Shown here: positions 1-44,351 of the stretch, one piece after another
Numbering within the stretch: the stretch's first letter is position 1
Layout of the letters: each line of letters starts with the position of its first letter
Assembly (NCBI GenBank): GCA_947632395.1
Contig: CANRPA010000005.1
Span: 1-44,351, forward strand
Length of the DNA: 44,351 nucleotides
Source of the DNA: an uncultured Bacilli bacterium
GTDB lineage: Bacteria; Bacillota_I; Bacilli_A; RF39; UBA660
Direction: 5' to 3'
Program-made: the position numbers and the translations under genes
Notes under the pieces: model-generated
The model's database searches: none
Told to the model about the DNA's origin: nothing
The model's input: only the letters and a program-made list of their open reading frames with translations

Positions 1-195
1 GTTATAGAATTAAATTATGATGTTAATTATAAATTTTCTTTTAATAAAACTGCTCCTCTTTTCAATCAAATAAATAATGACATAACTAGAAATTTAATCA
101 CTTATATTTATATTAATTATATAAACAAGGATAATAATATTAATCATTTTTTTGAAAATGAGATAAATGAAATTTTAAATGGAACAAATAATTAA
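1..195 (+). CDS. C-terminal end of an unknown protein (partial)
   Basis: An open frame runs in from the left edge and stops at TAA after 64 codons. The visible tail is rich in Asn and Ile, with short hydrophobic runs, and ends EILNGTNN. I do not recognise a family. It is followed after about 25 bases by a clear hairpin terminator, which supports it as the real 3' end of a gene read rightwards. The start lies outside the window, so length and function cannot be judged. Confidence 0.6.
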   Translation, partial: VIELNYDVNYKFSFNKTAPLFNQINNDITRNLITYIYINYINKDNNINHFFENEINEILNGTNN

Positions 196-219
196 TTATA
201 TAGTGATATTTAATAACAT

Positions 220-248
220 AAGCTTTTGAATTTTTTCAAAGGCTTTTT
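220..248 (+). terminator. Intrinsic terminator of the upstream gene
   Basis: An 11-base stem (AAGCTTTTGAA with TTCAAAGGCTT, one G-T pair) encloses a TTTT loop and is followed by a short T run. It separates the partial gene at the left edge from the ribosomal promoter. The stretch from 249 to 397 shows no further gene. Confidence 0.8.
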
Positions 249-397
249 ATATTACTTACTATAAAACTCAAAAGTTAAATTAAAATAATATTGAGGGAAA
301 TATATTTACATAACCTATTATATTGCAATCAGACTTATTTCTGTTCTTAATAAAAAAGAGAAAAATTAACGAAATTTATAAAAAATGCAAAAAAGTG

Positions 398-426
398 TTG
401 ATTTTTATAATTAAATAGCGTATAAT
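398..426 (+). promoter_or_regulatory. Sigma-A type promoter of the S10 ribosomal operon
   Basis: TTGATT (398-403) and TATAAT (421-426) are separated by exactly 17 bases. Transcription would start near 433, giving a leader of about 125 bases before rpsJ. No other promoter of this quality is seen before rplQ, so this is probably the main promoter of the whole ribosomal run. Confidence 0.85.
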
Positions 427-430
427 TTTT

Positions 431-554
431 ATATGTGTGGCGTGCGTTGATGTGTAAGGTTGCTGATACACCAGGTTAAGTTGTTAGAAAAAATAATCTG
501 TGAATTAGGTTTTTACACGGAGCAAGTCTATACTAGATATAGGCGAAGGGAGGA
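431..554 (+). promoter_or_regulatory. Structured 5' leader of the S10 operon
   Basis: The leader is more GC-rich than the surrounding intergenic DNA and holds several hairpins. TGTGT pairs with ACAC around the stretch AAGGTTGCTGA. Just before the ribosome binding site, GTCTATA pairs with TATAGGC around CTAGA. The AAGGTTGC(T)GA core and the GCGAAGGGAGG end resemble, from memory, the conserved rpsJ leader of many Firmicutes, whose mechanism is not as well settled as the L4-bound leader of enterobacteria. The fold suggests autoregulation by a ribosomal protein, but this is inference. Confidence 0.55.
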
Positions 555-560
555 TACAAG

Positions 561-869
561 ATGTCAAAAACTAAAATTCGTATCAAATTAAAATCGTTTG
601 AACATAAAAGTTTAGACAAAGCTTGCGCTAAAATCGTTGAAACTGTTAAAAGAAATGGTGGTACAGTAGTTGGACCAGTTCCACTACCAACAGAAGTTGA
701 AAAAATCACTATCTTAAGAGCAGTTCACAAAGATAAAGATTCACGTGAGCAATTTGAGAGAAGAACACACAAAAGACTAGTAGATATCGTTGATCCATCA
801 AAGGAAACTATTGAAGCATTAGCTCATTTAGATATTCCAAGTGGTGTTGATATCAAAATAATTAAATAA
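561..869 (+). CDS. rpsJ: 30S ribosomal protein S10
   Basis: S10 is part of the 30S head and also acts as NusE in transcription antitermination. The 102-residue length is normal, and the motifs VGPVPLPT and a central [11 protein letters not shown] segment with ERRTHKRL are typical of the family. It starts with ATG behind GGGAGG at good spacing. First gene of the long ribosomal run, with only 11 bases to rplC. The preceding structured leader probably controls it. Confidence 0.98.
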
Positions 870-880
870 GGAGGATATAT

Positions 881-1696
881 ATGAAAGGAATCTTAGGTCG
901 TAAAATTGGAATGACTCAAGTATTTACTGAATCTGGTAAATTAATTCCTGTAACTGTTGTTGAAGTTGAAAAAAATGTTGTAACACAAATTAAAACAAAA
1001 GAAAATGATGGTTATGATGCAATTCAATTAGGATTTGGAAATACAAGAGAAAAGTTAGCGACTAAAGCTTCTGCTGGACATACAGCAAAAGCACAAACTA
1101 CACCTAAGCGCTTCTTTAAAGAAATAAAAGGTGTAGATATCAATTCATATACTCTAGGACAAGAAATATCAGCTGATATTTTTACTCCAGGAGAAGTGGT
1201 TGATGTAACTGGAACTACTAAAGGAAAAGGGTTCCAAGGTGTTATTAAAAGACATGGACAAAGTAGAGGACCTATGGGACATGGTTCACATTATCATAGA
1301 AGACCAGGTTCAATGGGAACAATGAGACCAATGCGTGTTTTCAAAGGTAAAAAATTAGCAGGACATATGGGAACACTTACAGTAACAATTCAAAACTTAG
1401 AAATAGTTGCTGTAGATATTGAAAATAATGTAATATTAGTAAGCGGTAATATACCAGGACCTAAAAAAGGTTTAGTAGTTATCAAGAGTGCTGTTAAAGG
1501 TAATGGTAAAGTAAACGAAATGGAAAACTTAATTTCTTATGATGAACCAGTAGTAGTTGAAGAACCAACAACTGAAGAAACTACTACAAAAGAAACACCA
1601 GTGGTTGAAGAACCTATAGCAGAGGAAGAATCTACTGTTGAAGAAACAGAAAATGAAGAATCTGCAGTAGAAGAAACTACTAAGGAAGAAAATTAG
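881..1696 (+). CDS. rplC: 50S ribosomal protein L3 with an acidic C-terminal tail
   Basis: L3 binds 23S rRNA early in 50S assembly, near the peptidyl transferase centre. The N-terminal [13 protein letters not shown] and the central loop around [12 protein letters not shown] and [12 protein letters not shown] are diagnostic. The protein is 271 residues, against roughly 205-215 in most bacteria. The extra 50 or so residues at the C terminus, after about residue 218, are low complexity: repeated VEE/TTEE/EEP units, almost all acidic plus Thr and Val. Such a tail is odd on a basic RNA-binding protein. The stop is followed by a normal RBS for rplD, so the tail is not a read-through artefact. Confidence 0.97.
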
Positions 1697-1710
1697 TAGG
1701 GAGGATACAT

Positions 1711-2334
1711 ATGAACAAAATAGATGTATTAAACACAAATGGTGAAAAAGTAAAAGATATTACATTAAGTAAAGAAGTATTTGGTATTGTTCCAAATGAT
1801 GCAGTATTATACGATGCTATTAAATTAGCTCAAAATAATGCTCGTCAAGGTACTAGAGGAGTTAAAGGACGTTCTGATGTTTCTGGTGGAGGAAGAAAAC
1901 CATGGAGACAAAAAGGAACAGGTCGTGCTCGCCAAGGTTCAACTCGTGCACCACATTGGTATCATGGTGGTTGGGCATTTGGAAACCAAGTTAGAAATTA
2001 TGAAACTAAACAGAATAAAAAAGAAAGAATTATTGCTTTAAAATCTGCTTTAGCTTACAAAGTAATTAATAAAGAATTAATTATAGTTGATTCATTTGGA
2101 CTTGAATCAAATAAAACTAAAGATATGAAAAATATTTTAAATAACTTTAAAGTTGAAAGAAACGTATTAATAGTTGTTTCAGAATTAAATGATAATTTAA
2201 TATTAGCTACTCGTAATTTAAATAATGTTTTATTATTAGAAGCAAATGAAATCAACGTATTAGATTTAGTTTCTGCAAACTTAGTAATAGCAGAAGAAAG
2301 TGCTATTAAAGAAATAGAGGAGGCTTTAGCATAA
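1711..2334 (+). CDS. rplD: 50S ribosomal protein L4
   Basis: L4 binds 23S rRNA and lines part of the exit tunnel; in some bacteria it represses its own operon. The segment with [18 protein letters not shown] and [14 protein letters not shown] is the diagnostic internal loop (about residues 45-75). The 207-residue length is normal. The start is set by GGGAGG eight bases before ATG. Its stop codon TAA shares one base with the ATG of rplW, so the two are probably translationally coupled. Confidence 0.98.
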
Positions 2335-2615
2335 TGAATAATTATAGAGATATAATAAAAGCTCCAATTATTACTGAAAAAACTGCAAATTTAAGCCAAA
2401 ATGGAAACATTGTAACTTTTAGTGTAGACCCTAAAGCTAATAAAACTCAAATTAAACAAGCTGTAGAAAAAATCTTTGATGTAAAAGTAGAAAGCGTAAA
2501 TACAATAAATGTTAAACCTAGAAAAAAAAGAGTAGGACGTTATGCTGGACTTACTAATAGAAAGAAAAAAGCTATAGTTACATTAAAAGAAGGAAGTTCA
2601 ATAGAACTTAACTAA
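2334..2615 (+). CDS. rplW: 50S ribosomal protein L23
   Basis: L23 sits at the tunnel exit and docks signal recognition particle and trigger factor. The opening [14 protein letters not shown] and the [20 protein letters not shown] loop are typical; 93 residues is normal. It overlaps the rplD stop by one base, with GAGG inside the end of rplD serving as its binding site. Confidence 0.97.
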
Positions 2616-2633
2616 TGTAAGGAGGGAATTAGA

Positions 2634-3464
2634 GTGGCAATCAAAAGTTATAAATCAACAACTAATGGTAGACGTGGAATGACTACTTTGGATAATACTG
2701 AATTAACTAAAGTAGCACCAGAAAAATCATTACTTGTTACATTAAAGAAAAATGGTGGTCGTAATAATCAAGGTAAAATAACTGTTCGTCATCAAGGCGG
2801 AGGAGCAAAAAGAAAATACCGTATTATTGATTTCAAAAGAGTTAAAGATGGTGTTGTAGGAACTGTAGCATCTATAGAATATGATCCAAACAGAACATCA
2901 AATATAGCTTTGATTAAATACGCAGATGGAGAAAAAACTTATATAATCGCTCCAAAAGGGTTAAAAGTTGGAGATAAAATTGAAAGTGGAGAAAAAGCAG
3001 ATATCAAAACTGGTAACTGTTTACCACTAGCAAATATTCCAGAAGGTACTTTAGTTCACTGTGTTGAATTAAAAGCTGGAAAAGGAGCACAAATGGCTCG
3101 TTCAGCAGGATCAAGTGTACAAATACTTGGTTTTGAAGGAAAATATGCATTACTACGTTTAACTAGTGGTGAAGTTCGTAAAGTATTAAGTACTTGCCGT
3201 GCAACTATTGGTGAAGTAGGAAATGAAGATAATGAATTAGTAAATTTAGGTAAAGCTGGTCGTAAAAGACATATGGGAATTCGTCCAACAGTTCGTGGAT
3301 CAGTTATGAATCCTAATGATCACCCTCATGGTGGTGGTGAAGGTAGAGCTCCAGTAGGACACAAAGGACCTCTTACACCTTGGGGAAAACCTGCACTTGG
3401 ATATAAAACTCGTAAAGGTAAAAAACAATCAGATGACTTAATAGTTCATCGCCGTAAAAAATAG
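2634..3464 (+). CDS. rplB: 50S ribosomal protein L2
   Basis: L2 is a core 50S protein needed for subunit joining and peptidyl transferase activity. The C-terminal motif [16 protein letters not shown] and the N-terminal [17 protein letters not shown] are diagnostic; 276 residues is the usual length. The start is GTG, placed seven bases after AAGGAGGG. It follows rplW by 18 bases and precedes rpsS in the standard order. Confidence 0.98.
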
Positions 3465-3480
3465 GAAAGGATGGTAACTA

Positions 3481-3753
3481 ATGACTAGGAGTTTAAAAAA
3501 AGGACCTTTTGCAGATGAAAGTCTAATGAAAAAAGTTCAAAAGGTAAATGAATCTGAAAAAAAAGAAGTTATAAAAACTTGGTCACGCCGTTCAACAATA
3601 TTTCCTGAATTTATAGGTAACACATTTGCAGTTCATAATGGAAAAGAATTTGTTCCAGTATATGTTACTGAAGATATGGTAGGACACAAATTAGGTGAAT
3701 TCGTTGCTACTCGTAAATTCGGTGGTCACGGTGATGACAAAGATAAAAAATAG
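3481..3753 (+). CDS. rpsS: 30S ribosomal protein S19
   Basis: S19 pairs with S13 in the 30S head near the A-site t[15 protein letters not shown] at the start and [14 protein letters not shown] near the end are family signatures; 90 residues is normal. It begins behind GAAAGGATGG and sits between rplB and rplV as in most bacteria. Confidence 0.97.
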
Positions 3754-3777
3754 AAAAACCTAGGAAGGAAGGAATTT

Positions 3778-4113
3778 ATGGAAGCAAGAGCAATCGCAAA
3801 AGGGCTTAGAATCCCTCCACGCAAAGCACGACTAGTAATTGATTTAGTACGTGGTAAAGACGTGGCAGAAGCAGAAAAAATTTGTAGTAATTACAATAGT
3901 GAAGCTGCTAGATTAACTTTAAAAGTGTTAACTTCAGCAGTAGCAAATGCTTGTAACAACTTAGGTTTAGATAAAACTAAATTATATGTTAGTAAAGCAT
4001 ATGTTGATGAAGGTCAAACATTGAAAAGAATGAATTTTGGTTCTCGTGGACATATAGATCCAATAAAAAAGAGAACATGTCATATTACAATTGTTGTAAG
4101 TGAAAAAAACTAA
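3778..4113 (+). CDS. rplV: 50S ribosomal protein L22
   Basis: L22 lines the narrow part of the exit tunnel through its long beta hairpin. RIPPRKARLVIDLVRGK near the start and the C-terminal KRMNFGSRGHIDPIKKRT segment, which is the hairpin tip, are typical. 111 residues is normal. ATG follows GGAAGGAAGG. Confidence 0.97.
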   Translation: MEARAIAKGLRIPPRKARLVIDLVRGKDVAEAEKICSNYNSEAARLTLKVLTSAVANACNNLGLDKTKLYVSKAYVDEGQTLKRMNFGSRGHIDPIKKRTCHITIVVSEKN

Positions 4114-4131
4114 GGTAAAGGAGGAAAACTT

Positions 4132-4809
4132 GTGGGTCAAAAAGTTAGTCCAGTGGGACTTAGAATAGGCGTTAACAAATCTTGGCAATCAACTTGGTAT
4201 GCAGAAGGAAAAGATAATGCTAAGTATATTAAAAATGATGACAAGATTCGTAAAATGTTAGAGAAAAAACTAAAAGACGCATCAGTTTCAAGTATTCTTA
4301 TTGAAAGAGACACTAAGAAGACTAATGTTGTTATAAATACAGCTAAACCTGGAGTTGTTATTGGTCATGGTGGAGATGAAATTGATAAACTTAAAAATGA
4401 ATTGTCAAAACTAGTAGATGAAAATATTCAAATTTCAATAAAAGAAGTTAAAAATCCAGATTTAGATGCTGCACTAGTTGCAGAAAATATCGCACGCCAA
4501 ATAGAAGGTCGTGTATCATTTAGAATAGCTCAAAAAAGAGCAATTAGAAATACAATGAAAGCAGGAGCAAAAGGAATTACAACTTCTGTGTCTGGACGTT
4601 TAGGAGGAGCTGATATGGCTCGTACTGAAGGATATACAGAAGGTAGCGTTCCTCGTCATACTTTAAGATCTGATATTGATTATGCTTGGAAAGAAGCAAA
4701 TACTACTTATGGTAAAATTGGTGTAAAAGTATGGATTTGCAAAGGTGAAATACTTCCTGCAAAAAATAAGGGAGGTAATCAAGATGGCAGTAATTCCAAA
4801 AAGAACTAA
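4132..4809 (+). CDS. rpsC: 30S ribosomal protein S3
   Basis: S3 lies at the mRNA entry pore and contributes to mRNA unwinding. [14 protein letters not shown] at the start, the KH-domain [11 protein letters not shown] and the C-terminal [15 protein letters not shown] are diagnostic. The start is GTG behind AAGGAGG. The last 26 bases overlap the start of rplP: the extension [13 protein letters not shown] is encoded by the rplP RBS and first codons read in another frame, a slightly unusual out-of-frame overlap. Confidence 0.97.
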
Positions 4810-5212
4810 ACATCGTTGCGTACATAGACTTCCTTATGATGGAAAAGCAAAAGGAAATACAGAGTTACACTTCGGTGAATATGGTTTAATGGCACTTGAA
4901 GGAGCTTGGATTACAGATAGACAAATCGAAGCTGCCAGAATTGCTATGACTCGTTATATGAAACGTGGAGGAAAAGTTTGGATAAATATATTTCCACATC
5001 TTTCATTAACTAAAAAACCACTTGAAACTCGTCAAGGTAAAGGTAAAGGTTCTCATGATGCATGGGTTGCAGTAGTTAAACAAGGAAAAATTATGTTTGA
5101 AATAGCTGAAGTTGAAGAAGCTATAGCACGTGAAGCATTAAGACTTGCTATGCATAAACTTCCTGTCAAATGTAAATTTGTAAAAAAAGAAAGTGGTGAA
5201 AGTAATGACTAA
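4784..5212 (+). CDS. rplP: 50S ribosomal protein L16
   Basis: L16 helps place the aminoacyl-tRNA acceptor arm in the A site. [11 protein letters not shown], the [10 protein letters not shown] segment and [15 protein letters not shown] are typical. The ORF track begins at 4745, but the family start [11 protein letters not shown] and the GGGAGG seven bases upstream fix the start at 4784, giving 142 residues, the usual length. The first 26 bases lie within rpsC and the end overlaps rpmC by eight bases. Confidence 0.96.
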
Positions 5213-5399
5213 CAAAGAAATAAGAGAATTATCTAATGAGGAAATACTTTCAAAAATTGAAGAATCAAAAGAAGAATTATTTAACTTACGTTTGAAACAA
5301 GCAACAGGATCTTTAGAAAAACCTTCAAGAATAACAGAATTAAGAAAGTTAGTTGCACGTATGAAAACAATCTTACGTGAAAGAGAATTAACTAAATAA
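5205..5399 (+). CDS. rpmC: 50S ribosomal protein L29
   Basis: L29 sits near the tunnel exit beside L23. The helical hairpin [14 protein letters not shown] ... [19 protein letters not shown] is diagnostic. The track start at 5193 (GTG GTG) would add four residues; ATG at 5205 matches the family start and overlaps the rplP stop (ATGACTAA), so I prefer 64 residues. The binding site is weak, which fits translational coupling to rplP. Confidence 0.95.
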
Positions 5400-5410
5400 T
5401 AGGAGGAAAT

Positions 5411-5671
5411 ATGGAAGAAAAAAGAGCACACGAATTAGTTGGAACTGTTGTAAGTGATGTAAACGATAAAACTATTACAGTTTTAGTAGAAACTTACAAA
5501 AATGATAGATTATATAAAAAACGAGTTAAATATTCTAAAAAATATACTGCACATGATGAAAAGAACGAAGCTAAAAAAGGTGATAAAGTCCTTATAGCTG
5601 AAACAAGACCATTATCAAAAACTAAACATTTCCGTTTAGTAAAAGTTATAGAAAAAGCAATTATTTTATAA
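5411..5671 (+). CDS. rpsQ: 30S ribosomal protein S17
   Basis: S17 is an OB-fold primary 16S rRNA-binding protein. The motif [19 protein letters not shown] and [25 protein letters not shown] are typical; 86 residues is normal. ATG follows AGGAGG by a short gap, right after rpmC. Confidence 0.96.
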
Positions 5672-5696
5672 TTGAACGAGTGAAGGAGGATAATAT

Positions 5697-6065
5697 ATGA
5701 TTCAACAAGAAAGCCGTTTAAAAGTAGCTGACAACTCAGGAGCAAGAGAATTATCTGTAATTCGTGTTCTTGGAGGCTCAAAAGTTAAAACTGGAAATAT
5801 TGGAGATATAGTAGTTGCTACTGTAAAAAAAGCAACACCTAATGGAACTGTTGACAAAGGTAAAGTTGTTAAAGCAGTTGTAGTTAGAAGTAAATTTGGT
5901 CTAAGAAGAGAAGATGGATCATACATCAAATTTGATGATAACGCTGCTGTTATTGTTAAAGAAGATAAGAGTCCAGTTGGAACTCGTGTATTTGGACCAG
6001 TAGCACGTGAATTACGTGATTTAGGTTTTAATAAAATCATATCACTAGCTAAAGAAGTGTTATAG
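5697..6065 (+). CDS. rplN: 50S ribosomal protein L14
   Basis: L14 lies at the subunit interface and contacts 16S rRNA helix 14. [18 protein letters not shown] at the start and the C-terminal [20 protein letters not shown] are diagnostic; 122 residues is the usual length. RBS AAGGAGG. The 112-residue reverse frame over it in the ORF track is a shadow. Confidence 0.98.
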
Positions 6066-6082
6066 AGTTTGGAGGCAGAAAG

Positions 6083-6391
6083 ATGAATTTTAAAACTGGA
6101 GATAAAGTAGTTGTCATTTCTGGTAAGGATAAAGGTAAAGAAGGAAAAATCATAAGTGTATTACGTAACGAAAATAGAGTAGTTGTTGAGGGAATTAACA
6201 TGGTAAAAAAACATGTTAAAGGAAATGGACAACAAGCTGGAAGCATCAATGATGTAGAGGCACCTATTCATGCTTCAAACGTAATGATTATAGATCCTAA
6301 AACTAAAAAGCCTACTAGAATAGGACACAGTGTAAATAAAGACGGAAAGAAAATTAGAGTAACTAAAAAATCTAATTCAAGTCTTGATTAA
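6083..6391 (+). CDS. rplX: 50S ribosomal protein L24
   Basis: L24 starts 50S assembly through its KOW domain. [18 protein letters not shown] near the start is the KOW motif and [12 protein letters not shown] follows as in other members. 102 residues is normal. RBS TGGAGG; standard position between rplN and rplE. Confidence 0.97.
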
Positions 6392-6408
6392 TTGGAAGGA
6401 GGGTATAT

Positions 6409-6948
6409 ATGAACCGCCTAAAAGAAAAGTATGTTAAAACAATCGTATCCGATTTAATGAGTAAACATAATTATAAAAATATTATGGAAGTACCTAAATT
6501 AGAGAAAATCGTAGTTAATATTGGTTGTGGAGATGCTACTTCTAATTCTAAATTATTAGAAGCTGCTATGAAAGATCTTGAAATAATAACAGGACAAAAA
6601 CCAGTTGCTACAAAAGCTAAAAAATCAATAGCAGGATTTAAACTTAGACAAGGTCAAGCTATTGGTTGTAAGGTAACTTTACGTGGGGATAATATGTATA
6701 ACTTCTTAGATAAATTAATTAGTATTACATTACCTCGTGTAAGAGATTTTAGAGGTATATCTAATAAGGCATTTGATGGGAGAGGTAATTATACGTTAGG
6801 TTTAACTGAACAATTAATATTCCCAGAAATCGAATATGATAATGTAGTTAAAGTACGTGGTATGGACATAGTTTTTGTAACAAGTGCAAAAACTGATGCT
6901 GAAGCGTTAGAACTCTTAAAAGGTTTCGGAATGCCATTTAAGAAATAA
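6409..6948 (+). CDS. rplE: 50S ribosomal protein L5
   Basis: L5 binds 5S rRNA and bridges to the 30S head. [14 protein letters not shown], the [21 protein letters not shown] stretch and [16 protein letters not shown] are all family signatures; 179 residues is normal. It starts behind GGAGGG. Confidence 0.98.
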
Positions 6949-6963
6949 ACTTAGGAGGAAATT

Positions 6964-7149
6964 ATGGCTAAGAAAAGTATGAAAATAAAAGCTAGCCGCG
7001 AACCAAAATTTGAAGTACGTAGATATACTCGTTGCAGTCGTTGTGGACGTCCACATGCTGTATTAAAAAAATACGGAATATGCAGAATTTGTTTTCGTGA
7101 ATTAGCTTACAAGGGACAAATACCAGGGATGAAAAAATCAAGCTGGTAG
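6964..7149 (+). CDS. rpsZ: 30S ribosomal protein S14, zinc-binding type
   Basis: S14 is a late-assembling protein of the 30S head. This is the short, 61-residue C+ form: CSRCGRPH then CRICF give the four-cysteine zinc site (CxxC...CxxC). [10 protein letters not shown] at the start is normal for the type Z form. It lies between rplE and rpsH as expected. Bacillus has an additional zinc-free form elsewhere; none is visible here. Confidence 0.97.
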
Positions 7150-7171
7150 TTGATAAGAGAAGGAGGATATT

Positions 7172-7564
7172 ATGGTAACAGATCCAATCGCAGATATGCT
7201 TACTCGTATTCGTAATGCAAATCAAATGCGATATAAAGAAGTTGAAGTTCCCGCTTCAAAAATAAAGAATGAAATCGCTAGAATATTAAAATCTGAAGGA
7301 TTTATAACTGACTATAAAGTAAAGAAAAATAATATTCAAGACATCCTTGTTTTATCACTTAAATATGTAGACAAGGAACGTGTAATTACTGGACTTAAGA
7401 GAATTTCTAAACCAGGATTACGTGTATATGCAAAAGCAGAAGAAGTTCCTACAGTATTAAATGGACTTGGTATAGCAATTATCTCAACATCTAAAGGTGT
7501 TATGACAGATAAAGAAGCTAGAAAAGAATCATTAGGTGGAGAAGTTCTTGCTTATGTTTGGTAG
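7172..7564 (+). CDS. rpsH: 30S ribosomal protein S8
   Basis: S8 binds 16S rRNA helix 21 and in E. coli represses the spc operon. [14 protein letters not shown] at the start and the C-terminal [14 protein letters not shown] are diagnostic; 130 residues is close to normal. RBS AGGAGG. Confidence 0.98.
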
Positions 7565-7579
7565 AAAGGAAGGAATCTT

Positions 7580-8113
7580 ATGAGTCGAGTTGGAAATAGA
7601 AAATTAAAAATACCAACTGGTGTAACTGTAGCCGTAGATGGAAATGTTGTTACTGTAAAAGGACCAAAAGGTGAACTTTCTACTGTAATAAATGAAAATA
7701 TTACTGTTAATGTAAATGATAATGAAGTTACTTTAACAAGAAAAAATGATAATTTTAAAAATTTTCATGGTACAGCTAATGCAAATATTAGAAATATGAT
7801 AATTGGTGTAACACAAGGATTTGAAAAAAAATTAGAATCTGTTGGTGTTGGTTATCGTTTTCAAATAAAAGGTGCACAGTTAGTAGTAACAGCTGGTTAT
7901 TCACATCCTGTTAATGTTGATGTTCCAGAAGGAATTAAATTAGAAAGTCCAAGTAATACAGAATTATTTATAAGAGGAATAGATAAACAATTAGTAGGAG
8001 AATTTGCAGCTAATGTAAGAAAAATTAGAAAACCTGAGCCATACAAAGGAAAAGGTATTCGTTATGCTGACGAACATATTCGTCGTAAAGAAGGAAAGAA
8101 AGCTTCTAAATAG
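7580..8113 (+). CDS. rplF: 50S ribosomal protein L6
   Basis: L6 lies near the factor-binding site of the 50[16 protein letters not shown] at the start, the two tandem L6 folds, and the C-terminal [18 protein letters not shown] are typical; 177 residues is normal. RBS AAGGAAGG. Confidence 0.98.
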
Positions 8114-8133
8114 TTAGAGTAAAGGAGAGAGTT

Positions 8134-8496
8134 ATGATCAAAAAAGTAGACCGTAATAGCGCTCGTGTTTCAAGACATGAACGTGTTAGAAATAAAGTAG
8201 TTGGTACATCAAGCGTTCCTAGATTGAATGTATATAGATCAAACAGTAATATTTTTGCTCAAATCATTGATGACGAAGCTTCTAAAACTTTAGTAAGTGC
8301 TTCTTCTATAGACAAAGAATTAAAACTTGAAAATGGTGGAAATATCGAAGCCGCACAAAAAGTAGGAGAATTGCTTGCTAAAAGAGCTAAAAAAGCAAAA
8401 ATATCAAAAGTAGTTTTCGATAGAGGTGGATATCTTTATCATGGACGTGTTGAAGCTTTAGCAAACGCAGCACGTGAAAACGGACTAGAATTCTAA
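8134..8496 (+). CDS. rplR: 50S ribosomal protein L18
   Basis: L18 binds 5S rRNA in the central protuberance. [21 protein letters not shown] near the start and [20 protein letters not shown] at the end are signatures; 120 residues is normal. RBS AAGGAGAG. Confidence 0.97.
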
Positions 8497-8509
8497 TAGG
8501 AGGGTAATG

Positions 8510-9121
8510 ATGGAAAAAGAAATCGAAAAGGATCTTGAAGTAAAAGATACTGAAAATACTGAGAAATCAGAAAAAGTAGAAAAAACTGATAGAAAACCTC
8601 GTAAATCAAATGGTGAAAAACGTAGTCCACGTCAAAGACAACCAAAACTTTATGAAGAAGAAGTAATATCTATCGGACGTGTTACAAAAGTAACAAAAGG
8701 TGGACGTCATTTCCGCTTCTCAGCAGTTGTAGTAGTTGGAGATAAAAAAGGTAGAGTTGGACTTGGTACTGGAAAATCAAATGAAGTTCCAGATGCAATA
8801 AAAAAAGCAAGTCAAGCTGCAGCTAAAAATGTCGTAAAAGTATCTATAGTTGATGAGCGTACAATACCACATGAAGCAATTGGCGTATGTGGCGCAAGTA
8901 AAGTTATGTTAAAACCTGCTAATAAAGGTACAGGAGTTAAAGCTGGAGGACCAGTTAGATCAGTACTAGAAATGGCTGGTGTTAAAGATATCTTATCTAA
9001 ATCATTAGGATCAAGTACAAAAGTTAATATGGCATATGCAACACTTGAAGCATTAAAATCACAAAAAACATTAGAAGAAGTAGCTCGCCTACGTGGAAAA
9101 AAAGTAGAGGAGATTAGATAA
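8510..9121 (+). CDS. rpsE: 30S ribosomal protein S5 with a charged N-terminal extension
   Basis: S5 takes part in decoding accuracy and mRNA entry. [22 protein letters not shown] and the [18 protein letters not shown] loop are diagnostic. The first 45 or so residues are a low-complexity charged extension (many Glu, Lys and Asp), making 203 residues against about 165 normally. Two ATGs lie in tandem; the second (8510) has better spacing from AGGAGGG than 8507. The gene runs directly into rplO with two bases between, so rpmD, which usually sits here, is missing. Confidence 0.96.
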
Positions 9122-9122
9122 T

Positions 9123-9566
9123 ATGAAATTACATGAATTACGTCCAAGTGAAGGTGCTTTTAAAACTAATAAAAGAGTTGGTCGTGGAGTAGCTTCAGGA
9201 CATGGAAAAACTAGTGGTAAAGGACATAAAGGACAAAATGCTAGAAGTGGCGGAGGAGTAAGACCTGGATTTGAAGGTGGACAATTACCATTATTCAGAC
9301 GTTTACCAAAAAGAGGTTTCTCAAACGCTATGTTTAAAGTTGAATATGCTACAATTAATGTAAGTGATTTAGAAAAATTTGAAAATGGAGCAGTTGTTAC
9401 TCCAGAATTATTAAAAGAAATGGGAATATTAAAAAAACAACTTGCAGGAGTTAAAATATTAGGTAATGGTGAATTAACTAAAAAATTAACTGTAAAAGCA
9501 AATAAATTCTCAAAATCAGCAATTGAAAAAATAGAAGCGATAGGTGGAAAAGCTGAGGTGATTTAA
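9123..9566 (+). CDS. rplO: 50S ribosomal protein L15
   Basis: L15 is a late-assembly 50S protein. [22 protein letters not shown], then [27 protein letters not shown], is unmistakable. 147 residues is normal. Starts just after the rpsE stop, with GGAG inside rpsE. Its end contains the GAGGTG binding site of secY. Confidence 0.98.
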
Positions 9567-9567
9567 T

Positions 9568-10818
9568 ATGTTTGGAAGCGTCAAACAAATATTTACTTCA
9601 AAAAATCGTGATTTGTTAAAAAGAGTTTTATTCACATTATTCGCTTTACTAATATTTAAAATTGGAACAGCTATAGTTGTTCCAGGGGTTAATGTTAGTA
9701 CTTCGGGAATGTCATTTTTGGAAATAATAAATGCTATGAGTGGTGGAGCATTCTCAAATGCATCAATATTTGCACTTGGTGTTACACCATATATAACAGC
9801 GCAAATCATAATTCAATTATTATGTGCAGATATAGTTCCATATTTAGCAGAATTATCAAAACAAGGTGGCGTTGGTAGAAGAAAATTAAACCAAATAACT
9901 AGAGTTACAGGTATATGCCTTGGCTTTTTACAAGGATACCTATATTCATTTGCATATATAGGAAATGGAACTGCAATGGATTATATATTATATTCATTAA
10001 TTCTAACTGCAGGTACAGCACTTCTTATGTGGATAGCAGATGAAATAACTCTAAAAGGTATTGGAAATGGAATGTCATTGATAATAATGGCTGGTATTAT
10101 AAGTGTTTTACCTGGAATGTTTAAAGATTTATGGGTAGAATTAACAGTTAAAGGATTTTTAGGAATAATGACGTTTATTGCTTTTGTATTAGTATTTTTA
10201 GCGATTGTAGTAGGTGTTATTTATGTTGAAACAGCAGAAAGAAGAATACCTATTCAATATGCTAATAAATCAACTAGTACTTTAGGTAAGCAAAGTTATA
10301 TTCCATTTAAATTAAATAGTGCAGGAGTTATGCCAGTAATATTTGCATCTGCATTACTTTCAATACCACAAATTTTATCCGCAGTTATAAAGAAAGATGG
10401 TTTTACATTATTTGTACAAAAGTATTTATCATATACTAATGGTACAGGACTAATTTTATATATAATATTAATCTTTGTATTTGCATATTTATATACATTT
10501 ATGCAACTTAAACCCAAAGAAATGTCTGATAATTTAAATCAAAATGGCGGATACATACCAGGTATAAGACCAGGTAATGAAACTATAAAATATATAAACA
10601 CAGTGTTAACTAGAATAACAATTGTTGGTGCATCATTTTTAACATTGCTTGCAATACTTCCAATATTGTTTGATAAATTTTCTAATTTAGCAACTCAAGT
10701 TACTATTAGTGGTACAGGATTACTTATCGTAGTTGGAGTTGCACTTGAAATATTTAAACAATTTGAAAGTCAATTAATAAGTAGGACTTATACTAGAGGT
10801 AGGAGAGGAAGAAAATGA
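9568..10818 (+). CDS. secY: Protein translocase subunit SecY
   Basis: SecY forms the membrane channel used by SecA and by the ribosome for protein export and insertion. The 416 residues hold about ten hydrophobic segments. GVTPYITAQIIIQLL (plug/TM2 region), the AERRIPIQYA loop after TM5 and the C-terminal KQFESQLISRTYTRGRRGRK are typical. It begins one base after the rplO stop and overlaps adk by four bases (ATGA). secA lies 8 kb downstream. Confidence 0.98.
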   Translation: MFGSVKQIFTSKNRDLLKRVLFTLFALLIFKIGTAIVVPGVNVSTSGMSFLEIINAMSGGAFSNASIFALGVTPYITAQIIIQLLCADIVPYLAELSKQGGVGRRKLNQITRVTGICLGFLQGYLYSFAYIGNGTAMDYILYSLILTAGTALLMWIADEITLKGIGNGMSLIIMAGIISVLPGMFKDLWVELTVKGFLGIMTFIAFVLVFLAIVVGVIYVETAERRIPIQYANKSTSTLGKQSYIPFKLNSAGVMPVIFASALLSIPQILSAVIKKDGFTLFVQKYLSYTNGTGLILYIILIFVFAYLYTFMQLKPKEMSDNLNQNGGYIPGIRPGNETIKYINTVLTRITIVGASFLTLLAILPILFDKFSNLATQVTISGTGLLIVVGVALEIFKQFESQLISRTYTRGRRGRK

Positions 10819-11477
10819 AAAATATAATTTTAATAGCTGCTCCTTCTGCTGGTAAAGGTACTGTGTCAAATTTTTTAACAAAAGAATATGGTATACCTCA
10901 TATATCTACTGGAGATATATTGAGAGAAAAAGCCAAAGAGGATTCAGATTTAGGTAGAGATATTAAATATAAAATTGACAATGGAATATTTGTTAGTGAA
11001 GATATAATTCTCGATATTCTAAAATCTAGAATTCAAGAAGAAGATTGTAACAATGGGTACATTTTAGATGGATTTCCACGAGATGTATCACAGGCAGAAA
11101 GTTATCAAAAAATACTTAAAGAAATAGGAAAAAATATTGGAGTAGTTATCGTTATAGATGTAAGTTTAGAAACTGCTCTAAAAAGAATTGCAGGAAGGGT
11201 AATATGTCCTAAATGCAAAAGCGTTTATAGCACTAATTCAGATGGTGTGAAACCTAAAGTAGATGGTATTTGCGATAAATGTAACGAACCACTTGTAAAA
11301 AGAGTAGATGATAACGAAGAAACATATATGAATAGATATAATACATATATGGAAAAGACATATCCATTAATAGAATATTATGAAAAACAAAATATAGTTT
11401 ATCATGTTGATGGTAATGTAAGTGTTGAATATACTCATAAACAAGTTAAAGAAATTTTAGGAGAAGAAAATGATTAA
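10815..11477 (+). CDS. adk: Adenylate kinase
   Basis: Cytoplasmic enzyme converting ATP plus AMP to two ADP. ISTGDILR, DGFPRDVSQAE and GRVICPKC are family motifs. The lid carries a four-cysteine zinc site (CPKC ... CDKC), as in many Gram-positive enzymes. One oddity: the P-loop reads AAPSAGKGT where most members have GPPGAGKGT, so the first Gly and the second Gly are replaced. The catalytic Lys and the rest of the fold look intact. 220 residues is normal. Overlaps secY by four bases and map by eight. Confidence 0.96.
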   Translation: MKNIILIAAPSAGKGTVSNFLTKEYGIPHISTGDILREKAKEDSDLGRDIKYKIDNGIFVSEDIILDILKSRIQEEDCNNGYILDGFPRDVSQAESYQKILKEIGKNIGVVIVIDVSLETALKRIAGRVICPKCKSVYSTNSDGVKPKVDGICDKCNEPLVKRVDDNEETYMNRYNTYMEKTYPLIEYYEKQNIVYHVDGNVSVEYTHKQVKEILGEEND

Positions 11478-12216
11478 CATTAAAACTCCAAGAGAGATAG
11501 AACTAATGCGCGTAGCTGGTGAAATAGTAGGTGATACACATAAGTATCTAATTCCGTTTTTAAAACCAGGAATTACTACTAAGGAAATAGATTCACTAGC
11601 ACGCGACTATATTATAAAAAGAGATGCGACTCCATCTTGTTATCATTATGAAGGTTATCCAGCAAATATCTGTATTTCAATTAATGAAGAAGTTGTACAT
11701 GGTATTGCTAGTAACAGAAAGTTATGTGATGGGGATATAGTTACTCTAGATATATGTGCTTGCTATAAAGGATATCATGGTGATAGTGCATGGTCATATC
11801 CAATTGGAAATATATCAGAGGAGAAAAAATATTTACTTGAACATACAGAAAAAGCATTATTTAAAGGTTTAGAACAAGTTAAATCAGGAGCTCGTGTTGG
11901 CGATATAGGATATGCTGTTGAAAAATATGCAACAGAACATAACCTAGGAGTAGTAAAAGAATTAGTAGGTCATGGTGTAGGAAATAAATTACACGAAGAT
12001 CCAGATGTTCCTAACTACGGTAAAAAAAATACTGGACCTATCTTAAAAGAAGGAATGGTTATTGCTGTAGAACCCATGTTAAATTTAGGAACTGCAGATG
12101 TTTATTTATTAGATGATGATTGGACAGTAGTTACTGCTGACAATCAGCCGTCAGCTCACTTTGAACATACAGTGTTAATTACCAAAGATGGATATGAAAT
12201 ATTAACAAAGAGGTGA
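11470..12216 (+). CDS. map: Type I methionine aminopeptidase
   Basis: Removes the initiator Met from nascent proteins with two metal ions. The metal ligands can be seen in order: VTLDICACYKGYHGDSAW (two Asp), GHGVG (His), EPMLNL (Glu) and FEHTVLIT (Glu). 248 residues is normal for the type I enzyme, with no extra N-terminal domain. The start overlaps the adk stop by eight bases; GGAG lies just upstream. The adk-map-infA order is standard in Firmicutes. Confidence 0.97.
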   Translation: MINIKTPREIELMRVAGEIVGDTHKYLIPFLKPGITTKEIDSLARDYIIKRDATPSCYHYEGYPANICISINEEVVHGIASNRKLCDGDIVTLDICACYKGYHGDSAWSYPIGNISEEKKYLLEHTEKALFKGLEQVKSGARVGDIGYAVEKYATEHNLGVVKELVGHGVGNKLHEDPDVPNYGKKNTGPILKEGMVIAVEPMLNLGTADVYLLDDDWTVVTADNQPSAHFEHTVLITKDGYEILTKR

Positions 12217-12219
12217 AAT

Positions 12220-12435
12220 ATGGCAAAAGAAGATGTTATTGAGATGGAAGGTAAAGTATTAGAGGTATTGCCAGGCTATGAATTTAAAGTAGAACTAGCA
12301 AACAAACATGTAATTACGGCACACGTTTCAGGTAAAATACGAATGAACATGATTCGAATTTTAGCTGGTGACACAGTAATGGTTGAATTATCAACTTACG
12401 ATTTAACACGTGGTCGTATAACCTACAGAAAATAG
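12220..12435 (+). CDS. infA: Translation initiation factor IF-1
   Basis: IF-1 blocks the 30S A site during initiation. [19 protein letters not shown] and the C-terminal [12 protein letters not shown] are diagnostic of this 71-residue OB-fold protein. It follows map by three bases, with AGAGGTG in the end of map as binding site. Confidence 0.97.
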
Positions 12436-12447
12436 GAGGTAAGAAAG

Positions 12448-12561
12448 ATGAAAGTTAAACCATCAGTAAAACCAATGTGTGAAAAATGTAAAGTTATTAA
12501 ACGTAAGGGTAAAGTAATGGTAATTTGTGAAAACCCAAAACATAAACAAAGACAAGGTTAA
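12448..12561 (+). CDS. rpmJ: 50S ribosomal protein L36
   Basis: Missed by the ORF track because it is only 37 residues. ATG lies seven bases after AGGAGG; the product begins [15 protein letters not shown] and ends [11 protein letters not shown]. Three Cys and one His (C11, C14, C27, H32) make the zinc ribbon of the C+ form. It sits between infA and rpsM, its normal place. Confidence 0.97.
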
Positions 12562-12576
12562 AATAGGAGGTGTTTT

Positions 12577-12942
12577 ATGGCACGTATTAAAGGTGTAAAT
12601 ATACCAGATAATAAAAGAATAGAAATTTCACTTACTTATGTATATGGAATTGGAAGAAGTCTTTCAAATAAAATCTTAAAAGACGCAAAAGTTAATCCAG
12701 ATACAAGAGCTGGAAAACTTACAAATGATGAATTAAATGCAATTCGTGATCAAGTTGATAAGTATATGACAGAAGGAGATCTTCGTCGTGAAGTAAATAT
12801 GAATATTAAAACTAAAATGGAAATAAATTCATATCAAGGAGATCGTCATAAAAAAGGTTTACCTGTAAGAGGTCAAAGAACAAATAGAAATGCTCGTACT
12901 CGTAAAGGTAAAGGTAAAGTAGTTGCTAATAAGAAAAAATAG
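12577..12942 (+). CDS. rpsM: 30S ribosomal protein S13
   Basis: S13 contacts the P-site tRNA and L5. [21 protein letters not shown] and the C-terminal [21 protein letters not shown] are signatures; 121 residues is normal. RBS AGGAGG. Confidence 0.98.
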
Positions 12943-12965
12943 TTGTGATTAAAGGAGGATAAATT

Positions 12966-13349
12966 ATGGCTTATAAATCAAGAAAAAGAAAAGTGAAGAA
13001 AAATGTACCAGAAGGTAAAGCTTACGTTCATTCAACATTCAATAATACTATTGTAACAATTACTGATAATGATGGTAATGCAATAAGTTGGGCTTCTGCT
13101 GGGACTTTAGGTTTCAAAGGAAGTAAAAAGTCAACTCCATTCGCAGCTGGTATGAGTGCTGAAGCAGCAGGTAAAGCAGCATACGATATGGGTATGAGAA
13201 AAGTTGAAGTATTTGTAAAAGGTTTAGGATCAGGTAAAGAAACAGCAATCCGTTCACTTCAAACAGCAGGTTTAGAAATTACATCTATATCTGATGTTAC
13301 ACCTATACCACACAATGGATGTCGTCCACCAAAACGTCCACGTGGATAA
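12966..13349 (+). CDS. rpsK: 30S ribosomal protein S11
   Basis: S11 forms part of the mRNA exit site on the 30S platform. [16 protein letters not shown] and the C-terminal [19 protein letters not shown] are diagnostic; 127 residues is normal. RBS AAGGAGG. The rpoA binding site follows its stop directly. Confidence 0.98.
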
Positions 13350-13363
13350 GAGGAGGAATGAAA

Positions 13364-14314
13364 ATGTTAAATTTTGAAAAACCAATATATAAAATAACTG
13401 AATATGTAGAAGATAAAAATTATGGTAAATTTGAATTAGAACCACTTGAAAGAGGTTTTGGTACAACTTTAGGTAATGCTCTTAGAAGAGTAATGCTATC
13501 TAGTATGCCAGGAAGTGCTATAGTAGCAGTAAAAATAGATGGAGTTATGCATGAATTCCAAACTATGGATGGTATAGTAGAAGACGTAACAACTATAGTT
13601 TTAAATTTAAAGAATGTAGTTGTTAAGAAAAATGTAGAAGAAGAAGTAATTCTTAAACTATACGCTGATAAAGAAGGTGTAGTAACTGCCGGAGATATCG
13701 AGGAAAACACAGATGTTGAAATTATTAATAAAGACCAAGTAATAGCAACTATTGCTAAAGGTGGAAAACTTGATATGGAATTAATAGTAGCAAATGGACG
13801 CGGTTATGTACCATCAACAGAAAATAAAAAATATATTGAAAATCAAAAAATAGGATTCATTCCAATTGATGCATTGTATTCACCAATTGAAAGAGTTAGT
13901 TATGAAATAGATAGTGCACGTGTTGGTCAAGATGCTAGTTATGATAAACTAATAATGGAAGTATTTACAAATGGATCAATTAGACCAGAAGAAGCTATGG
14001 CTCTTGCAGCAAAAATTATGATTGAACATTTAAATATAGTAACTAATTTAAGTGAAATAGCTGATATTACAGGAATAATGAACGCTAAGCAAGAAGATAG
14101 TAAAATAAAAAAATTAGAAACTTCAATAGATGATTTAGATTTCTCAGTAAGAGCATACAATTGTTTAAAAAGAGCTGGAGTTAATACTCTTGGGGATTTA
14201 ACAGCTAAATCAGAAGTAGAAATGATGAAAATTCGTAACTTAGGTAAAAAGTCTTTAAAAGAAGTAATCGATAAGATTAAGGATATGGGACTTAGATTCC
14301 GCGAAGACGATTAA
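13364..14314 (+). CDS. rpoA: DNA-directed RNA polymerase subunit alpha
   Basis: Alpha nucleates RNA polymerase assembly and its C-terminal domain binds UP elements and activators. [26 protein letters not shown] (N-terminal domain) and the helix-hairpin-helix [22 protein letters not shown] (C-terminal domain, about residues 245-316) are diagnostic. The track starts at 13319 inside rpsK. The ATG at 13358 lies only one base after AGGAGG, so the one at 13364 with seven-base spacing is the better start, giving 316 residues, the usual length. Confidence 0.97.
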
Positions 14315-14331
14315 TAGTTAGGAGGAATATT

Positions 14332-14688
14332 ATGGCTTATAGAAAATTAGGACGCAAAAATAAACATAGAAGAAGTATGCTTGCTAATTTGACTAAAGAT
14401 GTTATCATGAATGAAAGAATAGAAACAACAGAAACTAGAGCTAAAGAAGTTCGTAAATTTGTTGATAAAATGATTACTTATGGTAAAGATGGTTCTTTAG
14501 TATCAAGAAGAAAAGCATTAGCATTTTTACATAACAATGAAACAGTAGTTAAAAAAGTTTTTGATGATTTAGCTAAACGTTATGAAAATCGTAATGGTGG
14601 TTATACAAGAATTTTAAAACTTACTGAACGCCGTGGGGATGATGCTTTAATGGTTATTTTAGAGTTAGTTGAGGGAGATGCAAAATAA
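14332..14688 (+). CDS. rplQ: 50S ribosomal protein L17
   Basis: L17 sits near the tunnel exit. [20 protein letters not shown] and the C-terminal [23 protein letters not shown] are typical; 118 residues is normal. RBS AGGAGG. Last gene of the ribosomal run: a terminator stem starts within its final codons. Confidence 0.98.
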
Positions 14689-14702
14689 TCTCTCTTTTTT
14701 CT
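14671..14702 (+). terminator. Terminator of the ribosomal operon
   Basis: The stem GAGGGAGAT / ATCTCTCTT (with G-T pairs) encloses GCAAAATA and runs into a T tract. It overlaps the rplQ stop codon. It separates the ribosomal run from the agr-type regulator. Confidence 0.85.
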
Positions 14703-14786
14703 TCTAACATATACAACTTGTCTAAATGCGTTGTAAAATAAGGGGTTTTGTGGTAACATAATGGTGTTAGAATAGGAGTTGGTAGT

Positions 14787-15488
14787 ATGATTAACTTTAT
14801 ATTATGCGAAGATAATGCGAAAGATAGAAAAATTGAAATATCAGTAGTAAAGGAATTTATTAAAGAAAATAAGATAGATGGAAAAATTCATTTATTTGAT
14901 GACTATGATAATAGATTTAATAGTATTATAAAAGAAAAACTACCTAATAAGATATATTTATTAGATATTGAAACACCTTCAGGTTCTGGTATAGATGCAG
15001 CAAGAAAAATAAGAAGGATAGATATGGATAGTGTAATTACATTTTTAACATCACATGAAGAATTAGGTAATATAGTATTAAAAAATGATTTAATGTATTT
15101 ATCATTTATAAATAAGTTTGATAATTTTTCTGATAGACTTAATAATTCATTAAAAAAATCATTATATGTATTAAATCAAAAACAAGCAATAAAATTTATC
15201 GATAGAAATATTTCATATACAATAAAATTAAATGACATTTTGTACATAACAACTGATAGTTTTGAAAGAAAAACAATAATTAAAACAGATTATTCTGAAT
15301 TTAAAGTTAATAAGACTTTATCAGAAATAGTTAATATGTTAGATGATAGATTTATTCAAACTCATAGAGCATGTTATATAAATTCTGATAGAAAAGTTAT
15401 GATTGATAAAAATACTAAAACAATCACATTTGATAACAATGAAACAATTTCTCTTCTTTCTGATAAATTTAAGAAAGTTGTGTGTTGA
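14787..15488 (+). CDS. agrA: LytTR-family response regulator, AgrA-like
   Basis: A 233-residue two-domain regulator. Residues 1-125 form a receiver with the acid pair E8-D9 and a phosphoacceptor Asp at D60 (IYLLDIETPSG). Residues from about 135 are a LytTR DNA-binding domain (IKFIDRNISYTIKLNDILYI ... FIQTHRACYIN). Such proteins are phosphorylated by AgrC-type kinases and activate the agr promoter. The kinase gene follows after one base, and agrB/agrD lie convergent just beyond, so it is the likely regulator of a peptide quorum-sensing circuit. RBS TAGGAG. The gene symbol is by homology; the order (regulator first, then kinase) differs from the staphylococcal BDCA order. Confidence 0.88.
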   Translation: MINFILCEDNAKDRKIEISVVKEFIKENKIDGKIHLFDDYDNRFNSIIKEKLPNKIYLLDIETPSGSGIDAARKIRRIDMDSVITFLTSHEELGNIVLKNDLMYLSFINKFDNFSDRLNNSLKKSLYVLNQKQAIKFIDRNISYTIKLNDILYITTDSFERKTIIKTDYSEFKVNKTLSEIVNMLDDRFIQTHRACYINSDRKVMIDKNTKTITFDNNETISLLSDKFKKVVC

Positions 15489-15489
15489 T

Positions 15490-16809
15490 ATGATAGAAAA
15501 TTTATATTTAATTTTTGCCTGTATGATTCTAGTTTGTTCTCTTATATACGTATGGCATAAATTGTTAAATAAAAAGATTAATTTTACTGATTATAAATTA
15601 TATATTTCATTGGTTTCAATAACGGCTATTTCTTATTTTAATTTTTATATTGTAGATAAATTTATAAGAGTAATATTAATAACAATTGTTTTCATGTTTT
15701 TCTTTAGATATTTATTTAAAGAAAATCTACAAAAATGTATAATAACTCCGATTTTTTATCAAATATTATTAATGATAGTTGAAGCAATTTTTATGTTGTT
15801 AACAATAACAATATTTAAATTAAATTTAGGAACTTTTAGATATGAGTATGTTGGTACGTTCTTTTCTAATGTTGCAATTTCTATACTAACAATATTAATT
15901 GTAAATATTCCTATTACTAAAAAAATCTATAATATTATATTGAAATATGTAGAAAAAATTAAAAAGGAAATATTAATAATGCTTTCTTTGGGATTAATAT
16001 TTGTTTTTAATATAGTTGAAGTTATTACATATTATAAAGTTGATGTTAGAATTTTAGTAATAAGTAATATGATATTTATGTCATTTTGTTTTTTCATAAT
16101 GATATATTTGTTTAAAACACAAAGTAATTACAATAAAGTATCTAGTAAATATAATATAGCTACAAAAAGTTTGAATGATTATGAAGAAATGATGACAAAA
16201 TATAGAGTTGCAAATCATGAAAATAAAAATTTACTTAAAACAATTAGAGCTATGATTTTAAATAATGAAAAAGATATACCTAAATATATAGACACTATTG
16301 TTGAAGAAAAATATGAAGTAGATGATAAACTTTTATTTAAAATGAGTGTAATACCAACAGGTGGACTTAGGGCAACAATTTATTCAGAAATATTAAAAAT
16401 CAAAGAAAATAAAATAGACTATAATTTAAATATAGATAGAAAAATTAAATCAATAGATTTTATAGAAATGGATACTAATGTAATTTTAGATATATGTAAA
16501 ATTGTTAGTGTATTCATAGATAACGCAATAGAAGAAGTTAAAAATATAAAGAATAAATATATTGGAATAGATTTATATATGGATGATGACAAACTAAATA
16601 TAAAAATTTCCAATTGTTATAAAAGTAAAATAGAATTAGATAAAATTTTTGATGAAGGATATACAACAAAAGGTTCTGGACATGGTTATGGATTGCCTTT
16701 AGTAAAAGAAATAATAAAAAAGAATACTATATTTGAAAATCGATTAGAAATTACAGATGAAATATTTAGCCAAATATTGATTATTAAAATAAAAAAGAAT
16801 TACATTTAA
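15490..16809 (+). CDS. agrC: Membrane sensor histidine kinase, AgrC-like
   Basis: The N-terminal half (about residues 1-210) has six or seven hydrophobic segments. It is followed by a coiled region and an HPK10-type kinase: H-box VANHENKNLLKT with His at about 243, N-box FIDNAIEEV and G-box GSGHGYGLPLVKEI. This is the AgrC layout, a receptor for a cyclic autoinducer peptide that signals to the LytTR regulator. The ORF track starts at 15403 inside the regulator gene; ATG at 15490, one base after the regulator's TGA, is better and gives 439 residues. The last codons lie in a bidirectional terminator facing agrD. Confidence 0.87.
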   Translation: MIENLYLIFACMILVCSLIYVWHKLLNKKINFTDYKLYISLVSITAISYFNFYIVDKFIRVILITIVFMFFFRYLFKENLQKCIITPIFYQILLMIVEAIFMLLTITIFKLNLGTFRYEYVGTFFSNVAISILTILIVNIPITKKIYNIILKYVEKIKKEILIMLSLGLIFVFNIVEVITYYKVDVRILVISNMIFMSFCFFIMIYLFKTQSNYNKVSSKYNIATKSLNDYEEMMTKYRVANHENKNLLKTIRAMILNNEKDIPKYIDTIVEEKYEVDDKLLFKMSVIPTGGLRATIYSEILKIKENKIDYNLNIDRKIKSIDFIEMDTNVILDICKIVSVFIDNAIEEVKNIKNKYIGIDLYMDDDKLNIKISNCYKSKIELDKIFDEGYTTKGSGHGYGLPLVKEIIKKNTIFENRLEITDEIFSQILIIKIKKNYI

Positions 16810-16827
16810 TTCAATGCAATTCTTTTT
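16792..16827. terminator. Bidirectional terminator between agrC and agrD
   Basis: A 10-base stem AAAAAGAATT / AATTCTTTTT, extended by CATT/AATG past one mismatch. It has A and T tracts on both sides, so it can stop transcripts arriving from either direction. It lies between the convergent kinase gene and agrD and overlaps the end of the kinase gene. Confidence 0.85.
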
Positions 16828-16828
16828 C

Positions 16829-16945
16829 TTATTTAATTAAACTTTCTGGACATTCTGGTTCATCAATCATTAAAAAAAAGCATGCTTGACTTCCAGTTTT
16901 AGCAGATCCTATGCCTAACATAGCTAATAAATTTGCAAAAAACAT
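16829..16945 (-). CDS. agrD: AgrD-type autoinducing peptide precursor
   Basis: A 38-residue ORF absent from the track, read on - behind a strong AGGAGG (spacing 6-7). It has the three AgrD parts. First, an amphipathic, hydrophobic leader (MFFANLLAMLGIG). Second, a core with the ring cysteine C22 in GSQACFFLMI. Third, an acidic C-terminal recognition segment DEPECPESLIK, which matches the conserved DE..xP.EL pattern of AgrD. AgrB would cut before D28 (or after M26) and join C22 to the new C terminus as a thiolactone, giving a five- or six-residue ring such as CFFLM or CFFLMI. It lies 57 bases downstream of agrB on the same strand. A second Cys (C32) in the discarded tail is unusual. The mature N terminus cannot be read from sequence. 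Confidence 0.9.
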   Translation of the reverse strand: MFFANLLAMLGIGSAKTGSQACFFLMIDEPECPESLIK

Positions 16946-17002
16946 ACTTCTCCTCCTCTCTTTATTCTTTTATATATTTAAACCTCAAAATAAAGTTTAA
17001 AC

Positions 17003-17623
17003 CTAATTATTTAAAAAATCTGGATGATTCTGTAAAAACGTTATATAGTTGTTGTAAGGTAATTTGAATAATTTATAAACACAAGGTGATATTAAACAAT
17101 TTTCTAATATACTAGATAGTATTAAACAGTTAGAAATAAAATTGTTATTTATAAGAACTGCTATAAAAGAAAATGTAATAACTATTAAAGTAGATATAGT
17201 TTTATAAACCAATCTTCTTTTTTTATTTACTATGGGTCTTTTATATGTATCAGCAGGTGAATTTTTAAAAATAAATATAATATTTAAAATACAAATAATA
17301 ATTTTAACATAAATATTAATATCTATATTTCTACATAAAATTGGTATTTCTATAAATATAATAGTAGAGCTTACTAAACAAATCCAACTTTTAGTAGCAT
17401 GTAATCCAAATGCTGTAGTTCTTATAATATTAAATAGAATCATAAATATTAATACATCTTTAAATATTCCTAATAATAAAGAAATTACACAAATAATAAT
17501 TAATTTATAAGAAGTTAAATATATACTAGTTAAACCATATTCTATTTCTTTTAATTTACCTTCATCGTAATCATTATATTTTTTTATATAATTCATGCAA
17601 TTATTAATAATAAACTTTTTCAT
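17003..17623 (-). CDS. agrB: AgrB-type peptide-processing membrane endopeptidase
   Basis: AgrB is the membrane cysteine protease that cleaves the AgrD C terminus and cyclises the signal peptide. The 206 residues hold four to six hydrophobic segments. The catalytic pair is visible as H75 and C82 in RTTAFGLHATKSWICLVSS, matching the family pattern R...G..HA.....C...S. SPADTYKRPI in the next loop is also a family motif. RBS AGAGGTAAG lies just before ATG. Together with agrD downstream it forms a two-gene - strand operon convergent with the regulator and kinase genes. Confidence 0.93.
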   Translation of the reverse strand: MKKFIINNCMNYIKKYNDYDEGKLKEIEYGLTSIYLTSYKLIIICVISLLLGIFKDVLIFMILFNIIRTTAFGLHATKSWICLVSSTIIFIEIPILCRNIDINIYVKIIICILNIIFIFKNSPADTYKRPIVNKKRRLVYKTISTLIVITFSFIAVLINNNFISNCLILSSILENCLISPCVYKLFKLPYNNYITFLQNHPDFLNN

Positions 17624-17885
17624 AAAACTTACCTCTTATGTTTACGATAAAATTATATAATGTAGCAACAAAATAATAAATATAAAATGCGTCAATGCAC
17701 AATATAATTGATTAATTCCAACAAATGTGATGTGCTATTTTGCACGTTTCCCCGTTTTAAACATTATAAATATGGTTTCATGTAATTTGACTTAATCTTA
17801 TATTTTAGGTGTGATAAAATGTTAATGTTTTCTATTTGATAAAATACTAGAAGCATGATTTTGTCGAAATTTGGAGAACGGTTAT

Positions 17886-17916
17886 GTATACTATATGTAT
17901 AAATTTTATAGTATAC
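17886..17916. promoter_or_regulatory. Perfect 10-base inverted repeat upstream of csp
   Basis: GTATACTATA (17886-17895) and TATAGTATAC (17907-17916) form a perfect palindrome around 11 bases in the 320-base gap between the divergent agrB and csp. It may be an operator or a leader hairpin of the cold-shock gene. No T tract follows, so it is not a terminator. Possible csp -10 sequences (TATACT) lie inside it, so the exact start of transcription is uncertain. The rest of the gap (17624-17885) holds the agrB RBS, a TATAAT on - at 17652-17657 and a small GTGC/GCAC palindrome, but no gene. Confidence 0.6.
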
Positions 17917-17953
17917 TTAGATTGTAATTAAATAGAAGGGAGATGTGAGTGTA

Positions 17954-18169
17954 ATGATTACAGGTAAAGTAAAATGGTTCAACAATGAAAAAGGCTTTGG
18001 ATTTATCGAATATAATGAGCATGAGGATATATTTGTTCACTATTCATCAATTATGTCAGAAGGTTACAAAACTTTAGTTGAAGGACAATATGTAAAATTT
18101 GAACTTGTTAGAACAGATAAAGGATTACAAGCAAAAAATGTAGTAGAAATCAAGACAGCTTTAGTATAA
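17954..18169 (+). CDS. csp: Cold-shock protein (CspA family)
   Basis: A single OB-fold RNA/DNA chaperone. [17 protein letters not shown] contains RNP1 and DIFVHYSS contains RNP2. The C-terminal half, [21 protein letters not shown], is typical. Start choice is uncertain: GTG at 17945 lies too close to GGGAG, and ATG at 17954 gives 71 residues starting MITGKVKWF, which matches the family. Monocistronic: a terminator follows within 20 bases. Confidence 0.95.
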
Positions 18170-18184
18170 TCAACTTTGTGAAAT

Positions 18185-18214
18185 AAAACTATGTTAGTAT
18201 AAGTAGTTTTTTTT
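18185..18214 (+). terminator. Terminator of csp
   Basis: The stem AAAACTAT / GTAGTTTT (one G-T pair) is followed by a run of eight T in total. It lies 15 bases after the csp stop and just before the hpf promoter. Confidence 0.8.
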
Positions 18215-18231
18215 ATGCAAAAATTTGAATT

Positions 18232-18259
18232 TTGACAAAAATAAAAAATATGCTATAAT
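18232..18259 (+). promoter_or_regulatory. Promoter of hpf
   Basis: TTGACA (18232-18237) and TATAAT (18254-18259) with a 16-base spacer are nearly perfect sigma-A elements. They place the transcript start near 18266, so the upstream part of the ORF in the track (from 18225) is not translated. Confidence 0.9.
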
Positions 18260-18281
18260 GAAATCAGAAAGGATTGATGCT

Positions 18282-18803
18282 ATGAAATTTAATATTCATG
18301 GAAAAAAGCTTGATGTAACTAGCTCAATTAAAAGTTACATAGAAGAAAAAATAGGGAGATTAGATAAATATTTTGGAAATCCTGATGACATAACAGCAAC
18401 CGTACTTATCAAACTAAGAGGAAATGATCAAGTAGTTGAAGTTACAATTAATGCAAATAAATATATGATAAGAGGAGAAGAATCTCATAAAGATTTATAT
18501 GCAGCGATAGATAAAGTTTCAGATAAAATGGAACGTCAAATAAGAAAAAACAAAACTAGAATGAGTAGAAGGGTTAGTAAAGATTTAGATTTTAATTTGA
18601 ATTTTGAAGAACCAGAAGAAAATAATAATGTCATTGTTAAAAGAAAGACTATACAAAATAAACCAATGGATGAAGAAGAAGCTATTTTACAAATGGAACT
18701 TTCTGGGCATGAATTCTTTGCCTTTAAAAATATGAATACAGATGATGTTAATATATTATATAAGAGAAAAGATGGAAATTATGGTATATTAGAAATTAAA
18801 TAG
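18282..18803 (+). CDS. hpf: Long-form ribosome hibernation promoting factor
   Basis: HPF binds the 30S decoding region and pairs two ribosomes into inactive 100S dimers. The N-terminal domain (MKFNIHGKKLDVTSSIKSYIEEKI) and the C-terminal dimerisation domain (VIVKRKTIQNKPMDEEEAILQMELSGHEFFAF ... RKDGNYGILE) are both present, so this is the long form typical of Firmicutes. The start is ATG at 18282 behind AGAAAGGA, because the track start lies within the promoter; length is 173 residues. hpf directly before secA is a common Firmicutes order. Confidence 0.95.
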   Translation: MKFNIHGKKLDVTSSIKSYIEEKIGRLDKYFGNPDDITATVLIKLRGNDQVVEVTINANKYMIRGEESHKDLYAAIDKVSDKMERQIRKNKTRMSRRVSKDLDFNLNFEEPEENNNVIVKRKTIQNKPMDEEEAILQMELSGHEFFAFKNMNTDDVNILYKRKDGNYGILEIK

Positions 18804-18822
18804 GAATTTTCCTATTTTTTTT
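18798..18822 (+). terminator. Terminator of hpf
   Basis: AAATAGGA / TCCTATTT with a four-base loop, then a T tract. It includes the hpf stop codon. Confidence 0.8.
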
Positions 18823-18837
18823 AAATTTACTATTATT

Positions 18838-18866
18838 TTTACATAATATTTGATAAAATATATATA
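18838..18866 (+). promoter_or_regulatory. Possible promoter of secA
   Basis: TTTACA (18838-18843) and TATATA (18861-18866) with a 17-base spacer precede secA after the hpf terminator. The -10 is imperfect and the region is AT-rich, so this is tentative. Confidence 0.45.
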
Positions 18867-18887
18867 TAAGACAAAGGAGAATGATAC

Positions 18888-21380
18888 ATGAAGTTTTTAA
18901 AAAAAATATTCAATCACGAATATAGAGAGTTAGAAAAATTTAAAGAAATAGCAAATCAAGTAATTGCGCTTGATGAAGAATATTCAAAATTATCAGATAA
19001 GGATTTGAAGCATAAAACAGAAGAATTTAAAAAAAGACTTGAAAATGGTGAAACACTTGAAGATATCAAAGTAGAAGCCTTTGCTACTGCACGCGAAGCC
19101 GCAAGTCGTGTAATAGGAGAAAAACCATATTATGTACAAATAATAGGTGGACTTGCAATTCACTATGGTAATATAGCAGAAATGAAAACAGGTGAAGGTA
19201 AAACTTTAACATCTACAATGCCTGCTTATTTAAATGCACTAACAGGTGAAGGTGTACACATAATAACAGTTAATGAATATTTAGCTGAGCGTGATGCAAA
19301 TTGGATGGGTGAAATTTATAGATTCTTAGGACTTACGGTAGGTATTAATTATCGTGAACTTTCAACTAATGATAAAAGAGAAGCTTATAATTGTGATATA
19401 TTGTACTCAACAAATAATGAAATAGGATTTGATTATTTAAGAGATAATATGGTAATAAAAGCAAGTGATAGAGTAGCACGCCCTTATAACTTTGCTATTA
19501 TAGATGAAGTAGACTCAGTATTAATAGATGAAGCTCGTACTCCACTTATTATATCAGGTGGATTTATGAAATCTGCTAATTTATATATGCAAACGGATAA
19601 ATTTGTTAAAGGATTAAAGGAAAATGATGGATATATATACGATGAAAAAACAAAAGCAGTATCACTTGATCAAAAGGGTATTGAAAAGGCAGAAAAAACA
19701 TTTGCTGTAGATAACCTATATGATATTAATAATACAAATTTAGTACACTTTATAAATCAAGCATTAAAAGCTAATTATGCTATGAAAATAGATGTAGATT
19801 ATGTAGTAAATGATGGAAAAATAGTAATAGTAGATCCATTTACAGGCCGTTTAATGCAAGGTCGTTCTTATTCAGATGGACTTCATCAAGCAATAGAGGC
19901 AAAAGAAGGAGTACAAATAAATGAGGAAACTAAGACTTTAGCAACTATTACATTTCAAAATTTATTTAGAATGTATAAAAAATTATCTGGTATGACTGGT
20001 ACAGCAAAAACAGAAGAAGAAGAATTTAGAGATATTTATAACATGTATGTTATTCAAATACCAACAAATAAGCCAATAGCTCGTAAAGATTATGGAGATT
20101 TATTATTTGCTACAAAAGAGGGTAAATATAAAGCAATAGTAAATGAAATAAAGGAACGTCATGAAAAAGGTCAACCAGTATTAGTAGGTACAATAGCAGT
20201 TGAAACAAGTGAATTAATAAGTGAAAGACTTAAAAAAATTAAAATTCCACATGAAGTATTAAATGCTAAAAATCATGCAAGAGAAGCAGAAATTATTGCT
20301 AAAGCAGGAGAAAAAGGAGCCGTTACAATAGCTACAAATATGGCAGGACGTGGAACAGATATCAAGCTTACAGACGAAGTAAAAGAACTTGGAGGACTTT
20401 TTGTAATAGGTACAGAACGTCATGAATCAAGACGTATAGATAATCAGTTAAGAGGTCGTTCAGGTCGTCAAGGAGACCCTGGAGAAAGCCAATTTTGTGT
20501 ATCATTTGAAGATGATCTTATGGTTAGATTTGGAACAGATAGAGCCAAATTAATGCTACAAAGAATAGGCTTTGGAGAAGATGTTTCAATAAGAAATAAA
20601 ATGTTATCAAGTTCAATAGAATCTGCCCAAAAAAGAGTAGAGGGTAATAATTTCGATACAAGAAAAACTTTACTTGAATATGATGATGTTATTAATGAAC
20701 AAAGATCAATAATATATGAAAAAAGAAATCAAATACTTGATATGGAATCTATTAAAGAAATAATAGAAGAAATGGTAGGAAATTTTGTTAAGGATATAGT
20801 TTATGGTCGTTTACAAGATGAAAAAGAATTAAATAGAAATGATAAATCAGAAATACTTGAAAAAATAAATGAACTTGTTAAAGATAAAGTAATCTTTGAT
20901 GAAATAGAGTATAAAAATTCTGATGAAATAATTGAATATCTAAGTCAAAAATTATTAACAGAATATCAAGATAAAGTTAAAAAGATACCAGAAGAGATTA
21001 CAAATGAATTTGAAAAGGCAATAACTTTAAGAGTAATAGATACATATTGGATGGAACATATAAATACTATGTCACATTTAAAAGAAGGAATACACCTAAG
21101 AGGTTATGGACAAAATAATCCACTAATGGAATATAAAAATGAAGGGTATGAACTATTTGATGAATTACTTGCTAGAATAGATGCTCAAGTAACTACATAT
21201 TTATTAAAAGCAGAAGTAAGGCAAAATAGTGAACGCAAAAAAGTAGCTGATAATGTATCAACTAATGAAGATAAAGTTAAACAAAAGAAAGCTACACCAA
21301 AAAGGGTACAGAAAATAGGTAGAAATGCCCCATGTCCTTGTGGTTCGGGCAAAAAGTACAAGAACTGTTGCGGAAAATGA
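18888..21380 (+). CDS. secA: Preprotein translocase ATPase SecA
   Basis: SecA drives secretory proteins through SecYEG. Walker A is AEMKTGEGKTLTS, the DEAD-box motif is DEVDSVLIDEARTPL, the second helicase half has ATNMAGRGTDI and QLRGRSGRQGDPG. The C terminus carries the SecB/ribosome-binding zinc motif CPCGSGKKYKNCCGK. 830 residues is typical. AAAGGAG lies eight bases before ATG. No prfB follows; instead the gene is followed by the abiE module. Confidence 0.98.
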   Translation: MKFLKKIFNHEYRELEKFKEIANQVIALDEEYSKLSDKDLKHKTEEFKKRLENGETLEDIKVEAFATAREAASRVIGEKPYYVQIIGGLAIHYGNIAEMKTGEGKTLTSTMPAYLNALTGEGVHIITVNEYLAERDANWMGEIYRFLGLTVGINYRELSTNDKREAYNCDILYSTNNEIGFDYLRDNMVIKASDRVARPYNFAIIDEVDSVLIDEARTPLIISGGFMKSANLYMQTDKFVKGLKENDGYIYDEKTKAVSLDQKGIEKAEKTFAVDNLYDINNTNLVHFINQALKANYAMKIDVDYVVNDGKIVIVDPFTGRLMQGRSYSDGLHQAIEAKEGVQINEETKTLATITFQNLFRMYKKLSGMTGTAKTEEEEFRDIYNMYVIQIPTNKPIARKDYGDLLFATKEGKYKAIVNEIKERHEKGQPVLVGTIAVETSELISERLKKIKIPHEVLNAKNHAREAEIIAKAGEKGAVTIATNMAGRGTDIKLTDEVKELGGLFVIGTERHESRRIDNQLRGRSGRQGDPGESQFCVSFEDDLMVRFGTDRAKLMLQRIGFGEDVSIRNKMLSSSIESAQKRVEGNNFDTRKTLLEYDDVINEQRSIIYEKRNQILDMESIKEIIEEMVGNFVKDIVYGRLQDEKELNRNDKSEILEKINELVKDKVIFDEIEYKNSDEIIEYLSQKLLTEYQDKVKKIPEEITNEFEKAITLRVIDTYWMEHINTMSHLKEGIHLRGYGQNNPLMEYKNEGYELFDELLARIDAQVTTYLLKAEVRQNSERKKVADNVSTNEDKVKQKKATPKRVQKIGRNAPCPCGSGKKYKNCCGK

Positions 21381-21491
21381 TTGTAAAATAAGGGCTTGCA
21401 AGCAATTTTTTAAAAAATAAAATATTTGCAAATTTGTAATTTGTTTGCCAAAAAAATTAAAAAAACTAAAAAATCATTTGAAATTAAAGGA

Positions 21492-21524
21492 AATGTTAAC
21501 CAGTAAAGTATGTTAACATTTTTT
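21492..21524 (+). terminator. Perfect hairpin terminator after secA
   Basis: AATGTTAAC (21492-21500) and GTTAACATT (21512-21520) pair perfectly around 11 bases and run into a T tract. It is the only strong terminator seen after secA, about 110 bases past the stop. The TGTTAACATTTTT end reappears right after abiEii. Confidence 0.75.
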
Positions 21525-21550
21525 AATTTTTAGAAAAAAAACAAAAAGCA

Positions 21551-21598
21551 TGTTCCTTTTAACATACATATATGATATAATGTATGTAGAAAGGAACA
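21551..21598. promoter_or_regulatory. Promoter and 48-base inverted-repeat operator of abiE
   Basis: Two 19-base arms, TGTTCCTTTTAACATACAT (21551-21569) and ATGTATGTAGAAAGGAACA (21580-21598), are inverted copies matching at 17 of 19 positions. The ten-base centre and inner arm carry the TATAAT box (21576-21581). AbiEi antitoxins are known to bind inverted repeats in their own promoter, so this is very likely the autoregulation site of the downstream pair. The ATG of abiEi lies eight bases beyond it; the right arm supplies the AAAGGA binding site. Confidence 0.8.
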
Positions 21599-21605
21599 AA
21601 GAAAA

Positions 21606-22199
21606 ATGAATAAAGAAGATATTATATTAAATTTAGCTAAAAAAAATAATGGAATTATTACCACAAAAGAAGTAGTAAGTAAAAATATAAATAAGATTTT
21701 TTTGACAAGATTAGTTAATAACAAAAAACTAGAAAGAGTAAAAAAAGGTTTATATGTTTTGCCTTCTACTTGGGGTGATGAATATTTCAATTTAATTTAT
21801 GGAAATAATGCAGTTTTTTCTTATGAAACAGCTTTATATTTTTTAGAACTTTGCCAGTCGGTTCCAAGTGAATATCATATTACAGTAAATAGGGGATATA
21901 ATGGAAGTTTAAGGAAAATTAAAAAAGTGAAACTACATTTTGTGAAAAAAGAATTATTTGATTTAGGCTTAATTGAGATGAAAAGTCCTCAAGGACAATT
22001 TATAAAATGTTATAATGCAGAAAGATGTATATGTGATTTACTTAGGAATAGAGATAATCAAGATATAGAAATAATTAAATATGCTATAACAGAATATTTG
22101 AAGGATAAAAATAAGAGAAATATTCCTTTACTTCTTGATTATGCAAAAGTATTTAATATTCTAGATGATATCAATAAATATTTGGAGGTGCTAATATAA
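21606..22199 (+). CDS. abiEi: AbiEi-family antitoxin
   Basis: 197 residues. The N-terminal 75 or so form a winged-helix (NGIITTKEVVSKNINKIFLTRLVNNKKLERVKKGLYVLP), which binds the promoter. The C-terminal domain (FSYETALYFLELCQSVPSEYHITVNRGY ... QFIKCYNAERCICDLLRNR) is the AbiEi antitoxin part. In known systems it represses the operon and counteracts the nucleotidyltransferase toxin without stable binding (type IV). It shares one base with the toxin gene. The inverted repeat upstream fits self-repression. Confidence 0.88.
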   Translation: MNKEDIILNLAKKNNGIITTKEVVSKNINKIFLTRLVNNKKLERVKKGLYVLPSTWGDEYFNLIYGNNAVFSYETALYFLELCQSVPSEYHITVNRGYNGSLRKIKKVKLHFVKKELFDLGLIEMKSPQGQFIKCYNAERCICDLLRNRDNQDIEIIKYAITEYLKDKNKRNIPLLLDYAKVFNILDDINKYLEVLI

Positions 22200-23053
22200 T
22201 GATTGATGCTGAAGATTTAAAAATTAAAGTAAAGACTAAAGCCCATGAAAATAACTTAGAACCTCAAGATATTATGCAAATGTATTTTTTTGAAAGGCTT
22301 TTATATAGAATATCAATAAGTGCATATAAATACAATTTTATATTAAAAGGTGGATTATTACTATCTGCAATATTTGGTGATGATCGTAGAACTACACAAG
22401 ATATGGATACTATGATAAAAGGAATTCCACTAGATGAAAGAAAAATAGAGAAAGTTATAAATGAGATTATTAATATAGATTGTGAAGATGGAATAAGTTA
22501 TAGTTTAAAGAAATCAAGAGAAATAAGATTAAATGATAAATATGGAGGAATTAGAGTAAACCTTCTAGGATATAAAGAACATTTACAAGTGCCACTATCT
22601 ATTGATATAACAGTAGGTGATCCAATTACTCCAAGAGAATTAGAATATAGATATAAATGTATGTTTGATGATTCTTATATTAACATTATGGCTTTTAATA
22701 TGGAAACTATTATTGCTGAAAAATTTGAAACATTCATTTCTGATAATATTATGAATACAAGAACGAAAGATTTTTATGATTTGTATATTTTATTAACTAG
22801 ATATTATGATAAAATTGATAAAAAAGTTTTAGTAAAGGCAATTAAAAACACTTTTGAAAGAAGAGAAACTGATTTTGATATAGATAAAATCATATATAAT
22901 TTTAGTAAAATAAAAGAAAGTGATAAGTTAAGATTAAATTTTAAAAATTATAAAAATAAAAAATCTTATGTATCTGATATTGATTATGATGAAATAATGA
23001 ATGCAATTAATTTGGTTATTGAATTATTAAAAAAAGAATTGGTTACAGTTTAG
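22199..23053 (+). CDS. abiEii: AbiEii-family nucleotidyltransferase toxin
   Basis: 284 residues with the DNA polymerase beta-like nucleotidyltransferase signature: GG at 51-52 followed by RRTTQDMD (D68, D70). The later motif AEKFETFISDNIMNTRTKDFYDLYIL carries the conserved Lys and Asp. Family members transfer nucleotides to tRNA or other acceptors and cause growth arrest that blocks phage. All key residues look intact. GGAGGTG lies ten bases before ATG, inside abiEi. A terminator follows six bases after the stop. Confidence 0.9.
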   Translation: MIDAEDLKIKVKTKAHENNLEPQDIMQMYFFERLLYRISISAYKYNFILKGGLLLSAIFGDDRRTTQDMDTMIKGIPLDERKIEKVINEIINIDCEDGISYSLKKSREIRLNDKYGGIRVNLLGYKEHLQVPLSIDITVGDPITPRELEYRYKCMFDDSYINIMAFNMETIIAEKFETFISDNIMNTRTKDFYDLYILLTRYYDKIDKKVLVKAIKNTFERRETDFDIDKIIYNFSKIKESDKLRLNFKNYKNKKSYVSDIDYDEIMNAINLVIELLKKELVTV

Positions 23054-23058
23054 AAAAG

Positions 23059-23085
23059 TGTTAACATTTTTGTTGACATTTTTTT
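23059..23085 (+). terminator. Terminator of abiE
   Basis: TGTTAAC / GTTGACA pair (one G-U) around ATTTTT and lead into seven T. Placed directly after the abiEii stop. Its left part repeats the TGTTAACATTTTT end of the terminator upstream of abiE. Confidence 0.75.
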
Positions 23086-23138
23086 ATGGAAAAATTTTGA
23101 AATTTAACAAAAAAATAAGTTAATCAAAATAAGAAAAG

Positions 23139-23257
23139 GAGATGACTAACTATAAAAAGTCAACTCATTTTTCTCAAAAATCTTAAAAAGATTTTTCAGA
23201 GTATTGAACACTTTGTCAACACTCTGAAAAAATGTCATCTTTATGTTGACATTTTTT
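23139..23257. repeat. Cluster of four consecutive hairpins with shared GTCAA/TTGAC arms
   Basis: In about 120 bases there are four stems: GAGATGAC / GTCAACTC, then AAAAATCTT / AAGATTTTT (perfect, flanked by A and T runs), then CAGAGTATTGA / TCAACACTCTG, then AATGTCA / TGACATT with a T tract. The last is a good rightward terminator. Several arms share GTTGAC-like sequence with the abiE terminator. The region between abiE and the AraC-type gene holds no ORF. It could be a small structured RNA or eroded repeats. Confidence 0.55.
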
Positions 23258-23309
23258 GCTACTTTTAAAAATAAAATTATTTGATTAGCATGATTGTTAG
23301 TTAAAGATA

Positions 23310-23771
23310 TTATAGTTTATATTTTTTAACATAATTATTAAATTGTGGTTTCCTATGATTTAGATAATTTAGAGCATTAGTTTTAATACTACTTATTCTA
23401 GATACATTATATAGAATTTTTTCTTGTTCTTCAGTTGTTACATATTTATAATTTAAATACTTTTTATATATAATTGGACTAACTCCTATAATTTTTTTAA
23501 AAGTTTCAGAAAAATATTCTAAAGAATTAAAACCATTTTTAAAAGCAATACTTAATATATAATTATCATTTTTGAAAAATAGTAAACTATTATATATTCT
23601 TATTATATTTATATATTCGTGTATTGAAATATTTAATTCCTTTTTAAATTTTTTCATAATATATGTTTTATTAAAATAAAATATTAAACTTAATTCTTCA
23701 ATAGTTATTTCTTTATTTATGTTTTTATTTAAATATTCTAAAATATTACATATTAAGTCATTAGAGTACAT
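23310..23771 (-). CDS. AraC-type HTH protein
   Basis: 153 residues. The first 105 or so form a double helix-turn-helix of the AraC/XylS type: ITIEELSLIFYFNKTYIMKKFKKELNISIHEYI then ILSIAFKNGFNSLEYFSETFKKIIGVSPIIYKKY. There is no ligand-binding domain; a 45-residue tail of unknown role follows. It is divergent from the TraG-like gene, with 110 bases between, so it might regulate it. Target and signal are unknown. Confidence 0.85.
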   Translation of the reverse strand: MYSNDLICNILEYLNKNINKEITIEELSLIFYFNKTYIMKKFKKELNISIHEYINIIRIYNSLLFFKNDNYILSIAFKNGFNSLEYFSETFKKIIGVSPIIYKKYLNYKYVTTEEQEKILYNVSRISSIKTNALNYLNHRKPQFNNYVKKYKL

Positions 23772-23848
23772 AAAATCACCTTTATTAATTAATTATAACA
23801 ATTTTTTGAATAAAAAGCCATTTTTGTTTAAGTTAATAGAAAAGTAGA

Positions 23849-23857
23849 TGCTATAAT
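23849..23857 (+). promoter_or_regulatory. Extended -10 promoter of the TraG-like gene
   Basis: TGCTATAAT is an extended -10 (TGnTATAAT); no good -35 is seen. The start would be near 23864, 18 bases before the chosen start codon. Confidence 0.55.
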
Positions 23858-23881
23858 TAGATTGTGAAAGGAGTGATATGC

Positions 23882-25231
23882 ATGGCATATTCAAGATGGG
23901 CGACTGAAGAAGAACTAAAGTCAAAATTAACCCAAATCAGTTATGATTCTGAAATAAAAAAATCAGGAATTCCTTTGATGTATGATGACAAATATCTTTA
24001 TATTAAAGATGATGAATCCCATACCATGGTTATAGGCTCAGCAGGAAGTGGCAAAACACAAACAACAATGCTAACTCAGTTAAGACTTGCTATTAAAGCA
24101 AATGAATCATTTGTAATTCATGATGTTAAGGGTGAGGTTTATGATTTATTATCTGGTGAACTAAAGAAACAAAATTACAATATAGTTGTGATTAATTTAG
24201 ACAATCCTACTGTAGGCAATAATTTTAATCCTTTAACTTTACCTTATGAATTATATAAGAAAGGTGAAAAAGATAAAGCTATTGAATTATTAGAAAGCAT
24301 TGGATATTATTTTTGTTGTAATGAAACATTTGATGTAAAAGCTGATCCATTTTGGGTAAATTCAGCTATCTCATTATTTATAGGTTTATCTTTATATCTA
24401 TTTGAAAATGCAACTGAAGAAGAAATAAATATTAGTAGTTTATTAAATTTAGTATCAGAATTTGAAAAATTATCAGAAGAAATTAAGAAAATGGATAAAA
24501 CATCAGCAATTTATATTAATTTGTCTAATATTGTTCTTGCCCCTAATGAAACAAGAGGAAGTATAATATCAGTATTTGTACAAAATATAAGATTATTTGT
24601 ATCAAGAGAATCATTATTAAAATTATTATCTTCAACAAATTTCAATATTGAAAATGTACAAAAAGACAAAACAGCTATATTTATAATTAGCAATAGTAAA
24701 TTTGTTTCAAAGAGATTAATTCCTTTAATTATTGAAGAATGTTATTTTGCTGCAACTATGACTAATGATAAAACTCGTAGATTAAATATAGTTTTAGATG
24801 ATTTTGAAAATTTGATTCCAATTAGAGAATTTAATAATATGTTGACACTTGCAAGAAGTAATAATATAAAATTTAGTATCTTTGTAAGAAGTATATTAGA
24901 ATTAAGAAATATTTATGGAGTAGAAGGTACTGAAATATTAAAAATGGTATTTGGAAATATCATATACTTATTAGCAAATGATATTGAAACATTACAAGAT
25001 ATTTCAAAACTATGTGGTAATCAAAAATCTGAATATGGAATAGAACCTTTAATTTCCGTTGAAGAATTAAAATTACTTAATACTTTTGAGGCTATTGTTT
25101 TAATTCCCAGAATTAATCCTATAAGAACTAAATTATTACCTGATTATAAAATTGATTGGAAATTTAGTGAAGAAAAAGTTCCTATGCAAGAGTTTAAAAA
25201 TAAAACTGTTAAAGCATTTTGTATAAAATAA
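23882..25231 (+). CDS. Orphan TraG/VirD4-like coupling ATPase
   Basis: 449 residues. Walker A is GSAGSGKT (residues 52-59) in MVIGSAGSGKTQTTML, followed by the TraG-type VIHDVKGEVYDLLSGEL and NNFNPLT; Walker B is LNIVLDDFENLI near residue 305. This is the soluble motor part of type IV coupling proteins, which feed DNA or proteins to a conjugation channel. It lacks the N-terminal membrane segments and no relaxase, VirB4 or other transfer genes lie nearby, so it is either a relic of a conjugative element or a motor recruited for another role. ATG at 23882 lies nine bases after AGGAG; the track start at 23864 is upstream of that site. Confidence 0.82.
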   Translation: MAYSRWATEEELKSKLTQISYDSEIKKSGIPLMYDDKYLYIKDDESHTMVIGSAGSGKTQTTMLTQLRLAIKANESFVIHDVKGEVYDLLSGELKKQNYNIVVINLDNPTVGNNFNPLTLPYELYKKGEKDKAIELLESIGYYFCCNETFDVKADPFWVNSAISLFIGLSLYLFENATEEEINISSLLNLVSEFEKLSEEIKKMDKTSAIYINLSNIVLAPNETRGSIISVFVQNIRLFVSRESLLKLLSSTNFNIENVQKDKTAIFIISNSKFVSKRLIPLIIEECYFAATMTNDKTRRLNIVLDDFENLIPIREFNNMLTLARSNNIKFSIFVRSILELRNIYGVEGTEILKMVFGNIIYLLANDIETLQDISKLCGNQKSEYGIEPLISVEELKLLNTFEAIVLIPRINPIRTKLLPDYKIDWKFSEEKVPMQEFKNKTVKAFCIK

Positions 25232-25259
25232 AAATGTAATTTAACTTAAAAAGCACGAT

Positions 25260-25463
25260 ATGTTTGAGAAAGAAAATATTTCTAAACAATTAACAAAATA
25301 AGAAATTGTGATAGTAAACGAATGCAAACAATGTTTGCAAATTAGTCTTAAAAATAACAATAATATAATAAATACTGAAGCATGTTCAACTTGTAAGACT
25401 GGTAAGAAATACAAAAATTGTTGTGGAAAAGTGGTAATTTTTATAAGTTTTTGCGAAGTATAG
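25260..25463 (+). pseudogene. Remnant of a small SEC-C zinc-motif protein
   Basis: Not in the ORF track. One frame reads MFEKENISKQLTK, stop, then EIVIVNECKQCLQ ... ACSTCKTGKKYKNCCGK followed by a short tail and stop. The last part is a SEC-C motif (CxxC...KKYKxCCGK), close to the end of the SecA encoded 4 kb upstream. An internal TAA and the lack of a good start after it suggest a broken gene. It might instead be a 51-residue protein from GTG at 25308, but no ribosome binding site is seen there. Confidence 0.55.
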
Positions 25464-25905
25464 GTCTTTGAAAAAATCATAAAAAAATCAAAAAAATTGA
25501 AAAATGTACACAAAAAGATTCAATTTATTCACAAAAATATCAAAAAAACGTAGAATCAGTGGTTTTCAATGGAACATTTTATGATAAAAGTGTAAATCAG
25601 CATTTGTGCTGATTTTTATTTCACTTAAATTAGAATATTTATAGTCAAATACATTTAAAATATATTTTTCCATATTTTTAAATGTTTTAAGCATTTTTTT
25701 CATATTCATACATTTAGAAACTTTGTTATTTTTACCATTAATATCTACGATTTTTAAATAATTTTTATAAAAAATACATTTTTTAAATTTAATAATAACA
25801 TTTTGTTGACAATTTCACCCTTTTGTTAATTTTTTGTTTAAAATTTAAAATATTTTCTTTTTTATTATAATGTGTTATAATTAATATGTTACAATAAAAT
25901 ATGAT
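25464..25905. other. AT-rich gap without a convincing gene
   Basis: Between the SEC-C remnant and essC there is one good terminator (25594-25620) and long A/T runs. A 47-codon open frame on - (25566-25709) spans the terminator and has no ribosome binding site. A GTTGACA similar to the abiE-flanking hairpins occurs near 25805. Two TATAAT sequences (25866 and 25876) precede essC without a clear -35. It looks like decayed sequence. Confidence 0.6.
25594..25620 (+). terminator. Intrinsic terminator upstream of the type VII locus
   Basis: AAATCAGCA / TGCTGATTT pair perfectly around TTTG and are followed by TTATTT. It would stop transcripts from the TraG-like gene and isolate the secretion locus. 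Confidence 0.8.
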
Positions 25906-25923
25906 ATGTTAGGGGTTGTACTT

Positions 25924-28900
25924 ATGAAATTATATGTAATGAATGGGAAACAAATAAATAAATATGCCTTACCATTTCAAAGTGAAGAATTTTATTCATT
26001 CGATTGCTTTTTTGATGGCTTTAGTGAAAAATGTACTATAACTTTACATAATATTAATAATATTTGGTACCTAAAAAGTAATGGTATGGTAAACGTTATA
26101 AACAATAATCAAAGTGTTTTAGATAAAATTCAATTAGTAGAGTATGGAATTTATTATATAAAAGTTCTTGGAATGAATAAATATGTTGGAATATATGCAA
26201 TGCCAAGTCAAGAAAAAAATTTATTAGAGTTTTCATACAAAAATATAAATAATATTACTATAGGTAATGGTTCAAATTGTAATATAAATTATAATAACCA
26301 ATTCATTTCAGGCGTGTATGCTACTATACAATTTAAAGCAAATGAGTGGATTATAAGTGGGAATGTAAACTCAAAAACTGGAATATTTGTTAATGATAAA
26401 AATGTCAAATCTGCAAAATTGAAGTATGGTGATGTTATTTTCATTTTTGGATTAAAAATAATTTGGATGCCAACTTTTTTAAAAATTAATAACCCTAACA
26501 ATATGGTTAAAATTACAGGGCTCAGTATATATATGAGTGAAGATATAGTTGATAATGTTAATGTACAAAGCGTAACTGATGAAGAATCTGCAATTGAATT
26601 ATATAAAGAGGATGATTATTTTTATCACATTCCTAGAATTAAAGAAACTATTGAAGAAGAAGAAATTTCAATAGACCCACCTCCAACTTCACAAATTCAA
26701 GAAGAAATGCCATTTTGGCTTACTTTAGGAACAAGTTTAACCCTTGTTGCATCATCTATAGTTATGATTTTTAATATATATAATAATGTTGTAGCAGGAC
26801 GAAATGTTTTAATGTTAATTCCACAAATAATAATGTTATTTGCAATGGTAGTTGGAAGTTTTGTTATGCCTAACTTACTAAAAAGATATCAAAAGAAAAG
26901 GGCTAAAAAAAGAGAAAAGTTAAGACAAACCAGATATAAAGAATATTTGGAAACAAAAAAACAAGAAATTGAAAAAATTTTAAGACATCAAAATGAAGTT
27001 TTACTTCAAAATAATTATAATGATATTAAATGTATAGAAGCTATAAGATCTAATAACCGTATTTTGTGGAGTAGAGAAATTTTTGATGATGATTTTTTAA
27101 ATATTAGATTGGGATTAGGAAATTTTCCCGCAAGTTTACATATTAATGCCCCAGAGGAACATTTTACTTTAGATAAGGATAATTTGTTTCAAGCAGTTTA
27201 TGATGTTGTTGATGCTTCAAAAATTTTAAAAAATGTTCCAATAACTTATTCCTTTCTAGAAAATAATATAAGTTCATTTATATTTAATAGTACTCAAAAA
27301 AATAATTATATAAACGATATAATGTTAAAATTGTTAACATTTCATAGTGGTACAGATTTAAAGATAGTTATTTTTACTAATAAAAATAGAGAAAATTTTT
27401 GGAATTACTTGAAAATTCTACCACATTGTTGGAATGATGAAAAAAGTGTGAGATTTTTTGCAACGGATTCTTCTGAAATTAATGAGGTATCAGCGGTTTT
27501 AGATGCAGAATTTAAACAAAGAAAGGAAATGTTCAGCAGTAATTCAGGTGAGTCAGAAAATATTGATAAGAACAAATGCTACAAAAATTTTATTCCATAT
27601 TATCTAATAATAACTGATGATTATCAAAATGCTAAAAATAGTCAAATAATATTGGATATTTTAAAAACTAAACAAAATTATGGATTTTCTTTATTAACTA
27701 TAGCAGATTCAATGAAGTCAATACCAAATAAATGTGAAAAATTTATTCAAATTGGTGAGAAAGATGGGTGCATATTAAATAAAGAATTAAATTCTAAATC
27801 ACAGCAAGAATTTTTAATTGAAAAATTACACACTATAGATATGGAAGAAATTTGCATGAAATTAGCTAATATTCCTCTTATGCCTAAAGATGGTCTTAAA
27901 GAGTTTCCAACATCTTTGCCTTTTTTAGAAATGTATAATGTGTCAAAGATAGAACAATTAAATATTTTAAATAGATGGCAAACAAATAATCCGGTTACAT
28001 CTTTATCAACTATTGTCGGTGTACATAAAGATATGGAATTATTTAAACTAGATTTGCATGAAAAACATCATGGACCACATGGCCTTGTTGCAGGTATGAC
28101 AGGATCAGGTAAATCAGAATTTATAATAACATATATTTTATCTATGGCTGTTAATTATCATCCATATGAAGTTCAGTTTGTTCTTATAGATTATAAAGGT
28201 GGTGGACTTGCTGGAGCTTTTGAAAATAAAGAAACAAATATTAGAATTCCACATTTAATAGGTACGATAACAAATTTGGATACTAGTGAAATGAATAGAA
28301 CGCTAGTATCTATAGATAGTGAATTAAAAAGAAGACAAAAGATTTTTAATGAAACAAAAGATTTGTTAGGTGAAAGTACTATTGATATATATAAATATCA
28401 AAGGTTATATCGTGAAGGAAGAGTAAAAAAACCAATGGCTCATTTGTTTATAATATGTGATGAATTTGCTGAATTAAAAAGCCAACAACCTGATTTTATG
28501 AATCAATTGGTTTCTACTGCAAGAATTGGTAGATCATTGGGTGTTCATTTAATATTGGCAACACAAAAACCTAGTGGCGTTGTAAATGATCAAATTTGGA
28601 GTAATTCTAAATTTAAGGTATGTTTAAAGGTTCAGGATAGAAGTGACAGTATGGAAATGTTGAAGAGACCTGAAGCTGCAAGTATAAAAGAGGCTGGAAG
28701 ATTTTATTTACAAGTAGGTTATGATGATTATTTTGATATTGGTCAGTCAGCATGGTGTGGAGCTAAATATGTTCCTGCCAATAAAATTATTAAAAAAATT
28801 GATGATTCTATTAGTTTTGTAAATAACACAGGATATACTATAAAATCAATAAATGATGCTGTAGTTAAAGAGGTATCTGCAGATTTAGGAGATCAATTAA

Positions 28901-30561
28901 CAAATATAGTAAAGCATATTTGTAATTTATCTGAAAAATACAATATTAAAACAGAAAAATTATGGTTAGATAAAATACCAGAGATTATTTACGTTAATAA
29001 ATTAAAAGAAAAATATAATTATAAAGCAAAACCATATTGCATTACTCCAATTATAGGTGAATATGATAGCCCTAGTACTCAATCACAAGGCCTTTTAAAT
29101 TTAGATTTGACATTTGGTGGTAATACTGTAATATATGGTCAAAGCGGAAGTGGTAAAGAAAATTTACTTTCAACAATAATATGGTCAACATTTATTGAGC
29201 ATACAACAGATGAAGTAAATATTTATGTAATAGATTGTGGTGCTGAAACACTTAAAATGTTTAGTAAAATTCCTCATGTTGGAGAAGTTGTTGATATAGG
29301 TGATTCGGACAAAATTTATGAAATTTTTAATTTAGCCTTTCAAGAAGTAGAAACTAGAAAAGAGCTTTTTTCTGATTATGCTGGAAATTATGTCAATTAT
29401 TGTCAAAATAGTGGTAATAAACTTCCTTTAATTATAATAATTATAAATAACTATGATAGCTTTATTGAATCGTATTCAAAATTATCTGAAGATGTACAAT
29501 CAATATATCGTGAATGTAGTAAATATGGTATAAAATTTATAATATCAACTGTTAACCCTTCAACTATACGTAGTAAGATGCTTCAAAATTTTGAAAATAA
29601 AATTTCTTTACAATTAGGTAGTGATGATGCTTATAGAAATTTATTTGGTGCTCCAAGAGGACTATTACCTTCTAAAGTCTTTGGAAGAGGAATTGTTCTT
29701 AAAGATAATAACTTTTATGAATTTCAAACTGCATATTTTACAAATCCAAATCAAATGAGTAATGTTTTAAGAACAGTATCTCAAAAATTAAACTCATATT
29801 ATACTAAAAAGGCAAAAAAAATATTTATAATACCTGAAAAGATTGGACTAAATTCAATAATTAAGGAATCAAAAGGATTATCTAAAATAGCATTAGGTTA
29901 TAATATTGAAAAGAAAGAAATTGAAACATATAATTTCATATCAAACAAAATAAATTTAATTTTGTCAGAAGAAATGAGTGAAAAAATAGATTTTATATAT
30001 GCATTAGTAAGACAATTTGCTATGAATGAAAAAACGAATATTATTATTCTTGATTTTGTCAATGCTTTTGAAAAAGAGATTTCTAACACTGTAAAATTTA
30101 ATAATAATTTTGATTCTATTTTTAATTCGATATATTCTAATTTAAAAAATGATAAAACAAGTAAAGTTAAAAACATGTATGTATTTATAGGGCCTGGTGC
30201 TATCAAAAACGTAGTAAGTGAAAATACTTATGAAATTATCAAAAAAATATTTACAAATGTAAATTCATTAGAAAACAATTTCTTTGTATTTGCAGATGAC
30301 TATGATAATATTAAAAATTTAAAATTAGAAGATTGGTTCCAATCTGGAGTCAACAATTCTAATGGTATATGGTTAGGTGAAGGTATTGCTAATCAAATGA
30401 TGATTAACGTTTCTGATTTATCTTTAGATGATAGAAAGAGAAGTTTCCCATATATGGGTTATACTATAGTAAATGGTAAAAGCAAATGTATAAAATGTGT
30501 ATTAGATGAAGAAATAAGTAATAATGAAGAAAAGGAGGCTATAGTATTAGATGAAAAATAA
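25924..30561 (+). CDS. essC: Type VII secretion motor EssC/YukBA
   Basis: 1545 residues. An N-terminal FHA-like region (about 105-185) is followed by two membrane helices (about 264-318) and three FtsK/SpoIIIE ATPase modules. Module 1 has a full Walker A, GMTGSGKS with K730, and Walker B FIICDE (D846, E847). Module 2 has GQSGSGKE (K1078): the usual Thr/Ser after Lys is Glu, and its Walker B is weak (IIIIINNYDS). Module 3 (about 1340-1500) shows no P-loop. Only the first ATPase site therefore looks fully active, as in other EssC proteins, where modules 2 and 3 bind substrates. ATG at 25924, eight bases after AGGGG, is preferred over the track start at 25906. Its end overlaps esaB by 11 bases. 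Confidence 0.95.
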   Translation: MKLYVMNGKQINKYALPFQSEEFYSFDCFFDGFSEKCTITLHNINNIWYLKSNGMVNVINNNQSVLDKIQLVEYGIYYIKVLGMNKYVGIYAMPSQEKNLLEFSYKNINNITIGNGSNCNINYNNQFISGVYATIQFKANEWIISGNVNSKTGIFVNDKNVKSAKLKYGDVIFIFGLKIIWMPTFLKINNPNNMVKITGLSIYMSEDIVDNVNVQSVTDEESAIELYKEDDYFYHIPRIKETIEEEEISIDPPPTSQIQEEMPFWLTLGTSLTLVASSIVMIFNIYNNVVAGRNVLMLIPQIIMLFAMVVGSFVMPNLLKRYQKKRAKKREKLRQTRYKEYLETKKQEIEKILRHQNEVLLQNNYNDIKCIEAIRSNNRILWSREIFDDDFLNIRLGLGNFPASLHINAPEEHFTLDKDNLFQAVYDVVDASKILKNVPITYSFLENNISSFIFNSTQKNNYINDIMLKLLTFHSGTDLKIVIFTNKNRENFWNYLKILPHCWNDEKSVRFFATDSSEINEVSAVLDAEFKQRKEMFSSNSGESENIDKNKCYKNFIPYYLIITDDYQNAKNSQIILDILKTKQNYGFSLLTIADSMKSIPNKCEKFIQIGEKDGCILNKELNSKSQQEFLIEKLHTIDMEEICMKLANIPLMPKDGLKEFPTSLPFLEMYNVSKIEQLNILNRWQTNNPVTSLSTIVGVHKDMELFKLDLHEKHHGPHGLVAGMTGSGKSEFIITYILSMAVNYHPYEVQFVLIDYKGGGLAGAFENKETNIRIPHLIGTITNLDTSEMNRTLVSIDSELKRRQKIFNETKDLLGESTIDIYKYQRLYREGRVKKPMAHLFIICDEFAELKSQQPDFMNQLVSTARIGRSLGVHLILATQKPSGVVNDQIWSNSKFKVCLKVQDRSDSMEMLKRPEAASIKEAGRFYLQVGYDDYFDIGQSAWCGAKYVPANKIIKKIDDSISFVNNTGYTIKSINDAVVKEVSADLGDQLTNIVKHICNLSEKYNIKTEKLWLDKIPEIIYVNKLKEKYNYKAKPYCITPIIGEYDSPSTQSQGLLNLDLTFGGNTVIYGQSGSGKENLLSTIIWSTFIEHTTDEVNIYVIDCGAETLKMFSKIPHVGEVVDIGDSDKIYEIFNLAFQEVETRKELFSDYAGNYVNYCQNSGNKLPLIIIIINNYDSFIESYSKLSEDVQSIYRECSKYGIKFIISTVNPSTIRSKMLQNFENKISLQLGSDDAYRNLFGAPRGLLPSKVFGRGIVLKDNNFYEFQTAYFTNPNQMSNVLRTVSQKLNSYYTKKAKKIFIIPEKIGLNSIIKESKGLSKIALGYNIEKKEIETYNFISNKINLILSEEMSEKIDFIYALVRQFAMNEKTNIIILDFVNAFEKEISNTVKFNNNFDSIFNSIYSNLKNDKTSKVKNMYVFIGPGAIKNVVSENTYEIIKKIFTNVNSLENNFFVFADDYDNIKNLKLEDWFQSGVNNSNGIWLGEGIANQMMINVSDLSLDDRKRSFPYMGYTIVNGKSKCIKCVLDEEISNNEEKEAIVLDEK

Positions 30562-30805
30562 AGTATTAGTTGAGATAATAGTACCAGTACTTGATGAAAG
30601 ATATAGCCTTTTTTTACCAATAAATAAACGTATAGGTAAAATAATTACACTCATTAATAAAGCAATAACAGAATTATCAGGAAATTCATATGTTTTAAAC
30701 AATAGTGCATCATTATACAACAGAATAACAGGAGTTAGATATCAGGCTAACATGTTGATTAGTGAAACAGATATAAGAAATGGTGCTGTTTTGGTTCTTG
30801 ATTAA
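30551..30805 (+). CDS. esaB: EsaB/YukD ubiquitin-like type VII protein
   Basis: 84 residues with the ubiquitin-like pattern of YukD: KVLVEIIVPVLDERYSLFLPINKRIGKII and the C-terminal ISETDIRNGAVLVLD. EsaB is a small cytoplasmic regulator or accessory factor of Firmicutes type VII systems. It overlaps the end of essC by 11 bases, with AAGGAGG inside essC, so the two are coupled. Confidence 0.9.
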   Translation: MKNKVLVEIIVPVLDERYSLFLPINKRIGKIITLINKAITELSGNSYVLNNSASLYNRITGVRYQANMLISETDIRNGAVLVLD

Positions 30806-30824
30806 TAGATAGGGGGGGAAAACT

Positions 30825-32498
30825 ATGATTAAAAATTTAAAAATATTTACTAATAAAAAAAATCACAAATTTTCATTGAAAAAAGGTGTTACCTTTGCAG
30901 CAATGACTGTTTTAGTTACACTACCACTTGCTGCATGTTCAAAACAATCAAATTTAAATACAAATTTTAACGATAATGATAATGTTTATAGTGTAACTGA
31001 TGAATACAATAATTCAAATTCAAAAGATGATGGATTTAATGATTTAAATTCAGAAGATGTTGGATTTGAAGAAAATTTTGAACAAAACTATATTAATTCC
31101 TTTTTGAATTCAACTATAGTATTTGATAATGCTGATGTTGAAAATCTCAGTAATAAAATCAGTTCAATTAATGTAGATTTTAAATATTCAAATTTTTATA
31201 ATCTAGATGCTGCAATGAGCAAATATAATAATTTAAAAGAGATTAATGTAACAAATAACAATATTATAAAAATAAATTCAAATGATTTATTTGATATTGT
31301 TAAAAAAAATAATGATGAATATATGAAATCCTATAAGGGGAGTAAATATACACCATTATCGGATTCATTATTAAAACAAATTTGTAATTACTTGACTTTG
31401 AGTATTAATAGTGAAGTAGATAGTCATACAAATTATTCTGATTTGAATGAAAAAATTCAAAAATTAAAAATATTTAATTATAATGATTTTGCTTATGCAT
31501 TTTATGATAATAACATAGATATATTAGGAGTTAGTGTTAATTCTATACAGACAATAAATGAAGAAAATTCATTAGAAAGATTAATAACTCATGAAGGCAA
31601 ACATTTTATGCAATCAATAAAAAATGATTTTGATGGATCGTATACAATGCGTTATGGAATAAGTTATAAGTGGGATGATTTAGCTGTTAATAGTTTATAT
31701 AATGAATGGTTTTTTGAGGCAAGTGCAGAACAATTAACTATTAATCAAATAGGAAATGAAGGAAAATGTTTGTATGAAAGCGGCATAAATTTTTTAGAAA
31801 TGATAAAAACATCAACTCTTTTGTCTGAGAAAAATGGAATAAATGATTTAGAAAAGATTTCTCTACAGGGTGATTTAAATAATTTATTTGATTATTTTGG
31901 TTGCAACACAGAAAAAGAAAAAATGGAAGTTTTAAAACTTATGTTTGCTTACAATATAATTATAACTACAGATCCACAATCTTCTGTTAATGAATTTTAT
32001 GACAATTATAATAAGGAAAGTGGACATAAACTTAGTTACATAGATAAATTGGATTATAGTGATTATTTATTAAGCCCAATTTCAGAAGTGCTTTCAAAAA
32101 AATTTTACAAAAATTTGATTTATTCAATTAGAAATAAAGAAATAACTATTGAAGAATTATTTTCAATAATAAGTGTATTTGAAATGCAACTTAATAAACA
32201 GTGTAGATATTATGAAAGTTCAAAGACTAAATATTTAGAAAGTTTATATACAACATATAATGATATACAATCTGAATTGTTTGAATGTATATCATCAAAA
32301 TTAAAAATTTCAAAAGAAGATATACAAGAACTATATAATGCTTATTATAAAAATTTTAATACTCCAAATATAAAGTTTATGTTAGAAGATAAAAATTCAT
32401 TCTATAGTGAATTGTATAATAAAAATAAGTATTTTAGAATGGATAGCATTAATGCATATTATAATAAATATTTATCAGGAAATAACAAGAAATATTAG
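30825..32498 (+). CDS. Lipoprotein with HExxH metalloprotease motif
   Basis: 557 residues. A basic N terminus and hydrophobic stretch end in the lipobox LPLAAC, with Cys38 as the lipidated residue, followed by an Asn/Asp/Ser-rich linker. In the middle is ITHEGKHFMQS (His256, Glu257, His260), a zinc-protease motif, and about 38 residues on EWFFEASAEQL offers Glu298/Glu302 as third ligand, as in gluzincins. It should sit on the outer face of the membrane. It lies between esaB and the WXG100-like genes with 19 bases after esaB, so it belongs to the secretion locus, perhaps trimming secreted substrates or opening the wall. No known family is recognised. RBS GGGGGGG. Confidence 0.7.
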   Translation: MIKNLKIFTNKKNHKFSLKKGVTFAAMTVLVTLPLAACSKQSNLNTNFNDNDNVYSVTDEYNNSNSKDDGFNDLNSEDVGFEENFEQNYINSFLNSTIVFDNADVENLSNKISSINVDFKYSNFYNLDAAMSKYNNLKEINVTNNNIIKINSNDLFDIVKKNNDEYMKSYKGSKYTPLSDSLLKQICNYLTLSINSEVDSHTNYSDLNEKIQKLKIFNYNDFAYAFYDNNIDILGVSVNSIQTINEENSLERLITHEGKHFMQSIKNDFDGSYTMRYGISYKWDDLAVNSLYNEWFFEASAEQLTINQIGNEGKCLYESGINFLEMIKTSTLLSEKNGINDLEKISLQGDLNNLFDYFGCNTEKEKMEVLKLMFAYNIIITTDPQSSVNEFYDNYNKESGHKLSYIDKLDYSDYLLSPISEVLSKKFYKNLIYSIRNKEITIEELFSIISVFEMQLNKQCRYYESSKTKYLESLYTTYNDIQSELFECISSKLKISKEDIQELYNAYYKNFNTPNIKFMLEDKNSFYSELYNKNKYFRMDSINAYYNKYLSGNNKKY

Positions 32499-32536
32499 AA
32501 ATAGCAAAAAAAAGTGTAAAGTTATTTAAAAAAATA

Positions 32537-32565
32537 TTGCAAAATTTTAACATGTGTGATATAGT
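32537..32565 (+). promoter_or_regulatory. Promoter of the WXG100-like gene cluster
   Basis: TTGCAA (32537-32542) and TATAGT (32560-32565) with a 17-base spacer. It lies between the lipoprotein gene and the first small helical protein, so the substrate genes can be expressed apart from the motor. Confidence 0.65.
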
Positions 32566-32606
32566 AAAGACAAGGTAGGTTTGTAGATAATAAGGAGTTG
32601 ATTGTA

Positions 32607-32900
32607 TTGACAAATGTTGTAGGAATAAATGAGCAAAAAATTGATAAATTAATCAATGAAATTTATTTCTACTCAAATAGAATTAAAATGGTTTTAGATC
32701 AGGCAGATTCTATAGTAGAAAATACAAATTCTTTTTATGATTGTGAAAGTGCAAAAATGTTTAGAAGTGCATTTGAGAAATATAAAAGGAACTTTAATAT
32801 TATCAACAAAAATATCTTAAGTTATTCTGACGATTTATCATCAGTTAAAAATTTTTATCGAAACAAAGCACAGATGTTTTCGGTAAATTTAAAAAAATAA
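32607..32900 (+). CDS. WXG100-like small helical protein
   Basis: 97 residues if TTG at 32607 is the start; the track's TTG at 32598 abuts the AAGGAG site, while 32607 has nine-base spacing. Two long predicted helices flank SFYDCESAKMFRSAFEKY, in the place where WXG100 proteins have WxGxSA.xF; here Trp-x-Gly is replaced by Tyr-Asp-Cys. The size and place suggest an EsxA-related substrate or chaperone of the type VII system. Family is inferred from pattern and context. Confidence 0.65.
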   Translation: MTNVVGINEQKIDKLINEIYFYSNRIKMVLDQADSIVENTNSFYDCESAKMFRSAFEKYKRNFNIINKNILSYSDDLSSVKNFYRNKAQMFSVNLKK

Positions 32901-32919
32901 ATGTTAGGTGGTGAAAAAA

Positions 32920-33282
32920 ATGGGACTTTTCGGAGGAATAGGAGGAACAACTACAGCAATGAGTAAAGGTGCTTCTGATACAGGAATATCTGATTTAACT
33001 GTAGGTATATCTATATCAGGTATGGAGGCTTACATTCAACAATTAAAAGCAGATTTATTAGATACTTCAATCGAAAAAATTAATGATACATCAAATATGT
33101 TGAATGCAATAAATTCTGGTTGGCAAGGAGCTTCAAGGGATAGATTTATTGAAGATTTTAATGCTGCAAGAGAAGCAATTGCAAACGATTTAAGAGCAGA
33201 GTATAATGATTTGGCTGCAAGATTACAAGAGTTACAAGATAATTATTTTAGACAGGATGATGAATTATATGAAAAATTATAA
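32920..33282 (+). CDS. WXG100 protein, likely type VII substrate
   Basis: 120 residues. A Gly-rich N terminus (MGLFGGIGGTTTAMSKGAS) precedes a helical hairpin with the WxG turn SGWQGASRDRF (W68, G70). The C terminus has the export motif YxxxD (Y109-D113 in NYFRQDDELY). This is the only protein of the cluster with both hallmarks intact, so it is the best EsxA candidate. ATG at 32920 is eight bases after AGGTGG; the track begins at GTG 32908 within that site. Confidence 0.88.
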   Translation: MGLFGGIGGTTTAMSKGASDTGISDLTVGISISGMEAYIQQLKADLLDTSIEKINDTSNMLNAINSGWQGASRDRFIEDFNAAREAIANDLRAEYNDLAARLQELQDNYFRQDDELYEKL

Positions 33283-33296
33283 GGAGGTAAGAAATT

Positions 33297-33794
33297 ATGG
33301 CAAATTGGAATGTTGAAAGTTCAAAATCAGGTTGGGCTACGAATTCGATAGTTAATAATTTTAAATCACAAAGAGAGTCTACTAGAAGTGCTGGAATTGG
33401 TTCGGATATGTGGAGCCAGGTTGTTAAAGGTATTTCTAATTTCTTTAGTGGTGGTGGCTATAGTGTTGTTGGTATAAATGCAACTAAAGTTGAAGAAATG
33501 AGAAATGCTATAAGAGAGTATGTTAGAGCTATCCAAGCACATTTAGATGGTATAGATCCAACAACTAATGCTAATGGTGCTTTTAAAGGTGAAGAAATAC
33601 AAAATGCTGTCAGAAGTTACGTAGAAAGATTGAAACAATATTCTAAAGACTTAACATCACAATTACTCGCATTTAGCGATAAGTTAAAAGATGTTGCAGA
33701 TGCATGGGAAGCATATAATAAAAGTATGGCAGAGAATGTTACTTCTACTTCTTCTTCATTTGGTAATAATGGTGCTTATACTGAACAGAAGTAG
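33297..33794 (+). CDS. Type VII-associated helical protein
   Basis: 165 residues, longer than WXG100 proteins. Residues 1-55 are Ser/Gly-rich with SKSGWATN and FFSGGG; residues 58-150 are two long helices joined by NANGAFKGEEIQNAVRSYVE, which resembles a WXG-type turn with Phe in place of Trp. A Ser/Thr-rich tail follows. AAGGAGG lies before ATG, 14 bases after the WXG100 gene, so the pair may be co-secreted partners. Not assigned to a named family. Confidence 0.65.
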   Translation: MANWNVESSKSGWATNSIVNNFKSQRESTRSAGIGSDMWSQVVKGISNFFSGGGYSVVGINATKVEEMRNAIREYVRAIQAHLDGIDPTTNANGAFKGEEIQNAVRSYVERLKQYSKDLTSQLLAFSDKLKDVADAWEAYNKSMAENVTSTSSSFGNNGAYTEQK

Positions 33795-33806
33795 TTGGTT
33801 GCGTTT

Positions 33807-34091
33807 ATGTCGGAATTAGATTTATTAAGCAGTTATAAAAATAAGTATATTCAATTATATAATGACATTAATAGAATAATAACTAATTTGAAATCTGCTA
33901 TTGATATGTTAGATTCTGCTTACAATAATTTTGAAAATTGCTATGTCGTGGATGATTATCCATACAATTCAGATGCAATAAAAAAAATTAAGCAAGAATT
34001 GGTAAATGAAAAAAATGATTTACAAAATAAAGTACTTTATTCAATAAATCTAAAAATTTCAGATTACAATAAAAGAATATCCAATTTATAA
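33807..34091 (+). CDS. YwqH-like (DUF5082-like) type VII accessory protein
   Basis: 94 residues from ATG at 33807; the track start (33795) is a TTG directly after the previous stop. An N-terminal helix SELDLLSSYKNKYIQLYNDINRIITNL, a short middle, and a second helix resemble the small coiled-coil DUF5082/YwqH proteins encoded beside LXG toxins. No toxin is visible next to it. The ribosome binding site is weak, suggesting coupling to the upstream gene. Assignment is tentative. Confidence 0.55.
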   Translation: MSELDLLSSYKNKYIQLYNDINRIITNLKSAIDMLDSAYNNFENCYVVDDYPYNSDAIKKIKQELVNEKNDLQNKVLYSINLKISDYNKRISNL

Positions 34092-34144
34092 ATCAATAAT
34101 TGATTTTATGCAGTTCACATATATATAAATAATAATCTGCAAGA

Positions 34145-34174
34145 ACTAGATTATGAATAATCTAGTTTTATTTT
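34145..34174 (+). terminator. Terminator within the WXG cluster
   Basis: ACTAGATTA / TAATCTAGT pair perfectly around TGAA and are followed by TTTATTTT. It splits the cluster into two transcripts or works as an attenuator, since no strong promoter is seen between it and the next start. Confidence 0.8.
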
Positions 34175-34187
34175 AGGAGGTAACAAA

Positions 34188-34478
34188 TTGATAAAAATTG
34201 ATACAAAAAAAGTCAATGAAAGTGGACATGATTTGATGTTGTTATCTGATGAATTAGGGCAATTAATAGATGAACTTTTTTTAAGGTTAACATGTATGAA
34301 TACTAAGACATTTGAATGGGTAGGTAAAGCAGCGGATGAATATATTAGAAATTTAAAAAATGAAAAAACTGAATATGTTATATTTAAAAATGAGTTACAT
34401 GATTTTGGAAAATATTTAACAGTTGTTGCAAATACATATGAATCAAAAATTGAAAGTTGTAGGTATGATAAAAAATGA
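34188..34478 (+). CDS. WXG100-like protein
   Basis: 96 residues starting with TTG, fixed by AGGAGG seven bases upstream. The helical hairpin contains TFEWVGKAADEYIRNL, with W44-V-G46 as the WxG turn. A C-terminal helix ends YESKIESCRYDKK; no clear YxxxD. A second, distinct WXG100 member in the locus, overlapping the next gene by four bases (ATGA). Confidence 0.8.
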   Translation: MIKIDTKKVNESGHDLMLLSDELGQLIDELFLRLTCMNTKTFEWVGKAADEYIRNLKNEKTEYVIFKNELHDFGKYLTVVANTYESKIESCRYDKK

Positions 34479-34789
34479 CAAAATTACTTTTAAATACTAC
34501 TTTTTTAAAAAAAAATGTTATTGATAAGTTAGATTTATCTATTGATAGTTTACGTCAATGCTATTCTACATCATGTCGTCTTAATGTTCCAGATGATTTT
34601 GAATATCAAAATATGTTAAAATCACTAACTTATGATATTAATAAAATCAAGAATGAGATTTCTAATTTTAAGGATTCAATGGATAATAATGTTATTACAT
34701 ATGATAGGACTGAAGATAGTTTTGTTTCTACTGCTAATAATTTAGGAAAAAATGTTATAAAAAAAAGAACAACATTAATGTTAAAATAG
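34475..34789 (+). CDS. Small helical type VII-associated protein
   Basis: 104 residues, overlapping the WXG100-like gene by ATGA. It has a Lys-rich N terminus, a middle segment with two Cys (RQCYSTSCRL) and a long helix (MLKSLTYDINKIKNEISNFKDSMD). No family recognised. The tight coupling suggests it partners the preceding WXG100-like protein, as small chaperones of type VII substrates do. Confidence 0.6.
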   Translation: MTKLLLNTTFLKKNVIDKLDLSIDSLRQCYSTSCRLNVPDDFEYQNMLKSLTYDINKIKNEISNFKDSMDNNVITYDRTEDSFVSTANNLGKNVIKKRTTLMLK

Positions 34790-34808
34790 AATAAAAGGTG
34801 GGATGTAA

Positions 34809-35687
34809 ATGTTTACTAAAAAATTTCTTCCAATTGGTACAATATGTAAAATTAATAAAGTCGATTCTTTGGTTATGATTATAGGTTATTTCATGTACAA
34901 ATATAATGATGGTATTGAAAAATATGATTATTCTGTATGTTTATATCCTGAAGGATTATATATGTCATCAAATTTATTTGGTATTAATCATGATGAAATT
35001 ATAGAAATAGTTAAAATTGGCTATATTAATGATAATTTTGAAAGTTTAAATAGTGAATTACATAAATATGAAATGTCTGTGCCTGTTAAGAGTGTTGAAA
35101 ATAAAATAGATATTTTATTTGATGAAAATGGTGTAGTTATAGGTGTAGGTAACGAAAAAATAGATTCATCTAATATTTCTAAAACTGAAAATAATTTGAA
35201 ATTTAATTCAAATGGAGTGGTTTTAGACGATGGAAATAGTACAAAACAAGGATCAAACTTTAAAACTAACTTAAAATTTGATTCAAATGGAGTTATTTTA
35301 GACGATGGAAATAGTACAAAACAAGGATCAAACTTTAAAACTAACCTAAAATTTGATTCAAATGGAGTTATTTTAGACGATGGAAATAGTACAAAACAAG
35401 AATCAAGTCCTAAAACTAATTTAAAATTTAATTCAAATGGAGTAGTTTTAGATGATGAAAATAGTACAAAACAAGAATCAAGTCCTAAAACTAATTTAAA
35501 ATTTAATTCAAATGGAGTAGTTTTAGATGATGAAAATAGTACAAAACAAGAATCAAGTCCTAAAACTAATTTGAAATTTAATTCAAGTGGAGTAGTTTTA
35601 GATGATGAAAATAGCAATAAACAAGAATCAAACTCTAAAACTAACTTAAAATTCGATTCAAATGGATTTGTTGTATCAGAAAATTAG
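34809..35687 (+). CDS. DUF4176-like protein with 25-residue tandem repeats
   Basis: 292 residues. The first 90 resemble DUF4176 proteins of type VII loci: FLPIGTICKINKV, LVMIIGYFMYKY, then YDYSVCLYPEGLYMSSNLFGINHDEI and IGYI. The rest (from about residue 129) is six full and one partial copy of a 25-residue repeat with core LKFxSNGVVLDD and a spacer NSTKQESSPKT. A related single motif LFDENGVVIGVG lies just before the array. The repeats are nearly identical at the DNA level, so copy number may vary. There is no signal peptide or membrane segment. RBS AGGTGGG. Confidence 0.72.
   Translation: MFTKKFLPIGTICKINKVDSLVMIIGYFMYKYNDGIEKYDYSVCLYPEGLYMSSNLFGINHDEIIEIVKIGYINDNFESLNSELHKYEMSVPVKSVENKIDILFDENGVVIGVGNEKIDSSNISKTENNLKFNSNGVVLDDGNSTKQGSNFKTNLKFDSNGVILDDGNSTKQGSNFKTNLKFDSNGVILDDGNSTKQESSPKTNLKFNSNGVVLDDENSTKQESSPKTNLKFNSNGVVLDDENSTKQESSPKTNLKFNSSGVVLDDENSNKQESNSKTNLKFDSNGFVVSEN
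35193..35687 (+). repeat. 75-base tandem repeat array, six full copies and one partial
   Basis: Units start at 35193, 35268, 35343, 35418, 35493, 35568 and 35643 (partial). The period is exactly 75 bases, so changes in copy number keep the frame. Adjacent units differ at few positions; units four and five are the closest to identical. Each unit encodes one 25-residue repeat of the DUF4176-like protein. Confidence 0.93.
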
Positions 35688-35803
35688 ATTATACTAAATA
35701 TTAAATAATCTAAATTTTAGACATATTAAATTTTTTGAAACTAATTTAAAAAACATAAAATTAAGTAATCTTATGAAATAAAAATATGAAGGAAATATTT
35801 TAG

Positions 35804-35837
35804 ATAACAACATCTAACTAAATGTTGTTATTTTTTT
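35804..35837 (+). terminator. Terminator after the DUF4176-like gene
   Basis: ATAACAACAT / ATGTTGTTAT pair perfectly over ten bases around CTAACTAA, followed by a run of T. It ends the small-protein operon of the secretion locus. Confidence 0.85.
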
Positions 35838-35911
35838 GTTCAATATCAAGTAGTGTTGCTCAAAAAATTTGATATCATATATATATATATATAATAATCA
35901 GCATCAGAAAC

Positions 35912-36044
35912 TTTATGATATAATACACTTGACAAATAAAATATATTATATATAAACATAAAAAGTGTAAAATTTTACATTTTTATAGAAAAAATATTCA
36001 TATTTTTAAAAATAAACATTCATTTTATGATATAATACACTTGA
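35912..36044 (+). repeat. Duplicated 21-base promoter-like element
   Basis: TTTATGATATAATACACTTGA occurs at 35912-35932 and again, identically, at 36024-36044. Both hold a GATATAAT -10-like box. The second lies about 36 bases before the LysM gene and is the more likely promoter. The first is followed by TTGACA. Between them lies AT-rich DNA, with an (AT)n run just before the first. Confidence 0.75.
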
Positions 36045-36079
36045 ATAGTTATAATAATAAATGAGGGAGAGAGGATATA

Positions 36080-36799
36080 ATGGAGAAGAGAACAGATATA
36101 AAAACTCAGAATGGCACACTTTCAAATATTAATCAAGAAAAAATAGGATCAAAAAAATTTAAATTACAAATTGATGCAAAAAAAATTCTTTCAATTGTAG
36201 CTGCAGGTGCTATTTTTGCTGCTGGGTTTGGATTAGGAAAATCAATGGGTAAAACTGAAAATAAAGTTAATTTAGATCCAAATAAAATTATGGCAACTAT
36301 TGATTATGATGTAAATCCTGGTGATACATTATATGAAATAGTAGATAAATATTATAATGATGATTATGAAGGTTTATATGCATCAAAAGAAAATTTTGTA
36401 AAATCAATTATGGATCAAAATTCGTTAAATAATGATAAAATAATTACAGGTCAAAATTTAACAATTCCAGTAATTATTGATAAAGACAATCCATATTTTC
36501 AAGAAATAATTAGGATACAATCTAAAATAAATGAATTAGAAGAGAGTGCGAAATGGATTAAATATACTGTAAAATTAGATGATAGCTTATCAATTTTAGC
36601 AGGATGGGGTTGTGGAAGGACAGCAAGTGCTGAAGAACAAGAGGAAATACGTGAGCACAATAATTTGCCTTTAAATACTATTTATCCTGGTCAAGAAATT
36701 GAAATAATTAATCCTAAAATAGGTAATTTAAAAATAGAACTTAGAAAAGCACAACAAAATTTTAAAGAGTCTTTAATTAATAATAAAAAAACAAAATAG
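36080..36799 (+). CDS. Membrane-anchored double-LysM protein
   Basis: 239 residues. A cytoplasmic N terminus of about 35 residues is followed by one membrane helix (ILSIVAAGAIFAAGFGLGKS) and an outer part with two LysM-type folds: DYDVNPGDTLYEIVDKYYND ... GQNLTIPV and KYTVKLDDSLSILAGWG ... IYPGQEIEI. LysM binds peptidoglycan. It has no catalytic domain. Placed after the type VII genes but behind its own promoter and a terminator, so it may anchor the machine to the wall or be unrelated. RBS GGGAGAGAGG. Confidence 0.82.
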   Translation: MEKRTDIKTQNGTLSNINQEKIGSKKFKLQIDAKKILSIVAAGAIFAAGFGLGKSMGKTENKVNLDPNKIMATIDYDVNPGDTLYEIVDKYYNDDYEGLYASKENFVKSIMDQNSLNNDKIITGQNLTIPVIIDKDNPYFQEIIRIQSKINELEESAKWIKYTVKLDDSLSILAGWGCGRTASAEEQEEIREHNNLPLNTIYPGQEIEIINPKIGNLKIELRKAQQNFKESLINNKKTK

Positions 36800-36816
36800 G
36801 TTGCTATTTTGTTTTT
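36787..36816. terminator. Bidirectional terminator between the LysM gene and cotJC
   Basis: A 13-base perfect stem AAAAACAAAATAG / CTATTTTGTTTTT with a GTTG loop, A- and T-rich at both ends. It lies between convergent genes and includes the LysM stop codon. Confidence 0.88.
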
Positions 36817-36824
36817 AATTTATG

Positions 36825-37394
36825 TTAAACATCTCTTTTATTAAATTTTTTTAAATAATAATTTCTAAGTTCTTTAAATCTAGCATAATGTACTACTTCT
36901 CTTTGTCTTAAAAATGAAAGTGGTGCGAGTAAATCAGGATCATCAGTCATGTTCATTAAATGTTCATAAACAGCTCTAGCTTTTTGTTCTGCAGCCATAT
37001 CTTCAGTTAAATCAGCATGCCAATCACCAGTAGTAGCAAAGTAAGCGGCTGTAAATGGAACTCCATTTGCATCTACAGGGAATAAAGCATGATCATGACC
37101 AACATATTGACCTGTTAATCCATTATCAATTAACTCTTTAACACTTGCACCTTCCATAAGTTGTTTTACCATAGTTGCAATCATTTCTACATGTGCAAGT
37201 TCTTCTGTTCCAATATCATTTAAAAGTGCATAACCTTTTTCATCAGGCATAGTATATCTTTGATTTAAATATCTTAAAGCAGCAGAAAATTCTCCATTTG
37301 AACCACCATATTGTTCTAGAAGTGCTTTTGCCATTTTTAAATCTTTATTTTTAATATTTATAGGATATTCTAATTTTTTTTCATATTTCCACAT
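36825..37394 (-). CDS. cotJC: Spore coat protein CotJC, manganese-catalase family
   Basis: 189 residues. MWKYEKKLEYPINI at the start, LEQYGGSNGEFSAALRYLNQRY, then the metal-binding GTEELAHVEMIATMV (Glu and His ligands) and a second EVVHYARF near the end fit the CotJC/Mn-catalase family. In Bacillus it is a spore coat component, made in the mother cell under sigma-E. RBS AGGAGG. It follows the CotJA-CotJB gene by nine bases on the same strand. Confidence 0.95.
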   Translation of the reverse strand: MWKYEKKLEYPINIKNKDLKMAKALLEQYGGSNGEFSAALRYLNQRYTMPDEKGYALLNDIGTEELAHVEMIATMVKQLMEGASVKELIDNGLTGQYVGHDHALFPVDANGVPFTAAYFATTGDWHADLTEDMAAEQKARAVYEHLMNMTDDPDLLAPLSFLRQREVVHYARFKELRNYYLKKFNKRDV

Positions 37395-37403
37395 ATAAAC
37401 CTC

Positions 37404-37859
37404 CTAATTATCCCAAGGCCATGGCATATCGTCCCAAGCCCAAGGATATTTATTTAAACTATCAGAGTTTAAAACAATAGGGCCATATTTAGACTCATAT
37501 TGTTCCATTAAGCCTTCCTTTTGTTTTCTATATTGATTAAATAAATCAATTGCTTTTCTATCATCTGGATAAATATCTAAATAAAGATTTAAATCAACCA
37601 TTGCAAATCCCAAAGCATCTATATCAGTTAAAAGACTTGCTTGTTCATTCATAGGTTTAACATCATATGGAACTTTTATTTTATAAGGATCATATAGGTC
37701 CTTAAATAAGTTTCCTCTAATAAATCCATTATAGGGATCATATAAATTATTACTATCTTCATATGCTTCTTTATATATATTATTGTCTATGTTTTGATTA
37801 AAAAGATTATTATACATATTAGTATAATTGAATTTTCTAAAATCAGGGTAGTTATTCAT
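37404..37859 (-). CDS. cotJB: CotJA-CotJB fusion spore coat protein
   Basis: 151 residues from ATG at 37859, seven bases after AGGAGG (the track start at 37874 lies upstream of that site). The N-terminal 70 residues are Asn/Tyr-rich with DPYNGFIRGNLFKDLYDPYK, the signature of CotJA. From about residue 75, LLTDIDALGFAMVDLNLYLDIYPDD ... PWAWDDMPWPW is CotJB. In Bacillus these are two genes, cotJA and cotJB, so this looks like a fusion. On -, CATACATA about 45 bases upstream resembles a sigma-E -10 box, but the -35 is not clear. Confidence 0.85.
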   Translation of the reverse strand: MNNYPDFRKFNYTNMYNNLFNQNIDNNIYKEAYEDSNNLYDPYNGFIRGNLFKDLYDPYKIKVPYDVKPMNEQASLLTDIDALGFAMVDLNLYLDIYPDDRKAIDLFNQYRKQKEGLMEQYESKYGPIVLNSDSLNKYPWAWDDMPWPWDN

Positions 37860-37942
37860 AATTTTCCTCCTCAATCTATGTTATGAGATTAAACCATATA
37901 TGTATGGGTTAATGTCTACTAGGAAAAAAATAAAAAAAACTA

Positions 37943-37971
37943 TAGACAAAAACACTATAATTTGTTAAAAT
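37943..37971 (+). promoter_or_regulatory. Promoter of tRNA-His
   Basis: TAGACA (37943-37948) and TAAAAT (37966-37971) with a 17-base spacer; the tRNA starts 20 bases after the -10. Confidence 0.65.
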
Positions 37972-37990
37972 ATATTTCGTAAACGTTTAT

Positions 37991-38067
37991 GGCGAGTATG
38001 GTGAAGGGGTTAACACGGCGGATTGTGGTTCCGTTATGCTAGGGTTCGAATCCCTATACTCGCCCCA
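37991..38067 (+). tRNA. tRNA-His (anticodon GTG)
   Basis: All four arms fold. The acceptor GCGAGTA pairs with TACTCGC. The extra G at position -1, the hallmark of tRNA-His, is encoded (37991) and faces C73; CCA is encoded. The anticodon stem GCGGA/TCCGT carries the loop TTGTGGT, anticodon GTG. The T arm is TAGGG TTCGAAT CCCTA. Its last bases are the left end of the 3.7-kb repeat described below. Confidence 0.97.
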
Positions 38068-39100
38068 TGTTGATTTAAAACTCGTATATTGGCGAGTTTT
38101 TTTATAACGATAAAAGTTAAATAAATAATAAAAAACTTCTTGCTAAACAATACATATTAAAATTTGTTTGATATAATATATGTAGTTAAACCATAATAAA
38201 ATGAGGTGTTATTGTGAATATTGAAAATATACAAAATGTTTTGTTTGAATGTTATTCAAAAGATTTATGTTATCCTAAAGTTCAAAACGAATGGAAGATG
38301 AAAATAAATGCTTTGGAATGTGTGCAATAACATCTCTAATTATTAATGATTATTTTGGTGGAGAATTTGTAAAATTCATGTGGATGGAATTAGTCATTAT
38401 TTTAATTTAGTAGAAGATAAAATTATAGATTTAACTTCAATTCAATTTAATCATGAAATTGATTATAAAGAATATCAAATTATAGATAGACAAAAAATAT
38501 TAACTGCTGATACAAAGACTAGATATCACATACTAAAGTCAAAATTAATTAAAGCATTATTAAAACAGGTAGATGAAAAAGTATATTCTTGTAAATCTTG
38601 TGATAAGTTAGTTGATAAATTTCCTAATGATGAAACAGTATTTCTTGGAAAAGATCAGACAATAGTATTAGTTGGAGAAGCACCTGCAAATAATGGTTGG
38701 AGAAAAAGTCATAAATTATGGTGTGATATAAATGGAAAAGTATTACCTAGTGGAGTTGTATTACAAAAGTTATTTGATATTATTGACAGAAATATTTTTG
38801 AAACTACATTTTTAGAATCAGTTAAGTGCTATCCACTTGAAAGAAAAAATTTAAAAACATGTTCTAGTAATTGTAAAGATATAATGTTAGAACAATTAAA
38901 AATATTAAATCCTAAATTAATCATTACTTTAGGAGAATTTCCAACTAGAAATTTACTTAATTTTAAATTTAATAAGTTTGCCGATGTAGTTGGCAATATA
39001 TATGAAGTTAATGGTTATAAAATATTACCTATTTATCATCCTAGTCCTATATCTCCAAAGAGTTATAAATGTAATGCTCCTATATTTGAAAATTTAAGAG
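38062..39100 (+). repeat. Direct duplication, copy 1 (tRNA-linked)
   Basis: Starting at GCCCCA, the last six bases of tRNA-His, this segment matches 41750 onward at a constant offset of 3,688 bases. The block 38062-38484 differs from copy 2 at only two positions. 38485-38730 (246 bases) is absent from copy 2. From 38731 the match resumes at an offset of 3,442 with about ten differences in 340 bases, fading after 39070. The segment includes a terminator, a promoter and the YunG-UDG pseudogene. Confidence 0.95.
38077..38103 (+). terminator. Terminator of tRNA-His
   Basis: AAAACTCG / CGAGTTTT with an eight-base loop, then T. A copy with one loop change lies at 41765-41791 as part of the duplication. 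Confidence 0.85.
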
Positions 39101-39120
39101 ATTTATTGATAGATATATAG
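38214..39120 (+). pseudogene. YunG-like domain fused to an Fe-S uracil-DNA glycosylase domain, two frameshifts
   Basis: From GTG at 38214 (GAGGTG five bases upstream) the frame reads MNIENIQNVLFECYSKDLCYP, the start of a YunG-like protein. It then shifts near 38295 into ENKCFGMCAITSLIINDYFGGEF and again near 38372 into HVDGISHYFNLVEDKIIDLTSIQFN. Each shift is repaired by one extra A in an A run. The continuing frame (ORF 38380-39120) carries CKSC, the GEAPA motif, NGKVLPSGVVLQKLF, a second Cys cluster (CYPLERKNLKTCSSNC) and HPSP, as in Fe-S family 4/5 uracil-DNA glycosylases. The glycosylase part is complete and may be made from GTG 38380, but no ribosome binding site is seen there. Confidence 0.75.
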
Positions 39121-39160
39121 TATTTTAAAAATTTATTTAGTATAATATATATAGTTAAAG

Positions 39161-39201
39161 GGCTAGTACAGACTTTAAAAAAGTTTTGTATTGGCTTTTT
39201 T
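39161..39201 (+). terminator. Terminator or attenuator before the kinase gene
   Basis: GGCTAGTACA pairs with TGTATTGGCT over ten bases with three or four G-U pairs, extended inward by ACTT/AAGT, and is followed by TTTTT. A TATAAT lies just upstream (39140-39145), so a short RNA could start and stop here before the kinase gene. It could equally be the terminator of the glycosylase gene. The leader is too short for a T-box or a known riboswitch. Confidence 0.55.
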
Positions 39202-39217
39202 AGATGCAGGTGATTTA

Positions 39218-39736
39218 ATGAAAAAAATTATATTTTTGAGTGGAATTCATGGTGTTGGTAAGGGATATATTGCAAAGCAAATAAAAAAGGAAATTAATAT
39301 ATCTATATATGAGGCAAGTGATTTAATTCGTTTAAATGGAGTATCAACTGATGAAAAGAAAAAAGTTAATAATGTGAAACTCAATCAAGAGTTATTAATA
39401 AATTCAATAAATAATTTAACGTGTAATGAAACTTTTATATTAAATGGACATACTTGCTTACTAACTTCAGATAATAAAATTGAATCTATAGATATAAGTT
39501 ATTTTAAAAAGATTCATATTATAGGGATCATATCTGTTTACGATGATATTAATATTATAGAAGATAGATTGTATGAGAGGGACAACATTCATTTTGATAA
39601 AATTACATTAAATAATTTACAAAATGCTGAAATTGAAAATACTAAGCAATTATCAGAAAAATTGCGTATTCCGTTATTATTATTTAAAAATGGCAACGAT
39701 ATTAAAAATTTAATTAACTTTATTACCAATTTGTAG
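39218..39736 (+). CDS. P-loop nucleotide kinase-like protein
   Basis: 172 residues. Walker A is SGIHGVGKGYIAKQI at the N terminus; EASDLIRLNG and FILNGHTCLL follow as in small AAA-type nucleotide kinases; IIEDRLYERDN resembles a lid with two Arg. It probably phosphorylates a nucleotide, nucleoside or RNA/DNA end; the substrate cannot be read. The track start at 39191 lies in the terminator stem; ATG at 39218 after AGGTGA is better. It ends ten bases before the PIN-GNAT gene, with GGAGG between, so the two form an operon. Confidence 0.75.
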   Translation: MKKIIFLSGIHGVGKGYIAKQIKKEINISIYEASDLIRLNGVSTDEKKKVNNVKLNQELLINSINNLTCNETFILNGHTCLLTSDNKIESIDISYFKKIHIIGIISVYDDINIIEDRLYERDNIHFDKITLNNLQNAEIENTKQLSEKLRIPLLLFKNGNDIKNLINFITNL

Positions 39737-39746
39737 GAGGTTTATA

Positions 39747-41237
39747 ATGATAAAAGTATTATTAGATACAAATATAATTGTATATAGAGAAAGCGATAAT
39801 GTTTATAAAGAAAGAATTGGTGAATTATTTAAAATTATTGATAATAACCCAGACATGTATAAGTATATACATCCAATAATTAGACAAGAATTATTACAAA
39901 ATTTTCATAATGAAAAAAGAGATTTGCTACTTGATAGGTTGAGTTCATATAATGTGTTAGATAGCAGTAGAAATGTTGATTATAAATTAAAAATAATTAC
40001 TAATCCTTTAAACAAAACAGATAATGATCAAATAGACGATATAATTTTAAATCAACTTTATATTGGTAAAGTAGATTTTTTAGTTACTGAAGATAAAAAA
40101 ATAAAAGAAAAATCAATCTTACTAGGTATAGGTCATAAAGTAATGAACATTAATGAATTCATTTTTTCAAATAAAACAGAGAAAAGTATAAATCATAGTA
40201 TACTAGATATTTATAAAGTTAAGTTTGGTGATTTAGATATCAATGATTCTTTCTTCGATTCTTTAAAAAATGATTATCCCGGATTTTTAAGTTGGTATGA
40301 AAAAAAGAAACAAGAAGATGTATATTGCTATAAAGAACAAAATAAAATATTGGGATTATTGTTTTTAAAAAACGAAGAACCAGAGTTCGAAGATTACTCT
40401 GATATAAAGCCACCAATGAAGAAAAATAGAAAGTTAAAGATATCAACATTTAAAGTGGAAATCAGTGGTAAAAAAATTGGAGAAAGATTTATGAAAATAA
40501 TATTTGATCAAGCATTATTTTCAATGGTAGATGAAATATATGTCACAATTTATGATAATGATGAGAAAAAAATAAATCTAATAAGATATTTTGAAAAGTT
40601 TGGATTTCAATATTATGGAAAGAAGAATAATGAACTTGTATATGTTAGAAGTATGAGAAAGTTTTTTGACTGTGACTATCCATTAAAGAGCTATCCATAT
40701 TTTAAAAGAAATAATGATACATTTATAATTCCAATAAAGCCAAAATATCATACTTATTTGTTACCAGATTCAATATTACATAGAGAAACATATAATGATA
40801 TTCATATGCCTGTAGAATACGCAATAAATAAGTATTATATTACTAATTGTGGATGGTTAGAGATACCAAAGATTGGAGATAATGTTGTTTTTTACCGTAG
40901 CAAACAAGAAGGGGCTATAGCAAAATACTCTAGTGTTTTAACAACAATTGGAATTGTTACTAATATTTTTATTCCAAGAAATGCACAGGAATTAGTTGAT
41001 AAAGTTTCAGGAAGAACAGTTTATGATGAGAATGAGTTAAGAGCAACTTATAGCAAAAATACTTATGTTATTGAATTTGCTTATATTACAACGTTAGATA
41101 AAAAACTAAATTACGATTTTTGTAAAACAAATGGCATATTAGATGATGCTCCACGCGGAGTTTTGAAAATTGATAATTTAAGATTCCAAAAAATAATTGA
41201 ATTTGGAAAAATTGACACTAGTTTAATTATAAAGTAA
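39747..41237 (+). CDS. PIN nuclease-GNAT acetyltransferase fusion with a third domain
   Basis: 496 residues in three parts. Residues 1-145 are a PIN domain: LLDTNIIVY (D7), IRQELL (E48), a middle acidic cluster (TDNDQIDD, about 91-98) and VTEDKKI (D116). PIN domains cleave RNA in a metal-dependent way. Residues about 165-310 are a GNAT domain with the acetyl-CoA loop VEISGKKIGERFMK and RYFEKFGFQYYGKK. Residues 315-496 contain LEIPKIGDNVVFYRS and a beta-rich region ending GVLKIDNLRFQKIIEFG; the fold is not recognised, perhaps PUA-like. The chain joins a nuclease with an acyltransferase, as seen in some toxin-like proteins. RBS AGGAGG. Confidence 0.78.
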   Translation: MIKVLLDTNIIVYRESDNVYKERIGELFKIIDNNPDMYKYIHPIIRQELLQNFHNEKRDLLLDRLSSYNVLDSSRNVDYKLKIITNPLNKTDNDQIDDIILNQLYIGKVDFLVTEDKKIKEKSILLGIGHKVMNINEFIFSNKTEKSINHSILDIYKVKFGDLDINDSFFDSLKNDYPGFLSWYEKKKQEDVYCYKEQNKILGLLFLKNEEPEFEDYSDIKPPMKKNRKLKISTFKVEISGKKIGERFMKIIFDQALFSMVDEIYVTIYDNDEKKINLIRYFEKFGFQYYGKKNNELVYVRSMRKFFDCDYPLKSYPYFKRNNDTFIIPIKPKYHTYLLPDSILHRETYNDIHMPVEYAINKYYITNCGWLEIPKIGDNVVFYRSKQEGAIAKYSSVLTTIGIVTNIFIPRNAQELVDKVSGRTVYDENELRATYSKNTYVIEFAYITTLDKKLNYDFCKTNGILDDAPRGVLKIDNLRFQKIIEFGKIDTSLIIK

Positions 41238-41255
41238 TACTAAATATAAAAATTA

Positions 41256-41264
41256 TGTTATAAT
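41256..41264 (+). promoter_or_regulatory. Extended -10 promoter of the ASCH gene
   Basis: TGTTATAAT (TG, one base, TATAAT) about 27 bases before the ASCH start. A second TATAAT lies at 41272. No clear -35 is seen. Confidence 0.5.
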
Positions 41265-41291
41265 TAATTTATATAATAGGAGGGAATATTT

Positions 41292-41666
41292 ATGTGTAAA
41301 ATTTTAATTTCAATAAAACCTCAATATGTAAATGAGATTTTATCTGGTAGGAAAAAATATGAATATAGGAAAGTAAAAGCTAAAAAGGATAATGTAGATA
41401 AAATGATAGTTTATGCGACAGCCCCCATTATGAAAGTGGTAGCAGAAATAGAAATATTAAATATTTTAGAAGATGCTCCTAATTTAGTTTGGGAGCATAC
41501 AAAAAAGTATTCTGGAATTAGTAAATCTTTCTATGATAAATATTATGAAAATCGTGACATTGCGATTGCTTATCAATTGGGAAAAATAAAAAAATATGAT
41601 GAACCTAAAGAATTAAGTGAGTTAGGAATTTTATATAGCCCACAATCATTTGTTTATATTGATTAA
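41292..41666 (+). CDS. ASCH-domain protein
   Basis: 124 residues. MCKILISIKPQYVNEILSGRKKYEYRKVK is the classic ASCH opening (IxPxYxxxILxGxKxxExR), followed by VDKMIVYATAPIMKVVAEIEI. ASCH is a PUA-like fold that binds RNA or modified nucleotides; one ASCH protein is a cytidine acetyl-base amidohydrolase. It belongs to the tRNA-linked cassette with the kinase and PIN-GNAT genes. RBS AGGAGGG. Cellular role unknown. Confidence 0.88.
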   Translation: MCKILISIKPQYVNEILSGRKKYEYRKVKAKKDNVDKMIVYATAPIMKVVAEIEILNILEDAPNLVWEHTKKYSGISKSFYDKYYENRDIAIAYQLGKIKKYDEPKELSELGILYSPQSFVYID

Positions 41667-41696
41667 AATTTAAAATAATGTTATACTTAACTCATC

Positions 41697-41720
41697 AAGT
41701 ATTTATGTAAATACTTTTAC
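41697..41720 (+). terminator. Terminator after the ASCH gene
   Basis: AAGTATTTA / TAAATACTT palindrome with a small loop, followed by TTTAC. Moderately convincing; it lies just before copy 2 of the repeat. Confidence 0.5.
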
Positions 41721-41749
41721 TACTTTGGTGCAAAACTCATATTCTTATT

Positions 41750-42540
41750 GCCCCATGTTGATTTAAAACTCGTATACTGGCGAGTTTTTTTATAACGATA
41801 AAAGTTAAATAAATAATAAAAAACTTCTTGCTAAACAATACATATTAAAATTTGTTTGATATAATATATGTAGTTAAACCATAATAAAATGAGGTGTTAT
41901 TGTGAATATTGAAAATATACAAAATGTTTTGTTTGAATGTTATTCAAAAGATTTATGTTATCCTAAAGTTCAAAACGAATGGAAGATGAAAATAAATGCT
42001 TTGGAATGTGTGCAATAACATCTCTAATTATTAATGATTATTTTGGTGGAGAATTTGTAAAATTCATGTGGATGGAATTAGTCATTATTTTAATTTAGTA
42101 GAAGATAAAATTATAGATTTAACTTCAATTCAATTTAATCATGAAATTGATTATAAAGACTATCAAATTATAAATGGAAAAGTATTACCTAGTGGAGTTG
42201 TATTACAAAAACTATTTGATATTATTGACAGAAATATTTTTGAAACTACATTTTTAGAATCAGTTAAGTGTTATCCACTTGAAAGAAAAAATTTAAAAAC
42301 TTGTTCTAGTAATTGTAAAGATATAATGTTAGAACAACTAAAAATATTAAATCCAAAATTAATTATTACTTTAGGAGAATTTCCAACTAGAAATTTACTT
42401 AATTTTAAATTTAATAAGTTTGCCGATGTAGTTGGTAATATATATGAAGTTAATGGCTATAAAATATTACCTATTTATCATCCTAGTCCTATATCTCCAA
42501 AAAGTTATAAAGGTAATATACCTATATTTAAAAAATTAAA
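41750..42540 (+). repeat. Direct duplication, copy 2
   Basis: Begins at GCCCCA, identical to the end of tRNA-His although no tRNA precedes it, and continues with the tRNA terminator, promoter and YunG-UDG gene. The left block (to 42172) has two differences from copy 1. A 246-base segment is missing at 42172/42173, at a TATA microhomology. The right block has about ten differences in 340 bases. Confidence 0.95.
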
Positions 42541-42598
42541 AGAGTTTGATAAAGAAATTATTAAATTGTTTGATAAAGAAATTATTAAATTCTCTTGA
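41902..42598 (+). pseudogene. Second YunG-UDG copy, frameshifted and internally deleted
   Basis: Carries the same two frameshifts in the YunG part as copy 1. It lacks 82 codons that in copy 1 encode the CKSC cysteines and the GEAPA catalytic motif, while keeping the frame (ORF from 42068). It still has the second Cys cluster and HPSP. Without the first motif it cannot be a working glycosylase. The C terminus differs from copy 1: it ends in a perfect 24-base tandem duplication (42545-42592) encoding FDKEIIKL/F twice. Its stop codon overlaps the next promoter. Confidence 0.8.
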
Positions 42599-42623
42599 CA
42601 ACCATCTGAAATATGTTTATCAT
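42595..42623 (+). promoter_or_regulatory. Promoter of the small ORF at 42651
   Basis: TTGACA (42595-42600) and TATCAT (42618-42623) with a 17-base spacer; TTGACA overlaps the stop codon of the preceding pseudogene. Confidence 0.7.
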
Positions 42624-42650
42624 ATCATTATGAAATGGAGGAAAATATAT

Positions 42651-42803
42651 ATGAAAAAAGATGAAAATCTATTTGGCATTTCTAAAGAAGAATTTAGGAG
42701 ACAATGTAGTATAAAAAATCTTGATGGTGATTTGACGCAATCTCCAATTGTTAAAGGTGAAACAGGGTTGGAACCATGTTTAAGAGGCGCAAAAAAATAT
42801 TAG
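42651..42803 (+). CDS. Small protein of unknown function
   Basis: 50 residues from ATG at 42651, nine bases after GGAGG and behind a good promoter. The track ORF starts at 42546, inside the pseudogene. The sequence has a charged helix (ISKEEFRRQCSIKNL). I do not recognise it. Its end overlaps another small ORF in a different frame, and a one-base shift near 42776 would join them into one protein of about 90 residues. Confidence 0.55.
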   Translation: MKKDENLFGISKEEFRRQCSIKNLDGDLTQSPIVKGETGLEPCLRGAKKY

Positions 42804-42931
42804 AAGATCCTAAAATGCTAAAAATGGTAAGAAGTTTTTTAACTAATGGTGATTTAGTTAAAGATAAAGTCAATGAATCATCAAACTTTCCTACTGCACA
42901 AAAATCAATTACAAAATACTATAAGAAATAA
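42776..42931 (+). CDS. Small ORF, perhaps the frameshifted second half of the previous gene
   Basis: Missed by the track (51 residues). It starts MFKRRKKILEDPKMLKMV and ends SITKYYKK; basic and helical. It overlaps the preceding ORF by 28 bases. Either a separate gene with a poor binding site or the second half of a broken gene. Family unknown. Confidence 0.4.
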   Translation: MFKRRKKILEDPKMLKMVRSFLTNGDLVKDKVNESSNFPTAQKSITKYYKK

Positions 42932-43001
42932 AGTTAGAATATGATATTTAATATAAAAAATTATACTAAAGATTTTGGAATTAAAGTAATCTATTAAAGA
43001 G

Positions 43002-43046
43002 AAAAAAACAGTCATCAATAGTGAGAATTATGACTGTCTTTTTATT
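43002..43046. terminator. Bidirectional terminator
   Basis: ACAGTCAT / ATGACTGT with a 14-base loop, preceded by an A run and followed by T runs. It serves the small ORFs on + and the FemABX-type gene on -, whose stop codon lies in the loop. Confidence 0.85.
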
Positions 43047-44233
43047 TTTTTTATATACATTTTTAGTAGTAAAGGATAAAATAATTTTATGGGATAATAA
43101 ATTTTAGATATTTTTAAATCATATTCACCTGCAAATTCTAAAACTTGACCATTGAATTTTTCTTTAAAAATTGTTAAGTTATCATTAAGATTTCCATCTA
43201 CGCCACCTAGATTGCAGTAATGACAACCATTTTTTATAGAGAATTTTAATATTTCAAATACTACACCTGTGGAAACTCTTAATTTAGTTAAATTTAAACT
43301 ATTTCCTGCATATAGGTATTCACTTGTTCTAATTCCTTTTTTATTTTTTGGTAAAATTATTAAAGATGCAGATAATATCAAAGTATCATTATTTTCCTTT
43401 AATAGATTTTTTGCTTCTAATATTTCTTTTTCATCAGAATTATTTGACCTTAAAAATTCAATATATTTATTTAAATCAATTTTTCCAAAAACTAAATATG
43501 CTTGATCTTTGTAATTTTTCATTATTTTTCTAAAATAATCTTCATCTCTTAAATTTATACCTTGCTTTATTTCAGTTTGCTTTAGAAGATATACTAAGTC
43601 TGTAACTCTATCAATATCATTTGTTATTTCAAAAGTTATCCCTCTTTTTTCATGAAATGAACCTACATAATATTTAAATTTACTATTATATGTTTCTAAA
43701 AATTCCTCTTCAGTTAATATTTTAGAATTAATATCACAAAGAGGTGCAATTATATTATATTGAGGTTGTAGATTTTTTCCTATTTCCTTATTAATTCCGG
43801 TGGATCTATATCCTAAAGAAAGTAAATTTTTATTTTTTACATCATAATCTTTTGAATAATTATTAGCGATTTCTTTTTCCTTAATACTAAATTGTCTTAT
43901 ACAAAAATTAGGATCTATTTTAATTATATAGGCCTTATTTTCTTTAGCTAATTTTTTAATATTTATAGTCATTTCTTTTAAATCTTCAAAATTTGTAAAA
44001 TCTATCAAATATCCCCTAGGAACATAAAACATTTTTAAATTTTTAAATATTTTTTTTACTAATATTAAACATACCCCAATTAATTCTTGATTTTTATATA
44101 GTCCGCAATGAAAAGATTGCCAATTATTTTTTACATTTGCCCAATTATATTCTTGCATAAAACTTGCCATTGAATAATTTTCTATAAATTTATCATATTC
44201 TTCTTTTTCTAGATTTTTAGTAAATGTATACAT
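43028..44233 (-). CDS. FemABX-family peptidoglycan branching aminoacyltransferase
   Basis: 401 residues. These enzymes add amino acids from aminoacyl-tRNA to the lipid II side chain in the cytoplasm. Typical features are the N-terminal FMQEYNWANVKNNW, FYVPRGYLIDF, the KIDPNF motif, FKYYVGSFHEKRGITFE, and the C-terminal GCHYCNLGGVDG with LTIFKEKFNGQVLEFAGEYDL. These show two GNAT-like subdomains. The coiled-coil arm region (DRVTDLVYLLKQTE ... ) is short. RBS GGGGTGAT before ATG. Which amino acid it adds cannot be told. Separate from the tRNA island by orientation and terminators. Confidence 0.9.
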   Translation of the reverse strand: MYTFTKNLEKEEYDKFIENYSMASFMQEYNWANVKNNWQSFHCGLYKNQELIGVCLILVKKIFKNLKMFYVPRGYLIDFTNFEDLKEMTINIKKLAKENKAYIIKIDPNFCIRQFSIKEKEIANNYSKDYDVKNKNLLSLGYRSTGINKEIGKNLQPQYNIIAPLCDINSKILTEEEFLETYNSKFKYYVGSFHEKRGITFEITNDIDRVTDLVYLLKQTEIKQGINLRDEDYFRKIMKNYKDQAYLVFGKIDLNKYIEFLRSNNSDEKEILEAKNLLKENNDTLILSASLIILPKNKKGIRTSEYLYAGNSLNLTKLRVSTGVVFEILKFSIKNGCHYCNLGGVDGNLNDNLTIFKEKFNGQVLEFAGEYDLKISKIYYPIKLFYPLLLKMYIKKIKRQS

Positions 44234-44267
44234 TTAAATAATCACCCCTATTCTTTCCATTGATTTT

Positions 44268-44297
44268 ATTATAACATACGGCAGACGCTGTCCGCAA
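44268..44297 (-). promoter_or_regulatory. Promoter of the FemABX-type gene with a GC-rich near-palindrome
   Basis: On -, TTGCGG (44297-44292) and TATAAT (44273-44268) are separated by 18 bases. The spacer holds a GC-rich imperfect palindrome, GGACAGCGTCTGCC on -, which stands out in this AT-rich DNA and may be an operator. Confidence 0.65.
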
Positions 44298-44319
44298 CCT
44301 AATTTCTAATTTAGACCCC

Positions 44320-44351
44320 AAAAAAAGCAAACCTCACTTGAAATAGTTTGC
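44320..44351 (-). terminator. Terminator of a - strand gene beyond the window
   Basis: On -, GCAAAC and GTTTGC pair across a 13-base loop and run into seven T. The gene it ends lies to the right of the window. Confidence 0.65.

What the first reader, a model, noticed from the sequence alone, without database searches (positions are those of the whole stretch)
41750..42598. Copy 2 is a mosaic: near-identical left block, right block diverged only at silent sites
The left 423 bases differ at two positions. The right 340 bases differ at about ten, and every one I checked is synonymous in the glycosylase frame. The break coincides with the 246-base in-frame gap. The right part thus seems to come from a different, once functional glycosylase gene kept under purifying selection, joined by recombination, rather than from simple deletion of copy 1.
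Basis: seen in the sequence. Interest (0 to 1): 0.55.

Follow-up and report, generated by a model that had tools for sequence, protein, structure and literature searches.

The report
Hybrid glycosylase gene in tandem islands
Two neighbouring copies of a DNA-repair-like gene next to a histidine tRNA gene are the remains of two stacked mobile defence islands, and their halves have different ancestries because homologous recombination swapped the front part; the mosaic is real, but the copy that was rebuilt is more likely the first than the second.

Summary
In detail: copy 2 (41750-42598) matches copy 1 (38062-39120) with 2 differences in the left 419 bp (none in 38090-38471), a 246-bp in-frame gap, then exactly 10 differences in 343 bp, all synonymous. 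Relatives show different histories for the halves: informative sites are 14:0:0 for copy 1+copy 2 on the left, but 0:8:1 for copy 1+L061 versus copy 2+L060 (G005) on the right. So the right part of copy 2 is not a degraded copy of copy 1.

Copy 2 begins exactly at the tRNA-His 3' end (GCCCCAT), right after an ~85-bp sequence found in 12 related contigs as the right end of tRNA-His islands. Full members carry a large serine recombinase, YunG-UDG and a variable, mostly defence-like cargo; the window's cargo matches PADLOC PDC-M11A/B. Copy 1 belongs to such an island, and copy 2 is an older remnant behind it.

Copy 1 lacks the island's usual left end and instead carries the same tRNA flank as copy 2. 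The best model is therefore a crossover in the glycosylase gene that made copy 1 the hybrid; copy 2 is an L060-like gene with a deletion. Which copy is recombinant is favoured, not proven.

The parts
37992..38067 (+). tRNA-His (GTG) with encoded CCA; insertion site of the island family
   Evidence: ARAGORN; the same gene precedes islands in 14 of the named relative loci
38062..38210 (+). Flank T of copy 1: tRNA 3' end GCCCCAT plus a simple hairpin terminator and the stretch up to the gene, instead of the family's usual left end
   Evidence: no left-end sequence in the own genome
38211..39120 (+). Copy 1: YunG-UDG gene; the YunG part is broken by two frameshifts, the UDG part is open (ORF 38380-39120, 246 aa)
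   Evidence: frameshifts relative to intact L039/L060
38442..38471 (+). Inferred switch point in copy 1: last state private to copies 1 and 2 at 38441, first difference between the copies at 38472
38481..38726 (+). 246-bp segment missing from copy 2; includes the CKSC cysteines and the GEAPANNGWR active-site motif
39191..39736 (+). AAA_17/kinase-like protein, first cargo gene
   Evidence: Pfam AAA_17 2e-12; homologue at the same place in L077
39747..41237 (+). 496-aa protein, PADLOC candidate defence component PDC-M11A (PIN-like N-terminus and GNAT-like middle by eye)
   Evidence: PADLOC 4.7e-143; no Pfam hit
41292..41666 (+). ASCH protein, PADLOC PDC-M11B
   Evidence: PADLOC 1.6e-44; Pfam ASCH
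41670..41756 (+). Right end (attR-like) of the island, ending in GCCCCAT
   Evidence: Conserved in 12 named relative loci
41750..42168 (+). Left block of copy 2: flank T plus the same frameshifted YunG start
   Evidence: 2 differences from 38062-38480
42169..42551 (+). Right block of copy 2: UDG C-terminal half, closest to L060/G005
   Evidence: 11/366 differences to L060, 15/366 to copy 1; 2/192 vs 10/192 in the distal half
42552..42598 (+). End of copy 2's frame: homology to UDG relatives lost, tandem 22-bp repeat (TTTGATAAAGAAATTATTAAAT twice)

Best explanation
Copies 1 and 2 are the YunG-UDG genes of two elements of one mobile-island family stacked at tRNA-His. Shown: the island right end at 41670-41756, the shared flank and shared frameshifts, and the different ancestry of left and right halves. 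Inferred: the older arrangement was tRNA-His|T-UDG (L060-like, frameshifted), whose remnant is copy 2. A later island with an L061-like UDG and PDC-M11 cargo inserted at the tRNA 3' end in front of it. A homologous exchange in the UDG gene, between an unoccupied or post-excision chromosome (tRNA|T-UDG) and the occupied one, then replaced the newcomer's left end, recombinase and UDG 5' part by T plus the old UDG 5' part. The switch fell at about 38442-38471. This made copy 1 the hybrid and left a shortened island without its own recombinase. Copy 2 lost 246 bp, with TATA at both ends, before or after this, and is a UDG pseudogene; copy 1's UDG domain is still open.
For: Quartet sites 14:0:0 left, 0:8:1 right. 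Left tree joins copies 1 and 2 (98) and rejects copy 2+L060 (AU 0.003). Middle+right of copy 1 joins L061 (98; AU of alternatives about 0.02). Copy 2's right joins L060 (80). Copy 2 starts exactly after the conserved island right end. The family's left end after tRNA-His (L064, L067, L069, L070, L077, L091, G018) is absent from the window and its genome, while flank T stands on both sides. L077 has the same cargo between UDG and right end. G044 shows the same right end|terminator|shortened UDG layout. UDG genes of relatives recombine in general: PHI p 0.001; left and right trees reject each other, AU below 0.001.
Against: On the right block alone, copies 1+2 as sisters is not rejected (AU 0.16). 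The left-block link to L060 rather than L061 is weak (AU 0.19 and 0.31 for alternatives). The YunG half diverges faster among L060, L061 and copy 1, which inflates part of the contrast. Several loci lack the usual left end (L066, L072-L075, L080, L086), so its absence in copy 1 might be older than the exchange. The occupied and empty parental chromosomes were not found. The window is a MAG contig with a 382-bp exact repeat. FemX beyond copy 2 lies upstream of tRNA-His in relatives, so the region beyond copy 2 is rearranged.
Confidence: 0.6

Rival explanations
1. Copy 2 is the hybrid: a resident L060-like UDG behind the island had its left part overwritten by copy 1 through gene conversion, or was joined to it at the 246-bp gap.
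For: The left blocks are nearly identical, the right block of copy 2 is L060-like, and the gap lies within 10-40 bp of the switch.
Against: Does not explain why copy 1 lacks the island left end and carries flank T; 38472 places the switch before the gap; copy 2 leans to L060 in both halves, weakly on the left.
Confidence: 0.25
2. Plain tandem duplication: both copies descend from one gene by a recent duplication; the right half diverged faster by chance and the 246 bp were deleted.
For: AU test on the right block alone does not reject sister copies (p 0.16); max-chi-square on the pair alone p 0.07.
Against: Zero differences in 382 bp of a broken, unconstrained half against 10 synonymous differences in a constrained half; quartet sites 14:0:0 vs 0:8:1.
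Confidence: 0.08
3. Assembly artefact: strains with and without the island were joined through a shared stretch of UDG, or the repeat was falsely made identical.
For: MAG in 78 contigs; a chimera between an empty-site strain and an island strain would look the same as the in vivo crossover.
Against: If the incoming UDG had G at 38441, as most relatives do, the exact shared stretch at the switch is at most about 30 bp, too short for usual assembly graphs (own knowledge); the two repeats keep a difference at 38089; the right end|flank junction is of a kind found in independent assemblies.
Confidence: 0.07

Closest known systems
Dehalococcoides ssrA genomic islands (PMC3146451)
   Same: Serine-recombinase islands inserted at the 3' end of a tRNA-like gene, stacked in tandem, bounded by short direct repeats of the gene's end, with integrase-less members
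   Different: Target here is tRNA-His, the shared repeat is only 7 bp plus a conserved right end, cargo is defence-like, and a YunG-UDG gene stands between recombinase side and cargo
SCC/ECC cassettes (CcrAB; ECC in PMC6222049)
   Same: Large serine recombinase, att sites at the 3' end of a conserved gene, variable content, remnants with att sites
   Different: Target gene rlmH, two Ccr recombinases, no UDG hallmark; relation of the recombinase here to Ccr not tested
Family 4-like uracil-DNA glycosylases (PDB 4zbx, 1vk2, 1ui0)
   Same: UDG domain aligns over residues 114-280 of L060; family assignment of these structures from own knowledge
   Different: Fused to an N-terminal YunG domain and carried on a mobile island; activity untested
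PADLOC candidate system PDC-M11
   Same: Both components match nearly full length in the cargo
   Different: A candidate system; found here beside a kinase-like gene in a tRNA-His island

Membership tests
tRNA-gene integrative island | Starts at the 3' end of a tRNA gene | tested here: met
   Copy 1 and copy 2 blocks start at GCCCCAT of tRNA-His
tRNA-gene integrative island | Direct repeat of the tRNA end at the far boundary | tested here: met
   GCCCCAT at 41750 within a right end conserved in 12 loci
tRNA-gene integrative island | Own site-specific recombinase | tested here: not met
   None between 38067 and 41756; present in G018, L069, L091. The window element is therefore at best a defective derivative
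tRNA-gene integrative island | Excision and integration activity | not testable with these tools
   No reads or cultures
Uracil-DNA glycosylase superfamily (copy 1) | UDG profile match with GEAP motif, cysteine ligands and HPS motif | tested here: met
   Pfam UDG 1.6e-12; motifs; PDB relatives by the intact L060 protein
Uracil-DNA glycosylase superfamily (copy 2) | Complete active site | tested here: not met
   The 246-bp gap removes CKSC and GEAPANNGWR
YunG-UDG fusion (copies 1 and 2) | Intact YunG domain in frame with UDG | tested here: not met
   Two shared frameshifts relative to L039/L060
PDC-M11 candidate defence system | Both components adjacent | tested here: met
   PDC-M11A 4.7e-143 and PDC-M11B 1.6e-44
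PDC-M11 candidate defence system | Protects against phage | not testable with these tools
   Needs an assay

The most novel reading that the evidence does not exclude
YunG-UDG is the fixed hallmark of a so far unnamed family of serine-recombinase islands at tRNA-His in uncultured gut Bacilli, placed between the recombinase side and an exchangeable defence slot; recombination inside this gene reassorts left halves and defence cargo among islands, and the window is a case caught after such an exchange.
Probability: 0.4. Interest if true: 0.55.

Novelty: new member of a known kind. Interest (0 to 1): 0.35.

Why it matters
It shows by which steps stacked islands can lose their mobility genes yet keep their defence cargo: an exchange through a shared gene. 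It also points to a conserved marker (YunG-UDG) and conserved ends with which such islands can be found in uncultured gut bacteria, and gives a defined slot where candidate defence systems can be collected.

Tried and rejected
A donor within the own genome: only the two copies exist. Viral contigs: no relative found with this query. Only one other genus member (G005) among the 16 genomes searched carries a homologue. A second right end behind copy 2: none found. The right block alone as proof of different ancestry: not significant by AU. The jump in copy 1-L061 identity as proof that copy 1 is the hybrid: partly explained by faster evolution of the YunG half, so given little weight. Literature: no relevant paper found on YunG with UDG, and none naming PDC-M11.

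Full report
Check. Copy 1 (38062-39120) and copy 2 (41750-42598) align as described. The left 419 bp differ at 38089 and 38472 only. A 246-bp in-frame segment (38481-38726) is missing from copy 2. The next 343 bp differ at 10 positions, all synonymous, which chance would give with a probability of about 1e-7 to 6e-6. From the pair alone the clustering is moderate (Fisher 0.008 or 0.0006, longest run p 0.003, max-chi-square p 0.07).

Relatives. The gene is a YunG-UDG fusion (Pfam YunG and UDG), intact in relatives such as G005 = L060 and broken by two shared frameshifts in the YunG part of both copies. A scan gave 34 relatives in uncultured gut Bacilli and their kin. With copies 1 and 2, L060 and L061, informative sites on the left are 14:0:0 for copy 1+copy 2; on the right they are 0 for that pairing, 8 for copy 1+L061 with copy 2+L060, and 1 for the third. 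Three of the 8 sites are adjacent; counted as one event the contrast remains (p about 3e-5). Trees agree: left, copies together (98), copy 2+L060 rejected (AU 0.003); right, copy 2+L060 (80), although copies together is not rejected (0.16). The middle and right part of copy 1 joins L061 (98; alternatives AU 0.02). UDG genes of the relatives show recombination in general (PHI p 0.001; left and right trees reject each other).

Context. Copy 2 starts exactly at the tRNA-His 3' end sequence GCCCCAT, directly after an ~85-bp sequence (41670-41756) that recurs in 12 relative loci at the right end of islands, most of them with tRNA-His in view. Full islands (L069, L091, G018) run: tRNA-His, a conserved left end, a short ORF of about 97-110 aa, a large serine recombinase (Resolvase and Recombinase domains in L069; interrupted by an IS30-like gene in G018, by eye), variable genes, a conserved protein of about 185-205 aa, YunG-UDG, cargo, right end. 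The cargo slot holds different defence-like genes: PDC-M11 in the window and by homology in L077, PDC-S73 in L061, PDC-S06 in L062, a PD-T4-6-like kinase in L063, PDC-M66 in L066, PDC-M68B in L067, HsdR in L073. Right end followed by another left end, that is tandem islands, is seen in L060, L061 and L070 (by eye). In G044 a right end is followed by a terminator and a UDG gene shortened in frame, the same layout as in the window.

Which copy is the hybrid. After tRNA-His the window has not the family's left end but a flank T with a simple terminator, the same T that follows the right end before copy 2; the left end is not found in the own genome. A single crossover in UDG between a chromosome tRNA|T-UDG and one carrying the island yields exactly this: T plus the old UDG 5' part in front of the newcomer's UDG 3' part and cargo, with left end and recombinase lost. 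The switch would lie at 38442-38471, just before the gap, as expected if copy 2's deletion already limited the homology, though the order of events is not known. I therefore favour copy 1 as the hybrid (0.6) over copy 2 (0.25). The evidence is not decisive: other loci also lack the usual left end, and parental arrangements were not found.

Function. Copy 2 lacks the CKSC cysteines and the GEAPANNGWR motif and is very probably a pseudogene as a glycosylase. Copy 1 keeps an open UDG domain related to family 4-like enzymes, but its YunG half is broken; whether it is made or active is unknown. The cargo is a candidate defence system by profile match only. A related but partial serine recombinase lies elsewhere in the genome at a contig end (62% identity over residues 1-154), so mobilisation in trans is possible but untested.

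Verdict. Tandem accretion at tRNA-type genes and serine-recombinase islands are known (PMC3146451, PMC6222049); this is a new member with an unusual hallmark gene.

Noticed in passing
L060-L093 (especially L061, L062, L063, L066, L067, L069, L070, L077, L091): YunG-UDG is a recurrent gene of tRNA-His islands with a large serine recombinase and a variable, mostly defence-like cargo slot before a conserved right end
   Followed up: partly
43028-44351: FemX lies downstream of the tRNA-His islands, while in genus relatives it lies about 6-11 kb upstream of tRNA-His; genes lying between them in G005 are on contigs C10 and C56 here. The contig ends in a sequence repeated at the start of C26
   Followed up: partly
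L040:4753-5337 (G044): A second UDG gene with the YunG domain removed in frame directly behind an island right end
   Followed up: partly
L042 and L046 (G030): YunG-UDG relatives directly behind tmRNA and tRNA-Leu: the family may have other target genes
   Followed up: no
42652-42930: Small ORF behind copy 2 that seems broken by a frameshift in a run of A; no relative found in the loci searched
   Followed up: no
23864-34789: Type VII secretion-like locus (FtsK/EssC-like ATPase, small WXG100-like proteins), by eye
   Followed up: no
35110-35784: 75-bp tandem repeats in and around the end of ORF 34809-35687
   Followed up: no
21606-23053: Gene pair resembling an AbiEi/AbiEii toxin-antitoxin system, by eye
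   Followed up: no
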